DNA of 64,000 nucleotides from Phytophthora colocasiae (lineage: Eukaryota; Oomycota; Peronosporomycetes; Peronosporales; Peronosporaceae). Within the stretch, counting starts at the first letter, position 1. Each line of letters opens with the position of its first letter. Where the stretch lies: NCBI GenBank assembly GCA_018806915.1, contig JAGKQI010000104.1, positions 1,364,001 through 1,428,000 on the forward strand, written 5' to 3'. Positions 1 to 64,000 of this stretch are shown piece after piece. The notes under the pieces are model-generated. The model was not told where the DNA came from. It did not search any database and worked only from the letters and a program-made list of their open reading frames with translations. The position numbers were made by a program, and so were the translations under genes.

Positions 1-11
1 CATGCAGCGCG

Positions 12-1895
12 ATGCAAGGCGCGTCTAACGAGCCATCGCACGCCTCCAACGGAGCTCTAGAAGCCGAAGGGGCCATGTCGACACGCCTCCTTGAAGATCC
101 GGAGGACTGCCCTGTCATTGCACAGAGCCGGGACAATGATGCCGAAGGGTCGCCCCATAATCATGGGACAGGTGACCATCATTCAGATGGCACAGTCGGA
201 CCCAAGGTTTCGGGGTGCCCCGGAGCCCACAGGAATGCCCAGGAACTCGGAGCGCTACCATTATACGCGCCCGATCAAGACCTTTCAAATGAGGTGCCTC
301 ACGCCTCCCAACTCCATCTACAAGCAAAGTCGGATCCTCACCTGACACAGCTTGAAGATCGGTGTCGCACATGCGACATGGGTCAAGGATGGGGCAGGTC
401 CGAACAGTCGCCTGATTCCGCACTTAGTAGGGATCTGAGCCCCTCACATTCACACAAATATGAGCGAGCGGCGGAGACGGCCTGCAGGAAGGGTGCCGCC
501 GATTGCGGGGCGCCCCGGGCGATCTACGCGTGTACCAAGGGTGCTACAGATGCGCCTCGCCGAGGCGAAGACGATGGTGTGCGCCAAGGCAAGATTGAAG
601 ACTCAGGGGCGCCAGGGGATCCAGATCAAGGCGTGCCGGCACAAGAAGAGCTGGACCAACGGACGGCGACGTACGTGGAAGCGACGAAGACCCCAGAGGG
701 CGATCCGAGAACTGGATGTGGTGCGCCGAAGGGTGATCCTGCTCGTGGAACCGGATTGGAAGCGGGGAGTGAAGTTGGAAGACTTGCCGAAGGAGGTGCC
801 GCTCGTGGACCGGATCCCGCTACAAGAAGGCTGGATCCTGGGAGTCGCTCAACAGCCAGTGATCCGCCCGGAGTGGAGATGAGTGAGGATCCGTCATCGG
901 CGTCAGGACATGAAGATCATAAGGACGCCTCAGGCAAGGATCTCGTGGTTGGATCCCGACCGGATCTCGTGGCTGAATCCCAGCCGGATCTCGAGGTTGG
1001 TGCCCGGCCGGATCCCAGTACTGCAGGAGATCATGACGACGATGGGGTGTTCGTCCACGAAAATGGCGGATCCTACGCGGAGGATCTCGAGAAGGAGATG
1101 GCGGTGTTGCCAGAGGTTGTGACGGCGACGGTCGACGTGAAGATCGAGGATCTCCAAGTGGGGGATCCAGCCTCCAACACACCTGAGGAGATCCAACGAT
1201 TGGCGAACGAGATCTGGAAGTACAAGCACTTGTTGATTGGGAAGGGTAATGCCCTGCCCCCTCCTGCCGTGGGCGCGATCTGCGATATTGACGTGGGAGA
1301 CGCGAAGCCAATTGCCCAGCGAGTGCGTAAGGTGGCGCCGCAGTATCGCGAGAAGCTCTCGGATCTAATCAAGGGATTGTTGCAAGCGAAGATCATCCAA
1401 GTCTCTACGTCACCATGGGCCTCGCCAATTGTCGTGATCATCAAGAAGAATGGCGTTGACATTAGGCTCTGCATCGACTACAGGCTGGTGAATAGCTTGA
1501 CAAGGCTGATGGTATATCCTATGCCTCTCATCAATGATCTACTGGAGGATCTCGACGCCGTGTTGTGGTACTGCTCTCTCGATATGGCTAGTGGTTTTTG
1601 GGTTGTCTCTATGACGGATCGCGCAAGGGCCATCTCGGCATTTATCACTCCGTTTGGATTGTTTGAGTGGAACCGGATGCCGTTTGGTCTCAAGAATGCG
1701 CAGATCTACCAGCGTTTATTGGACAACGCACGCTATGGATTCCTACGGATCCCGCCTACGGCCGGATCCGGATCCGCGTTGGATCTTTTCCGAGATGGGA
1801 TCCCAGAGACGAACGGTGAACGGTCTGTGCTGGGACGAAGATCGTATATTGATGACATCTTAGTGACCGCTGGATCCGAGTGCGTTTGCTGCTAG
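12..1895 (+). pseudogene. Gypsy pol part 1: low-complexity leader and reverse transcriptase
   Basis: Residues 1 to about 370 are a hydrophilic stretch rich in D, P, G and S that tracks GATCC-type repeats in the DNA; no D-S/T-G protease motif was found in it. From about residue 375 the RT begins, with SPWASPIVVIIKK, an RLCIDYRLVN motif, SLDMASGFW, then FGLFEWNRMPFGL and the catalytic YIDDILV (Tyr at about residue 612). The frame then runs into a short nonsense tail and the next RT segment continues in another frame at 1880, so one frameshift separates palm from thumb. Reverse transcription of the element RNA is the family role. The missing upstream gag may lie outside the window. Confidence 0.85.
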
Positions 1896-2893
1896 AAGCT
1901 TGTGACAAGTGGAACCTGTCGATCAGCGTGGCCAAGAGTTTTTGGGGCCTGAAGAGGGTGGATTACCTGGGACACAGAGTGTCTGGCGAGGGACTAGAGG
2001 CACATCCGAAAGACCGAGAAGCGCTGGTGAATCTTGCATTCCCGAGATCGCTGCGGGCTATGCAATCTTTCTTGGGTAGCCTAAATTACTACGCGCGATT
2101 CATAGAAGATATGGCAGTCTACGCGTCGGTACTCTACGAACTGAGGGAGGTCGACTTCGCGGAGCTGAGATCCAGCCGCAAGATCCTGCTGCCAACCGAC
2201 TCCGTGATCAAGGATCCTAAGGATCCATCAAGTCCGAAAGATCCAGATGAGAAGTGGATCCGTGCTTCAACCGCTTTCGAGGCCTTGAAGAGGAAGATCG
2301 CTATGACTCCTACGCTTCGGCATTTCGATCCCGGCAGGCAACCGGCGGTGATTGTCTACGCCAGCGAATGGGCTGTTTCAGCTTCCCTGACGCAGGATCA
2401 CGATGGAATCTACATGCCGGTGATGTTCGCTAGCAGATCTCTGAAGCCGAACGAAGTGAACTACGGGATCGTAGAGAAGGAAGTATTGGCTCTGTTAAGG
2501 ATCCTGGACCTCGGATATTCCATGTTAGTTGGACGACGGATCCGGATCCTAACCAGGCACTCTACACTCGGATGGTTGTTCCGCTCTACCGGACTACAAG
2601 GAAGGTTGGGCCAATGGGCAGCGCTGTTATCACCTTGGACCTTGGAGATCACGAAGTGTACGAAAGGGGAAGACGAGATCCTTGGATCCCTCGCTGCCAG
2701 TATCACCCCGAGATCCGAAGTAGATCAAGCTTTGGTGAATATCGCCCCACGAAAGGAGCCACGCCGAGCGATCCAGATGCCAGTACCGACCGTGGAGCCG
2801 GAGGAAGAATTGTGGGTGGTTAGTTTCGACGGATCTGCCAGGGGCGAAACGTGGCGGAGGATCTTTCAGTGCGATTGTATGGAAGTTGCCTGA
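1880..2893 (+). pseudogene. Gypsy pol part 2: RT thumb/connection and Ty3-type RNase H
   Basis: The segment starts with the RT thumb (KRVDYLGHRVS and SFLGSLNYYARFI are typical Gypsy connection motifs). A stretch rich in KDP and DPS is inserted before the RNase H; in DNA it is a run of AAGGATCC-type units, so the element's GATCC repeats have expanded inside coding sequence. The RNase H region has VIVYASEWAVSASLTQ, where the usual first acidic residue of TDAS is not obvious, then FASRSLKPNEVNYGIVEKEVLA. Its end (VVSFDGSARG) is the beginning of a second RNase H-like fold that continues in a different frame in the next segment, so a second frameshift lies near 2885. Confidence 0.8.
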
Positions 2894-4262
2894 ATGGAAG
2901 GTGGTCAAGGCAGCGTCTCGGTATGCAGAGAACCTGACGGTCAACGAAGCGGAGTACAACGGACTTCTATTGTGTTTCGAGTTACTCGAGGATCTGACCA
3001 ATGGACGACTCATTATCTGCGGAGATTCGAATCTAGTGATCCGTCAGATGCGCGGCGAGATCGACTGCAAGGCGCCAGCCCTGACGCTACTGAGACAGAA
3101 GGCGCTAATGCTGCTTCGGGGATGGCCGGATCATGACCTGCTACATGTGAAACGAGCGTGGAACGCAAGCGCCGACAGCTTGGCCAGTGCAGCGTTGCAA
3201 CGAGGAAGCGGGACTACAATCGACCAAGGGGCGGATCGCGACGATCTTGTCACTCTGAATCGGCTGGATGAGATTCTGACATCGGGATCCGAGGATCCGA
3301 CACCACGTATCAGTGTAGTTGCTACTCGAAGACAAGCTAGAGAGGGGCGACCCCGAGTACTCGACGAGGAGTCCGTGCAACGGCTGAGGATCGACCGGAT
3401 CCGACAAGCCCAGGACGAAGAAACATGGATCTCCAACCTGAAGTCGTTCCTGCGGGGACAGCTGACGGATCTGACTGCGGCCGAAGCCAAGACGTGCCGT
3501 CTGCTAGCAGACAATTTCGAGTTGGACGAAGATGAATTGTTGTTCTATTGTGCACCTTCGCGAAGGGCCGAAGCCGATCGAGATGGGTTGTTACGACTGG
3601 TTATACCGGAGACGCTCCAGACGGACCTGCTTCATCACTATCATAGCAGTTTAGAAGGAGGTCATCAAGGGATTGGCCGCACGTACCAGAGGATCAAGGA
3701 TCACTTCTACTGGAGAGGACTTTTCAGATCTGTGCAACAGTTCGTCGGAGAATGCGTGGACTGTGAGACGGGCAAGGGGCGACCTACGATCCGTGGTGTG
3801 TCGCCAGGCAACATTCAAGCCACTTACCCGTTTCAAGTGATCGCCATGGATCACATACCCTCGCTCCCAAGATCCGAGAACGGGAATACCGAACTTCTGG
3901 TATGGGTGGATCTCTTTACCGGCTACGTGATCGTCAATGCCAATAACTCGCGAACAGCACAAGCGGTGGCGGAGTCCTATGAGATCTGTGTGTTTCGTCG
4001 TTTCGGCGCCAGCCAGGTGATCCGGCACGACCGAGAACCCGGGTTCATGTCTGACTTCTTTCGTGCTTTCAACCGGATCCTAGGCCAGCGCCAGAGAGCC
4101 ACTATGGCTTATCGACCACAGTCGAACGGCACGGCTGGAACGGATGGTGCAGACGATTACTCGAGCAATCAAGATGTATGTTCAGGATCCCGACCAGAGA
4201 GATTGGGACGAGTATGCCGAACGCTTGACATTTGCTTTGAACACTGCACAAGACCGGACTAG
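2886..4262 (+). pseudogene. Gypsy pol part 3: second RNase H-like domain and integrase core
   Basis: The first about 120 residues resemble a plant/archaeal-type RNase H (RVT_3-like): NEAEYNGLLLCFELL, ICGDSNLVIRQMRGE and KRAWNASADSLA match the E, D and late D motif regions. Together with SFDGSARG at the end of the previous segment this makes a second RNase H. The integrase follows: an HHCC finger (HHYHSSLEGGHQG ... CVDCETGKG), then core acidic residues in AMDHIPSL and IRHDREPGF. The third catalytic motif (YRPQSNGTAG...) is broken by a one-base shift near 4140 and resumes in the overlapping segment. Extra RNase H domains are published for some oomycete Gypsy lineages; assigning this copy to one needs a tree. 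Confidence 0.78.
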
Positions 4263-5007
4263 GGGCGACACGCCGTTCTACCTCGCACACGGTTGGGCTC
4301 CCAAGACGACTCTGGAAGCAACGCTCTCCGTGGGGAATACCGGACGTCGAGATACAGATCCACGACGCTGGAGGTATAAGATCCAGCGACACTACCAACT
4401 GGCCAGGGCTGAGGTGAATGACCGCCTGAAGCAGGCGATCTCGGATCGTGCCGACCGGCAGAACGAGATGGCGACGCAGCACCCCATCGAGGCCGGATCC
4501 CAAGTGTGGCTGTTCTTAGACAGAGTGAAGGAGGGATACGCCAAGAAACTGGCTCACCTGTGGCATGGACCGTTCCGTGTGGCGGAAATGACGAACGAGT
4601 ATGCAGCCCGCCTGGAGATCGCCGGTACTGACTACCAGTTGTTCCCGGTGGTGCACATCTCCAAGTTGAAGCCAGTCAAGACATTTCCGGATCGACCGAA
4701 GATCCAGTTGACGGTGGACGAGACGGATCGTCTAGATTTTGACGAAGCCTTATTACCAGAAGACAGCTGGGATCGGGATCTGGAAGACGGCGAGTTCGAG
4801 GTTGAACAGATCGTGGATGTCAGGACGGGACGACCCACGCGATATGGCCGGATCCGGCGAGAATTCCAAGTTTTCTGGAAAGGGTACGAGGATCCTACCT
4901 GGGTAGATGAAGCAGATCTGAACTGCGGCGCGTTACTGCATGAATTCCTCCAAGAACGAAGCAAAAAGAACCGGTTCCAAGCGATGCAGTCGCACGAAGA
5001 AGAGTAG
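4144..5007 (+). pseudogene. Gypsy pol part 4: integrase C-terminus and chromodomain
   Basis: The segment resumes integrase at the third acidic residue and continues with LTFALNTAQDRTRGDTPFYL, typical of Gypsy integrase C-terminal halves. A GPF/Y-like module follows (HLWHGPFRVAEM) with VVHISKLKPV, then a chromodomain at about residues 205-270: VEQIVDVR, FQVFWKGYEDPTWVDEADL and a C-terminal helix LLHEFLQERS. The aromatic and acidic pattern fits a chromo fold. Chromodomains of this type are known to steer integration towards chromatin carrying particular histone marks; that this copy does so is inference. The frame ends with a clean TAG at 5007, so this is probably the true C-terminus of pol. 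Confidence 0.85.
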
Positions 5008-5214
5008 GCGACGGGGGGTAGATCTTCACTGGTGAGGGCGCTCGTCAGTGTGGAGAAGAGAAGACTGGCAGTTTACTGCGAGTGGACGCGATGTATGTTT
5101 GTATATGAAGAAAAGAAGACCGATTTCTGGAGAGGGCTGGAAAGCAGGATCAGAACCTACGCTCGGATCCCGTCTAGAGCTCGACTTTGGGACGAATTTT
5201 CTACCTGGATCCTC

Positions 5215-5405
5215 GGGGCTCATAATGGGATATGTCTCGGAGTTGGATCTTCGGATCCCGAGGCTGGATCCTCGGATCCTCGAAGCGGATCCATTTTGGA
5301 AGTTGGATCTCCGGATCCCGAGGCCGGATCCTCGATTTTGGAAGTTGGATCTCCGGATCCCGAGGCCGGACCCTCGGATCCTCGATTTTGGAAGTTGGAT
5401 CTCGA
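5215..5405 (+). repeat. Short GGATC tandem cluster after pol
   Basis: Three to four degenerate units built on GTTGGATCTCCGGATCCC and GAGGCCGGATCCTCG follow each other. Both strands stay open because the unit has no stop in several frames, giving artefactual ORFs. It lies in the 3' untranslated part of the Gypsy element and looks like an older or smaller relative of the satellite at 5800-6755. Confidence 0.85.
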
Positions 5406-5799
5406 AATGCGTCTTAGCAAAACTGAAGATGGGGACATGGAGGTTGAGCCGCAGAGCGATCCTGACCGAAGAACACCGTGGCGTACGCGGAGGAACTGGT
5501 GTCGGCAGACCGATCCATTTTGCAGAGGTCGCGATTTGAGGAATGACGAGCCAAATTGGAATTTTGTATGGGAACGACGTGATGCCGTTGTGCGGCAACA
5601 ACCTCGTCCCAGGGACGATTGTGGTGAAGTGGATTCAAATCAAGCCGGACAGGACGCAGAACGACCACGATGATGGGTGACGTGCGACAGTGGTGCTACG
5701 ATAAGGACAGATCCCTGGAACTGGTACCTACTCTAGGGCGGACCCTAAGTTAGGATCCACTTGGCCTGGCTGACTTAAGTTCGGATCCCACAGTCCTAA

Positions 5800-6755
5800 G
5801 TGCGGATCCTTCAGACCCAAGATCCTCGGATCCGGACGTCGATATCCAGATTCAAGATCCTCGGCTCCCGAAGCCGGATCCCCAAGATCCGAGATCCTCG
5901 GATCCTGAAGCCGGATCCCCACGATCCAGATGCCAGAGATCCAGATCCAAGATCCTCGGATCCTGAAGCCGGATCCCCAAGATCCAAGATCCAGAGATCC
6001 AGATCCAAGATCCTCGGATCCTGAAGCCGGATCCCCAAGATCCAAGATCCAGAGATCCAGATCCAAGATCCCCAAGATCCAAGATCCTCGGATCCAAATG
6101 CCAGAGATCCAGATCCAAGATCCTCGGATCCTGAAGCCGGATCCCCAAGATCCAAGATCCAGAGATCCAGATCCAAGATCCTCGGATCCTGAAGACGGAT
6201 CCCTAAGATCCAAGATCCAGAGATCCAGATCCAAGATCCCCACATCCAGATGCCAGAGATCCAGATCCAAGATCCTCGGATCCAGATGCCAGAGATCCAG
6301 ATCCAAGATCCTCGGATCCTGAAGCCGGATCCCCAAGATCCAAGATCCAGAGATCCAGATCTAAGACCCTCGGATCCAGATGGCAGAGATCCAGATCCAA
6401 GATCCTCGGATCCTGAAGCCGGATCCCCAAGATCCAGAGATCCAGATCCAAGATCCCCAAGATCCAAGATCCTCGGATCCAGATGCCAGAGATCCAGATC
6501 CAAGATCCTCGGATCCTGAAGCCGGATCCCCAAGATCCAAGATCCAGAGATCCAGATCCAAGATCCCCAAGATCCAAGATCCTCGGATCCAGATGCCAGA
6601 GATCCAGATCCAAGATCCTCGGATCCTGAAGCCGGATCCCCAAGATCCAGAGATCCAGATCCAAGATCCCCAAGATCCAAGATCCAGAGATCCCGAAGCC
6701 GGATCCTCGGATCCCGAAGCTAGATCCTCGGATCCAAACCCGGATCCTCAAGGTT
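5800..6755. repeat. GATCC satellite inside the Gypsy 3' region
   Basis: The whole stretch consists of permuted blocks such as AGATCCAAGATCCTCGGATC, CTGAAGCCGGATCCCCAAGA and TCCAAGATCCAGAGATCCAG, arranged as higher-order units of roughly 55-75 bp. In 6001-6060 alone I count seven GATC sites. GATC is its own reverse complement, so both strands carry the same words. Long open frames exist on both strands (one of 289 codons on minus, 5811-6680), but their products are only permutations of LGSGSLDLG-like words and are not credible proteins. Confidence 0.95.
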
Positions 6756-7453
6756 TATGACATCAACGTGGTGAAGCAGTTGGAAGAGAGCCAGCATGAT
6801 CTAAGATAGAGATTTGCGATGGGAAAGATAGGGTACAGGATGAGAAACTGGATAGCCATAAATCAGAGAGTCGAATTTACCTTCTAGTGCGCAAGTGGTT
6901 TTCTTCGGGACTTAAGACAAGGGAAGAGGATAGTGTATTGGCCTCCCCTTAGTGTTCCTGCAAGTTTCTTCGCACGCCTAGCTACAGCTAAGACCGGATC
7001 CCCGATTTGGCCGGCTTACCTTACGCTAGTGAAGACCCCGGATCCAACGGTGTTGATTGCTTAACCGTAGGACCCCTCGGCCTCTCAACACCCTCAAGAC
7101 CAACCGCTACAGGAGGCGGCAAGCAAGACAGTAAAGGAAAGGAAAAGGAACCCCACAGCCACCAAGGCAACCCCGGATCTTCGAGTCCAAGACCAAGATC
7201 CCCCTAACCAGGACCTGTGTGCAGGAATACCCACGCAAGTCCAACCTCCCAAGTCCCCGCCAAGGACGTTCAAGCCCTCACGCCTGTGTACATTCTCCCG
7301 TTCCTGAGAGAGCAGATCCCGCCCACTGACGGGTACACAAGGTGAGCCTCAGCAACCCCACGGTTATCGGAGTACCCCCTCCGTTAGTCAGTGTCTGGGC
7401 GCCGTGTGTGAACGTTGGATCCCTGCTCATTCCAGCGGATCCACTACACCACA
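6756..7453 (+). other. Non-coding Gypsy tail, probable 3' LTR
   Basis: I see no credible coding region here. GGATCC words continue sparsely until about 7442 and then stop. The sequence ends in ACTACACCACA, directly against a hAT-like coding frame on the minus strand. A terminal CA fits an LTR 3' end. The start of the LTR and the polypurine tract could not be fixed, because the left LTR is not in the window. Confidence 0.5.
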
Positions 7454-7872
7454 TTCTCGATAACTCGAAAGGAAAGCCCAGCCGAATAGAAAGCTGCTGC
7501 AATGGCTAGGTGAAACGCCTCCTTCTCAGCTTTAGATACAGGTTTGTGAACTATAGAGGGGCTCAAACATCCTTCCGTTCGAGCACGTTTAGGAGGTCCA
7601 TCACCGGCGGATACATCGCGGACACGCTTTCCTAGTAGGGGTGCTAAACGCTTGCGAATTCGGGGTGGTACATGTTAGCATCGACGGACGATGTGGAGAA
7701 CCATGCTCTTCTTCGGCTGGGCGTGGCGAATTGGATGTCCACAGTGGTTGCATTTCACGTCTGGATGCTGCTTGCCTGGGTGCGCTGACTTCGGAACGGT
7801 GACGGTGAAGTCTTTCCATATAGATGCACCGGAGAGCCAAGTAGGGTTACTGGCGCTTGATAGGGAGATATA
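7454..7872 (-). pseudogene. BED zinc finger / hAT-like transposase relic, cut by the Gypsy insertion
   Basis: Read on the minus strand from about 7860, one frame encodes SIWKDFTVTVPK, then VKCNHCGHPIR, then SMVLHIVRRC. This is a BED-type finger with its leading W and F, a CxxC pair and a distal H...C. After one in-frame TAA the same frame continues through a basic linker into KAEKEAFHLAIAAAFYSAGL and SFRVIEN, the first helices of hAT transposases. The frame is then cut exactly where the Gypsy terminal sequence begins at 7453. hAT enzymes move DNA by cut and paste; this copy is dead (nonsense codon, truncation, no catalytic core). Confidence 0.72.
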
Positions 7873-8394
7873 GGGCCCTCTTCTTCACCAGCACGATCGT
7901 CCAGGCGTGTATCAATTAATATGGCAGTGCCAAAATGGCACTTCAATGATGTCGTAAGCTAATACATGTATTCCCTGCCACACCAGTATTACACAAAGTA
8001 TTCCCACTACTAACGTGATATGGAGCTGGCGAAGTAGGACTTCGTTGAGCGTGGGCGATTATAGGTAGGGCTAGGTAAGTTTGTCTCCAACGCTTTTATA
8101 TTGAAGTGGTAGGGGAACGACAGAGTTAGGGGAAAGGTTATGCTCTTTTTATGCTGGCTTTATGGATACATATCGCACCAGTGGAATCCACCACCTGCGC
8201 GCAGTCCGCAAAAACATGGTTTCACTATCGAATCTCCCGCGAAGTGCTCAGATCTCCCGGTGCGACCACCTTCAAGCGCACGTGCGACGACGTCGGTGTA
8301 CACATTTGTAATTTGGTCCAATTTGATAAAACCTAAATTTATTTTGATTTTAGTGTGTATATATCAGAGCTTCTAGCGGACTCCCCGAAACACG
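7873..8394. other. Intergenic, nothing recognised
   Basis: I find no convincing gene. The stretch is moderately AT-rich near 8290-8370. A pyrimidine-rich TTGATTTTAG tract and a TATATATCAG just before 8370 could be splice acceptors for the C2H2 ORF that follows, but no matching first exon was found. Confidence 0.5.
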
Positions 8395-8832
8395 TCTGCG
8401 AGACGCGACTTCGCTCGATCCGATCACCTTCGTGTGCATCAGCGACGATCCTGTCGAGGCACTCCATCTCAGCCATGTCAGCTGTGTGAGATATTCTGGC
8501 AGTGGGTGAGAGGAAATCGCCACCATCTCGTGCGCCACCAGCGAGGCTCCCGGTGTCGTCCACTGGATGACCGTATCGCGCACCGAAATCAGATTGCTGA
8601 TGCTAGGCGCCAGAGGGATGCGGCGTGGCACCGCCAGAGGCGTCAACAACGTCGCGATCCAGCCACTGAGGACGATCAAGCTGGACATGAAGACAATGAC
8701 GACAACGCATTCGACTATACGGAAGATCAGGAATCATCACAGGAAGAAAACAGCGCCGACGAGTACCACCAGAGCGATTTCGATAGTTCCTCGGACTCGG
8801 ACGACGCCTACAATCCCGGTGACGAAGCCTAG
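8395..8832 (+). CDS. C2H2-finger ORF with acidic tail, 5' end not found
   Basis: An open frame runs from just after an in-frame TAG near 8380 to a TAG at 8832 and contains no ATG near its beginning. It is therefore either an internal or last exon (candidate acceptors lie at about 8370-8380) or a 5'-truncated relic. It holds one finger of spacing C-x2-C-x12-H-x3-H (CQLCEIFWQWVRGNRHHLVRH). A region rich in R and Q follows, then a strongly acidic tail with FDSSSDSDDAYNPGD near the end. Such basic-then-acidic architecture suggests a nuclear protein, but no family is recognised. It ends about 20 bp before the apparent left end of the Crypton and points towards it. Confidence 0.4.
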   Translation, partial: SARRDFARSDHLRVHQRRSCRGTPSQPCQLCEIFWQWVRGNRHHLVRHQRGSRCRPLDDRIAHRNQIADARRQRDAAWHRQRRQQRRDPATEDDQAGHEDNDDNAFDYTEDQESSQEENSADEYHQSDFDSSSDSDDAYNPGDEA

Positions 8833-8853
8833 ACAGTTGTAGGTACGGAGGGA

Positions 8854-8891
8854 GGGTCCCAAATACATAAAATGCATTTCAGAAAATTGAT
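8854..8891 (+). repeat. Left outer inverted motif pair of the Crypton
   Basis: GGGTCCCAAA at 8854 and AAATTGAT at 8884 are mirrored on the other side of the element by GGGACCAAAA and AAATTGAT on the opposite strand, in the same order and at a similar spacing (about 30 against 24 bp). The match is short and imperfect and could be chance. Confidence 0.4.
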
Positions 8892-8920
8892 TTTTTATTG
8901 ATGATGGTGTGTTTGCAATC

Positions 8921-9185
8921 ATACAATGCAGGACGATAGTACAATCAGGGACGACATACAATCCAGGACGACTGAAGTACAATCAAGGACGACAGTTCAA
9001 TCCAGGATGACTAAAGTACAATGAAGGACGACAGTACAATGAAGGACGACTAAAGTACAATAAAGAACGACCAAAGTAGAATAAAGGACGCCTAAAGTAG
9101 AATAAAGGACGATTAAAGTACAATCTAGGACGACAGTACCAACAAGGACGGCGATAAAAGTACCATTAGGGTGACTACAGTACGA
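8921..9185 (+). repeat. Subterminal repeat cluster, left side of the Crypton
   Basis: A dozen or so degenerate copies of a unit of about 18-20 bp (AAAGTACAATGAAGGACGAC-like) follow one another. Units vary between GTACAAT, GTAGAAT and GTTCAAT and between AGGGACGAC, AAGGACGAC and AAGAACGAC. The cluster begins about 70 bp inside the inferred left end and abuts the last codons of the recombinase gene. It reads open on the minus strand, but the product is a repetitive VVLYSTLVVLYCT-like string with no value as a protein. Confidence 0.88.
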
Positions 9186-11019
9186 TGTCGCGTCTACTCT
9201 CTCGAATCGCAGCAAGTATCTTGTTGACCGTCAACTCTCCCTGGAGACGGCCACCGAAGTCCTTCTCGAACAAGTCTTGGTCGCCGTTGTACTCTGCACG
9301 AATAAACTCCGCGATAATTTTCATTCTGGAGAGGCGCGACCTGTGTATCTTGCGTTCGTGCGGAAGCATGTCCTTGTCGACTCGGTACTGGTGACACGCA
9401 GGATTTGGGTGCCAGTACTGATGAACGTAGTCGCGCCATGATTTCGCATCCGAAAGCTCAGACACGAGGCGTGCGGTTTCCTCATCAGTTCCTTCACACG
9501 TATCTTCAGCGTGTTCACTGCCCTCCGTTTCTTGAGTACCGTTTGTCCGCACCTGACGCCCTGTCCGCACCTGACGCCCTGTATCATGCTACGGAGACCT
9601 TCCAGTAAAGCGTCCTTGAGCTCGGCAATGGCCGACGGATGCAATGCATGGGGACGTTGGGCGGGGTCTGCATATGTGGGTTTGAGCTGTGGATCGACGT
9701 CTGCATCGGAGTACATGCGTCCATAGTCAATATCTTGCAAATCATCCAGCGACGCAGTGTTGATGCATGCGTCCGCATCTGGAGCAAGCAAGTCTCCAAG
9801 CTGATTTTCCTCTCGGTCCATTACATCGTCAAGAAGATACCGCGTCACCGTCTCCGCCTTCTCACTCGGCGCCCACCCTGCCCACCACTTCACCAGCTTT
9901 AGCGTCCAGCGTCTTTTTTCAGGAGCAAACATAAACCGGTACTGACCACCTCCCCGACGAAAGCAGTGCGACGTAAACCAGATCTCGTCGCCAAGAACAC
10001 TCCTGCTGATTCCAGCAGCCGCAGCGACGATGTTGAGAACTTGCGTAAAGTTGCTGTCCGTCATTGGTGTGCCCCATTTGACTCCAGCTTTGGCTAATGA
10101 AACCCTGCTGTATGGAACCCTGCTGCCATCTCCGGCGCACCGCTGTCGCTTCGCTCCATGACGAGGAATCTTCGTCAGCGAGGGGAATGCGAAGTCGTCA
10201 CTGCTCCACCTGTTATGTAGCTCCGTCTGCGCGTGGTGGAACCATCCGCTCAGATACGTCAGCGCCTCAGCGGCCTTTTCTTCCTTCGGGAGAAGATGCA
10301 GCGAGTACGTTCAACTGGCAAGTGGGTCATGGTCGGTCTTGCGGTCACGGATTGTGAAGCAGCCAAACCGAATCGCGGCACCGCTTGCGAGACTTGCGTC
10401 GTAGGCCAAGTTGTATGTCTCCCTTCTTAATCAGTAGTACTTCGTTGATGCGGCACATTCCGTAGAAGGCAAGAGAGCATACCGCCGAAACCCACAGTCT
10501 CATCGTCTTGTTGAACATCGGGTCTGACTCCAGGAAGGCGATAATCTTTGAGAGCATGGTCAGCGACATCGGGGAGGCGCGCTTAGGGGGTCTTTCGCGT
10601 TTCTTCACCTTACTTAACCCGGCCAGAATCTGCAAGATGGTGGCAGACTTGGTGGGATTACCTCGCGGGGTAAGAGTTCCGTCCGCAGCCGTGTCGACAA
10701 CCCAGCGATCGTGTGGATGGCCACCAACAAGCATCTGTGGCTTTGTGTAGTGCCAGCTGATCGCAGCACGAAGCTTTTCAGCCGGCCACTGACTTGTGTT
10801 GGCCGTCGCTAGTTGGTGAATGTACGCCGCGAGGACTCCTGGGAGCTGCACGAACCGTTGCTTGAGTGGGTCGGGATATCCTTCAGAGATACAGAACGCG
10901 GCGAATCGACGAAGGCTGCCGTTGTAGTCCGTCCGCGTGCGAATCTCGAGCCTCTGATCCGCAAGCTTGGCCGCGGCGATGGCCGCTTGGTACAGGCGAC
11001 TGGTTTCTGGAAGCTCCAT
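9175..11019 (-). pseudogene. Crypton tyrosine recombinase with GCR1_C-like DNA-binding tail
   Basis: The minus-strand reading starts at 11019 with an N-terminal SAM-like core-binding domain (RTRTDYNGSLRRFAAFCISE, then LAAYIHQLA). The catalytic domain follows: the first catalytic Arg lies in FYGMCRINEVLLIKKGDI, the His-x-x-Arg box in TSHCFRRGGGQYRFM, then WWAGWAPSEKAET with the candidate nucleophile Tyr in VTRYLLDD. The C-terminal piece (9175-9570) has SWRDYVHQYWHPN and PHERKIHRSRLSRMKIIAEF, resembling the GCR1_C domain found on Crypton recombinases. Three frame changes, near 10405, 10310 and 9560, interrupt the reading, so this copy is inactive as given. An 18-bp direct duplication (9541-9580) lies next to the last one. 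Cutting and rejoining DNA through a Tyr-DNA intermediate is the family mechanism. Confidence 0.85.
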
Positions 11020-11074
11020 GGTGGGTCACCGAGTGTTGCGGTCTGTGGCGAGATCTGAAGTGAAGGAATTTATC

Positions 11075-11165
11075 TGTACGGACCCTGTTACAATCGTCTT
11101 TACTTGTACTCGCGTGTCGTCCCTCATCGTACTGCTGTCGTCCCTGAATGTACTTCCATGGTACA
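11075..11165 (-). repeat. Subterminal repeat cluster, right side of the Crypton, inverted
   Basis: Three to four units of the left-side repeat occur here on the opposite strand: on plus one reads GTCGTCCCTCATCGTACT and GTCGTCCCTGAATGTACT, the reverse complement of AGTACATTCAGGGACGAC-like units. They precede the recombinase start by about 60 bp, so they may lie in its promoter. Confidence 0.8.
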
Positions 11166-11250
11166 GACTTTTGGGCTACTGTACACATCTGCGGTGCTTT
11201 GGTTTTAGGAGAATTTTTTTGTCTTTGCAACTACTGTAAAGTTTTAGCCA

Positions 11251-11284
11251 ATCAATTTGCGTCGCAAGACCGTTTTGGTCCCTC
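11251..11284 (-). repeat. Right outer inverted motif pair of the Crypton
   Basis: ATCAATTT at 11251 and TTTTGGTCCCTC ending at 11284 mirror the left pair at 8854-8891. This marks the likely right boundary of the element about 420 bp before the P450 start codon. Confidence 0.4.
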
Positions 11285-11290
11285 GCACCA

Positions 11291-11702
11291 GTGCAAGAAG
11301 TATTCCCTCGGTATTGATTTCATCCAATAATTGTTTTCTGTCCGACTTAGAATAAGCTTGGCGGATATTTTTACAAAGCCTCTTGGATCAATGCCGAGAA
11401 TTGAGTGCAGTGCCAAGGACGCTTAAAGTCGAGTCAGCAGGAGTCAGCCCGATGTGGGAGTGTTCGACTCTATGTAGTGGTCTGTCGTGCTCCGTCATAT
11501 ACTGCAGTTGGGCAACGGTCTGTTGAAGTGCAGCAGCCTCGGTCCCAGACTGAGCATAAACTGCAGTTAGTATAGGACACAGATAGTATAACTGAGAGGG
11601 GGTTCGTCACCGTTCGAGGTTTTCCGACCTCAATCCCAAACCTGCAACGTGGAGAACAAGTGTCTTCGTCGTTGCCTTGGTGCTCCGTGCATTTGATGAG
11701 AG
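11291..11702. promoter_or_regulatory. Upstream region of the P450 gene, no clear element
   Basis: No coding sequence is visible. The word ACTGCAGTT occurs twice (about 11500 and 11560). No TATA box or oomycete initiator could be assigned with confidence. Confidence 0.35.
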
Positions 11703-13271
11703 ATGAAGCTCGACGCTTTGACTACTTTAGTGACGCTCGTTTCGGTCGCTGCTTCCTGTGTGGCGCTGCTGTTCATGTATCTAGCGACACGGTCTGCGCG
11801 TGATGAAGCGGTAAAACAGTTACCCACTCCTGACGGAGACCACTGGATCCTACGCCACACACTGGAGCTCATTCAGGCGCAAAGGTCGGGGAAGTTCCCT
11901 GACTGGGCTCTCCACTACTGTCGTAAGTTCCAAGGCCATCCTTGGTGTCTTCGTATGATCGGGAAGCATCCGTCTGTGGTGGTTTGCTGTCCTGAAGCTT
12001 TCGAGGATATCCAGAAGACACAGTTAGATGCATTTGACAAAAGCCCCTTTGTGTCGGAAGCCATGTACGATGTACTAGGCCAAGGGATCTTTGCCGTTAG
12101 CGGACCATTATGGCAGCATCAACGTAAAACTGCGAGTCATTTGTTCACTGCACAGTTGATGCAGTATGCTATGGAGGTAGTTGTTCCTGAAAAGGGTGAG
12201 GAGCTGGTAAAGCGCCTGCAGGAGCTTTGCTCGAAGAACGACAGAGTCGTGAGTTTGAAGAGATTATTGGATCTCTACACCATGGACGTCTTCGCTAAAG
12301 TAGGGTTTGATGTGGATCTTCATGGTGTCAAGTCAGACGAGAACGCAGAGCTACTCGACGCGTTTGCACGCATGTCGAGGCGGATGTTAGAGCGGATCCA
12401 AACGCCAATTTGGCTCTGGAAACTCATGCGTTGGCTTAATGTCGGTAAAGAGAAGCAATTAGCTCTAGACGTTAAATTGCTGGACAATCTGGTGTACGGG
12501 GTGATTGCTCGATCTATTGAGGAGAAGAATCGACAGGAAAGTTCTCGAAAAGATCTCATCACTCTGTTCATGGAGGGGTCTGAGGTGGAATATACCAAGG
12601 GTGTCTACACGAAGAAGGATCTAAAGCTCATGCGCGATTTCGTCGTCAGCTTCTTTCTTGCTGGACGGGAGACTACGGCTACTACGATGTCGTGGGTCAT
12701 TGTGATGTTGAATAGGTATCCAGAAGTTCTGATTAAAGTTCGGCAGGAGTTGAAGGAAAGGCTTCCGGGTCTGCTGACTGGGGAAATACGCTGTCCGAAC
12801 TTGGAAGATATCCAAAAACTTGTTTACCTCGAAGCTGTTGTGCGAGAAACATTGAGGCTGTTCCCTGTGATTGCTTTCGCTGAGAGATCTGCAACACGAG
12901 ATGTTCGTCTGTATGAGGGAACGTACATTAAGGCAGGGACGCACGTGATCATGCCCCACTACGCTATGGGGCGGATGTCAACGATTTGGGGGCCAGATGT
13001 GGATGAATTCAAGCCAGAACGATGGATTGATGCCACAACAGGGAGAATTCAGCAGGTTTCACCATTCAAATTCACCGTTTTCCTGGGAGGACCGCGAATG
13101 TGTTTGGGCATGAAGTTTGCGTTGACTGAGGTGAAGATTACGCTGGCGAAACTCTTGAGCCAGTTTGACTTCAAGACTGTGAAGGACCCATTCACATTCA
13201 CGTATCGGTCAGCGATCACGTTACAGATTAAGGGCTCGCTGGATGTGAAAGTGTCTCCGATCAAGCTGTAG
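11703..13271 (+). CDS. Cytochrome P450 monooxygenase
   Basis: This is an intact, intronless 522-residue P450. A hydrophobic N-terminal anchor lies at about residues 6-28, placing the enzyme on the ER membrane. The I-helix oxygen-activation motif is AGRETT (in SFFLAGRETTATTMSWV), the K-helix ExxR is ETLR, a PERW motif follows, and the heme loop is FLGGPRMCLG with the thiolate ligand at Cys467. Length and motif set resemble the CYP4/CYP86/CYP52 fatty-acid hydroxylase type; terminal hydroxylation of fatty acids is a reasonable guess but the substrate cannot be read from sequence. The ATG follows an in-frame TGA two codons upstream, so the start is well defined. It lies between a dead Crypton and a TE-broken F-box gene. 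Confidence 0.95.
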   Translation: MKLDALTTLVTLVSVAASCVALLFMYLATRSARDEAVKQLPTPDGDHWILRHTLELIQAQRSGKFPDWALHYCRKFQGHPWCLRMIGKHPSVVVCCPEAFEDIQKTQLDAFDKSPFVSEAMYDVLGQGIFAVSGPLWQHQRKTASHLFTAQLMQYAMEVVVPEKGEELVKRLQELCSKNDRVVSLKRLLDLYTMDVFAKVGFDVDLHGVKSDENAELLDAFARMSRRMLERIQTPIWLWKLMRWLNVGKEKQLALDVKLLDNLVYGVIARSIEEKNRQESSRKDLITLFMEGSEVEYTKGVYTKKDLKLMRDFVVSFFLAGRETTATTMSWVIVMLNRYPEVLIKVRQELKERLPGLLTGEIRCPNLEDIQKLVYLEAVVRETLRLFPVIAFAERSATRDVRLYEGTYIKAGTHVIMPHYAMGRMSTIWGPDVDEFKPERWIDATTGRIQQVSPFKFTVFLGGPRMCLGMKFALTEVKITLAKLLSQFDFKTVKDPFTFTYRSAITLQIKGSLDVKVSPIKL

Positions 13272-13843
13272 GGATTGAATACATTTCTTGAATGGAATAG
13301 CTACGTAGTGCCCTCTCCATGTAGTTGAGCACAGTGTCGCTTAGCAGATCCCTGTTCGATTGAATGCAATGCTCGACTTTGTTTTTTTTAATGGAGTATC
13401 TGAATGTTCGTTGAAGTGTTCGTTAGATTACGCCTACTACAGAGTGAGTAGCTTACCCGTTGAGTTTGCTCAAATAACCTTCAGATTTGTTCACACGTCG
13501 ACAACTCTGTTAATACCTCCAATATTCGCGCTCCTCGTAGTCTTCGTAGTTCATACCTGCATCTTCATCTGGAGAAACTCTTCCTTCATCCTGTGCGTTG
13601 ATGCCAAGAACTTCGTAGTAAATATTCATGAGTTCTGAAGGAGATATTGTCTTCAGTGTACTCCAAGTCTTCCTCCCTTTTCCAAAACATAGGTCGTTTC
13701 TTGTCTTTTGGAAGCCAGCTCATCGAAAAATGTCCATCTTCGAGAACGATTCACCCGACACCCCATTCAAAGAAGCAAGTGCAGCTGTTCGTTATGTCGC
13801 CAAGAGGTGGAGCCAAGCAAAAACTCATGGGGAAGGGTCGACA
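13272..13843. other. Intergenic, with a possible small minus-strand ORF
   Basis: On the minus strand, 13510-13629 encodes a 39-residue acidic, tyrosine-rich peptide beginning MNIYYEVLGINAQDEG. An overlapping frame upstream (about 13600-13735) reads SWLPKDKKRPMFWKREEDLE. These may be the end of a decayed minus-strand gene convergent with the P450. No family is recognised. Confidence 0.25.
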
Positions 13844-14172
13844 ATGTCGACCCCTTCGCTTCCTACGCTTCCACTGTCTATCTTCTCGCATGTGATAGCT
13901 TTCACAACATATCGCGCCCACCCCTCAAGAATGTAGCTTTGGTCTCCAAGAGCTGGTTGCAGATTGCGAAGCAGCTAATGACACAGTACGAGCAGTAAAC
14001 CATGGAGATCCAAATGACAACCGGTACACAAGACGAGATTTAACAGACTTTAAGAGAAATATCGACTCGTGGCACAGCGGCTCGCAGATCCATTCTTCTT
14101 CGCTTTCAGCGAGACGACCAAGCCACAGTTAGAGCAATTGACTATCACTAGCATGCTATGAACTGGAAAGAG

Positions 14173-14301
14173 TGTTGGAAGTTACGTCGTAAGCGGTAGT
14201 GGATAAGGTACCTCGCGTGGGTTAATTCTGCGCAGCGAGACTGTACGGCACTGATAGTAAATCACTTTTCCTTTTCCCTTCTAAAGCGTACACATTCAAT
14301 A
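14173..14301 (+). repeat. Copia-1 left LTR
   Basis: 129 bp, beginning TGTTGGAAGTTACG and ending ACACATTCAATA. It is very short for a Copia LTR and, judged by the target duplication, ends in TA rather than the usual CA. It must hold the promoter of the element. Confidence 0.93.
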
Positions 14302-14312
14302 GGTTATGAGTT
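14302..14312 (+). other. Copia-1 primer-binding site
   Basis: GGTTATGAG is complementary to the anticodon arm of initiator methionine tRNA, the half-tRNA primer used by many Copia elements. The ATG of the gag frame (14306-14308) lies inside it. Confidence 0.75.
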
Positions 14313-17300
14313 CCAAGGACGCTGGCGAAGTCTCGCCACGACAGACACCTCCGCTACCTGCGAAAGAGGTTGCGCCAGGTACTGGTGGCGGTGATCCTGC
14401 TGCCCACGAAAGGGGTAGCTCGCCTGATGAAGGAAAAGCCGCTCCCGGAATGGAGGATATGATGGTGCTGCTGAGGCAGCTGACCACCAAGGTGAACATG
14501 CTGGAGAAGGCGGTCACGCCTCGGGGAGCGCCGGTGTCTCCTGACCAACCGCTGAGGCGAAGCGTCTTCCGTCAAGCGATTGAGGAGGGCGGGAGCCTCG
14601 GGATGCGGCAAATGCACGTTGACGAGCTTGGAGGTGGACATGTGGGCCTGGGGGTCCAGACTCCTGGAGGATGGGCGCGTGCTGGCTATCTTGACCACGA
14701 AGTGGACCGCGGGGTTCCACAGTACCAAGCGTACCGCCCGCCCCCGGTCCAAGCACACGCGCAGCAGCAGCCACAGCAACAACATGCTGAGCCTGTCATG
14801 GCAGCTGAACCACGCGTCCCCCCTGCGAGAGAGGCTAAGCTAGCGCTACGCGCATTCGACGGTAACGAGGTCTACAAAGGTCTAGGATCTGGCTTTGAAC
14901 AGTGGGCATTACTGTTCATTGGAGCAGGTTGAGATGGCCGAGATCGCCTACCGCTATCGCTGGACGGAACGGGCGAAGGTCAATAAGTTCGCAGAGCATC
15001 TGCGAGGCAAAGCTGAAAAGTACTTCCATCAACATGTGCAGCGGTGGTGGGCTACCCAGCCAAATCTTTGGTTTGTGATGGAACAAATGAATGCGGCGTT
15101 CCGTGTGAACATCTCCAATCAGCAGGCGATGAGGATGTTTTCAGCCCGGAAGGAGAGCTCGCGTACATGGAATGACCACTTCCTTTACCTGAATGCGCTT
15201 AATGGGGCTACCAACGCGTCGCCGAGTTTGGTGCTGGAAAACGTGGTGAAGTACGCTGACCCGGATTTGAAGATCGCTATGATGGCGAAGTACGACCCTA
15301 CGAGGCCAGACCCAATGCAACAGGCAAGTGAGCTTGTGGCGTGGGCTCAAGCACTGAAGGACGAGGACAAGACGTTCAAAGGGATCGGGAAGGACACAGT
15401 CAGCACCGTCACAACTGGCAGGAAATGCTACAAGTGTGGCAATGTCGGCCACATCCGGCGCGATTGTCCTGAAAAAGAGCACAAGAACGATGGTGGTGAC
15501 GAGAGTAAGATCAAATGGTCTTTGAATGTTCAGGAACATGGCCTCGGGACTGACGACTGGATATTGGACAGTGGTGCAAGTCGTCATATGGTGAACGACA
15601 AGACGATGCTCAGGGACGTCTACGGAATGCCACGACGCGGAGGAGAGTTTTCAGCCCGATGGCACAAAGCTTGAGGTGACGCTGAAGGGAACAGCTGTGC
15701 TTAAAGCGATGGTGGACGGCGTCCAGGCCGAGATCACACTGAGGAACGTCTACTATGCACCTAAGCTAGCCAGGAACCTGATGTCGTACTGCTTGTTGCT
15801 GAAAATGGGCTGCAAGGTGGCTGAGTCACAATGGCTGTGTGGCAGTATTGAAGGGCAACCCTACACGAGTGGTGTTCTACGCGGATATCAAGAGCAACGT
15901 ACTGGTAGCAAGAGTGCAATGTGGTCGACAGCGCTCTGTGCAACAGATGAAAGAAGTTGTGATGAGCGCGGTGGTGGAGGAAGACCGCCATCTCACCTCT
16001 CGAATTGTTCAGAAGGATACTTTGGTCGGCTTTCACGAGAGGTTTGGACATCTTGCATTTGATACAATCGAGCGGATCGCGAAAGACCCAGCCTCTGGGA
16101 TTGAGATTACTAGCCACAAGCGGGTCAACTGTCGTGTATGTGCTGAAGGCAAGCAGACGCGTGCCCAACAGCCGACGAAAGACACTGGGGAGCATGCTCC
16201 AGTTGATCGATGTGGGGCGGTGATTTGCAGTGACTTGAAAGGCCCTGTTACGCCCCGAGACCGACGTGAAATCGATACTTGGTGAACTTCGTGGACCATA
16301 AGTCCAATTACTGCCGCGTGTTCTTGGCGAAGACGAAGGATCAGGCCGCCAAATACTTCGAACAATTTCTGACCTGGTTCGAGAAGCAATTTGGGTGCAA
16401 GGTTCGTGTCCTACGTACTGACGGAGGTGCAGAATACAACAACGTGGACGAGTTTTGCAAGCAATCAGGAGTGGCCCGTCAGAAGAGCGAGGCAAGGAAC
16501 CAAGCTGCCAACGGTAAAGCAGAGAGGATGCACCGAACGGTGATGAAACATCGTGCGCTGCATGCTGTTTGCTTCCGAGTTGCCACTGACATTTTGGGGA
16601 GATGCGGCAGAATATGCGGTCTATGTATTGAACCGCAGTCCCACCCGTGCAAACGATGACCGAATGTCGCCGCTGGAGGTGCTCTCGGGACGTGCGCCAA
16701 GTTTGCAAGACATTGTGGTTTTTGGATCTGCTTGCGCTGTATTCGTTGACACTCAGCAAGAAGAATCTGCAAAGCGTTCTCAGCGTGGAGTTGTGATCGG
16801 AAAAAGCGACGAAACAAAGGGGTATCGAGGTATACTTACCGGAGAGCAACAAGGTTGTGGTGACCCGCCATGTAAAGGACATCGAGACGTTGAAACAGGC
16901 TGACAGCGACCGCATTTCACAGCAACTAATTCTTGAAGAACTTGCAGAAATGGCCAACGGTAGAACGAGTCCTGGCGCGAGCAATGTCACGGAAGACGTG
17001 GAGAAGAAATGCGCCTGAAACTGGAAATTCTAAAGGAGAGACCAAGCCACGTCGGTCACAGCGCGTGAGGAAGAAATCTGTTCGACGCCGTGAAGCTGAT
17101 GGAGATGACGACGGAGGGTCGGAAGGAGCACTGGTCTCAAGTGCTGTACATGTGGAAGATACTCATGCGGATGATAAGGAGCCAGCAAATTTTGCTGCTG
17201 CCAGACGTTGCGCGGAAAGTGAGAAATGGCGGGCCGCGGGCGGGAAGAAATTGCTTCTCTGGAAGCGAACGACACTTGGAAAGTTGTGAAGGTGTCTCCG

Positions 17301-18798
17301 GGTACCGCTCGACTACCACTCGAAATGGGTATATAAGAAGAAACGGGATGGCAATGGCAAAATCCAGCGCTACAAAGCTCGACTCGTAGCATGCGGAAAT
17401 GAGCAAGTGTTCGGTATTGACTACTTGTTCACATTTGCTGCGGTGATGGAACTGCCAAGTGGAAAAGCTGTGCTTGCACTTGCAAGAATCTGGCGCGTGC
17501 CAGCGAGGCACGGTGATGTGCCGAATGCGTTCGTGAAGGCATCGACGGAAGAAGGCTTAGAAATCTGCCTGTACATTCCCGACGGAATGGAGTTTACGGC
17601 AGCTGAGCTAGCAGCTTTGGGTGTCAAAGACGTTAGTGAACTCGGCTTGTTGCTCGGAAGAAGCCTTTATGGGCTTAAGCAAGCTGGAAGGCTGTGGCGT
17701 AGTTACTGCACAAAACGCTTGTTCAGGTCGGATTCAGGCAATGTTTGTCCGATTCGTGCGTCTATGTGAAGACTGACGTTGGTGGAATAACTGTTGTGGG
17801 GACATACGTTGACGATTTGCTGGTCACCGCTACTTCGGCGCCGCGCGTCGACTCATTTGCTGATATGGCAATCCTGGAACTCAAGGACTTGGGACCAGCA
17901 TCGATGTTCCTCGGGATGAGGATCAGCTACGACGATGAGCGTGGATATACGATTGACCAAGAGCATGCCATCACGGAAACGCTGATCGCGCATGGCTTAG
18001 AAAATGCCAACAGCGTTCGACTGCCTATCGCAGCGGGCGATCCACCCTTTGACGACGATGGGAAGTTACTGCCTATTAAGTCGGCTCCCGATGGCAAAGA
18101 ACCGACGGTGAAGGACTTTCAGGCCTTGGTTGGGGAGTCTCCTGTGGATCGCACGTGGCACAAGACCTGACATTTCGTTTGCTGTTCACCGCGCGAGTCG
18201 AAAGACTCACGCTCCCACTGCTCAAGACTGGAAGCTAGCGAAGCGAATCGCACGGTATTTGAGTGGAACGCGTGGTTTGAAGTTGCGCCTGACGGATGAT
18301 GTGCAAGATGGCGCGAAAGAAATTGTCCGTTTGTGTTGCTGGTCTGATGCAGACTTTGCTGGAGACGTGCAAGATCGCAAATCTGTCAGCGGCGTCATAG
18401 TCCAAGTAAATGGAATGACGATAGATTGGGAGTGCAGGAAGCAAACCGCTGTCGTGCTGTCAACTGCAGAAGCGGAGTTTGTCGCAGCATCTGTTGGCGG
18501 CCAAAATGTGTTGGGTTTACGCGAGCTGTTCGGAGAGATTGGCTTAAAGGTAAAGCTGCCAATCGAGATGATGATGGATAACCAGGCAGCGCTGAAACAG
18601 ATCACCAACGAGGCAAGCTCGGGGAGGGCCAAGCACGTGGATATCAAGGTCAAATTCTTGCGAGATTACGCTGAGCGAGGTGTCGTTCTGCCCACGTACG
18701 TCGGAACCGCCGATATGTTAGCGGACTTGCTGACGAAGGCTCTTCCAGGAGAACGAGTACTTCAACTACGAGAGAAGATCGGGTTAACTGGTGAGTGA
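14306..18798 (+). pseudogene. Copia-1 gag-pol, multiply frameshifted
   Basis: Starting at ATG 14306, a gag region is followed by a CCHC knuckle (CYKCGNVGHIRRDC, about 15425), protease (DWILDSGASRHMV, about 15555), a pre-integrase HHCC region (HERFGHLAFDTIERIA ... CRVCAEGK, about 16030-16155), integrase (LRTDGGAEYNN and NGKAERMHR), RT (HGDVPNAFVKA, LYGLKQAGRLW and the catalytic YVDDLLV at about 17805) and RNase H (WSDADFAGDVQDRKS, LSTAEAEFVAA, DNQAALK). The reading changes frame at about 14910, 15675, 15850, 16280, 16560, 16900, 17290-17400, 17740 and 18140. The element cannot make a full polyprotein as written. Confidence 0.88.
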
Positions 18799-18824
18799 TA
18801 GAGCCTCACTGCGCAGGGAAGGAG

Positions 18825-18953
18825 TGTTGGAAGTTACGTCGTAAGCGGTAGTGGATAAGGTACCTCGCGTGGGTTAATTCTGCGCAGCGAGACTGTACGG
18901 CACTGATAGTAAATCACTTTTCCTTTTCCCTTCTAAAGCGTACACATTCAATA
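18825..18953 (+). repeat. Copia-1 right LTR
   Basis: Identical to the left LTR over all 129 bp by eye. It is preceded by the purine tract GGGAAGGAG (18817-18824 region) and followed by the target duplication AAGAG. Confidence 0.93.
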
Positions 18954-19669
18954 AAGAGTACTTCCGAAGCTGTGACGAAACTACCGCAATGATCCAGGAC
19001 TGTCATGGACGGCACACCAAGAATGTGCCCGCAGCTTGCCCTGCACTAAAAAGTCTCACTATTGGGATTGACCAACAGAGATACACTAACTCGCCTGTTC
19101 GACACTTTAACATCGACATTTGCGGCGATGAGTTTTCGGCATCAATGGCTTGCAATTGTTTTCTGCTGGAGAGGTTTGTTATCAATAACACCTTGATGAG
19201 TGTAAAGCCTATTGAGACGTTCACAGACACCTCACTAGCTGAGCTAAAGAATTTGGACATAGTGGAAATTAACACAGCTGCTATGTGCAGGGGGAATGGC
19301 GTTATTGATTACATTCGTCGAGTTCTGGCGTTGAACTACTACACCGGTAAAAATCGCGAGTTACAGATACATATCGGGGGACTGCAACACGGCCACTTCG
19401 GTGTACTCGGCGGTTGTGGATATGTTGCGCTGCCTCTCTGAAATCAACGAGGAGGACTTTGGAGCAGAACGAAACGAGCAGAAGTTTGAAGTGTTCTCGG
19501 CACCACTCGAGAGTGAGTAAGCAGTAGAGTTCGAAGTACATGCAGGAGGAGCTGAGGCCACTGATGGAACGTGTGAAGGAGATGCATCGTTCCGTCATAG
19601 TCATCATTGCGCTCATCTAACTATTTTGTGAAGAGCTCATCCACTGATGTATTCAAGACGCGTCGAAAC

Positions 19670-21133
19670 TTACACATTGCTGTGGATACTGATGAGGTTC
19701 TGCCGCATGCTCTTCGACGGTCTGGGGGAAAGTTGATTGAACTTTTCGCTGTTTAGTCGAGGTAGAACAGCCTTGAAGTAGTACGCCGTTCCAATGGCGA
19801 ACATGATCACTGCAGTGATGACAGCAATAAGGAAGTTATCACTCGAGGTTCCGCTATAAATGATAGCAGCAAAACACAAGAGGCAAAGGAGGAGGCAAAC
19901 CACAGCTCCCGCAATACCAAACGGACTACGATACGGTCGGGGGCGGTCAGGTTGGTTGATTCGGAGCAGAATGAACGAGATCAACTGGAAGGAGTACGAA
20001 ATGAGAGCTCCGAGTAACGATAAGTTGATAAGAACTCCACCCAAGTCCACAATTCCGACGATGTAGAAGAGGATAATAGCGAGGACCTGGTTCACAATGC
20101 CACCGGAAATCAGTGCAGCATAGGCGGATCCACGGGTCGGATGAACTTTAGTGAGGAACTGGGGCAGATAACCGTCACACGCGATGGCGTAGAGCAACCG
20201 ACTCATGCAGTAAACGAAGGAATGCGTGCTGGAAATGAGTCCAATCACTGTGAGCCACATGAAGCCAGCAGTAGTGCCATTGTCACCGAAGACACTTTTG
20301 TATCCTTCCACCAACGGAGCTGTCGACTCGAAGATAACAGCAGCACCAGGGTATATCAACGAGTTGCAGACTAGTGTCAGTACAGCCAGGATAACCAAAG
20401 TGATCATGGACCAGATAATCCCACGAGGGATATTCTTCTCGGGTTGGATAGTTTCATCCACTGCAAGAGGTAGTTCTTCAATGCCAAAGTAGAACCACAA
20501 GGCGAACGAGATCCCCTGGATGGAGTCGCTCCAAGTGGTCCATTCCCAGTTTTGGTCCACAACCCACGTTGAATAGTCCAATTTCGTGAAAGCTCCGACG
20601 TAAAAGATGGCCAACATGGCCATCGAGAGCAACGTGGCGAACACTTGAACGCGGAAAGTGGCTTCAACCCCCATGATGTTGAGCGTGACAAAGATTACGT
20701 TGAAGCCGATCCACCACAGAGGCCCATAGCTGGAATCCAGACCGAATAGCGCGTCCAAGTAGAGGAAAATGCTGTAAAAAGTCGTTGCAACCGTAGCGAT
20801 GACCTTGATAGTCTCCGCTAAGCCAGCGAAATAGGCCGCTTTGGGTCCGATGCCGTGCAGGGAAAAGACGTAGGGACCTCCACCAGACGGGATCGAAGCG
20901 GACATTTCGGCGATCGAGAAGGTCAACAATACGTAGAGAATCGTCACGAAGACGAGGATGATCAAGAGACCGTCGAAACCAGCTATGAGGGACGACTGCC
21001 AGCCGTAAAACTCGCCTCCGATGACTGTGCCAACCCCGAGAGCCCATAAATGCGGCGTTTTCGCATACCGATGGTTCTCACTTTCTGTCGTTAGAAGACC
21101 GTCGACGGTTGGATAGATACCTGGTGATGACAT
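19670..21133 (-). CDS. APC-family permease, ethanolamine-permease-like
   Basis: This 487-residue intronless protein begins at ATG 21133; the frame stays open a further 38 codons upstream but only from a GTG. About twelve hydrophobic segments are visible. Near the N-terminus LGVGTVIGGEFYGWQSSLIAG resembles the TM1 substrate-binding turn of ethanolamine and amino-acid permeases, and PSGGGPYVFSLHGIGPKAAYFAGLAETI resembles TM2-TM3 of that group. FYFGIEELPLAVDE fits TM6. It should sit in the plasma membrane or a vacuolar membrane and take up an amino acid or small amine with a cation. About 2.4 kb away on the opposite strand is a copper amine oxidase, which supports an amine substrate. The exact substrate is not readable. 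Confidence 0.88.
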   Translation of the reverse strand: MSSPGIYPTVDGLLTTESENHRYAKTPHLWALGVGTVIGGEFYGWQSSLIAGFDGLLIILVFVTILYVLLTFSIAEMSASIPSGGGPYVFSLHGIGPKAAYFAGLAETIKVIATVATTFYSIFLYLDALFGLDSSYGPLWWIGFNVIFVTLNIMGVEATFRVQVFATLLSMAMLAIFYVGAFTKLDYSTWVVDQNWEWTTWSDSIQGISFALWFYFGIEELPLAVDETIQPEKNIPRGIIWSMITLVILAVLTLVCNSLIYPGAAVIFESTAPLVEGYKSVFGDNGTTAGFMWLTVIGLISSTHSFVYCMSRLLYAIACDGYLPQFLTKVHPTRGSAYAALISGGIVNQVLAIILFYIVGIVDLGGVLINLSLLGALISYSFQLISFILLRINQPDRPRPYRSPFGIAGAVVCLLLCLLCFAAIIYSGTSSDNFLIAVITAVIMFAIGTAYYFKAVLPRLNSEKFNQLSPRPSKSMRQNLISIHSNV

Positions 21134-21458
21134 GGTGGAGAATGCCAATGCGGTTGTTGGGAAATTCAAAAGTGAGAGTCGTAAAACGAACGCGGTGCTG
21201 GTGATAGTGCTGCGTTGAGTCGGGTCAAGTTTGAACGCGTTTAACACGATAACAAAGGCTTTGTGACTCCACGGGAGTGTCGCTGTGCGTCACCGAGAAT
21301 TTAGTGTGTTGTTGTTCAAACAAAAGGTATTGTCGTTTTCAGCGAAATTTCCCAAACTGGGCCGATTCGCGACCCTTAGGGCGAACCGACGGGCAATCGA
21401 CCAAAGCAAGATCTTCGTTGCTTCACTCTCTCATCTAAGGCAAACAGCGTTGTGTAAG

Positions 21459-21689
21459 ATGGAAGCTGCGGTCGCGACACAACATGCCCACCCTAACACA
21501 GTTTTACACTGTTTGTACGGATACTACAACCTTGGTTACTCAAAAAAGGAGCTCGCTCGCGTTTACAACAAGGATTTGAAGACAATAAGCAATTGGATTC
21601 GCGTCTATGAATCCACAGGGACATACCAAGTTGGTATTACCAACGAGCAACGACCTCGACCGACAAGAAATTTACGAAGTCTCTTGTGA
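21459..21689 (+). pseudogene. Tc1/IS630-like transposase fragment (HTH only)
   Basis: From ATG 21459 about 77 codons read as a helix-turn-helix: VLHCLYGYYNLGYSKKELA, then VYNKDLKTISNWIRVYESTG. This is the N-terminal DNA-binding part of Tc1/IS630-type transposases. No DDE catalytic domain follows: the frame ends at TGA 21689 and unrelated sequence takes over. It is a truncated relic about 325 bp from the permease start. Confidence 0.6.
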
Positions 21690-23586
21690 TTTTACCGCCC
21701 TCCCCTTCATGATTTCGCGGAATTTATGCCATATCTTCTCCACAATGCTGCTGAACGACGCGCCCTCAACAGCATACACTTCTAGCGCGTCACCGGACGT
21801 GTCACGTTGGCTGACAGCGGCCTTGACTATCGGCTTCACGACAAGCCTGTATAGGTGTCCATCAGTCGATGGACGCTCACCACCATCGCGTGTAGCTCGC
21901 TGCATAAGACGGGGTGATCGACGAACTAATGCCACGCTCTCGGTGTTTGCTGCAACCCGCGCCAACGAGTCCGCTTCTGGAGTGCTAATGCCAGCAGCTC
22001 AGCTGACTCAATCTGACCCAGCCTTGGTGACCTTCTTATGGGGGAGTTCTCGCTGAACTTGATGGTGAGGATGGACATGTAGCAGGGTGCTGCGGAGTTA
22101 TGGATCCATGAGCATTGCTTTCAGCCGTGCTCGCTGTTGATGAAGTGAAGCGGTGAATCTTGTGCCAGTTGGATGCTCTCGGGACTCAGCTCTTCATGCA
22201 GAGACCTCCTCGCATGTGAGCAAGCAGAATAAGGATGGACTCGCTGCGAAACACGTCTGCTACGCGCATCCTCTCGCTGCGGCGAGGGGTCTGTCGTGTC
22301 GCCGCGACCAACCATGTCTTCGCTTGTAGTGCTATCCACGCTCGCCATTGTTGTGAGATGAAACACTGAACAGTCATGAAATCTAGTCATTTTGATAGGT
22401 CTGGCGATTGGGCGGTTCGCCTCGGGTCGATTCAATGAACCGCCCTTGGGAATTTTGAATGAAATCCACAATACCTGATTGGCGGTTCGAATTGCGTCAC
22501 GGGGCTTCATCTGAGCAGCACAGTGAGGATGCTTGGTACTTCTAGAGGAAGTTCAAATCATAACTCCAACGGCAAGGGCACCATTTGATCGGAGACTCTC
22601 CACTAAGTCTGGTACGACAAGGACGGCAACGAAATGTTGTTAACTGCTCATTGACCCGACACTGTGACTCAGGCGTTTTGCGTGAGTCATTCGTCGCTAA
22701 TACAAACCATTGAGATCGAAAAGTAAGCTCGGTTTGAAAATTGCCACAAAAATTGCTACATATCACGCGTACGGATCAAGAGTGTTGCTGCTGCAGTGCG
22801 CATTGCTGTTGTACAATAGTAACTCGATTTTTCCAAGTGCACTGTAACAAACTTCTGTTGACGTGCATGTTTGCTATGCTTCCACGTAAGTTCACTTGCA
22901 TCGCTCAACTTGCTTCGGCGGACAAGTGATGGTACGCTGCAATCCCTGGTAATACGACGTTGAAATTCATTGCCATGTCCGACGGTCCAAGAATCTTGGC
23001 GAGATCGTCGCGGTAGACTGACTAAAGCATCCCAGTATTTCCCACTCAGCTTTGCTCTTCTTGCCGATCCATTCCAAAGGATTGAGAGGCAACTTCAATG
23101 TCCTGTTGTCGTTCCGGCTCTGTAATATCGACACTGAGCTCGTCAGAGCTAGTCGAGCCTATGATCACCGACTGATGAAAAAGTGTCCATCTTGGCGTCC
23201 GATTGCGGTACGCTTCCGGTGCCTGGTAATCTTTATCCACCGGAACATGACAACAATGACGCCGAACGGGTCATTGATGCCAAGGCCTATAGCCATGCAT
23301 ACCAACCTGTATACATGTATGTCGCGTCACCTTCATTAGCATCTTTTCGAACTCCCTCAAGTACATGAACATGATCGGTTTGGACAACCAGTGCATGTAT
23401 CTCGATGATGGTACGAGGCTCGGGGCTGGTAAACTGGTTCGACATTGTAAAATGGAACACCCCCGATAGGAAAGTCTTCATCAAATCTCCCCTTGCTGCT
23501 GTGTTGCTCTTCAAGGTGCGACTGACTTCCAGATCGAGTTCCAGTACAAAGACTCATTTTCGGATTTTCCGTTTAACACAAACAAC
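21690..23586. other. Intergenic, decayed ORFs and one hairpin
   Basis: Two minus-strand frames of about 97 and 129 codons (21672-21965 and 22121-22510) look partly coding but match no family I know and have no continuation. The second overlaps a hairpin with arms GGGCGGTTC (22410-22418) and GAACCGCCC (22437-22445). Between 22530 and 23580 I see only short frames. The promoter of the amine oxidase gene must lie at the right end. Confidence 0.4.
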
Positions 23587-25653
23587 ATGTGCTCTCACGC
23601 CAAGACCCCCGAGCTCACCAAGGATGTCGTTATCCACCCACTCGACCCTCTCACCGCCAAGGAGGTACAAAATATGAAGCAGATAATCGGTGAGGCTGGT
23701 TACGAGGGCCCCAACTTCCGCTACTCGTACGTGATGCTACGTGAACCGGACCACAAGGCTTTGAACCTCTGGAAAGCGGGTGACGACATTCCTCGTGAGA
23801 TTGGCGTCCTTGTACTGGACAAGGAGAGCAACGTGGCCCGCGAAATGGTCGTCGATATCCCAGCACACAAAGTCATTCACAATCGTCAACTCTCACCGGC
23901 CACCGATGGCTGGGGACCGATCCTGGACGAGGACTACGTCGCGTCCGAGACGATCACCAAGGCCGACCCAGGTTACATCGCTGCTTTGGCCAAGCGCGGC
24001 ATCACGGACATGAGTGTCGTGCGTAACCTTCCGCTATCAGCTGGTGTATTCGGCTACGAAGAAGAGGTTGGTCGTCGGATGATCCGCGTACTGACCTTCC
24101 TGTCAACGGAGAACACCCGCTCCATGTTCGCGCACCCGGTTGATGGCATTGTGGCCCACGTGGATCTGACAAGCGAGCGTGTTGTCCGCCTTATCGACAC
24201 TGGCTTTGATAGTATCCCTACTGAATCTGGTGATTACCTAGACCCGATGCTCACTGGTCCAATGCGCACGGATATGAAGCCGCTGCGTATCACTCAACCG
24301 GAGGGTGCGAGTTTCACGGTGAAGAATCACGTCCTCAACTGGCAGAACTGGGAGGTTCGTATCGGCTTCAACGGACGTGAAGGCCTCACGTTGCATGACA
24401 TCTCGTATGCCGACCATGGAGTGAAACGCCCCATTCTCAACCGCGCAGCCGTGTCGGAGATGGTAGTACCGTACGGTGAACCGCAGCCTACACACGAGTG
24501 GCAAAACTACTTTGACGCTGGGGAATACCAGTTCGGTCGTCTCGCTAACTGTCTGGTGCTTGGATGCGACTGCCTCGGTAAGATCCAGTACCTGGACGCC
24601 ACCGTCGTAAACGATTTCGGCGAGCCGATGCTGCTGAAGAATGCTATCTGCATCCACGAAGAAGACTTCGGCACGCTTTGGAAACACACCGACGTTTTCA
24701 CAAACCTGGGCACCGTTCGTCGCCAGCGTCGTCTTGTCATCTCCTTCTTCGTGACGGTCGGGAATTACGACTACGGCTTTTACTGGTACTTCTACCTGGA
24801 CGGCAAGATCGAGCTCGAGTGTAAGGCCACGGGTATTGTGTTCTCGTCCGGCCGCCCGGAAGGTAAATATGATTTCGCGACTGAGATGGCACCTCGACTG
24901 GGTGCCCCATGCCACCAACACTTGTTCTCAGCCCGTCTCGACGTTGCTATTGACGGTAACAAGTGTCATGTTGATGAACTGGAGGTGAAGCGTCTACCAA
25001 TCAGCCCCGAAAACCCCGTCGGTAACGCTTTCAAACGTGTAGCAACCCGTTTGGACCGTGAAAGCGATGCCCAACGTGAAGCTGACAACAAACTCGGTCG
25101 TGCGTGGTTGATTGCTTCGAGTGAAAAGGTTAACCGTCTTGGAAACCCCACAGCCTACGTCCTCTATCCGGAAGGTTCTCCCTTGTTACTGGCTGCTGAC
25201 GAGAGCTCCATCGCTAAACGTGCACAATACGCTACCAAGCACTTGTGGGTTACGCAGTATGCTCGAGATGAAATGTGGGCTGCGGGGTACACGCCCAACC
25301 AGCACCCAGGTTACTCCGGTCTACCTGCGTACGCCAAGGCCAATCGTTCGGTTGATGGTGAGGACATTGTTGTGTGGCACACGTTCGGACTCACTCACTT
25401 CCCTCGCGTCGAGGACTGGCCGATCATGCCAGTGGACTACGCAGGCTTCAGCTTCCGGCCCGATGGTTTCTTCGACCGCAACCCAACGTTGGACGTCCCT
25501 GAAGATCCGAATGGAAAGCGAGAACTGCGAGTGCGAATGTCCTTGAACTATGTTGCACTGGATCCATGTGTAGTGCCAACGTCTCCCCTAGCGCATAGTA
25601 TTTCATATCCAGCGAATGATTCACTAGCACAAATCCATTCCAAGCGAAAATAA
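23587..25653 (+). CDS. Copper amine oxidase (primary-amine oxidase)
   Basis: This intact 688-residue protein starts at ATG 23587. It oxidises primary amines to aldehydes, releasing ammonia and hydrogen peroxide, with copper and a self-made topaquinone. The topaquinone consensus N-Y-D-Y is present (VGNYDYGFYW; precursor Tyr394). The copper ligands are His443 and His445 (CHQHLFSARLDV) and a third His at about 604 (LTHFPRVEDWPIMP). The two small N-terminal domains come first, and the body matches the family length of about 650-700. No signal peptide is seen, so a peroxisomal or cytosolic site is likely, but the C-terminus (SKRK) is not a clean peroxisomal SKL. The permease at 19670-21133 may feed it. 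Confidence 0.95.
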   Translation: MCSHAKTPELTKDVVIHPLDPLTAKEVQNMKQIIGEAGYEGPNFRYSYVMLREPDHKALNLWKAGDDIPREIGVLVLDKESNVAREMVVDIPAHKVIHNRQLSPATDGWGPILDEDYVASETITKADPGYIAALAKRGITDMSVVRNLPLSAGVFGYEEEVGRRMIRVLTFLSTENTRSMFAHPVDGIVAHVDLTSERVVRLIDTGFDSIPTESGDYLDPMLTGPMRTDMKPLRITQPEGASFTVKNHVLNWQNWEVRIGFNGREGLTLHDISYADHGVKRPILNRAAVSEMVVPYGEPQPTHEWQNYFDAGEYQFGRLANCLVLGCDCLGKIQYLDATVVNDFGEPMLLKNAICIHEEDFGTLWKHTDVFTNLGTVRRQRRLVISFFVTVGNYDYGFYWYFYLDGKIELECKATGIVFSSGRPEGKYDFATEMAPRLGAPCHQHLFSARLDVAIDGNKCHVDELEVKRLPISPENPVGNAFKRVATRLDRESDAQREADNKLGRAWLIASSEKVNRLGNPTAYVLYPEGSPLLLAADESSIAKRAQYATKHLWVTQYARDEMWAAGYTPNQHPGYSGLPAYAKANRSVDGEDIVVWHTFGLTHFPRVEDWPIMPVDYAGFSFRPDGFFDRNPTLDVPEDPNGKRELRVRMSLNYVALDPCVVPTSPLAHSISYPANDSLAQIHSKRK

Positions 25654-25745
25654 TTGAGCGACGGCGAGATCATTTTGTTTGGAACAATACCACTCGATAG
25701 GCGTATTCATCGGCAGGATTTCACACAAAAGATGGTGCAATTGCT

Positions 25746-28207
25746 CTATTTTGCCTTAAACCATGAGTCATCGACGTTAGCATCCACCTCCAGCGCTACT
25801 GACAACGGCTTCTGGAACGGGTTTTCCATCAAGTGCACAACAAGTTTCATCGCTTCATCTACGGACTCCTCAGGACCTTCCACGATGATTTCGTCATGAA
25901 TCTGCGATACCATCTCCCACCCAAGTTCACGTAGTCGTTGGTTTTGGTGAACTTGAAGCATTGCCTGCATCACCACGTCAGCAGCTGCACCTTGGATTGG
26001 TGTATTGATGGCGGCACGCTCAGCGTGACCTCTAGATTTCTTCGAAGCCATACTATCATCCTTCAGCATTGCATCGGGTAGCCGACGATATCGCCCCAAC
26101 AGTGTCCGGGTGTACCCATACGTTCTGGCTGTTTCGATAGCTCTCTCCTGCCAATGACGCACTTCAGCTCGGTCAGAATACCATTTCTCGAGCGTTTCTG
26201 CTGCCTCTTTGCGAGAAACGTTAAAGTCCTTTGACAATCCATACGCAGTCTTTCCATAGGCGATAGAGAAATTGAGAACCTTGGCGTTCTTACGTTCGTT
26301 GCCGAATTTGTCCTTAAGCAGCGGAGCTGGAGGTTCTTCGCCACAGGTGTGGTCCCATTCCAGAAGAGCTTCACCTTTCTCCACAGCCTCGGCAACATAC
26401 GGGTACATCCCCATTGCTGTCCGTGAGTGGAAATCACCGCCAGCCCTGAAAGCTTCAATCATCGCTTTGCACTGCGTAATGTGCGCCATCAAACGTAGCT
26501 CCAGCTGAGAATAATCCGCTACGATGAGTTTCTTTCCTGGCGGAGCTGTAAATGCATCTCGAATCTTGTACCGATCTTTGCCCATTGCAGGCTGGTTCTG
26601 TAGATTTGGCTTCCGTGAAGACAAGCGACCTGTGTCTGTGTTGAGATTCAACGAGCAGTGAACTCGGCTGTTGCTGTCTGAGAGCTCCTGGAGCGGCAGA
26701 ATGAAGTTGTTGAGCATCGTGTTGATGCTGCTGATATCGAAAAGCGCCTTCAAAGCGACGCAAGCTGCAGCTCCCTCCTCTTTATCCTCGAAATGATCAT
26801 AGGCTCGACCGTACTTCGGAGGATCCGCTTCTGGCTACAAAACCACAATGATGTAAGCAAAAGTGTGATAAAACCCACCTTATCAGAGCTACTTACGTGT
26901 CCAGCGAGATCCTTCAGTACTTCAGCAGAGGCTGCTGGGAGACCGCTAGCTGTAAAATGCGTAGGTGGGATGCCCAAGCCGCGGATCGTCATGTTGCGCT
27001 TCTTCTTCGCCTTTTGCTTGCCTTCTTCAATAAACCCTTCCGTATTTTCGATCTCGAAGACTCGTTCGGCTGGTAGCACTTGTTTCTTCTTCTTTTCATC
27101 ATAGTATGGTGCGAACAGCAACTGCTGCTTCTGTGCAGCGCTGTATACATTCATGCGGTCGCTTTCATCGCAGTATCTAGACGCCCACTTCAGCACAAGC
27201 TTCTCCAACCTTTCTCTATCCTCCAACGCCTGCTTCTGCACACCAGCAAGATATTCCAGATCCACATGCATTCCCTTGCGTTCAATGTCTGTCAGACACT
27301 CTCCGAACGGGATAATATACTGGCGATAGAAGTCGTACATGGATCCGATCTGCGACTCCTCTCCTTCAATCTGCGGAGGCTCCTCATGCCAAAACGTCTG
27401 ATCCAATTTATCCTGTAGCACTCGATGCAAGAACCACGTACTCTCCGCGTCGTAAACACTGTACCTGATCCAGCGTTTCCTAAATTCTGGAAACCGCTGA
27501 AGCTCCTCCACCGTAGGCATGATCCTCTCTTTGCCCTTGGATCCATCTTTCTTCAACTTCGGGATCCCGAACAGCTCTTTCATTGGTTTCTTCCTCTGCA
27601 GCAACAAATCCGCTGTAAGAGCTTCCAGTGAGTATCCTCCATGCTGAAACCTCGCTGTGTTCCAGAGTCTGGCCATGTGCATGGTGTCTCCTCCAAGACC
27701 CTGAACATTAATACCGTGGTTGAACAGCACGTGGCGGTCGAAGCTGTAGTTGTGCCAGACTTTCAAGTACTTCTTGCTCTCCAGGAACTCCTTAAAGTAC
27801 TGCAGAGTCCCTTCGGCACTGTCCAGGTTGTCCACCCAGACATAAGGACCATTGCCGTAGTCCACATCTGGACCGCTGTAGAGCGATAAACACGTGACAA
27901 CACCATTACCCACGGGTCCCACAGCTTTGATGTCAATTTGGGCCACCTCTGTATCGCATGCGTGGAAGTGGTTAGGGCCTAGTGCTTCGATCTTGGCCAG
28001 TACACGACGTGCGCCTTCCTCGTCCTGAATGAGGTTAACCGGTCGGTCCTCGTCGTCTGCAGAGGTTAACCCCTGTAGAAGGCGATGGTCGATCTTGTCT
28101 GACGTCACGTATTGCAACGGGCGGCGGCGAGTGTCAATGGGTGCATGCGCTGCGACTGTGGAGAGGCGACGCAACGCCGGCAAATGCCGATGCCAAGAGC
28201 GCAGCAT
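25746..28207 (-). CDS. Organellar family A DNA polymerase (POP-like), two exons
   Basis: The gene starts at ATG 28207 with an Arg-rich, acid-poor leader (MLRSWHRHLPALRRLS) typical of mitochondrial import. A DEDD-type 3'-5' exonuclease follows (FHACDTEVAQID, then HNYSFDRHVLFNHGI, then RYSVYDAESTWFL). The polymerase domain has DTGRLSSRKPNLQNQP, motif A ADYSQLELRLMAH, motif B RKNAKVLNFSIAYGKTAYG and motif C QIHDEIIVEGP. A 62-bp GT-AG intron (26835-26896) joins ...KDLAGH to PEADPPKYGRAYD, giving 799 residues. The architecture matches plant and protist organellar polymerases (POP) that replicate mitochondrial DNA. No 5'-3' exonuclease domain is present, as expected. It is convergent with the amine oxidase, ending about 90 bp from it. 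Confidence 0.93.
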
Positions 28208-28421
28208 GAACTCTCGTAAGAAGAGGCTGTGGATCGATTGGACAAGTATGTATTGTAAAACCGGTTTATCGGTTGGAAAAAGGTTTTTTTTTAAATGCTT
28301 TTTCGGTGTTCGACAACTTCAACTTGAGCTATGCAAGTGTGGACACAACACAACAACGTTGAGGTGTGGAACCCTGCGCTGAAGGATATTACTCAGACCA
28401 CAACTCTGAACAAGTTCTCGG

Positions 28422-28835
28422 TTAGTTGAGCGCTGCACGATTAGCCCTTCCCCAGGCAGCCAAGAACAGCGTATACTTTTCTTTGTTCTTGGCGTCCATG
28501 ACTCCGTTCAGGAAAGTCAGTTTGTCCTTGACATTGGCCGGGGTTTTCCCCTCCCTAACCCATTGGTTAGCCCTTTCAGTCCACTTGACTATTTGTTCCG
28601 CAGTCATGACTCCTCTCTCTTCTTCTTCTTCGTCATCCTTGTCTTCTTCTTCTTCCTTGTGGGATCTCAGGAACCTCTTGTCATTGCTGCTACTGAGTAC
28701 ACGAACTGGGGCCTGACCGTCAGTCGCAGCTACCATCGACAGCTTCGCTTGACCCTCGCCTGAGGCGGTCGTAACAGCGTTGCAGCTTGAGAGGAGAGTA
28801 ACTCCAGCGATGAACACGAAGTGGGAGAAGCGCAT
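28422..28835 (-). CDS. Secreted RXLR-EER effector candidate
   Basis: This is a 137-residue single-exon protein. Residues 1-20 form a signal peptide with a hydrophobic core and an Ala-containing cleavage site (SSCNA). The host-translocation motif RFLR is at 54-57, followed by an acidic run ending in EER at 72-74, the spacing usual for Phytophthora RXLR effectors. The remaining 63 residues are helical, with two Trp and one Tyr placed in a WY-like pattern (RANQWVREGKTP ... KYTLFLAAWGRA), a single module at most. Such proteins are secreted from haustoria or hyphae and act inside plant cells; the plant target cannot be inferred. It is divergent from nothing obvious and sits 210 bp from the polymerase start. 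Confidence 0.9.
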   Translation of the reverse strand: MRFSHFVFIAGVTLLSSCNAVTTASGEGQAKLSMVAATDGQAPVRVLSSSNDKRFLRSHKEEEEDKDDEEEEERGVMTAEQIVKWTERANQWVREGKTPANVKDKLTFLNGVMDAKNKEKYTLFLAAWGRANRAALN

Positions 28836-29480
28836 GCTTGAAGAGTGCTTGAGTGTTGGTGGCTTGTGTCGCTATGAAAAATGGGAAGTGATGTTTAAAC
28901 GCGAGCAAGACAATTTTTGGCTTCGGAGGATACTCGCCAGTAAACTAAGATGTACAGTGTAGGCGAGTGATGGCCTTGATTACATTGTGTTTACTTTGAT
29001 CCCTTGCACAACCACAGAGTTGATCAGTGATCAGTGATTTCTAGCTAGTGGCTACTTCACTACCAAATCTGTTCGGATGCTTATGGTTCTCACGCATCAT
29101 TTAGCACTTTGTCGATGGGTATTTGTCATCGTGTCGTCGAATAGCTTCATTTTATCCTCCGATTGTTCCTCATAAACACTTTACGACGTAAAGTTTCTCA
29201 ATTGGCACATGGCCCTCCTGTTCCAGGTCAGGAGTCATGGTGCAACCTGTACGTGCAATGTGGGTTGCATTTCGTTTTTTGCTAGCATTGCCCAGTGGAA
29301 GAGTTATGTCTTCGATCGTATTGGTTTGCCTACTTATAATCTGTAATTGGACACTTTACTGGCAGTAAACGACATGCAAACATAGCTGTCGTGACAAATG
29401 TTATCATCACTAGAGCTGTCACGCTACCCCTGTTTGCATGGAGATATTTTGTACGCCACTCATGTTTGCATGCACTGTAC
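28836..29480. other. Intergenic, nothing recognised
   Basis: AT-rich sequence without convincing coding frames. The right part of the effector promoter must lie within it. A TTGATCAGTGATCAGTGATTT run with the direct repeat GATCAGT occurs at about 29022. Confidence 0.5.
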
Positions 29481-30213
29481 CTATTTTTTCTTCTTTGCTT
29501 CAATCTCGTTAGCACGATCCTTAGTGCGCTTTTCCACTTCCTCCCGAGCTGCCTTGCGAGCCTCTGCCAGTGTCATTTTCTTGCAATTACCTTCTTGTGA
29601 AGTTTCTTCGTTCGTCGCTGCGTTTGGTCCACGTCGTTTCTTGGACACTGGTAGAAGCTGCGATTTGGTGGCCTCAAGAGGCCGTTTAGACTGCAACACT
29701 GGCATGAAGACAACGAGTTAACAACGTTTTAAGAAAGTGGTAAGCCTATCTTGAAGAAAGTCTCTTACCTGCAACAGCAGCGACATCTTCATCTACTGCT
29801 TCATGCTTCGTCTTGTAATCTGGACACTGCCCCATTTTGGTTATCTGGGAATTCTCTCGTTTGTCTCTTGTTGTGGCTACCGATGTGTGTGATAGCATGT
29901 CATTAGCCACAACTGACTTTGATAATTCTTGGGCTGTTAGTTCAGCTTTCTTGCGACTCGCCCGCTCTTGCTGAAGCTGCTGGTCCTTTGTGTCGAGTTC
30001 TTCTTCCAGCTGCAGAATCACCTTTTTAGCCTCCTTCGCTGCAGCGAGTGCCTGCTCTGCGGCGAGTTGTGCTTGTTGTCGAATCTCTCGCTCTCGGAGA
30101 ATTAAAGCCTTCATCTCAGCGATCGTCCATTGTGGCTCTTGCCTCGCAGCTGGCTCCTCTCCTCTGGTTGCAGCCTTGATGAGACCCCCTCGCTTGAATG
30201 CGTTCGCAAACAT
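29481..30213 (-). CDS. Coiled-coil protein of unknown function, two exons
   Basis: The gene starts at ATG 30213 (two codons upstream the frame opens only with GTG). A 70-bp GT-AG intron (29699-29768) joins ...DVAAVAG to VLQSKRPLEATK without losing the frame, giving about 220 residues. Residues about 28-105 form a long coiled coil rich in A, E, K and Q (EIRQQAQLAAEQALAAAKEA, then LQLEEELDTKDQQLQQERAS). The second exon is basic, with a probable nuclear signal (SKKRRGPN) and another short helix ending in EAKKKK. I recognise no family. A nuclear or nucleolar scaffold role is only a guess. Confidence 0.65.
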
Positions 30214-31351
30214 CCTCACTGAAAGGCAAGGCCAAATTTGGAGAATGGGCTCTCAGAAGAAGATGGAAGATGACAGGGCTGAAATAACTCTACCGGTGGT
30301 ACTAGGACAACCAATGGTTCGGCATCTACGTTGCCCAAGCGGTCACGAAATCTACTGCATTCGATCTCATTTTAATTAATAAGAGAGTAAAACTGTCGAG
30401 AAGCAGGAGATTATCATTTTCAAGTGCCGTATTTTGTCAGTGAAAGCGAATGTATATTAGTGGCCCACCCAGTAGTGGTGTCAGACTCGCTGAGTTGGCT
30501 GCTGCTGAAGCACAGCACCACTCGCGTTGTCCACCGGATAATACCTGTACGTACAATCTATTGCGGCACATATAGCAATGCAACGATCAGAAGTCTCCGT
30601 CTCCGGTGACTCGGTCCCACCACAATTGCTTTTCTTTTGCACCGCCACATTCAAGTGTGCTGATACACGTATTCCTAAAGTAAGCGTACAGCCTACACGT
30701 ATTCCTAAAGTAAGCGTACAGCCTACAGTCCTTTGCTAAGTGCTCGTAGATACAGTATATATAGTAGGCCAGCTTCCCCGGTGCTTATCTATTCTGATCT
30801 AATTGGCGGCACTCTCTCCCAATTCAAATTAGATGTGGTGCGGTATTTTGTGGAATCTTGCGACGAACCACGAAATTCCTCTGGTTGTACATGCCAACGT
30901 TTGCATCTGCGAGGATCATTACCGTACCGTCATAACCGTACCAATTACATGTACACCACAGCGTCAGTGAATCAATTGCAGTACACATCAAACTAATATT
31001 TATGGATGCAACACGGGTGTTCTTTTTTTTTCCACCACTAATGTGGTGGCACTGACCAACTGATAGATCCTCCACAAACGCTGCCGGCATCCTACATCGG
31101 CTTCCTGCATGTACACCACCTTACTAAAGCTTTTGATGCGACTTCCTTACCTTACCACCCTCTCTTGCTTTAGCCACCAGCTTTTAGCAGTTTCCTAAAT
31201 CTGAAAAAAATTTAGACGTCGTGCAGAAACGAGCCGGTTCAAATTCCCGCAGCCACTTCATTGGCCTCAGGCCTGATACGCACGCAGAACTGGCGCCGCC
31301 ACTCGCCAAGACGCCTCGAAGCCCCCAAGCTCTTGGAGAAACAGAACAGCA
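30214..31351. other. Intergenic, with one 30-bp tandem duplication
   Basis: No gene recognised. A perfect 30-bp unit beginning ACACGTATTCCTAAAG is present twice head to tail at 30665-30694 and 30695-30724. The TLC-domain gene promoter must be at the right end. Confidence 0.55.
30665..30724 (+). repeat. Perfect 30-bp tandem duplication
   Basis: Two adjacent identical copies of a unit starting ACACGTATTC and ending GCGTACAGCCT. No further copy was noticed nearby. It looks like a recent slippage or repair event. Confidence 0.95.
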
Positions 31352-32485
31352 ATGACAGATTCCTTCCGCAGTATGCACGTGCTTCTGGGCTCCATGTGCT
31401 TCTTTGCACTGGTATTCCACGTCGCCAATCGCCTGTCCGACCGATTCGTCAAAGTGTACCGGGACTTTTCCATCCCGGAACAAGGAGACTGGTGTTCTCG
31501 GTAGGTCTTCTAAATAATATCAATGCTACAGATCATGTGATGTAGTAGTATCTTACTGGTTGAGTTACTATTGCAGGGTGAACTCAACGATCCACGCACT
31601 GGTGATCGCCACAGGCATGAGCTACAGCTTCGTACAGCAGCAATGGGATGCTGATCTACTCCCTACTAAGGAACCGCCTGTGCATTTAGCCACAATGCTC
31701 TTCTCCTTCTGTACGTGGTGGTTTTACTCCTTTTTCTTCTTTTTGTTGTGGATTTTTAACTGACCGGTTCGTTCTGCAGCTTGTGGCTACTTCCTGTTTG
31801 ATCTATTCGTGCTGGTGCTGTGGCAAGTGCCACTTTGGCGGGTCTTTGTCGTCCATCACATTGTGGCTGCGTACGTTATTTACCCTTCATATTTTGTTCC
31901 AACGTCTCTCTAATTATCTTGTGGTTGCTCTCTTGCAGACTGCCGTATCTGATCTACACGATGCATTCGGGCTGCGGGATGGATTTGTATCTGCTGCAGC
32001 TCTTCCTCATGGTCGAGTTCGCAGTTATCCCTCTCAACGTCACCACCTTCATGGAGCAACTGGGCTACGGCAAAACCAAGACGCACGCGTTCTTCTTCTA
32101 CCTCACATACGTCTTCTGGTTCGTTGCTCGCGTTCTGCTGCCGATCTACAACGTTTACGTGCTCTGGACCAAGATCATCCCGGACGCCAGAGCTGCGCCA
32201 CTCTGCACCGTACCTGCAGCTTTCTGCGGCCACATCATCGCCGCGTTCTGTGTTGGCGTCTTTATCTTTGTCTGGACTCCCGATGTGTTAGCTAAGTGGC
32301 GGGTGCCAGTGTTGCAGATGGAGGAGTACCCGGACTATAAACTGACGATGCGCCAGTCCATGACTCCACGCTCGAACCCCATCATGTCGCCATTTGAAAA
32401 TGGCAGTGAAAAATGGGGCACCAACTATGGAACAGTGTCAGGTAGTACTCGAGAGCCACAGCGGGCGCCCAAGTCGATTGTGTGA
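31352..32485 (+). CDS. TLC-domain (TRAM/LAG1/CLN8) multi-pass membrane protein, four exons
   Basis: Exons 31352-31500, 31577-31710, 31780-31870 and 31939-32485 join through three short GT-AG introns (76, 69 and 68 bp) and give 306 residues. Seven to eight membrane segments are visible. The second exon opens with NSTIHALVIATGMSY, and the junction of exons 3 and 4 gives WRVFVVHHIVAALPYLIY, with the His-His pair seen in TLC domains. The last exon holds three or four further membrane segments and a hydrophilic Ser/Pro-rich cytosolic tail. TLC proteins include ceramide synthases and lipid-handling ER proteins; this one lacks the ceramide-synthase Lag1p motif as far as I can see, so it is closer to the TMEM56/TLCD type. 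Function is unassigned. Confidence 0.85.
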
Positions 32486-32795
32486 GAAGAAAAGGATACG
32501 TGATGCACGCTTCGAAAGTGCATCATGGCTATTCTGCTCCTTGTCGAGGATCTGACAACACTTCGGTGAACATGCAAGCGATAACTGTTAGGAACTTGTA
32601 ATTATATGGATCTCAACGCCAGTTTCGTTGCCCAGAAGCATGGCAAGCTCGTGTCCGGCTGCTACTGTTGTAGTCGCGCATCAAAACTTCCCGTTTGAGG
32701 TTGGAATACACTGGTAGGATCATCGCGTATCCCGTTGTTTTCCATTGGAGATTGTAAGGCAGTTCCAACAGGCAGCTCTTCTGTAGGTTACCCGT

Positions 32796-34068
32796 TTACT
32801 CAACCGTTTTTGACTTGGGTTTCGTGTTTGCCTTCTTCGGGAGGACGATAAATGACGCACTTGCAATAATGATGACAGCCCCAGTCACACTGAACATGCT
32901 CACGTGCTCTCCGAGCAGCACAATATCCCAGAACAGCACAAACACGACATCGAGGTAGCGCATGACGGAAGCGATGCCCGCCTTGGACTGCTGGAAGCCC
33001 ATCGTGAGGAAAACTTGACCGACAAACGCGAACAAGCCGCTTCCGAACAACGAGATCATTAGCATGGTGTCGCTCGGTAGTGAAAAACTCTACAAGCACA
33101 TCGATTTACTTACTGACTGCTATCCATTCGACTAGCAAAATAAGCCAACTTACCACATCGAAGTACCACAGCGTCACGAGCGCGTAAAGTAATCCGAAGA
33201 GGAGAAAGTAATGGTTGATAACCACGTAGTTCAACTCTTTCAGCTGACGCATTGCAATGTACGAAGACGCCTGCATCACAGATCCTCCAAGTGCACAAAT
33301 GAGAGCAAGTGGCGGCACCTCCTTGGTCTCGTCCGTGCCAAACACAAACGCCGGTCTTGTCACGAACATCACACCGATGTACGATACCAAGCAGCTGATG
33401 AAATCCAGGCGTTCGATTGACTCACCAAGCACCAGCGCACCCTGATATCAGCAACTACATTTACTCAAAGCACAATGTCTATCTTTTCGTGAATACTGTA
33501 CCAGCATGAAGGTCACAATTGGGCTTGTAAAAATTAAAACCACTGCGTCCGTGAGCACCATCTGCGCCATAGCGTAGAATTGGATGCTGATACCAAAAGT
33601 CCCGAAGAAGCAGCGCCAGAAGAGCATGTTACGGTGCTTTGAGGCCACTATAAGCTTGATTTTACTACGGAAAACGAGCGCCAAGTTGAGCAGCCATGCC
33701 ACGGACGAGCGCCAGAGTACCGTCTCGTGGGAAGTCACTTTGCGACTCGCGTACTTAACGCACACGCGCATGAGGCTCAAGTTGAAGGCAGCGAATGCGA
33801 TATAGCCCAACGCTAGTGTCTGAGGTGAGCGCCATCCTTGTGGGGCTCCATATTCTGTAGACGAAGATGCTTTGATCATTGCTGGACTCGTCTCATCAGC
33901 GTTTAGAGCCTCATTGACAATATCCTCATCGCTGTCGACCACTTGAACACGGAAGACGGGGCCAGAAGTAGCTGTAGACTGGAGTTCACTGCAAATTGGA
34001 GCGATCATGATAGCGAACCAGGCACGGAGATGGTCAGTGAGCAACTCGTCATTGCGCACAAGTCGCAT
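32796..34068 (-). CDS. EamA/DMT-family transporter, copy A, three exons
   Basis: Exons 34068-33502, 33441-33154 and 33089-32796 join through 60- and 64-bp introns and give about 382 residues. After a hydrophilic N-terminus of about 80 residues come ten membrane segments in two EamA repeats: the first includes VTSHETVLWRSSVAWLLNLAL and FYAMAQMVLTDAVVLIFTSP, the second LALICALGGSVMQASSYI and MGFQQSKAGIASVMRYLDVVF. The drug/metabolite transporter superfamily exports or exchanges small metabolites and nucleotide-sugar-like compounds; this subgroup resembles SLC35G. The upstream frame extends to 34080 only with a GTG, and a later ATG (34008) is an alternative start. Substrate unknown. Confidence 0.87.
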
Positions 34069-34231
34069 GCAACAAGACACGCACTGAAGCTGAATTTCCC
34101 TTTATAAACTAATTATTCGATTTTATATAGTTTTGAAGGATACTAGTATATGGAGGTTATTACTCATGAACTTCAAGTTGTAATCTTAAAAAGATTCTCG
34201 TGTATATATTTTTTCAGCCTTCTGCTATGTT

Positions 34232-35534
34232 TTACTCCTTCTCTCGTGCACGACGCAGAACGATCATCGAAACTCCAGCCATGATGATCCCAGCTCCAAG
34301 GAGACTCAGAATGTTCACGGTTTCCCCCAAAATCAACACGTCCATGGCGACGACGAACACTACGTCGAAGTATCGCATGACTGATGCGATTCCTGCCTTT
34401 TCAATCTGGAACCCCATGGTCATGAATACCTGACCAATGAAAGAGAAGAAGCCACTGCCAAAAATTGCGAACAGGAATGTAAACTCGAAAGGAACAGTCA
34501 GATTCTACAACGCATCAATGATCAGCAGCAAGATCAGCAAAAGAAGAAATATTGTAGAGTTGTCGGAAGAAGTAAAACTTACCACTCCCAATAGCAACAG
34601 AGTCATGATCGAAGTGCACGTTCCAAACACAAAGAAATAGTGAATCGTGATAAGTGGGTCCACTTTACTCAGACGTCTCAACAGGGTGTAAACCACGGCA
34701 GACGTCAGGGAGCCGCCGACAGCGCAGTATACTGCAAGTGGTGGAACTTGTTTGGTTACAGTTTCAGTCGGGAACAGGAAAGCAGGCCGAGTGACGAACA
34801 TAACCCCGAGAAAAGAGGTGATACCAGCGAGGAGATCGATCCGGTTGATCTTCTCTCCAAGAAAAGCAGCTCCCTGAAAAGAATTACCATCGTCAGAGAA
34901 GCAACTTGTCATGTATCAAAGAGATATAGTAACTTACTAAGAAGAAGGTGAAAATGGGGCTGGTGAGGACGATCACCACTGCGTCTGTTAGCACCATCTT
35001 AGACATCGCGTAAAACTGAATATTCACGCCCAGAGTTCCCACAACACAGCGAAACAGAAGTAACCCGCGATATTTCGGTTCCACGAACATTTTTCGTTTT
35101 TTGTATCGGGCCCAGGCCTGTGTTAGTATCCAATTTGTGAGTACATGATGCCGCTTCAAGACACTCGATAACATTCTACTTACGTAATTGAGCACAACCG
35201 CGATAATCATCCGCCAAAAGACTGTTTCGTGGGACGTCACTCGATGACTGGCATACTTGATGCAAATGGAAGCGATACTGAAGTTTAGTCCTGCAAAGAC
35301 AATGTAGCCCAGACCTTTCGCTCTCTTCACACTCAGTAGAGTGGCTGTCGCGCCTTTCACCGGAGTCATGGTGTCGTCCATTTCGCTCTTGGAAACAGTA
35401 TCGTCAGAGTCTAATAGAGGTTGGTCTTCTTTTTCAACATCACCAGCAAGGTCTGTTTTCCGGTCGGGGAGACTGCGTGCAGCATCAGGTGGAAGCGGTT
35501 GTACTGCAGCAGTTCGGTCACTAGTACGTGCCAT
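34232..35534 (-). CDS. EamA/DMT-family transporter, copy B, four exons
   Basis: Exons 35534-35184, 35117-34938, 34873-34583 and 34504-34232 give about 364 residues. It is a clear paralogue of the neighbouring copy A: CIKYASHRVTSHETVFWRMI, FYAMSKMVLTDAVVIVLTSP, FVTRPAFLFPTE and MGFQIEKAGIASVMRYFDVV align throughout. Two introns lie at the same positions as in copy A. A third, 66 bp long (35118-35183), is extra; it has no stop and keeps frame, so retention would add 22 residues. The two genes are head-to-tail on the minus strand, about 160 bp apart, an old tandem duplication. Ten membrane segments are predicted. Confidence 0.87.
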
Positions 35535-35913
35535 TATTAAGTTTTGGTGTGCGAAGTTCCGAGACGATCTGGAAATGAGTTCCCATCCAAGTTGCTGTCC
35601 TTCTGGCGAGAATAGCTGTAGAATCCATAGGCAACATTGCGGCATCAAGTATCGTTGAAAACGTTGCTTGTCTTCCTATTTTCAGGTTGTACGTCCTATC
35701 TAGATGATGAGATGCATGCACTTCATCACAACCCGTTTAGTCTTCAAAGCTCCATGTACTAAAGAAATACCGTTGGCTATTCTGATCCCAAAAAACGACA
35801 GGAACACGAATATTCTTTTTCTTGAAAAACATTATCCATCCGTTTCGTGATCTTCAGAGTGGCTCTTCAATTTGGATCTTGTCAAACAGTTGAGATATCT
35901 TCCTCAAGCCCTC

Positions 35914-38900
35914 ATGAGCTGGAAGAAGGTCGAGTTCAAAGGAAATGATAGTGTGGATCGCCTGCAACGCATCCAGGCGTTGTGCTCCTCGTCATCTACG
36001 AAACTTGACGGGATTTTACTCGTTGGGGGCGTGGATAGTTTCCATTCACAAGTGTCACAAGCCGCTCTGAAGTACCTTTTCCTTGGGAATTCAGGTCAGG
36101 AACTCCTAGGTGAACAGGTCATTCTTCAAGAACACGAACGTCTGGAAGATGTGGTGTTACTCATTTGTCCCCAGCGGATCTCCATTTACTGCTCCTCTGA
36201 GAGTGATGCAGCCGTGAAAATCCTCCCAGTCATTTCCAAGTGGCGACATGTGACGGAGTATGTCGTGCACGATGGGATGGAGCCGGACGAGCAAGAGGAA
36301 CGGAAAATCAGTGCATTCAAGGATATGATGGCAGGGATTAAATGTGTGGGGGTCCCTTTCGGACTTGACCAAACTGGTTCTAACTTACAAGACACGATGC
36401 TCACTGAGAAGTGGCCGCTGGTTCAATCTTATGGCGTCGAAGGAGGAGAATCGACTGGTAAAGGTTTCTTCACAATGAATCACCGTGTGGTTAACGTTTC
36501 CCGAGAAATGATGCAGATCATGGCCCAATTGGACAGTTTTAGTGCGAAACGAGTTGTCCAGGAGAGTCAACCATTCCTGGCTCACCACTTTGATGAATTC
36601 CTGCTGAAATTGGACCATGCTGAGTCTCCGGAGATACGCAATGCCAAGTCCGAAAGTGATTTGGGAGAGGATTTATTGAGCTTCTATGAGTTTGGAACGA
36701 TGCAGTACAGCGCTCGAGGCCTGCAAACAGCACCGAACAGAGGCAGTCGCGTTCTTATCGGAACGAGGACCAGTAATTATTCGGAAAAGTCGTCATCAAA
36801 AGCATTCCTCTCGAATTCTGGTGTGAAGGAAGGTATCCCAGCTACTCACATGGTTGTCCAAGCTGAAGATCCGTTTACAGGCGTGAGATTTACCCGAACG
36901 TACTTCCTGTCTTCAGGAAAGGTCTGCCAAAGGGTTGTCGACGAGGACGCGTTAGTATCGTCTTCCGTTAAGGTGAACTCTGATGTTTCCAAGTCCGCAG
37001 TGGATACGAAGACTATGATCGACCTCTATGCACTACTTTTGCGAGGTTTTCGATCAGGAGCCGCCGAACTTACTCGGGAATGTATGAACGGGAAGTTAGC
37101 CTCACTCGAACGGATGATTGAGTCAGCTCGAGCTGAAGCTATTCACACCATGATTCAAACAGACAAAGGCGAGGCTCAAGTGCTTGGTTCGAACAAGCTC
37201 CCGACAAAGTTTATTGATGACCGACTTCGCTTGAACGTGGAAGTGATGGATGCTCGAGGGCAGCCTATTGAGACGATGGATAAAGGTTAGTATTTTTTAT
37301 CTATTTTATTATATCCGCTAATCCTGTGTGCTGTGTAGATTGGTGCCTTCTGTACTGTTCCATGACACTGACAGATATCCCCAGTGACGAGAACTCATCA
37401 CTGCCGCTTGGTTCACTCATTGTTGGAGATACTTTTTTGCTTTCTGGACCTTCGGAGGCTGCGACTAAAGGAATTCTTAACGTTACGAAGCCTTTTGCAA
37501 ACTTCCGCTCATGGATTCAAGGCGGCGAAGAAGCCCAAGCTGTTGACTTGCTCATGCGAACATTACAGTCGGAATTCATGTTGCAGAGCCGCTCAGTGTG
37601 TCTAGGGAAGGCGATTCCACCTCTAGATTCAGACATCAAGTTGGACGAGGAAGGAAACGCACCAGTGAGCCAAGCAGCAATGGCTTCGAAGGCCACTCTT
37701 CTTTTTAATAGCGACCTAATGCCCATTGTCCACGGTAGCTGGAGGATCTTTACTGGTGGTTTCTTGTTCTCAAGTCCGTATTTTAACCCGATCATCGTGT
37801 CACTCGAGAAAAGCGTCAAAAGCTTGACAATCCTACCGTCTGCGTATGAAGAGCTGGTCCTGCTGAAGCTGGAGTTGAAGGGGGATGACACCAGTAACTC
37901 CACACCGGTGAGTGGATCCTTATGGTGGTGTTCTGTGCGTATACTAACGTGTTATTTGATTATTTATCGTAGCTTTCTGAAGTCATTCCGTTCTCGTTTT
38001 CGCCTCACGAAATTTACATTCCACTGCAATCGGGTTTACGCTTCCAGGATGAGGTTTTCCATGCTCTTGAGGTTTGGAAATCTACTGCTTCCTCACTAAA
38101 CATCCCAGTCTACCGAACTAGTGATCTTAGTGACCAATTTCAAGGTGATACACCACGAGAAGGTGAAGCTGCGAGTTTTGAAGTCCCCATCCACGTGAAA
38201 TCTACGTGCGAATCTCTTGTGGAGAAGCGAACGTTCGTGGGTCTCGATGCTCATACAGTGGACAATTTCTTTCCTCAATACTTTATCCCCAAAGATCCAG
38301 GAACGGTCACAACTCTCCCAAAACTCAATACTGATGACCTCAGTAGACTTAACGTCCCGGTTACCGTGATGTTAGGCATCCCAGGCAGTGGCGTCCAGGC
38401 CATGAGCCAATCTGTGTGCAAGATTTCGTCCTCCAGCGTCGAATGGGCCGTTCTGGATGTTGATCTTCGAGACTTGGAGCCTTCGAAACAGCTCAAAAGA
38501 GAAGCATCAGCGTATTTCCTGATCTGCGATAAATTATCTCGATCTTTTGAGCAGATCAAGTCTATGGTTAAATCGCTCCGGTTTCCTCCTCGTGTCATGC
38601 TTTGTGTCGTGGGATATGTCGACCCAATTACGGCGACTTGTGCGGTTCGTCGAGCAGCACATGAGTCCTCTCTTCCAAGTAAGATCGGTACTGTGATCAC
38701 TTGTATCAGTGCGACGAACGTTTACCAACCGGATCCTCTTGCGACCCAAGCCCCATTTCCTAAAGTTTTCGATCAAATGACGTCTGGATTTGTGACCCAC
38801 TTAGTGCTGACAAACAGTACTGATGTATCTCCAGCTATTCTCCAGCGCCTGAGATTCCACATGGACCAAGTGAATCCATTTGCAGAGGTAATGGTTCTCC

Positions 38901-39864
38901 CTCATGATGTATTTGAAGGTCCTCTCACGCCTTTACTAGCCGTGGATCGATTCGAAAGTGCCTATTACAAACAGTACCGTAATGTCCACTTTCGAGACTG
39001 GGATAATGCCACTGCGAGCAACAACGCAGCCCCAATGTACACGAAATACGTTGCAGAGCTTGAACCTGCTCATTCTCCAGTGAGTTTTCGGTTTGAGATT
39101 GTTCCTGGAATGGATCGAGCCAAGTTTTCCTATTTGGTGATCAAGACTCTGACCCCATTCGCCAATACTGCGAAGTCGATGGATCGAGTGTATCCGACAG
39201 AGAATAAAACGAAAGGAATTCGCATTGCTCAAACAATTGCAGTGGAGAAAATCCGTCAAGATGGCCAAACTTCGTCAACTTCCGCTACGCCTTGTGCTGA
39301 GGGAGTTTTCTCCAATGGACAGTCACGTTCGTGTTGGTGTGTGGAAGGTCAAGTGGTATTCAAGGATGAACCTGATTGTGTGTACGAGTACCGTTCGTCA
39401 GGCACCTTCTCTAGGCTCTGGGCAGGTGAAGCAGTTGGCGCTTTAGAGTTGAAAGTCACTGGACAAGGACTGAATGCGGAGAAAATTCGAGATCTTCTTC
39501 TCAATTGTTACGCCCATGCCGAGTCTTCACCTAACCAAATTCGCTCCAAGGCTTCCATCAGTCTGGATGAGAAACGTGAAATCCAACGACAACACGTACG
39601 TTATCATTATTCCAATGGCCTCATTTGGTGGTTCCTCACTGAGTTTTTTTTGTTTTGCAGGCTATGGATCCCCTACCAGAAGGATATCTGTTCGATGGAA
39701 CTAACTACGTGGATTTCTTCGGTGGACGCTACGAATTCCATCCTTGCATCGCTCAATTCATTGACGAGTACATCACAACAGCGAATGACGTCAGGAAGGA
39801 GACGAACTTGAAAGCCTCAAAGGAGCAAGAGTCCCAACGATCTTTCGTCACGCAGCTTGTGTAG
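35914..39864 (+). CDS. DNAAF9: DNAAF9 (C20orf194)-like dynein assembly factor, four exons
   Basis: Exons up to 37285, 37339-37907, 37973-39595 and 39661-39864 join in frame through three short introns (53, 65 and 65 bp). The first ATG in frame is 35914, giving about 1255 residues; 14 more codons are open upstream but start only with TTG, so an additional 5' exon is possible. Recognition rests on conserved blocks: LDGILLVGGVDS near the start, EKWPLVQSYGVEG and GKGFFTMNHRV, and the C-terminal LPEGYLFDGTNYVDFFGG and YEFHPCIAQFIDEYI. A nucleotide-binding-like VTVMLGIPGSGVQAMSQSV lies in the third exon. In animals the protein aids assembly of axonemal dynein arms; oomycete zoospores have motile flagella, so the same role fits. 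Confidence 0.87.
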
Positions 39865-39902
39865 CTTGAACTTGTAGCCTGATGGATTAATCAAGGTGTT
39901 TT

Positions 39903-41252
39903 TTAAAAGCTGGCAAAGTACTTGGTGTTGTCTTCTGGGTCGATACTCTCAGCACTGGATAAACTCTCATGACCTTCGACATTCCGAATTCGCACAGGAT
40001 TATAGTCACCACTGAAATCATACGGGACCTCAAGTGAGAGATCTTTCCTCTCGAACTTTGACCAGTCGATCTCAATGAACCACGCATGATTTATCACCTG
40101 CCAACGAATCAATGGCATACTTCATCGTCTTTTGACATGCAGGGGCTAAATGCAAAACGTACCTCAGATGCTCCGTTCCTTCCAAGACGCTTACTTGGGT
40201 CAATCTGGAGTAATGCACTGATTGTCAACAGCATTGTTACTGATAAGCAAAAAAAATAACAACATAAGAATGGCGCACTGTACCTTATGAGTGATTTCAG
40301 TTCTGAACTAAACAGGTTCGTCGTTTTCTCATCATCTTCGACGAATAATGATTCGGTCTTGCGCTTAATCCGCTGAAGATACTCGTCCATTGTGCTGTCA
40401 GTTGGACACTGATACTCCCATGGTGGATGCCCAACGATTATCTCATAAATGACGACGCCTAAACTCCTGCGTGGTAAGATCCAGTAAGTCAAGGTTTTAA
40501 GCAAAAAAATACACAACATACCACCAGTCAACAGCATATCCGTAAGGTTTTCTGAAAAACATTTCCGGCGCCATGATATAAGGGGTACCGCATAAAGACT
40601 GCGTTCGTTCAGAGATATCACTCCAGTCTCCTTCTCCAGCTTCTGCCACCTTCTTGGACAGTCCAAAATCGATCACTTTGATAAACCCATCTTTCCCTAC
40701 CAACACATTTCCACTCTTGAAGTCGCGATGGATATATCTTCGAGCATGAAGATCTCGAAGTGCCAGCACCAGCTGCACCGCGAAAAACTTAGCAACATCT
40801 TCAGGAAACCTTCCAGAGTCTCTGTATTTCCACACACATTCGTACAGAGCTCGTCCGTCGATATATTCCTGCAAAAGAGCAGTCTCTGTAGCTGTCTCGA
40901 ATGACTCAAAGCCTCGACACAGAAATGCGCTAGATCCTTCCAGCAGAATGGTCTTTTCCGCTAGCAGACGCAAGTTTTGCTGCTCCGTCGTGATCATAGA
41001 TTTCGGTATTTTCTTGAGTGCTGTGTCGTAATGTATTACTTAAGAATATTGTTTATTAGAGAAGAACAAGAAAAATCTTGGTATCACCGTAGAAATCGGT
41101 TGAGTGGAGACGTCGAACCAGGTACACACTGGACGAAATGAACAACATCCTTACCATTAAATAACTATCACCGCATTGCATGCGTGTATAACAGAACAAT
41201 ACCTGGCGTAGCCTCCGCGACCAAGGAGCTGGAGCTGCTCGAAGGTGTCCAT
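39903..41252 (-). CDS. AGC-type Ser/Thr protein kinase (PKA-like), six exons
   Basis: Exons 41252-41203, 41128-41088, 41020-40522, 40466-40284, 40217-40163 and 40097-39903 join in frame and give 340 residues. Exons 1-2 supply the glycine loop (LLGRGGYA) and exon 3 begins with the ATP-binding Lys in ALKKIPKS (about Lys33). The catalytic loop is YIHRDFKSGNVLV, the metal site IDFGLSKK, the activation segment TQSLCGTPYIMAPEMF, then YGYAVDWWSLGVVIYEI, and the late DPSKRLGRNGASEVINHAWF shared by AGC kinases. The short C-tail lacks an obvious FxxF hydrophobic motif. cAMP-dependent-kinase-like signalling is the nearest known role. The first two exons are tiny. It shares a 114-bp promoter with the UBE2T-like gene. 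Confidence 0.9.
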
Positions 41253-41366
41253 TACTGGAAGATCGCGATCAGATTTATAAAGAAAGCATTTCTTTGATCT
41301 AACAAAGTGCTTTGTTAGATCAAACACAAACAGCCAATCAGCGCATTTTACTTATCATTTTCCAAG
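41253..41366. promoter_or_regulatory. Divergent promoter with a perfect palindrome
   Basis: Only 114 bp separate the kinase and E2-enzyme start codons. Inside lies a perfect inverted repeat with 15-bp arms, TTTGATCTAACAAAG (41291-41305) and its reverse complement (41308-41322), separated by TG. It is the kind of site a dimeric transcription factor could bind and could serve both genes. No TATA box is evident. Confidence 0.7.
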
Positions 41367-42428
<1,062 letters not shown>

Positions 42429-42666
42429 ATACAAGCGACTTATGTAAGATTGCATTCGCGAAAGGTAAATAATCTCATATTTACTGACGTTAAAGGTTAA
42501 AGATCGTGTACATTCGACTTCATGGACAAAATTTGGCTGTCACGAGCGAATTAGCTTTCGTCACGTGTACTGGGGTGATGCTGGCAGACTTTCAAGGACA
42601 TGAGGCCGCGACTTGACGTGTTTTCCGCTTTGACTGTGCCTCTTTACCATTCAAACAGACATATCG

Positions 42667-42858
42667 TCACCATTTCGACTCATTTTTCATTGCCACGGCA
42701 TAGTTTCTCTCTCTTACCTTGCCTATTTGCACGACATCAGCACCTTCTTTTGGTATCGGTGTATAGTCAAGTGGTTGGAGTGTCGCTGGTACTTCACGCT
42801 TAGGCTGCTGCAGGGCCTTCTCGCTCTTCCACTTTGTTCCCGCAGTGTTTGCTGCCAT
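42667..42858 (-). CDS. Small hypothetical protein or first exon
   Basis: From ATG 42858 the frame encodes 63 residues starting MAANTAGTKWKSEKALQQPK. A good donor (GGCAAG|GTAAGAG) occurs after codon 47, so the last 16 codons may be intron and the gene could continue leftwards; I could not fix a second exon. No family is recognised. The amino-acid composition of the first 47 residues looks coding. Confidence 0.35.
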   Translation of the reverse strand: MAANTAGTKWKSEKALQQPKREVPATLQPLDYTPIPKEGADVVQIGKVRERNYAVAMKNESKW

Positions 42859-43085
42859 TTTGTACGGCTACCAGTAGGCTCCAGTCTTGCTTATATGCTT
42901 CAATCCGACTGTACAAGACGGCAACCACAATAAAATTGGCCTCGGTACATACATGTAGTACTCTTATCCTTGACTTCCGAGTCTTACCGCTACTTCCTAA
43001 TTTGGACAGGTTGTTGGCGGTTTGGTCATACGATTTTTTGCTGTATCGTACGTTTCCAACAACTTCATAGCCATTGTTGTAGCTT

Positions 43086-44803
43086 TTAACTGGTATGATC
43101 TCTCCGTAACCATGAAAAGCTGAATGTGTAGTCAAAACCTAACGCAACAGGCTCCGAAAGCTTAGTGACAATACTAACATCCAGCAAAGTCTAGCACAAA
43201 ACTTACCGCAATGTTGAAGAGAGGACTGCACGTTATAGAAGACCCAGAAGACCAGTCGATTTTGAACTCGAGTATACTGTTTCTCCAGAACAAATGCTAG
43301 CTGTTGGAAGGCGGAAAATCGCATCTTGTGCCACAGTATGGCGTTTAGGATCACTAAAGAGAAAAGTTGGAGTCCAGCGTACAGGAACAGGTTGAAGAGT
43401 GTCCTGCGAAGTCGATCATCGTCCATATGACTCATTTGTTCGTAGTAGGCTCGATTGGGTAAATGAAACATCGTAAACAAGTACGCCGCTGTGCATCAGC
43501 AAGAAATCGTGAGTAAAATGCCTCTGAATCTGAATGCCCAGCCTTACAGAAAATGACCGGGATGATGACCTCGACGTAGTTTAGTAACACCACAAATTCT
43601 GTAATATACAGTACCCGTCGAAGCTCTTCGACGTACTGAAGATCCAGATTCCCACTCATTGCGTTATTCAGATCGATTATTCTCGGTCCAGCACGGGTGG
43701 GGAGTTCATGCAGGATAAAAATCTCCTTCTGTTTGGTGTTTATCTAACTTCGTGATCGGATGAATTATAGGGGACATTTTGAGAAATGCTTTCGGGAGCG
43801 GAGAAATAACCCCTGCTGACGACAAGCTGGAACTCATATGTCGTTTGAAAATGTCCTGCGCAATATGAAATTCCGTTTTCGTGCGGTCTTGCTTCCCTTT
43901 CCCCACTTGAACAATTTTCCTCCGAAGTGTTTTTAAGCGTCGAACAACTACTTCCACATCGTAAAGTGATGCACACATCTGCAATGCATCTGCGGCCATC
44001 AGCACGAATGTTGTCTCCAGTGATGGAGTGTTTTGCATACAATAAGCCACAAACAAGGCGCTGAAGACCTCAACGTTCAATATGACAATTTCTGGAATTT
44101 CATCGGTTAAATGGACAACGGTTTGAGCCATCACGTTGCGTAAAATGAGCTTGATAACAGGCAGAATAGCTGCAAATGACGTTTTCCAATTGTTAGGGAC
44201 CCTTGTGAAGAAGAAAAAGTACGTTGGATACAGAAGAACGAGAACTTCTTGGATCGCCATTACTTTGAGTGAATTAATAACAAGGGGCCAAATTGCAGGA
44301 TCCTTACGAGCTTTTTTCATCCACGAAAACAGGGGGAGAACGACAAGAGGCAGCCAAACTGGGGAGACAGTTAAACTACTAAACGGGACTGGGAAGCCTA
44401 TGTGTAATGCCAACAAATACAATGCACTGACTGTTAGGGCAGCAATGATTCCACTGATTCCAATAATTTGGATGGTATTGAGAGGCATTGCCGCTACAAT
44501 GTGTTTGAATTGGATGTAGGTCATAATGGTGGCGATCCAGAACGAGACCTGGGCTCGCATAAAGAAGACAAAGTTCGCGTAAATTCCTTCGGATGTCGGA
44601 CGTAGTGGCATCACATCGACAACGGTGATAAGCAGTAAACTGGGCAGTGGTGTTACCAGTGTAATGACGAAAACACGTAAGCTGCTCGTAGTATTGCTGT
44701 AAGTAAATAAATTCTGCGCACGCTGCGCAGAATACGAGCCTCGGAGTTCCACTTGGGCCGCTTTCCAGAAACCAGCAAGGTTTGTTCGCAAGAAGACAGC
44801 CAT
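43086..44803 (-). pseudogene. Multi-pass membrane family, copy 1 (divergent), frame broken
   Basis: The copy starts at ATG 44803 (MAVFLRTNLAGFWKAAQVEL). The long first exon encodes about eight membrane segments, with landmarks LRPTSEGIYANFVFFM, YIQFKHIVAAMP, LLYPTYFFFFTRVPNNWK and LNVEVFSALFVAYCMQNTPS. The frame ends at TGA 43706; the conserved next block (LQYVEELRRVLYITEFVVLL) is in another frame, so one shift lies near 43710. Exon 2 (43488-43207: AYLFTMFHLPNRAYYEQ ... FWVFYNVQSSLQHCG) and a tiny last exon (43138-43086: FDYTFSFSWLR) follow with conserved intron phases. It is clearly diverged from copies 2-8. No named family is recognised; ten membrane segments suggest a transporter or sensor-like membrane protein. 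Confidence 0.72.
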
Positions 44804-45052
44804 GCTGATAATAAAAAAGGGGTTCTTTAACGCTATTCTTGTTTTACAAAATCCTATATTGAAGTCTTAAGGCACATAATGATTTACTGCTGTGAGCTAG
44901 ATATTTTTTACCCCGTGTGCGTTCGAAGCCATGCAAAAGTGAACTCAAAATCGAACCCTGGAGACACATACATGAACGAATTAGCAAAATTTCTGTACGT
45001 TACGTTTGGATGAACTTGCCGAACGCACCGAAATGTTGTAGTGCGGTCTGAA

Positions 45053-45258
45053 TGTTGGATTGTGCATCGAGACCTGGCGCAGTTTGAAGAAAGATTGAGC
45101 AGCAGGGAACCAGGTCGCTGTATGAGAGAGGGCAAAGGCCCATGAGTGTTGGTCAGTGCTCTGGTAGGAGCAACTAACACCAAGTAATTCAGTCTTCATA
45201 TTTCTCCCTATTCATCAGGAGCTCGTCGGAGCTATTGCAGCTTGTCGGAATCACAACA
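45053..45258 (+). repeat. Copia-2 left LTR
   Basis: 206 bp, TGTTGGATTGTGCATCG ... GGAATCACAACA, identical to the right LTR by eye. Confidence 0.95.
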
Positions 45259-45274
45259 GGGTTATGAGCCCAAG
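45259..45274 (+). other. Copia-2 primer-binding site overlapping the gag start
   Basis: GGGTTATGAGCCCAAG is a long match to the complement of the initiator-tRNA anticodon arm. The gag-pol ATG (45264-45266) is the triplet that would pair with the CAU anticodon of the primer. Confidence 0.8.
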
Positions 45275-48200
45275 TGGTGGTGGTAACACAGGCATGAGTA
45301 AGCCGATGAAGTACACGAACGAGGGAGTGCCGAAGAACTGGCAGGGTAAGGATTGGCCAACGTACAAATGGGCAATGACTAATGTTTTCAAGGAGAACGA
45401 CCTGAAGACGATTGCTGATGGAACCTTAACTAAGGCAATGCTATCCACGGCAAGCGCAGAGGATCAGGAGAAGTTCGAGAAAAAGCAAATTAAGATCATG
45501 CGCATGATTGGGACGTCTGTGCCGCCCGAAGTTCTTCAGCAGATACGCGACAAGGAGACCGGATCGGAGATGTGGGCAGAGCTTTGCAACCTTTTTGAAG
45601 GGAAGCAGAATGAAGCGATCAAGGCCTACACGATTCGTCGCTTGGAGAATGAGCTCTGGGACAAGAAGCTCGCTCCTGGAGGAGATGCAAATCTCCATCT
45701 TTGCAAGATGTTCAGCATTAAATCAGAATTGGTAGGCTTGCAGCACACTATTGAAGACAGTACGATGGTGGACATGCTGTTGGAAAGTTTGCCGGAGTTG
45801 ACTGAGTTTGAATGCCTGAAATCTTCCATTCGCTATGGTGCGGACCCAAGTGTGTATACACCGGTGCGAGTTCGTGAGTTAATTCTTGCAGCTGCTGCTC
45901 GTCAGAAAGAATTCAGAACTAAGCGCCAGGGAAAGCAAGGGGGCCATAAAGGCGGAGGTGGCAAAGGAAATGACCCGGATAAAGGTGGAAATGGCAGTCA
46001 GCAGAACAAGTCCAATGAACAGCGGAAGACCCGACTGTGCTTTGTCTGCGGTAGTGACAGTCACATTAAAGCCAATTGTCCGGAGAGTCAAGAGAAGAAA
46101 AGCGGTGCTGGGGATGGTGAATCCAAGCGGAAACCGCAAGGGAACTTGACGCTCAGTCAAGTGGACAGTGTACCGTCACAGATACTGCAGGTAGATGCAG
46201 ATCAAGGGATAGTGGCGGGATTGATGACTGCTGAGGAACATTTGGAGCACGAAATAATGTACGAGGTGAGTGATCATGGGGCAGGAGTTGATGAAAGGCT
46301 TCTGGAGATCAGTGATCAAGAGCCAGCCGAGAACAACTTTAGCGGTTGGTGGTATTTTGACACTGCATCGAATTCTCACGTGGTCGGAGATCGCTCGTAT
46401 TTCGTGAGCTTCACTGAGGACACGTCACAACTTCGTAGTATTCGAGGGATTACACCGACAATTGCAGCACGTATTGCTGGTGTCGGGACTGTTGAAATGA
46501 CCACTGAAGTAAATGGCGAACAGAAGGTGATGTATCTGGAGGATGTTTTTTACATTCCGGGAGCTGAATTTGGACTCTTTTCACCCGGATTGGCACATGA
46601 ACAAGGGTTTGATTTCACGTTTGATCATGACACTCAGGACTTCGCTATACTTTGGGAAGGAAGAGCCGTGGCTCTAGCGAAGCCACAAGAAGCAACTTGG
46701 GGTTTCTTAGGAGTGCATCCAGGACAGTCAAGAGTGGAGCGGCCGGTTGATCGTCGTCCACTGGCAAATGTTACAGTAGCCGATGGAGTTGGTACTTTGG
46801 CATTATGGCACGAGCGCATGTGTCATATTTGCCCTCAATATCTGAAAACTATGGTGGATAAGGGGCTAGTGAAGGGCATGATGCTGACCCAGCGTCACCG
46901 GGATATCTGCGATGCTTGTCACTTAGGAAAGCAGAAGAAGAAAGGTTACCGCAAGAAACTTGACAGAGCAACAAAATGGCCGAATCAAGTGGTGTATGCG
47001 GACCTGTTAATCCCCAGTAAGGACAATCGGACTCGGTATGAAGCCGTACTAGTTGTAATGGACGGATATTCTAGATTCGTGAAAGTGTACTTGTTGACGA
47101 GCAAGGAGAGTCCCATTGTGAACAAGCACTTGCAGGAGTACATACTTTGGGCTGAGCGCCAAGCCGGACGGGATGGTGACGGTGCTGATTACAAAGTGAA
47201 GCAAGTACTGACGGACAAAGGTGGTGAATTCATTAACAGAGGGATGGAAAACTGGTACGCAAGGAGAGGAATTGAGCACATCCGTGTGGGTCCAAAGAGT
47301 TCACAGTTGAACTTGTGTGAACGAACTCATCAATCTTTGGTGGATATGATGAAAACCACGATGTTGCATGCAGGATTGCCTCGGAGCTTGTGGCCAGAAG
47401 CCCTACGGAATGCGGTATACGTGAAGAATCGAGTATACAATCGCGGGACTCAAGGAGTACCGTATGAGATGATGTTCGGGATGAAACCTGACGTGCATCA
47501 CATTCGAAAGTTTGGATCGTTGGCGTATGTACACGTGCCAGTGACATCGGGAAGACGCAAACATGACAACAATGCGAAGATTGGTTTTGTGCTAGGATAT
47601 GAGGAGGATGTTGTAGGCTGTAAAGTTTACTTCCCAGAGGAGCACACCGCCAAGTTCGTGTCGGACCTACGTGTGGCTGAAGATGTAGTGTACAAAGACC
47701 GTCATGATAATGCTGTAGACGAAGATGATCTGGAGTCGTTGCACTTCACACGGCGTGAAGATCAGGACGTCGAACAGGAAACCATCTCGGAGCTGGAGAT
47801 GGCTACATCCTGGACACAGTCCATGTTTAGCGAGCAAAACACCGAACGGTCTGTTGAGCTCGTGGGAGGCGAAATGGATGTAGTGGCTGACAGAGAGCTC
47901 GAGAAGGGCGTCAAGCATGTAGACACGATCTCGCAGAACTGGAGACTCGGCAGGACGACGTTGGAAGCACAAGAGAACTTAGTAGAGAGGTTCTTGAACC
48001 CGAAATCGAGAGTGATGGTCACGGTGATGAAGCTTCACGTGGTGAGTCAGTTGTTGTTCGCAGTCTTAGTGCTTGCGTTCCGGAAAGTGATGTGGCAAGT
48101 GGTTCTGGAGATCAGAGAGCTGATGACAGTTCAGGAGATCAGAATGAAGACGTTGAATCTGTGGCGGGAACGCGTGGTTCATCGGTAGCAGACAACGTGG

Positions 48201-50219
48201 AGGAGGATGAGGAAGAAGGATCGCTGGTTGATGACAACATTACTGTGGCAAGTGGGTTTTCGTTTGATGAGAAGATAATCTCAGTGGAAAATGACAACAT
48301 GTCAAGTGCGATTGGACTTGAAGAGGACTTGGAAACAAGCAATTGGTTGGAGGATGAATTGAATGAGCATTACCATGTAGTTGTGGAGAAGGATAACGCA
48401 CAAACCGTGGATGCTAGTGCTCAAATTACCCTAACTGCTGCCCGAGAAACTGGAAAACGTGCACACCGCGATGAAACTCAGTCAGAGGAGGATCGTGTTG
48501 AGCATGAGGCAGATAAACCAGAGGTGAAGAGGACTCGAACTGGACTTCGAGAGACGCATGAAAGACGTCGGCCTCAACGGTTTGATGACTTTGTTATGTG
48601 TGCTACGTCCTCACGGATCCTGGACGGAAACGGAAAGCCTATTCGCGCATGTGAGGTGAAAATCCCCAGGAACAGACGTGAAGCACTACGGTCAAAGTGG
48701 GCAAACTATTGGCTGGAAGCAGAAACAGAAGAGATCGCTGCACTGAAAGCGAAGGGAGTTATCCAAGAGATTCCAAATGAGGAAATTCCTGAAGATGCTA
48801 AACCGGTGAGCACGATGTGGGTCTATGCATTGAAGTCGGATCACCAAGGATACGTGATCAGATTCAAGGCTCGAATTGTGGCGTTGGGGAATCACCAACG
48901 ACCAGGCATTGACTTCAAGGAGACCTTCGCGCCTGTAGCCAGAATGGCATCGTTCCGACTGTTGTTGGGATTGGCTGCACTACTGGAGTTAGAGGTTTAT
49001 GGTGGAGACGTGAACACTGCCTACCTCAACGCCTGGCTAGGGATACGTCAGTATCTACACTCCATCAGTGGATATCCGTGCAGAGTGAATGGACATTCCT
49101 ACGTTGTACTCAAGGCTCTATATGGACTAAGACAATCGGGTCGAGAATGGAACTCGGAACTAAATGATTGGTTCATCCAGCGTGGATACCAGAGGTCGTT
49201 GACGGAGCCGTGTCTGTACTACCTGTTCGAGGATGACACGATTGTATACGTGTTAGTATACGTCGATGACATTTTAGTGGCAACAAACAGCAAGCAGTTC
49301 AAGGATCAGTTGTTCATGGACTTGGACAACACGTACGGTCTTAAGGATCAAGGGCTGTTGACACAGTACTTGGGTGTGGAAGTGACACACACTCCGGAGT
49401 ACATCATGATCAACCAAGGCAAGTATGCAAGAGATTCTGGGAAAGTTGGGTTTTGAGAATGCTCACGCAGTGGGGAATCCAATGGAAGTAAACTCCCGGC
49501 TTATACCTCTTGGAGAGAAGGAGTGTGCTGACAGCAGCTTTCCGTACCGTGAGGCTGTTGGCATGCTCATGTATCTGGCTACTAGTACCAGGCCGGACCT
49601 GGCTTTCGTCTTGGGCCAGCTGAGTCGCTTCGTGGCGAATCCTTCGTCGAAGCATATTGGGACTCTAAAGAGAGTGTTGCGCTACTTGGCAGGGACTCTA
49701 GACTATGGTATTAAGTACGAGAAGAAGAACAACTCAAAGGAGTTGGTGTTGCAGGGCTACTGCGACAGTGATTGGGCTAACGACCCAGATCAAAGGAAGA
49801 GCACCACTGGATTCGTGTTTACGCTTGCTAGTGGAGCTGTAGCGTGGATGTCACGACGGCAATCTGTCATTGCTTTGTCGACCGCAGAGGCGGAGTACAT
49901 TGCAGCGTGCGAGGCCACGATGGAGGCGGTTGCTGGGAAAAATGTTTTACAGGAGCTTTTACCGCAGCATAAGGTGAAACTGCGTGTGGGAATTGACAAT
50001 CAAGCGGCTCACGTGATGGCAACTAATCCTACCTACAGCAGACGCACTCGCCACATTGAATTGCGGTGGCATTACGTTCGGGAACAAGTGCAAAAGGGCA
50101 CTGTGGAGTTGCACAAGGTGAAGGGTGAAACGAACCCGGCTGACACGTTCACCAAGCCTCTTGACAAGAAGCGACTGAAAATGTTGTTGCAAATTGCAGG
50201 GATTGGAGAAGCAGAGTAG
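45264..50219 (+). pseudogene. Copia-2 gag-pol with two frame breaks
   Basis: The first frame (45264-48188) holds gag, a CCHC knuckle (CFVCGSDSHIKANC), protease (WYFDTASNSHVV, the usual DSGA written DTAS), pre-integrase (WHERMCHICPQYLKTM ... CDACHLGK) and integrase with acidic residues in VVYADLLIPS, VLTDKGGEF and LNLCERTHQSL. Past about 48050 the meaningful reading moves to the frame ending at 49456, which holds an acidic linker and RT (YGGDVNTAYLNA, LYGLRQSGREWN, and catalytic YVDDILVAT). It then returns to the first frame for RNase H (CDSDWANDPDQRKS, LSTAEAEYIAA, DNQAAHVMA) to TAG at 50219. Two single-base changes thus separate it from a complete polyprotein; with identical LTRs these may be sequence errors. 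Confidence 0.9.
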
Positions 50220-50265
50220 TCGAAGACCCGTGTTCGACCTCGAAAACCGATCTTCGAGAAGGGCG

Positions 50266-50471
50266 TGTTGGATTGTGCATCGAGACCTGGCGCAGTTTGA
50301 AGAAAGATTGAGCAGCAGGGAACCAGGTCGCTGTATGAGAGAGGGCAAAGGCCCATGAGTGTTGGTCAGTGCTCTGGTAGGAGCAACTAACACCAAGTAA
50401 TTCAGTCTTCATATTTCTCCCTATTCATCAGGAGCTCGTCGGAGCTATTGCAGCTTGTCGGAATCACAACA
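50266..50471 (+). repeat. Copia-2 right LTR
   Basis: 206 bp, identical to the left LTR by eye, preceded by the purine tract GAGAAGGGCG and followed by target duplication CTGAA. Confidence 0.95.
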
Positions 50472-52201
50472 CTGAACATTGTAAAAGACCCACAGGATCA
50501 ATTTGTTCTGAACAGGACTACACTGCCTCTCCAACACAAACGACAGCTGACGGAAACCCGAGAGACGCATCTTATGCCACAACACCAAGTTCAGGATCAA
50601 CAGTGATACAAGTTGCAGGCCAGCGTACACCAGCACGTTCGAGAGTGTCTCGTAAAGTTGTGTTTTATCCATGCCATCGATCTGCTTGTAGTACGCTCGA
50701 TTAGGTAGATGATACATCATCAGCAAGTACGCCGCTACAGTAGTAAAACAAAACCACACACACACAAAGTTATTCGTCGTAACTTTCACTTGAGTACAGT
50801 CATTGTAGATGAGCGGGTGTACGTACAGAATATGAGGGGGATTATCACTTCCACATAGTTGAGCAAGACGACAAACTCGGTAATGTACAGTACTCGTTTG
50901 AGCTCGTGGACATACTGAAACTCCAACTTCGTGTCCCTTGCACAAGAAAGATCACTTTCCTGTGGTCCATTTCTAGGTTGTCTAACAGGTTTATCCTCTG
51001 CTGGGGGAGCAACCGGCTCAAATGGATGGACAGAAGAAATCTTTCGAGAACTGGTACCGCGCCAATTCTCGTACGATATCTGTACCGACCCGCTTCGTGA
51101 GAATATTTCTTGCGCAAGTTTGAGTTCCGAATTACTACGACCAGCGTGTGTATCTGTCGATTTTTCCCGATTAGTTCTTTTTCTCAAAGCTTCCATGTGT
51201 CCAATAATGACTCCAATATCGTACAATGATGCACTAATTTGCAGAGCGTCTATAGCCATGAGTGCGGCCATCGTAGTAAAAGACGGTGTGTTTTGCATGC
51301 AATACGCCACGAAAAGTGCACTTACTACCTCCACATTAAGAATCACGCCTTCAGGGACTTCATCACTGAGATATCCAACAGTCTTTGCCAGTGCGTTACG
51401 AAAAAGAAGCTTGAGGATTGGCAAAAGCAGCGCAAAATATGTTTTCCCACGATCTGGGACTGTCGTAAAAACATAAAAATACGTCGGGTACACAACCACC
51501 ATAACTTCTTGGCAAACCATCACTTTTACCGAAGTTGTCACTAGTGGCCACATTGCAGGATCTGCACGAGATTTAATCATCCACGGAACCATAGGCATCA
51601 TAAAAAGCGACAGCCACAGGGGCGACATCGTAATAATACTGAAAGGCAATGGGAAGCCCACGACTAAAGTGAGTCCATACATGACGCCCACTGTGATTGT
51701 AGCCACGATAGCTCCAAAACTTGCAATCCTCATATTCGATAGTGGCAATTGAGGTACGATGTGTTTAAATTGATTGTACGTAGTCGTATTGGCCAGCCAA
51801 AAGGCCAAGAATGCTCGAATGAAAAATAACTTGTTAGAATTGACATCAGATCCCACAGGACGTAAGGGGAGTAAGTCGACTATTGCTGTTATCCCGAGAC
51901 ACGGCAGTGGCGTGATTAACTGAGCTAGAAGAACTCGGAGGCTGCTCGCTTGGCTGTTGTATGTGAAAAGATCTTGCACGCGCTTGGTTGAGTATTCGCC
52001 TTGAAGCTCAACTTGAGATGCCTTCCAAAGAGAAACCAGCTTTCGTTTCACAAACGAAAACATGGCGTGCAAAGTGCAGGATGTTCCAGAAGAAAGGTAT
52101 GTTTAGAATACTTTAGAACTCTTCAACCAAGATAAAATTGTTTACCCATATAAGCTTGTACTCTACAAAAATGTGATAGTATCCTAGTCATATATACCTT
52201 G

Positions 52202-53927
52202 TCATTTTGAACAGGCTCGAAGCCATGCAAAAGTGAACTCAAAATCGAACCCTGGAGACACATACATGAACGAATTAGCAAATTTCTGGTACGTTACGTT
52301 TGGATGAACTCTGCCAAACGTACCGAAATGTTAGCGCGGTCTGCACATTGTAAAAGACCCACAGGATCAATTTGTTTCTGAACAGGACTACACTGCCTCT
52401 CAACACAAACGACAGCTGACGGGAAACCCGAGAGACGCATCTTATGCCACAACACCAAGTTCAGGATCAACAGTGATACAAGTTGCAGGCCAGCGTACAC
52501 CAGCACGTTCGAGAGTGTCTCGTAAAGTTGTGTTTTATCCATGCCATCGATCTGCTTGTAGTACGCTCGATTAGGTAGATGATACATCATCAGCAAGTAC
52601 GCCGCTACAGTAGTAAAACAAAACCACACACACACAAAGTTATTCGTCGTAACTTTCAGCTTGAGTACAGTCATTGTAGATGAGCGGGTGTACGTACAGA
52701 ATATGAGGGGATTATCACTTCCACCTAGTTGAGCAAGACGACAAACTCGGTAATGTACAGTACTCGTTTGAGCTCGTGGACATACTGAAACTCCAACTTC
52801 GTGTCCCTTGCACAAGAAAGATCACTTTCCTGTGGTCCATTTCTAGGTTGTCTAACAGGTTTATCCTCTGCTGGGGGAGCAACCGGCTCAAATGGATGGA
52901 CAGAAGAAATCTTTCGAGAACTGGTACCGCGCCAATTCTCGTACGATATCTGTACCGACCCGCTTCGTGAGAATATTTCTTGCGCAAGTTTGAGTTCCGA
53001 ATTACTACGACCAGCGTGTGTATCTGTCGATTTTCCCGATTAGTTCTCTTTCTCAAAGCTTCCATGTGTCCAATAATGACTCCAATATCGTACAATGATG
53101 CACTAATTTGCAGAGCGTCTATAGCCATGAGTGCGGCCATCGTAGTAAAAGACGGTGTGTTTTGCATGCAATACGCCACGAAAAAGTGCATACCTCCACA
53201 TTAAGAATCACGCCTTCAGGGACTTCATCACTGAGATATCAACAGTCTTTGCCAGTGCGTTACGAAAAAGAAGCTTGAGGATTGGCAAAAGCAGCGCAAA
53301 ATATGTTTTCCCACGATCTGGGACTGTCGTAAAAACATAAAAAATACGTCAGGTACACAACCACCATAACTTCTTGGCAAACCATCACTTTTACCGAAGT
53401 TGTCACTGGTGGCCACATTGCAGGATCTGCACGAGATTTAATCATCCACGGAACCATAGGCATCATAAAAGCGACAGCCACAGGGGCGACATCGTAATAA
53501 TACTGAAAGGCAATGGGAAGCCCACGACTAAAGTGAGTCCATACATGACGCCCACTGTGATTTATAGCCACGATAGCTCCAAACTTGCAATCCTCATATT
53601 CGATAGTGGCAATTGAGGTACGATGTGTTTAAATTGATTGTACGTAGTCGTATTGGCCAGCCAAAAGGCCAAGAATGCTCGAATGAAAAATAACTTGTTA
53701 GAATTGACATCAGATCCCACAGGACGTAAGGGGAGTAAGTCGACTATTGCTGTTATCCCGAGACACGGCAGTGGCGTGATTAACTGAGCTAGAATAACTC
53801 GGAGGCTGCTCGCTTGGCTGTTGTATGTGAAAAGATCTTGCACGCGCTTGGTTGAGTATTCGCCTTGAAGCTCAACTTGAGATGCCTTCCAAAGAGAAAC
53901 CAGCTTTCGTTTCACAAACGAAAACAT
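52202..53927 (-). pseudogene. Membrane family copy 3, frameshifted
   Basis: The copy starts at ATG 53927 and is nearly identical to copy 2 in sequence, introns and 3' exon (GFDFEFTFAWLRACSK to TGA 52202). The reading is broken at several places by one-base or few-base indels: loss of one A in the run near 53465, an extra A near 53340, loss of a C near 53240, a short deletion near 53190, and changes near 52705, 52385 and 52330. Most lie in homopolymers or doublets. Either it is a very young pseudogene or the assembly has indel errors; reads must decide. Confidence 0.8.
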
Positions 53928-54055
53928 GGCGTGCAAAGTGCAGGATGTTCCAGAAGAAAGGTATGTTTAGAATACTTTAGAACTCTTCAACCAAGATACC
54001 CATATAAGCTTGTACTCTACAAAAATGTGATAGTATCCTAGTCATATATACCTTG

Positions 54056-55784
54056 TCATTTTGAACAGGCTCGAAGCCATGCAAAAGTGAACTCAAAATC
54101 GAACCCTGGAGACACATACATGAACGAATTAGCAAAATTTCTGTACGTTACGTTTGGATGAACTTGCCGAACGCACCGAAATGTTGTAGTGCGGTCTGAA
54201 CATTGTAAAAGACCCACAGGATCAATTTGTTCTGAACAGGACTACACTGCCTCTCCAACACAAACGACAGCTGACGGAAACCCGAGAGACGCATCTTATG
54301 CCACAACACCAAGTTCAGGATCAACAGTGATACAAGTTGCAGGCCAGCGTACACCAGCACGTTCGAGAGTGTCTCGTAAAGTTGTGTTTTATCCATGCCA
54401 TCGATCTGCTTGTAGTACGCTCGATTAGGTAGATGATACATCATCAGCAAGTACGCCGCTACAGTAGTAAAACAAAACCACACACACACAAAGTTATTCG
54501 TCGTAACTTTCACTTGAGTACAGTCATTGTAGATGAGCGGGTGTACGTACAGAATATGAGGGGGATTATCACTTCCACATAGTTGAGCAAGACGACAAAC
54601 TCGGTAATGTACAGTACTCGTTTGAGCTCGTGGACATACTGAAACTCCAACTTCGTGTCCCTTGCACAAGAAAGATCACTTTCCTGTGGTCCATTTCTAG
54701 GTTGTCTAACAGGTTTATCCTCTGCTGGGGGAGCAACCGGCTCAAATGGATGGACAGAAGAAATCTTTCGAGAACTGGTACCGCGCCAATTCTCGTACGA
54801 TATCTGTACCGACCCGCTTCGTGAGAATATTTCTTGCGCAAGTTTGAGTTCCGAATTACTACGACCAGCGTGTGTATCTGTCGATTTTTCCCGATTAGTT
54901 CTTTTTCTCAAAGCTTCCATGTGTCCAATAATGACTCCAATATCGTACAATGATGCACTAATTTGCAGAGCGTCTATAGCCATGAGTGCAGCCATCGTAG
55001 TAAAGACGGTGTGTTTTGCATGCAATACGCCACGAAAGTGCACTTACTACCTCCACATTAAGAATCACGCCTTCAGGGACTTCATCACTGAGATATCCAA
55101 CAGTCTTTGCCAGTGCGTTACGAAAAATAAGCTTGAGGATTGGCAAAAGCAGCGCAAAATATGTTTTGCCACGATCTGGGACTGTCGTAAAAACATAAAA
55201 ATACGTCGGGTACACAACCACCATAACTTCTTGGCAAACCATCACTTTTACCGAAGTTGTCACTAGTGGCCACATTGCAGGATCTGCACGAGATTTAATC
55301 ATCCACGGAACCATAGGCATCATAAAGCGACAGCCACAGGGGCGACATCGTAATAATACTGAAAGGCAATGGGGAAGCCCACGACTAAAGTGAGTCCATA
55401 CATGACGCCCACTGTGATTGTAGCCACGATAGCTCCAAAACTTGCAATCCTCATATTCGATAGTGGCAATTGAGGTACGATGTGTTTAAATTGATTGTAC
55501 GTAGTCGTATTGGCCAGCCAAAAGGCCAAGAATGCTCGAATGAAAAATAACTTGTTAGAATTGACATCAGATCCCACAGGACGTAAGGGGAGTAAGTCGA
55601 CTATTGCTGTTATCCCGAGACACGGCAGTGGCGTGATTAACTGAGCTTAGAAGAACTCGGAGGCTGCTGCTTGGCTGTTGTATGTGAAAAGATCTTGCAC
55701 GCGCTTGGTTGAGTATTCGCCTTGAAGCTCAACTTGAGATGCCTTCCAAAGAGAAACCAGCTTTCGTTTCACAAACGAAAACAT
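54056..55784 (-). pseudogene. Membrane family copy 4, frameshifted
   Basis: The copy starts at ATG 55784, again almost identical to copy 2. Frame breaks lie near 55645-55670 (an extra T and a lost base), 55370 (extra G), 55325 (two A lost from the same run that is altered in copy 3) and 55010-55035. Exon 2 and the tiny last exon (to 54056) are intact. It preserves the empty Copia target (GCGGTCTGAACATTGT at about 54191). No private stop codon other than those caused by the shifts was seen. Confidence 0.8.
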
Positions 55785-55922
55785 GGCGTGCAAAGTGCAG
55801 GATGTTCCAGAAGAAAGGTATGTTTAGAATACTTTAGAACTCTTCAACCAAGATAAAATTGTTTACCCATATAAGCTTGTACTCTACAAAAATGTGATAG
55901 TATCCTAGTCATATATACCTTG

Positions 55923-57683
55923 TCATTTTGAACAGGCTCGAAGCCATGCAAAAGTGAACTCAAAATCGAACCCTGGAGACACATACATGAACGAATTAGC
56001 AAAATTTCTGTACGTTACGTTTGGATGAACTTGCCAAACGTACCGAAATGTTGTAGCGCGGTCTGCACATTGTAAAAGACCCACAGGATCAATTTGTTCT
56101 GAACAGGACTACACTGCCTCTCCAACACAAACGACAGCTGACGGAAACCCGAGAGACGCATCTTATGCCACAACACCAAGTTCAGGATCAACAGTGATAC
56201 AAGTTGCAGGCCAGCGTACACCAGCACGTTCGAGAGTGTCTCGTAAAGTTGTGTTTTATCCATGCCATCGATCTGCTTGTAGTACGCTCGATTAGGTAGA
56301 TGATACATCATCAGCAAGTACGCCGCTACAGTAGTAAAACAAAACCACACACACACAAAGTTATTCGTCGTAACTTTCACTTGAGTACAGTCATTGTAGA
56401 TGAGCGGGTGTACGTACAGAATATGAGGGGGATTATCACTTCCACATAGTTGAGTAAGACGACAAACTCGGTAATGTACAGTACTCGTTTGAGCTCGTGG
56501 ACATACTGAAACTCCAACTTCATGTCACTTGCTTTAGAAATGTTAGTCTCCTGGGATCGGCTTCGATCCTTATGTTGTTGCATTGGAACAATTGAAGACT
56601 GCTGTTTTGTGCGTCTCTGACTTTCAACCAAAGTAAATGGGTGAACTGCTAATGAAAGCCCCGCATAGAATTCTGCAACAAAGTAGGCTTCATTGGAATT
56701 TCCATTCGAGAATTGCCACATCGTGAGAGTATCTGTTGGGCGTCATTGACATCCAGAGCCTTACGTCGGCTTTGATTCGCTTTCCATCTCCCCATTTTCC
56801 TTACCAAAGCATCCATACGTCCGGTAGTGATCCAAATATCGTGCAATGATGCACTCGTCTGCAGCGCGTCTATAGTCATGAGTGCGATCATTGTATTGAC
56901 GGATGGGGTGTTTTGCATACAATACGCTACAAACAGCGCACTAATGACCTCCACGTTAAGGATCACGCCTTCAGGAACTTCATCACTGAGGTACCCTACA
57001 GTTTTTGCCATTATTATTCGGAAAATAAGCTTGAGGAGTGGCAAAAGGAGTGCAAGATATGCCTTTCCGCTGTCTGGTATTATCGTAGAAATGTAGAAGT
57101 ACGTCGGGTAAACAATCACCATAACTTCTTGACAGACCAGCACCTTGAGTGAAGTGACCACAAGTGGCCACAAGATAGGATCCGAGAAGGTTTTGATCAT
57201 CCATGGAACCATTGGCATTACGAAAAGCGGCACGCACAGAGGTGACATGGTGATAATACTGAAAGGCAATGGGAAACCTATTGTCAAAGTGAGTCCATAC
57301 ATTGCGCCAACTGTGATCGCAGCCACAATAACTCCATAGCTTGCAACTCTCGTGTTCGATAGTGGTAATTGAGGTACGATATGTTTAAATTGGTTGTAAG
57401 TGGTCGTGATTGCCAGCCAAAACATAAAGAATGCCCGGACAAAGAAAAAATGGTTGGAGGCCACCCCATCTTCCACTGGACGTAAAGGGAGCAAATCGAC
57501 GATCGCGGTTATCCCGAGACACGGCAGCGGTGTGAGTAGTTGAGCTAGGAGAACTCGGAGGTTGCTCACTTCGTTGATGTATGTGAAAAGATCCTGTACT
57601 CACTTGGTAGAATATTCGCCGTGAAGCTCAACTTGAGTTGCCTTCCAAACAGAAGCAAGTTTTCGTTTCACGAACGCAGTCAT
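55923..57683 (-). pseudogene. Membrane family copy 5, nonsense codon, mosaic
   Basis: The copy starts at ATG 57683 (MTAFVKRKLASVWKATQVEL). Codon 28 (about 57600) is TGA where copies 2-4 have an Arg codon (STK-R-VQDLF). After that the frame is open for about 300 codons (SNLRVLLAQLLTPLPCLG ... ILNVEVISALFVAYC), then shifts near 56650-56720. From about 56521 to 55923 the sequence is almost identical to copies 2-4, while the rest is clearly diverged. The copy is therefore a mosaic and an outer member of the array. Downstream reinitiation at an internal ATG would give a protein without its N-terminus. Confidence 0.78.
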
Positions 57684-57775
57684 CACGTCTCGAAATATTT
57701 AATGAAGACTTTTTTCAGTCGGGTATTTCGAGAAACGACATGATATTCTTTACACGGAGCAACTTTACAGTTGGT

Positions 57776-58645
57776 TCATAGCGTTTTGCCCTGGCGGAAT
57801 GTACGGAAGAGTTTATCCCAGAGTGAAAATCTCTTTGCGAAATTCCAGCGTGGGTGAGTGTGGTGGAGATCATGGTCATGTACACGTAGACAAATACTTG
57901 TGACGTTGTTCAGTAGTGGCATTTGTGGGAACGAAAAGCCTTTAATATCCAATCCAGAGTGGCCAGCGACTTCCACGTACGTCTTGTAGGCAAAAAGCAG
58001 GTGCAGCTGGAGATCCGAGAACGGAAAGCCACAACTAAAGGCCAAACAGAATGGTAGCACATTCGTCAGACACAAGTCGAAACCGTCTTGCTCGTAAGTT
58101 GATAAAGGGCACGGGTGGAGATGCAGATGATGACGCTTGTGCACGTTCCTGTACAGCCACGAACTGTAGTGACACACCCAGTGCATCGCGAAGTGGAACA
58201 AGTCGAAGATAACCTCGAACATCAGCGACTTAGGGATAAACACCGCGTATTCCATAGCGAAAGAGTACCATGTGATATTGCTCTGCAAAGGTACAGTGTT
58301 CTGCTCTGCAAACCAGTAGGAAACGCATTCTGTCGGTACCACAAGCCACAAAATACGAAGATAAATGGCTCTGACTTGTGCGTCCGTGAGCTGAATGCGC
58401 GTATCGCCATTGATCTGCGCTTTCTTGGTTGCAATCCACTCAAACCACTTGATCATCACCAGAATACGCAGCAAACTGATGCTGTAAACCGTCAAGAGAT
58501 GCACGAACGTCTCGCCATCGCGACTCACAGACGCTACCGCCTTGTGGCTGCCCATAGCGACGCTGCAGATGAACGCGTTGATGAAGAGGTAGTACTTACA
58601 GCGCCTAGCAACAAGCTGCAGCGAGGGGAACTCGATGGACTTCAT
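57776..58645 (-). CDS. Sterol desaturase / fatty acid hydroxylase family enzyme
   Basis: This intact, intronless 289-residue membrane enzyme starts at ATG 58645. Three histidine clusters of the di-iron family are present: FDLFHFAMHWVCH, NVHKRHHLHLHP and, near the C-terminus, RVHDHDLHHTHPRWNF. Four or five hydrophobic segments precede or separate them. Family members hydroxylate or desaturate sterols, sphingolipid bases or fatty acids using oxygen and an electron carrier in the ER. Phytophthora species do not complete de novo sterol synthesis, so action on host-derived sterols or on sphingolipid/alkane-type lipids is worth considering. It lies exactly between the two divergent membrane-gene arrays, 218 bp from copy 6. 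Confidence 0.9.
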   Translation of the reverse strand: MKSIEFPSLQLVARRCKYYLFINAFICSVAMGSHKAVASVSRDGETFVHLLTVYSISLLRILVMIKWFEWIATKKAQINGDTRIQLTDAQVRAIYLRILWLVVPTECVSYWFAEQNTVPLQSNITWYSFAMEYAVFIPKSLMFEVIFDLFHFAMHWVCHYSSWLYRNVHKRHHLHLHPCPLSTYEQDGFDLCLTNVLPFCLAFSCGFPFSDLQLHLLFAYKTYVEVAGHSGLDIKGFSFPQMPLLNNVTSICLRVHDHDLHHTHPRWNFAKRFSLWDKLFRTFRQGKTL

Positions 58646-58863
58646 CTGCTGCTCGACGATTGCGCACTGGTAGGAATGACAGGTTCACAATCTTCGACGT
58701 GGATAGGGAGATGGATACGCCACGCACCTGCGTCATGAAACTGAACTTTACCGATATAGATTATGTCATAGTGACGTACTTCAACGTCGGACAGATATAG
58801 GTACCGAATACACAAGAATAGTCCGTGCACAACAGTATCAGTTCGCATCTAGTACTGTGCAGC

Positions 58864-60613
58864 ATGAATGCGTTCATGGTGCCGGTCGCTAAGTTGGTGA
58901 GGCTTTATAGGGCCACGCAGGTGGAGCTTCAAGGGGAGTACTCGACACAGCGTGTTCAGGCTCTGTTTAACTACCACGACTGCGTCACCACCCTTCGTGT
59001 GTTGCTCGTTCTGGTTGGGATGCCCGTACCGTGCTTCCTGCTCATCACGATTGTGGACTCAGTGCCGCTACGACCCATAGTGAAGGGATCCACAGCAGTC
59101 TCCTCTTCTTCATACGAGCGCTCGTGTGTTTCTGGATTGCTAGTATCGCGGCATACTGGCAGTTCAAGCACACGGTTCCTCCTGCGCCTCTGACCAATGT
59201 TAAGATTGTCGTTTATGGAGCCATCATAGCTGTTATTACTATCGCTGTCATGTACTCACTCACACTGGCAATCGGCTACCCACTTCCTTTCGGTATCGTC
59301 ACCGTCTCTCCAGTATGGGCATGCTTATTGCTGGCACCTTTTGTTTCGTGGATGAACAGTGCTCGGAAAGACCCGATAGTGTGGTCGATGTTAATGAACC
59401 TGCTGAAAATCATGGTCTGTCAGGAATCGCTGATCTTCATTTATCCAACGTATTTCTACCTTTTCACGACAATCCCTGACAGCGGAAAGACAGCATTTTC
59501 TCTCCTGCTGCCGGTAATGAAGCTGATTTATTGTACGTGGTGCCATGGCGAAGACGGTGGTTCATCTAAAGGACGATATTCCTCTCGTGGTTGTAGTGAA
59601 CGTTGACCTATTTAGCGCTTTGTTTTCGACGTACTGCATGCAGGGCTCACCTTCTGTCAAGACAACGTGCGTTCTCATGGCTGCAGATGTCCTTCAAATC
59701 TGTATGTCACTGTATGACATCGAGCTGGTAGTTTAACGTATGCGAGTTTTAAAGAAAAAACGTGGAGTTATACAGGCTGTGAAGGTCCAGGGGAAACTTC
59801 AAAGCTCAACGTCAGAACCGAACGTCCTGCACAGTACCAAGAGGAGGGAAAGCGACGCTCGAGCTTCAGCGTCAAGTTTGTTCGCAATGCTCCAGGAATC
59901 GAAGCATAGGTTATCGCAAACGATCCAAACCAACGGGGTTTTTCAGAAACCAAAAATTCGAAGAAAACCTGGTTTGTTGCGGAAAATCGCGCCAACGTTG
60001 GCAGAATTTGAAGACAACATGGAGACAAACAAAGACTCCCCGAGGACGATAATCGAACACCAGTACGTACGGGAGCTGCAAAAGGTGTTGTACATCACAG
60101 AGTTTGTCGTTCTGGTCAACTACGTGGAAGTTATCATCCCGGTTATTTTTTGTAAGTTGTTTCTGCGATAAACTTTTGAGGATCCCAATTTTCACGAAAC
60201 CGGTATGCTTTATGATACACAGCGGCGTATTTATTCACGATGTATCACCTACCCAACCGAGTGTACTACGAGCAAATGGCCGACATGGACGAAAAGCGGC
60301 TTTACGCGGCTCTTTTTAACGTCCTCCTCTATGCTGGTCTGCAATTAGCGTCGCTTGTGGCGATAAACGTTGTACTCTGGCACAGATTGCAGCATTTCTG
60401 TCAATTGGCGTTTGCTCTCGATAAGCAGTGGGCCAAAGTTCAAGGCTGGTTTATTATGTGGGTAGTCTATAACGTGCAGGCTTCCTTGCAACATTTCGGT
60501 AAGTAGTGTACAGTAGAGTATTTTTGACGAAGTGCTAACCATGTATTAACTTCGTGACGCTAGGGTCAGACTACACCTTTAAATTTAAGTGGCTGCAAAA
60601 ACCTTCTGGCTAA
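58864..60613 (+). pseudogene. Membrane family copy 6, first of the plus array
   Basis: The copy starts at ATG 58864 (MNAFMVPVAKLVRLYRATQ). It follows the family plan: VDSVPLRPIV, then after a shift near 59080 SLLFFIRALVCFWIAS and YWQFKHTVPPAPLTN, IYPTYFYLFTTIPDSGK, then after a second shift near 59535 MAKTVVHLKDDIPLVVVVNV. An in-frame TAA (59734-59736) interrupts ELVV-RMRVLKKK. Exon 1 ends at 60151; exon 2 is 60223-60498 (AYLFTMYHLPNRVYYEQ); the last exon is 60564-60613 (SDYTFKFKWLQKPSG). Exon 2 has a 6-bp in-frame deletion relative to copy 7. The two shifts are shared with copy 7, and the first also with copy 8. Confidence 0.78.
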
Positions 60614-60737
60614 CCAGGATCAAGGCTACGAGAAGATAGCATTATATAACGATGATTTATTGTCATCGTTTAGTTGAAGCTAACATATAGATAACTGGAC
60701 ATGAAGATATACTGAAAACATAAGTTCTCGCGTGTCC

Positions 60738-62466
60738 ATGAATGCGTTCATGGTGCCGGTCGCTAAGGTGGTGAGGCTTTATAGGGCCACGCAGGTGGAG
60801 CTTCAAGGAGTACTCGACACAGCGTGTTCAGGCTCTGTTTAACTACCACGACTGCGTCACCACCCTTCGTGTGTTGCTCGTTCTGGTTGGGATGCCCGTA
60901 CCGTGCTTCCTGCTCATCACGATTGTGGACTCAGTGCCGCTACGACCCATAGTGAAGGGATCCACAGCAGTCTCCTCTTCTTCATACGAGCGCTCGTGTG
61001 TTTCTGGATTGCTAGTATCGCGGCATACTGGCAGTTCAAGCACACGGTTCCTCCTGCGCCTCTGACCAATGTTAAGATTGTCGTTTATGGAGCCATCATA
61101 GCTGTTATTACTATCGCTGTCATGTACTCACTCACACTGGCAATCGGCTACCCACTTCCTTTCGGTATCGTCACCGTCTCTCCAGTATGGGCATGCTTAT
61201 TGCTGGCACCTTTTGTTTCGTGGATGAACAGTGCTCGGAAAGACCCGATAGTGTGGTCGATGTTAATGAACCTGCTGAAAATCATGGTCTGTCAGGAATC
61301 GCTGATCTTCATTTATCCAACGTATTTCTACCTTTTCACGACAATCCCTGACAGCGGAAAGACAGCATTTTCTCTCCTGCTGCCGGTAATGAAGCTGATT
61401 TATTGTACGTGGTGCCATGGCGAAGACGGTGGTTCATCTAAAGGACGATATTCCTCTCGTGGTTGTAGTGAACGTTGACCTATTTAGCGCTTTGTTTTCG
61501 ACGTACTGCATGCAGGGCTCACCTTCTGTCAAGACAACGTGCGTTCTCATGGCTGCAGATGTCCTTCAAATCTGTATGTCACTGTATGACATCGAGCTGG
61601 TAGTTCAATAAAGAAAAAACGTGGAGTTATACAGGCTGTGAAGGTCCAGGGGAAACTTCAAAGCTCAACGTCAGAACCGAACGTCCTGCACAGTACCAAG
61701 AGGAGGGAAAGCGACGCTCGAGCATCAGCGTCAAGTTTGTTCGCAATGCTCCAGGAATCGAAGCATAGGTTATCGCAAACGATCCAAACCAACGGGGTTT
61801 TTCAGAAACCAAAAACTCGAAGAAAACCTGGTTTGTTACGGAAAATCGCGCCAACGTTGGCAGAATTTGAAGACGATACGGCGACAAACAGAGACTCCCC
61901 GAGGACGATAATCGAACACCAGTACGTACGGGAGCTGCAAAAGGTGTTGTACATCACAGAGTTTATCGTTCTGGTCAACTACGTGGAAGTTATCATCCCG
62001 GTTATTTTTTGTAAGTTGTTTCTGCGATAAACTTTTGAGGATCCCAATTTTCACATGCTTTATGATACACAGCGGCGTATTTATTTACGATGTATCATCT
62101 ACCCAACCGAGTGTACTACGAGCAAATGGCCGATATGGACGAAAAGCGGCTTTACGCGGCTCTCTTTAACGTCCTCCTCTATGCTGGTCTGCAATTAGCG
62201 TCGCTTGTGGCGATAAACGTTGTACTCTGGCACAGATTGCAGATTTCTGTATTCCGTCAATTGGCGTTTGCTCTCGATAAGCAGTGGGCCAAAGTTCAAG
62301 GCTGGTTTATTATGTGGGTAGTCTATAACGTGCAGGCTTCCTTGCAACATTTCGGTAAGTAGTGTAGAGTATTTTGACGAAGTGCTAATTTACTGCTACT
62401 AACTTCGTGACGTTAGGGTCAGACTACACGTTTAAATTTAAGTGGCTGCAAAAACCTTCTGGCTAA
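60738..62466 (+). pseudogene. Membrane family copy 7
   Basis: The copy starts at ATG 60738 and is nearly identical to copy 6. A private 2-bp loss in a GGGG run near 60810 (CTTCAAGGAG for CTTCAAGGGGAG) breaks the frame at about codon 24. The two shifts shared with copy 6 recur (about 60954 and 61408), and a further deletion with TAA near 61610 replaces the junction after ELVVQ. Exon 1 ends at 62010; exon 2 is 62073-62354 and the last exon 62417-62466, all with conserved splice sites. Confidence 0.78.
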
Positions 62467-62590
62467 CCAGGATCAAGGCTACGAGAAGATAGCATTATAT
62501 AACGATGATTTATTGTCATCGTTTAGTTGAAGCTAACATATAGATAACTGGACATGAAGATATACTGAAAACATAAGTTCTCGCGTGTCC

Positions 62591-63240
62591 ATGAATGCGT
62601 TCATGGTGCCGGTCGCTAAGGTGGTGAGGCTTTATAGGGCCACGCAGGTGGAGCTTCAAGGGGAGTACTCGACACAGCGTGTTCAGGCTCTGTTTAACTA
62701 CCACGACTGCGTCACCACCCTTCGTGTGTTGCTCGTTCTGGTTGGGATGCCCGTACCGTGCTTCCTGCTCATCACGATTGTGGACTCAGTGCCGCTACGA
62801 CCCATAGTGAAGGGATCCACAGCAGTCTCCTCTTCTTCATACGAGCGCTCGTGTGTTTCTGGATTGCTAGTATCGCGGCATACTGGCAGTTCAAGCACAC
62901 GGTTCCTCCTGCGCCTCTGACCAATGTTAAGATTGTCGTTTATGGAGCCATCATAGCTGTTATTACTATCACTGTCATGTACTCACTCACACTGGCAATC
63001 GGCTACCCACTTCCTTTCGGTATCGTGACTGTCTCGCCCGCGTGGACCTGCCTGTTATTGACACCTTTTGTTTCGTGGATGAACAACGCTCGGAAAGATC
63101 CGATACTGCGGCCGATGTTGATTAATCTGCTGAAAATCATGGGCTGTCAACAATCGCTGGTTTTCATTTATCCAACATATTTCTACCTTTTCACAACGAT
63201 CCCTGACAGCGGAAAGACAGCATTTTCTACATGTCACAGG
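62591..63240 (+). pseudogene. Membrane family copy 8, 3'-truncated
   Basis: The copy starts at ATG 62591 and keeps the GGGG run lost in copy 7, but has the same shared shift near 62808. Similarity to copies 6 and 7 drops from about 63020 and ends abruptly after the SGKTAFS codons (about 63228). Unrelated sequence with a GTAAG donor-like word follows, so the copy lacks its last membrane segments and the two 3' exons. It is the right-hand end of the array. Confidence 0.75.
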
Positions 63241-63647
63241 TAAGAATTGCAAACGAATTATGACTAGCTGAACCTATATTTAGCACAGAATCTAATCGTT
63301 CTCTGTCTGATGCAGCGTCTTCGTCGATCAATTGCAGCTTTTCTACACCTTTGCCCGTCCAGTTTGAGACTGTTTCCAAGCAAATAGGGATGAACAATTT
63401 TGGGGTAAATGACCGCGGTAGTTTGGGTAGTACCACTATCAAATTTGTCGAGCAAACATGGAAATACTGCAACCAGTTTGGGACTTCAACGCGCCAAACA
63501 ACAACTGAGCGGATAGTTTGGTTGGCCTGCATGAGTTCCCGCCTTTTCCTGCCGAGGTTTTCGCGCCTGAAGCATGCTTCTCTCCTCGGACACGCGCCAA
63601 GGTCGGCTAGTCCAGCGATCATTCCAAATCTTCTCCGGACGACGCAG
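63241..63647 (+). other. Junction between array and Tc1-like gene
   Basis: No family is recognised. On plus, one frame is open without stop from about 63285 into the transposase frame at 63648 (Ser/Thr-rich, e.g. GSLGSTTIKFVEQTWKYC). It may be a 5' extension of the transposase or simply the terminal region of the element. An ATG in this frame is at 63390. No clear terminal inverted repeat could be defined with one end only. Confidence 0.35.
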
Positions 63648-64000
63648 ATGCCTTCTCAAGCCCGCCTCCCCAGACATACTGTTGCTGAGAAGCAGCGCGT
63701 CCTCGATGCTCACAGAGCAGGCCGAGCTGACTGGCTAATGGTAGCAGCTAGCAATGGGTTTCCCCGCTCTACAGCGTACGCTCTTGTCGCTCGCGGACGA
63801 GCTGATAACAAGCAACGTGGTGGAGCACGCAGGTCGGTGACGAAAGTGACCCCGGCAATCAAGCAAGCCCTTGAAACTTATCTTGATGACAACTGCACGT
63901 ACACCTTGGAGACTATGAAAAAGATGCTAATCGCTGATGGGCACGTGGAGCTATCAACATCTACGATAAGTCGTCAGCTCTTGGGAATGCTGTATACTGT
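63648..64000 (+). CDS. Tc1/mariner-like transposase, N-terminal part, runs off window
   Basis: From ATG 63648 the frame is open to the last base (117 codons) and is cut by the window edge. It reads as two helix-turn-helix units: HTVAEKQRVLDAHRAGRADW and MVAASNGFPRSTAYALVARG, then a GGARRS linker of the GRPR type, then TPAIKQALETYLDDNCTYTL, with TSTISRQLLGML closing the second unit. This is the paired-type DNA-binding half of Tc1/IS630-family transposases; the DDE domain should follow outside the window. It belongs to a different subfamily from the relic at 21459. Nothing visible shows that it is broken. Confidence 0.75.
   Translation, partial: MPSQARLPRHTVAEKQRVLDAHRAGRADWLMVAASNGFPRSTAYALVARGRADNKQRGGARRSVTKVTPAIKQALETYLDDNCTYTLETMKKMLIADGHVELSTSTISRQLLGMLYT

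What the first reader, a model, noticed from the sequence alone, without database searches (positions are those of the whole stretch)
43086..63240. Two divergent tandem arrays of one unassigned membrane-protein family around a lipid-modifying enzyme
Seen: eight copies of one four-exon-type gene, five on minus and three on plus, with spacing of about 1857-1899 bp between neighbouring starts in copies 2-8. The arrays point away from a sterol desaturase/fatty acid hydroxylase gene between them. The proteins have about ten membrane segments and share landmarks such as QFKHIVPQLPL, NVEVVSALFVAYC and a tiny last exon with FDFEFTFAWL or SDYTFKFKWL. I cannot place the family. Inference: a rapidly turning over surface or lipid-linked membrane family, perhaps functionally tied to the enzyme.
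Basis: partly seen in the sequence, partly recalled or inferred. Interest (0 to 1): 0.8.

Follow-up and report, generated by a model that had tools for sequence, protein, structure and literature searches.

The report
Decaying array of unnamed oomycete membrane genes
Eight neighbouring copies of one unnamed ten-helix membrane-protein gene, most or all of them broken, are a small outpost of a family of about a hundred genes in this Phytophthora-like genome; the lipid enzyme between them is probably just a neighbour.

Summary
The eight copies are real: five on minus, three on plus, around an FA_hydroxylase (PF04116) gene found once in the genome. (1) The genes have three exons. (2) Copy 2 is split by a young Ty1/copia element, copy 8 by about 10.5 kb of transposon-bearing DNA. 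(3) As assembled, 8 of 8 copies are disrupted, though many lesions in copies 3 and 4 may be assembly indels. (4) The arrays are a minor part of a family with about 110 merged matches on 26 contigs, many of them open. Copies are conversion mosaics with a history of purifying selection. No Pfam, NCBIfam or PDB match was significant, although two AlphaFold models are confident (pTM 0.86 each). Enzyme adjacency recurs in P. oleae and P. cactorum, but coupling is unsupported. Best reading: a birth-and-death array of an oomycete transport-type membrane family; a TMEM16/OSCA-like fold is a weak lead.

The parts
43089..44803 (-). copy 1 (c1): 3-exon family gene, one frame disruption in the loop between TM8 and TM9
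   Evidence: (frame-aware alignment to P0001)
50472..52063 (-). copy 2 (c2): exon 1 and most of exon 2, no frame lesion up to codon 510 of the P0001 alignment; cut by the retroelement
44908..45052 (-). detached 3' end of copy 2 (end of exon 2, intron 2, last exon)
   Evidence: (D12); end read by eye
45053..50471 (+). Ty1/copia-type LTR retroelement; two identical 206-nt LTRs (45053-45258, 50266-50471), 5-bp target duplication; Retrotran_gag_2, rve (just under cut-off), RVT_2; reading frame in three pieces
52214..53927 (-). copy 3 (c3): ten frame disruptions and one stop in the assembly; 98.1% identical to c2
54068..55784 (-). copy 4 (c4): four frame disruptions and one stop in the assembly; 99.4% identical to c2
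55935..57683 (-). copy 5 (c5): one in-frame stop in exon 1, one frame disruption in the loop; 3' third near-identical to c2-c4
57776..58684 (-). fatty acid hydroxylase / sterol desaturase superfamily gene (ORF from stop; first ATG about 58645), three His boxes intact by eye, one match in the genome
58864..60598 (+). copy 6 (c6): two frame disruptions and one stop
60738..62451 (+). copy 7 (c7): four frame disruptions, two of them shared with c6
62591..63228 (+). copy 8 (c8): 5' part only, shares one frame disruption with c6 and c7; matches to the rest lie outside the window at contig C49:1437750-1438797 beyond transposon-bearing DNA

Best explanation
The locus is a birth-and-death tandem array belonging to a large oomycete family of ten-helix membrane proteins. 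Shown: near-identical units of about 1.85 kb; mosaic copies of the kind made by gene conversion or unequal crossing-over, in one case with a shared frame lesion inside the converted tract; copies 2 and 8 cut by mobile DNA; and, as assembled, no copy left whole. Shown by codon counts: purifying selection on the protein for much of the copies' history. Shown: many relatives elsewhere in the genome are open. Inferred: the protein is a transport-type membrane protein (ion channel, transporter or lipid scramblase) with both ends and a disordered TM8-TM9 loop in the cytosol, working through conserved acidic residues in TM7, TM8 and TM9. Inferred: the hydroxylase is a conserved neighbour and not a partner. 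Likelihood: about 0.9 for the genomic part, about 0.35 for transport-type function; the stated confidence is for the whole.
For: Array, units and identity. Lesions. Retroelement with identical LTRs and 5-bp duplication. Copy 8 break. Conversion: c2-c5 dS 0.80 over codons 1-290 but 0.024 over 385-516; c6-c8 one difference in the first 381 bp, which includes the shared lesion, then (after one at 59244) 13, 9 and 6 in the next three full 60-bp blocks. Selection: c2-c5 dN/dS 0.167, c6-c8 0.205. Family size: 108 and 89 matches, merged to about 110 loci on 26 contigs, 96 of them in 30 clusters (lower bounds, since not all candidates were scored). Open relatives: 12 of 19 tested loci without lesion, 2 of these covered only in part; 8 of 10 further fetched loci have family ORFs over 500 aa. 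Fold and topology: pLDDT 87.9 and 87.0, pTM 0.86 twice; K/R-rich loop 302-379 and charge pattern fitting N-in. Conserved charges K218, D234, E245, D272, E406, E415 in 91-100% of filled rows. Old paralogue lineages: c5 groups with P. capsici P0024 (100/99), c6 with P. oleae P0199 (98/96).
Against: Function rests on topology and conservation only; no substrate, location or structural relative is established. Lesions in c3 and c4 may be assembly errors: c2-c4 differ by 3 substitutions and 7 indel columns, c2-c3 by 11 and 15, many in short homopolymer runs, so a whole copy could exist in the living strain. Seven of 19 control loci also gave lesions, so disruption is not peculiar to this array. Locus-tag adjacency is indirect evidence of synteny. 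In P. sojae the enzyme (P0095) and three family members (P0025, P0032, P0204) lie on contigs of the same listed length, 13391543 bp, so linkage may be wider than two species, which leaves some room for coupling.
Confidence: 0.6

Rival explanations
1. Functional partnership: the array proteins transport or present a lipid that the hydroxylase modifies, and the two are kept side by side for that reason.
For: Adjacency also in P. oleae (V7S43_001586 enzyme, 001587 and 001589 family) and P. cactorum (P0037, enzyme followed by a c2-type protein in one gene model); possible linkage in P. sojae (contigs of equal listed length).
Against: One enzyme match against about 100 merged family loci elsewhere. 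In Pythium oligandrum the enzyme (Poli38472_000754, contig 2697281 bp) and family members (002104/002105, contig 2021824 bp) are on different contigs. If locus tags follow position, the c6-type gene of P. oleae lies beyond the c2-type gene and not on the other side of the enzyme. Enzyme relatives occur in genera not named among family hits.
Confidence: 0.07
2. The family is a divergent member of the TMEM16/OSCA/TMC superfamily: a lipid scramblase or cation channel gated through acidic residues in TM7-TM9.
Confidence: 0.15
3. The copies are largely functional and the disruptions are mostly long-read assembly errors in a near-identical repeat.
For: Indel excess over substitutions between c2, c3 and c4; identical LTRs but the retroelement frame in three pieces.
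Against: c2 and c8 are cut by mobile DNA; c6 and c7 share two frame lesions, one of them also in c8; the P. oleae c6-type protein P0199 lacks a stretch at about the same place and ends out of frame by eye; c5 has a substitution-type stop.
Confidence: 0.2
4. EXS-domain (XPR1/PHO1-type phosphate exporter) family, as the UniProt name of P0001 suggests.
For: The source name of P0001 only.
Against: No EXS hit in 42 members at E<=1; the genome's EXS matches are at other places; HHalign probability 0.4-1.3% against one of them.
Confidence: 0.02

Closest known systems
Unnamed oomycete proteins P0001 (P. oleae V7S43_001587), P0003 (P. cactorum), P0199 (P. oleae V7S43_001589)
   Same: c2-type (P0001, P0003) and c6-type (P0199) relatives, P0001 80% identical to c2 exon 1; the P. 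oleae ones beside the same enzyme by locus tag
   Different: P0001 is an unbroken 532-aa model; P0199 looks disrupted as well, by eye
Single-exon relatives in the same genome (L047, L049-L053; 568-641 aa)
   Same: Same motif order; profile match at probability 100% (five of them as a set and L047 alone)
   Different: One long ORF; 24-27% identity to P0001-type rows for L051; open frames
TMEM16/anoctamin and OSCA/TMEM63 families
   Same: Ten helices, predicted cytosolic ends, weak structural alignment
   Different: No sequence-profile relation found; long disordered loop lies between TM8 and TM9
FA_hydroxylase superfamily (PF04116)
   Same: The central gene is a member
   Different: No relation to the array proteins seen
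Ty1/copia LTR retroelements
   Same: LTRs, target duplication, copia-type gag_2 and RVT_2
   Different: Ordinary; reading frame in three pieces here

Membership tests
TMEM16/anoctamin (PF04547) | Pfam profile match | tested here: not met
   0 of 42 members at E<=1; the 20 own-genome matches do not overlap family loci by coordinates
TMEM16/anoctamin (PF04547) | Fold of the ten-helix TMEM16 domain | tested here: inconclusive
TMEM16/anoctamin (PF04547) | Ca2+-binding acidic cluster in TM6-TM8 (recalled) | not testable with these tools
   Conserved acids in TM7-TM9, but no coordinates to measure clustering
OSCA/TMEM63 (PF02714) | Pfam profile match | tested here: not met
   0 of 42 members at E<=1; the 7 own-genome matches are elsewhere
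OSCA/TMEM63 (PF02714) | OSCA fold | tested here: inconclusive
EXS / XPR1-PHO1 (PF03124) | EXS profile match | tested here: not met
   0 of 42 members at E<=1; own-genome matches elsewhere; HHalign probability at most 1.3%
FA_hydroxylase superfamily (PF04116), for the gene at 57776-58684 | Profile match above the curated cut-off | tested here: met
   61.4 bits, cut-off 31
FA_hydroxylase superfamily (PF04116), for the gene at 57776-58684 | Three histidine boxes (pattern recalled) | tested here: met
   HFAMH, HKRHH, HDLHH read by eye in the translation
Ty1/copia retroelement, 45053-50471 | LTR pair, target duplication, copia-type gag and RVT_2 | tested here: met
Oomycete unnamed ten-helix family | Homology to P0001-type proteins over the length present | tested here: met

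The most novel reading that the evidence does not exclude
An unnamed, apparently oomycete-specific superfamily of roughly a hundred genes in this genome encodes a highly diverged branch of the TMEM16/OSCA-type channel/scramblase architecture, or a fold not yet solved, expanded by tandem duplication and reshuffled by gene conversion, possibly used in spore-stage membrane signalling.
Probability: 0.15. Interest if true: 0.75.

Novelty: new member of a known kind. Interest (0 to 1): 0.42.

Why it matters
Lineage-specific expansions of polytopic membrane proteins are candidates for sensing, transport or membrane remodelling peculiar to oomycetes. The named hits seen here are called hypothetical, uncharacterized or transmembrane proteins, apart from a few labels that I take for automatic or fused-model names, so a family of about a hundred loci in one genome has no usable annotation. 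The array also shows a disabling lesion shared between paralogues inside a converted tract.

Tried and rejected
EXS name of P0001: rejected. Profile against sequences of solved structures: best E 2.5, rejected. Foldseek against PDB and viral models: nothing at E<=0.001. Insect gustatory/odorant receptor resemblance (Foldseek ranks 19, 22, 25, 27 and 44, TM-scores 0.11-0.21): not pursued; one paper search gave nothing on it among the 10 listed of 659. Weak Pfam hits in the family: CNNM E 0.8; DUF7520 E 0.0093 and AGTRAP E 0.012, each in 1 of 42 members, and Phage_hub_GP28 in 5 of 42, best 0.024; DUF4220 E 0.27: taken as chance. Four search hits carry precomputed Pfam domains (P0037 PF04116, P0182 PF00067, P0195 PF07714, P0198 PF19346); I take these for fused gene models, tested only by eye for P0037. 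Reading the shared c6-c8 lesion as ancestral pseudogenisation: rejected, because c6-c8 dN/dS is 0.205 and the lesion lies in a near-identical tract. Programmed frameshift at that place: not tested. Paper searches for the family: one search found no paper; the other five listed none that I recognised as describing it; I read listings only, and not every paper found was listed (20 of 22, 10 of 110 and 10 of 44). PITG_15600: a paper reports more than 10-fold induction in mating, and induction in asexual spores too, but calls it a Nipped-B ortholog (PMC5999078, passages only); the protein under that name here (P0079) is a family relative (25% identity over 70% of the query, E 6.7e-18) with no Pfam hit. 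The conflict is unresolved, so I do not use it as evidence. Ids of five family members (four P. sojae, one P. capsici) and of the P. sojae hydroxylase were in no paper held. The first control script used the wrong orientation for minus-strand loci and was replaced.
Full report
WHAT IS THERE. The window lies in a 92.5-Mb, 105-contig assembly whose closest named protein matches are Phytophthora; the species was not identified. Eight copies of one gene family lie at 43089-63228. A frame-aware protein-to-DNA alignment to the unbroken P. oleae relative P0001 gave the same gene structure in the six copies long enough to show both introns (c1, c3-c7), and intron 1 in c2: exon 1 (about 422 codons), a phase-1 intron of 59-93 bp, exon 2 (about 94 codons), a phase-1 intron of 62-72 bp, and a last exon of about 15 codons carrying FDFEFTFAWL, SDYTFKFKWL or FDYTFSFSWL.

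An element with two identical 206-nt LTRs (45053-45258, 50266-50471), flanked by a 5-bp duplication, with copia-type gag, a just sub-threshold integrase and reverse-transcriptase domains, sits in exon 2 of copy 2; the 3' end of copy 2 lies beyond it at 45052-44908. The same LTR gives 29 matches in the genome, 9 of them at 100% and the top score, including the two of this element. Copy 8 ends at 63228; the DNA beyond holds a DDE_3 transposase ORF (L036) and gypsy-like ORFs (judged by eye); matches to the rest of the gene resume about 10.5 kb on, with one piece inverted.

STATE OF THE COPIES. As assembled, 8 of 8 copies are disrupted: c1 one frame disruption in the variable loop; c2 by the element only; c3 ten frame disruptions and a stop; c4 four frame disruptions and a stop; c5 one of each; c6 two frame disruptions and a stop; c7 four frame disruptions; c8 one frame disruption and truncation. 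Against this, c2, c3 and c4 are 97-99% identical and differ more by indels than by substitutions (7 columns against 3 for c2-c4, 15 against 11 for c2-c3), which would fit unpolished long-read errors. One lesion of c6-c8 is shared by all three and another by c6 and c7, so these are unlikely to be independent errors. As a control, 19 other family loci of this genome were treated likewise: 12 of 19 had no lesion (two of these only partly covered), 7 of 19 had one or more. Eight of 10 further loci fetched carry family ORFs over 500 aa; in the other two my fetched piece did not show the gene whole, although searches list an open frame there.

HOW IT EVOLVED. Over codons 1-290, c2 and c5 differ at dS 0.80, dN 0.134 (ratio 0.167); over codons 385-516 the same pair has dS 0.024. 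c6 and c8 have one difference in 381 bp, a stretch that holds the shared lesion, then one at 59244 and 13, 9 and 6 in the next three full 60-bp blocks. Both are marks of gene conversion or unequal crossing-over. c6-c8 dN/dS of 0.205 over 210 codons points to selection on the protein since the two diverged. A tree of 18 sequences places c5 with P. capsici P0024 (100/99), c6 with P. oleae P0199 (98/96), and these two with two P. sojae sequences (100/100), so the c5 and c6 types are older than those species splits (c1 is a long branch and its place is unsure).

THE FAMILY. In the own genome copy 2 gives 108 matches and a distant single-exon member 89 (103 of 142 and 76 of 203 candidates scored, so lower bounds). 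Merged they make about 110 loci on 26 contigs, 91 of them spanning more than 600 bp, 96 lying in 30 clusters (broken copies can be split or merged by this count). Pfam gives no hit above cut-off for the array proteins or for eight distant members and none better than E 0.0093 among 42 members; NCBIfam nothing above cut-off for five; the profile against PDB sequences nothing better than E 2.5.

THE ENZYME. The PF04116 gene gives one match in the genome, with relatives in downy mildews, Pythium, Saprolegnia and Aphanomyces. In P. oleae the enzyme is V7S43_001586, next by tag to family genes 001587 and 001589. In P. cactorum P0037 is one gene model running from the enzyme into a c2-type protein, the order seen here for enzyme and copy 5. 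In P. sojae enzyme and three family members lie on contigs of the same listed length; in Pythium oligandrum they do not. So the neighbourhood is older than these Phytophthora species, but a conserved neighbour beside one of about thirty clusters is weak ground for joint function.

VERDICT. The array itself is an ordinary birth-and-death cluster in decay. The unnamed, structurally unmatched family behind it is the part worth following.

Noticed in passing
G000 contigs C9, C22, C56 and others; loci L046-L053: Many single-exon members (568-641 aa, one of 931 aa with a long N-terminal extension) of the same superfamily; none of the eight scanned has a Pfam hit above cut-off.
   Followed up: partly
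window 35872-39808 (+): DAAF9 (axonemal dynein assembly factor 9) gene: DAAF9_N E 2.7e-42 and other DAAF9 domains in neighbouring ORFs.
   Followed up: no
window 33451-35648 (-): Two neighbouring EamA-like transporter ORFs, a possible tandem pair.
   Followed up: no
G000 contigs C101, C22, C99, C43, C100, C9, C32, C57, C54, C84, C46, C96: Twenty matches to the Anoctamin profile on 12 contigs, some of them pieces of one gene.
   Followed up: no
P0079 (P. infestans PITG_15600): A paper calls this gene a Nipped-B ortholog induced in mating and asexual spores (PMC5999078, passages), but the protein under this name is a membrane-family relative without Pfam hits: either mislabelled or a changed gene model.
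   Followed up: partly
P0199 (P. oleae V7S43_001589): The public gene model of the c6-type gene skips the region where c6-c8 carry their shared lesion and ends out of frame (by eye), hinting at a disruption there in P. oleae too.
   Followed up: no
window 11703-13271 (+), 23587-25653 (+), 25746-28207 (-): By eye from translations: a cytochrome P450, a copper amine oxidase and a family-A DNA polymerase gene in two ORFs; not run against a library.
   Followed up: no
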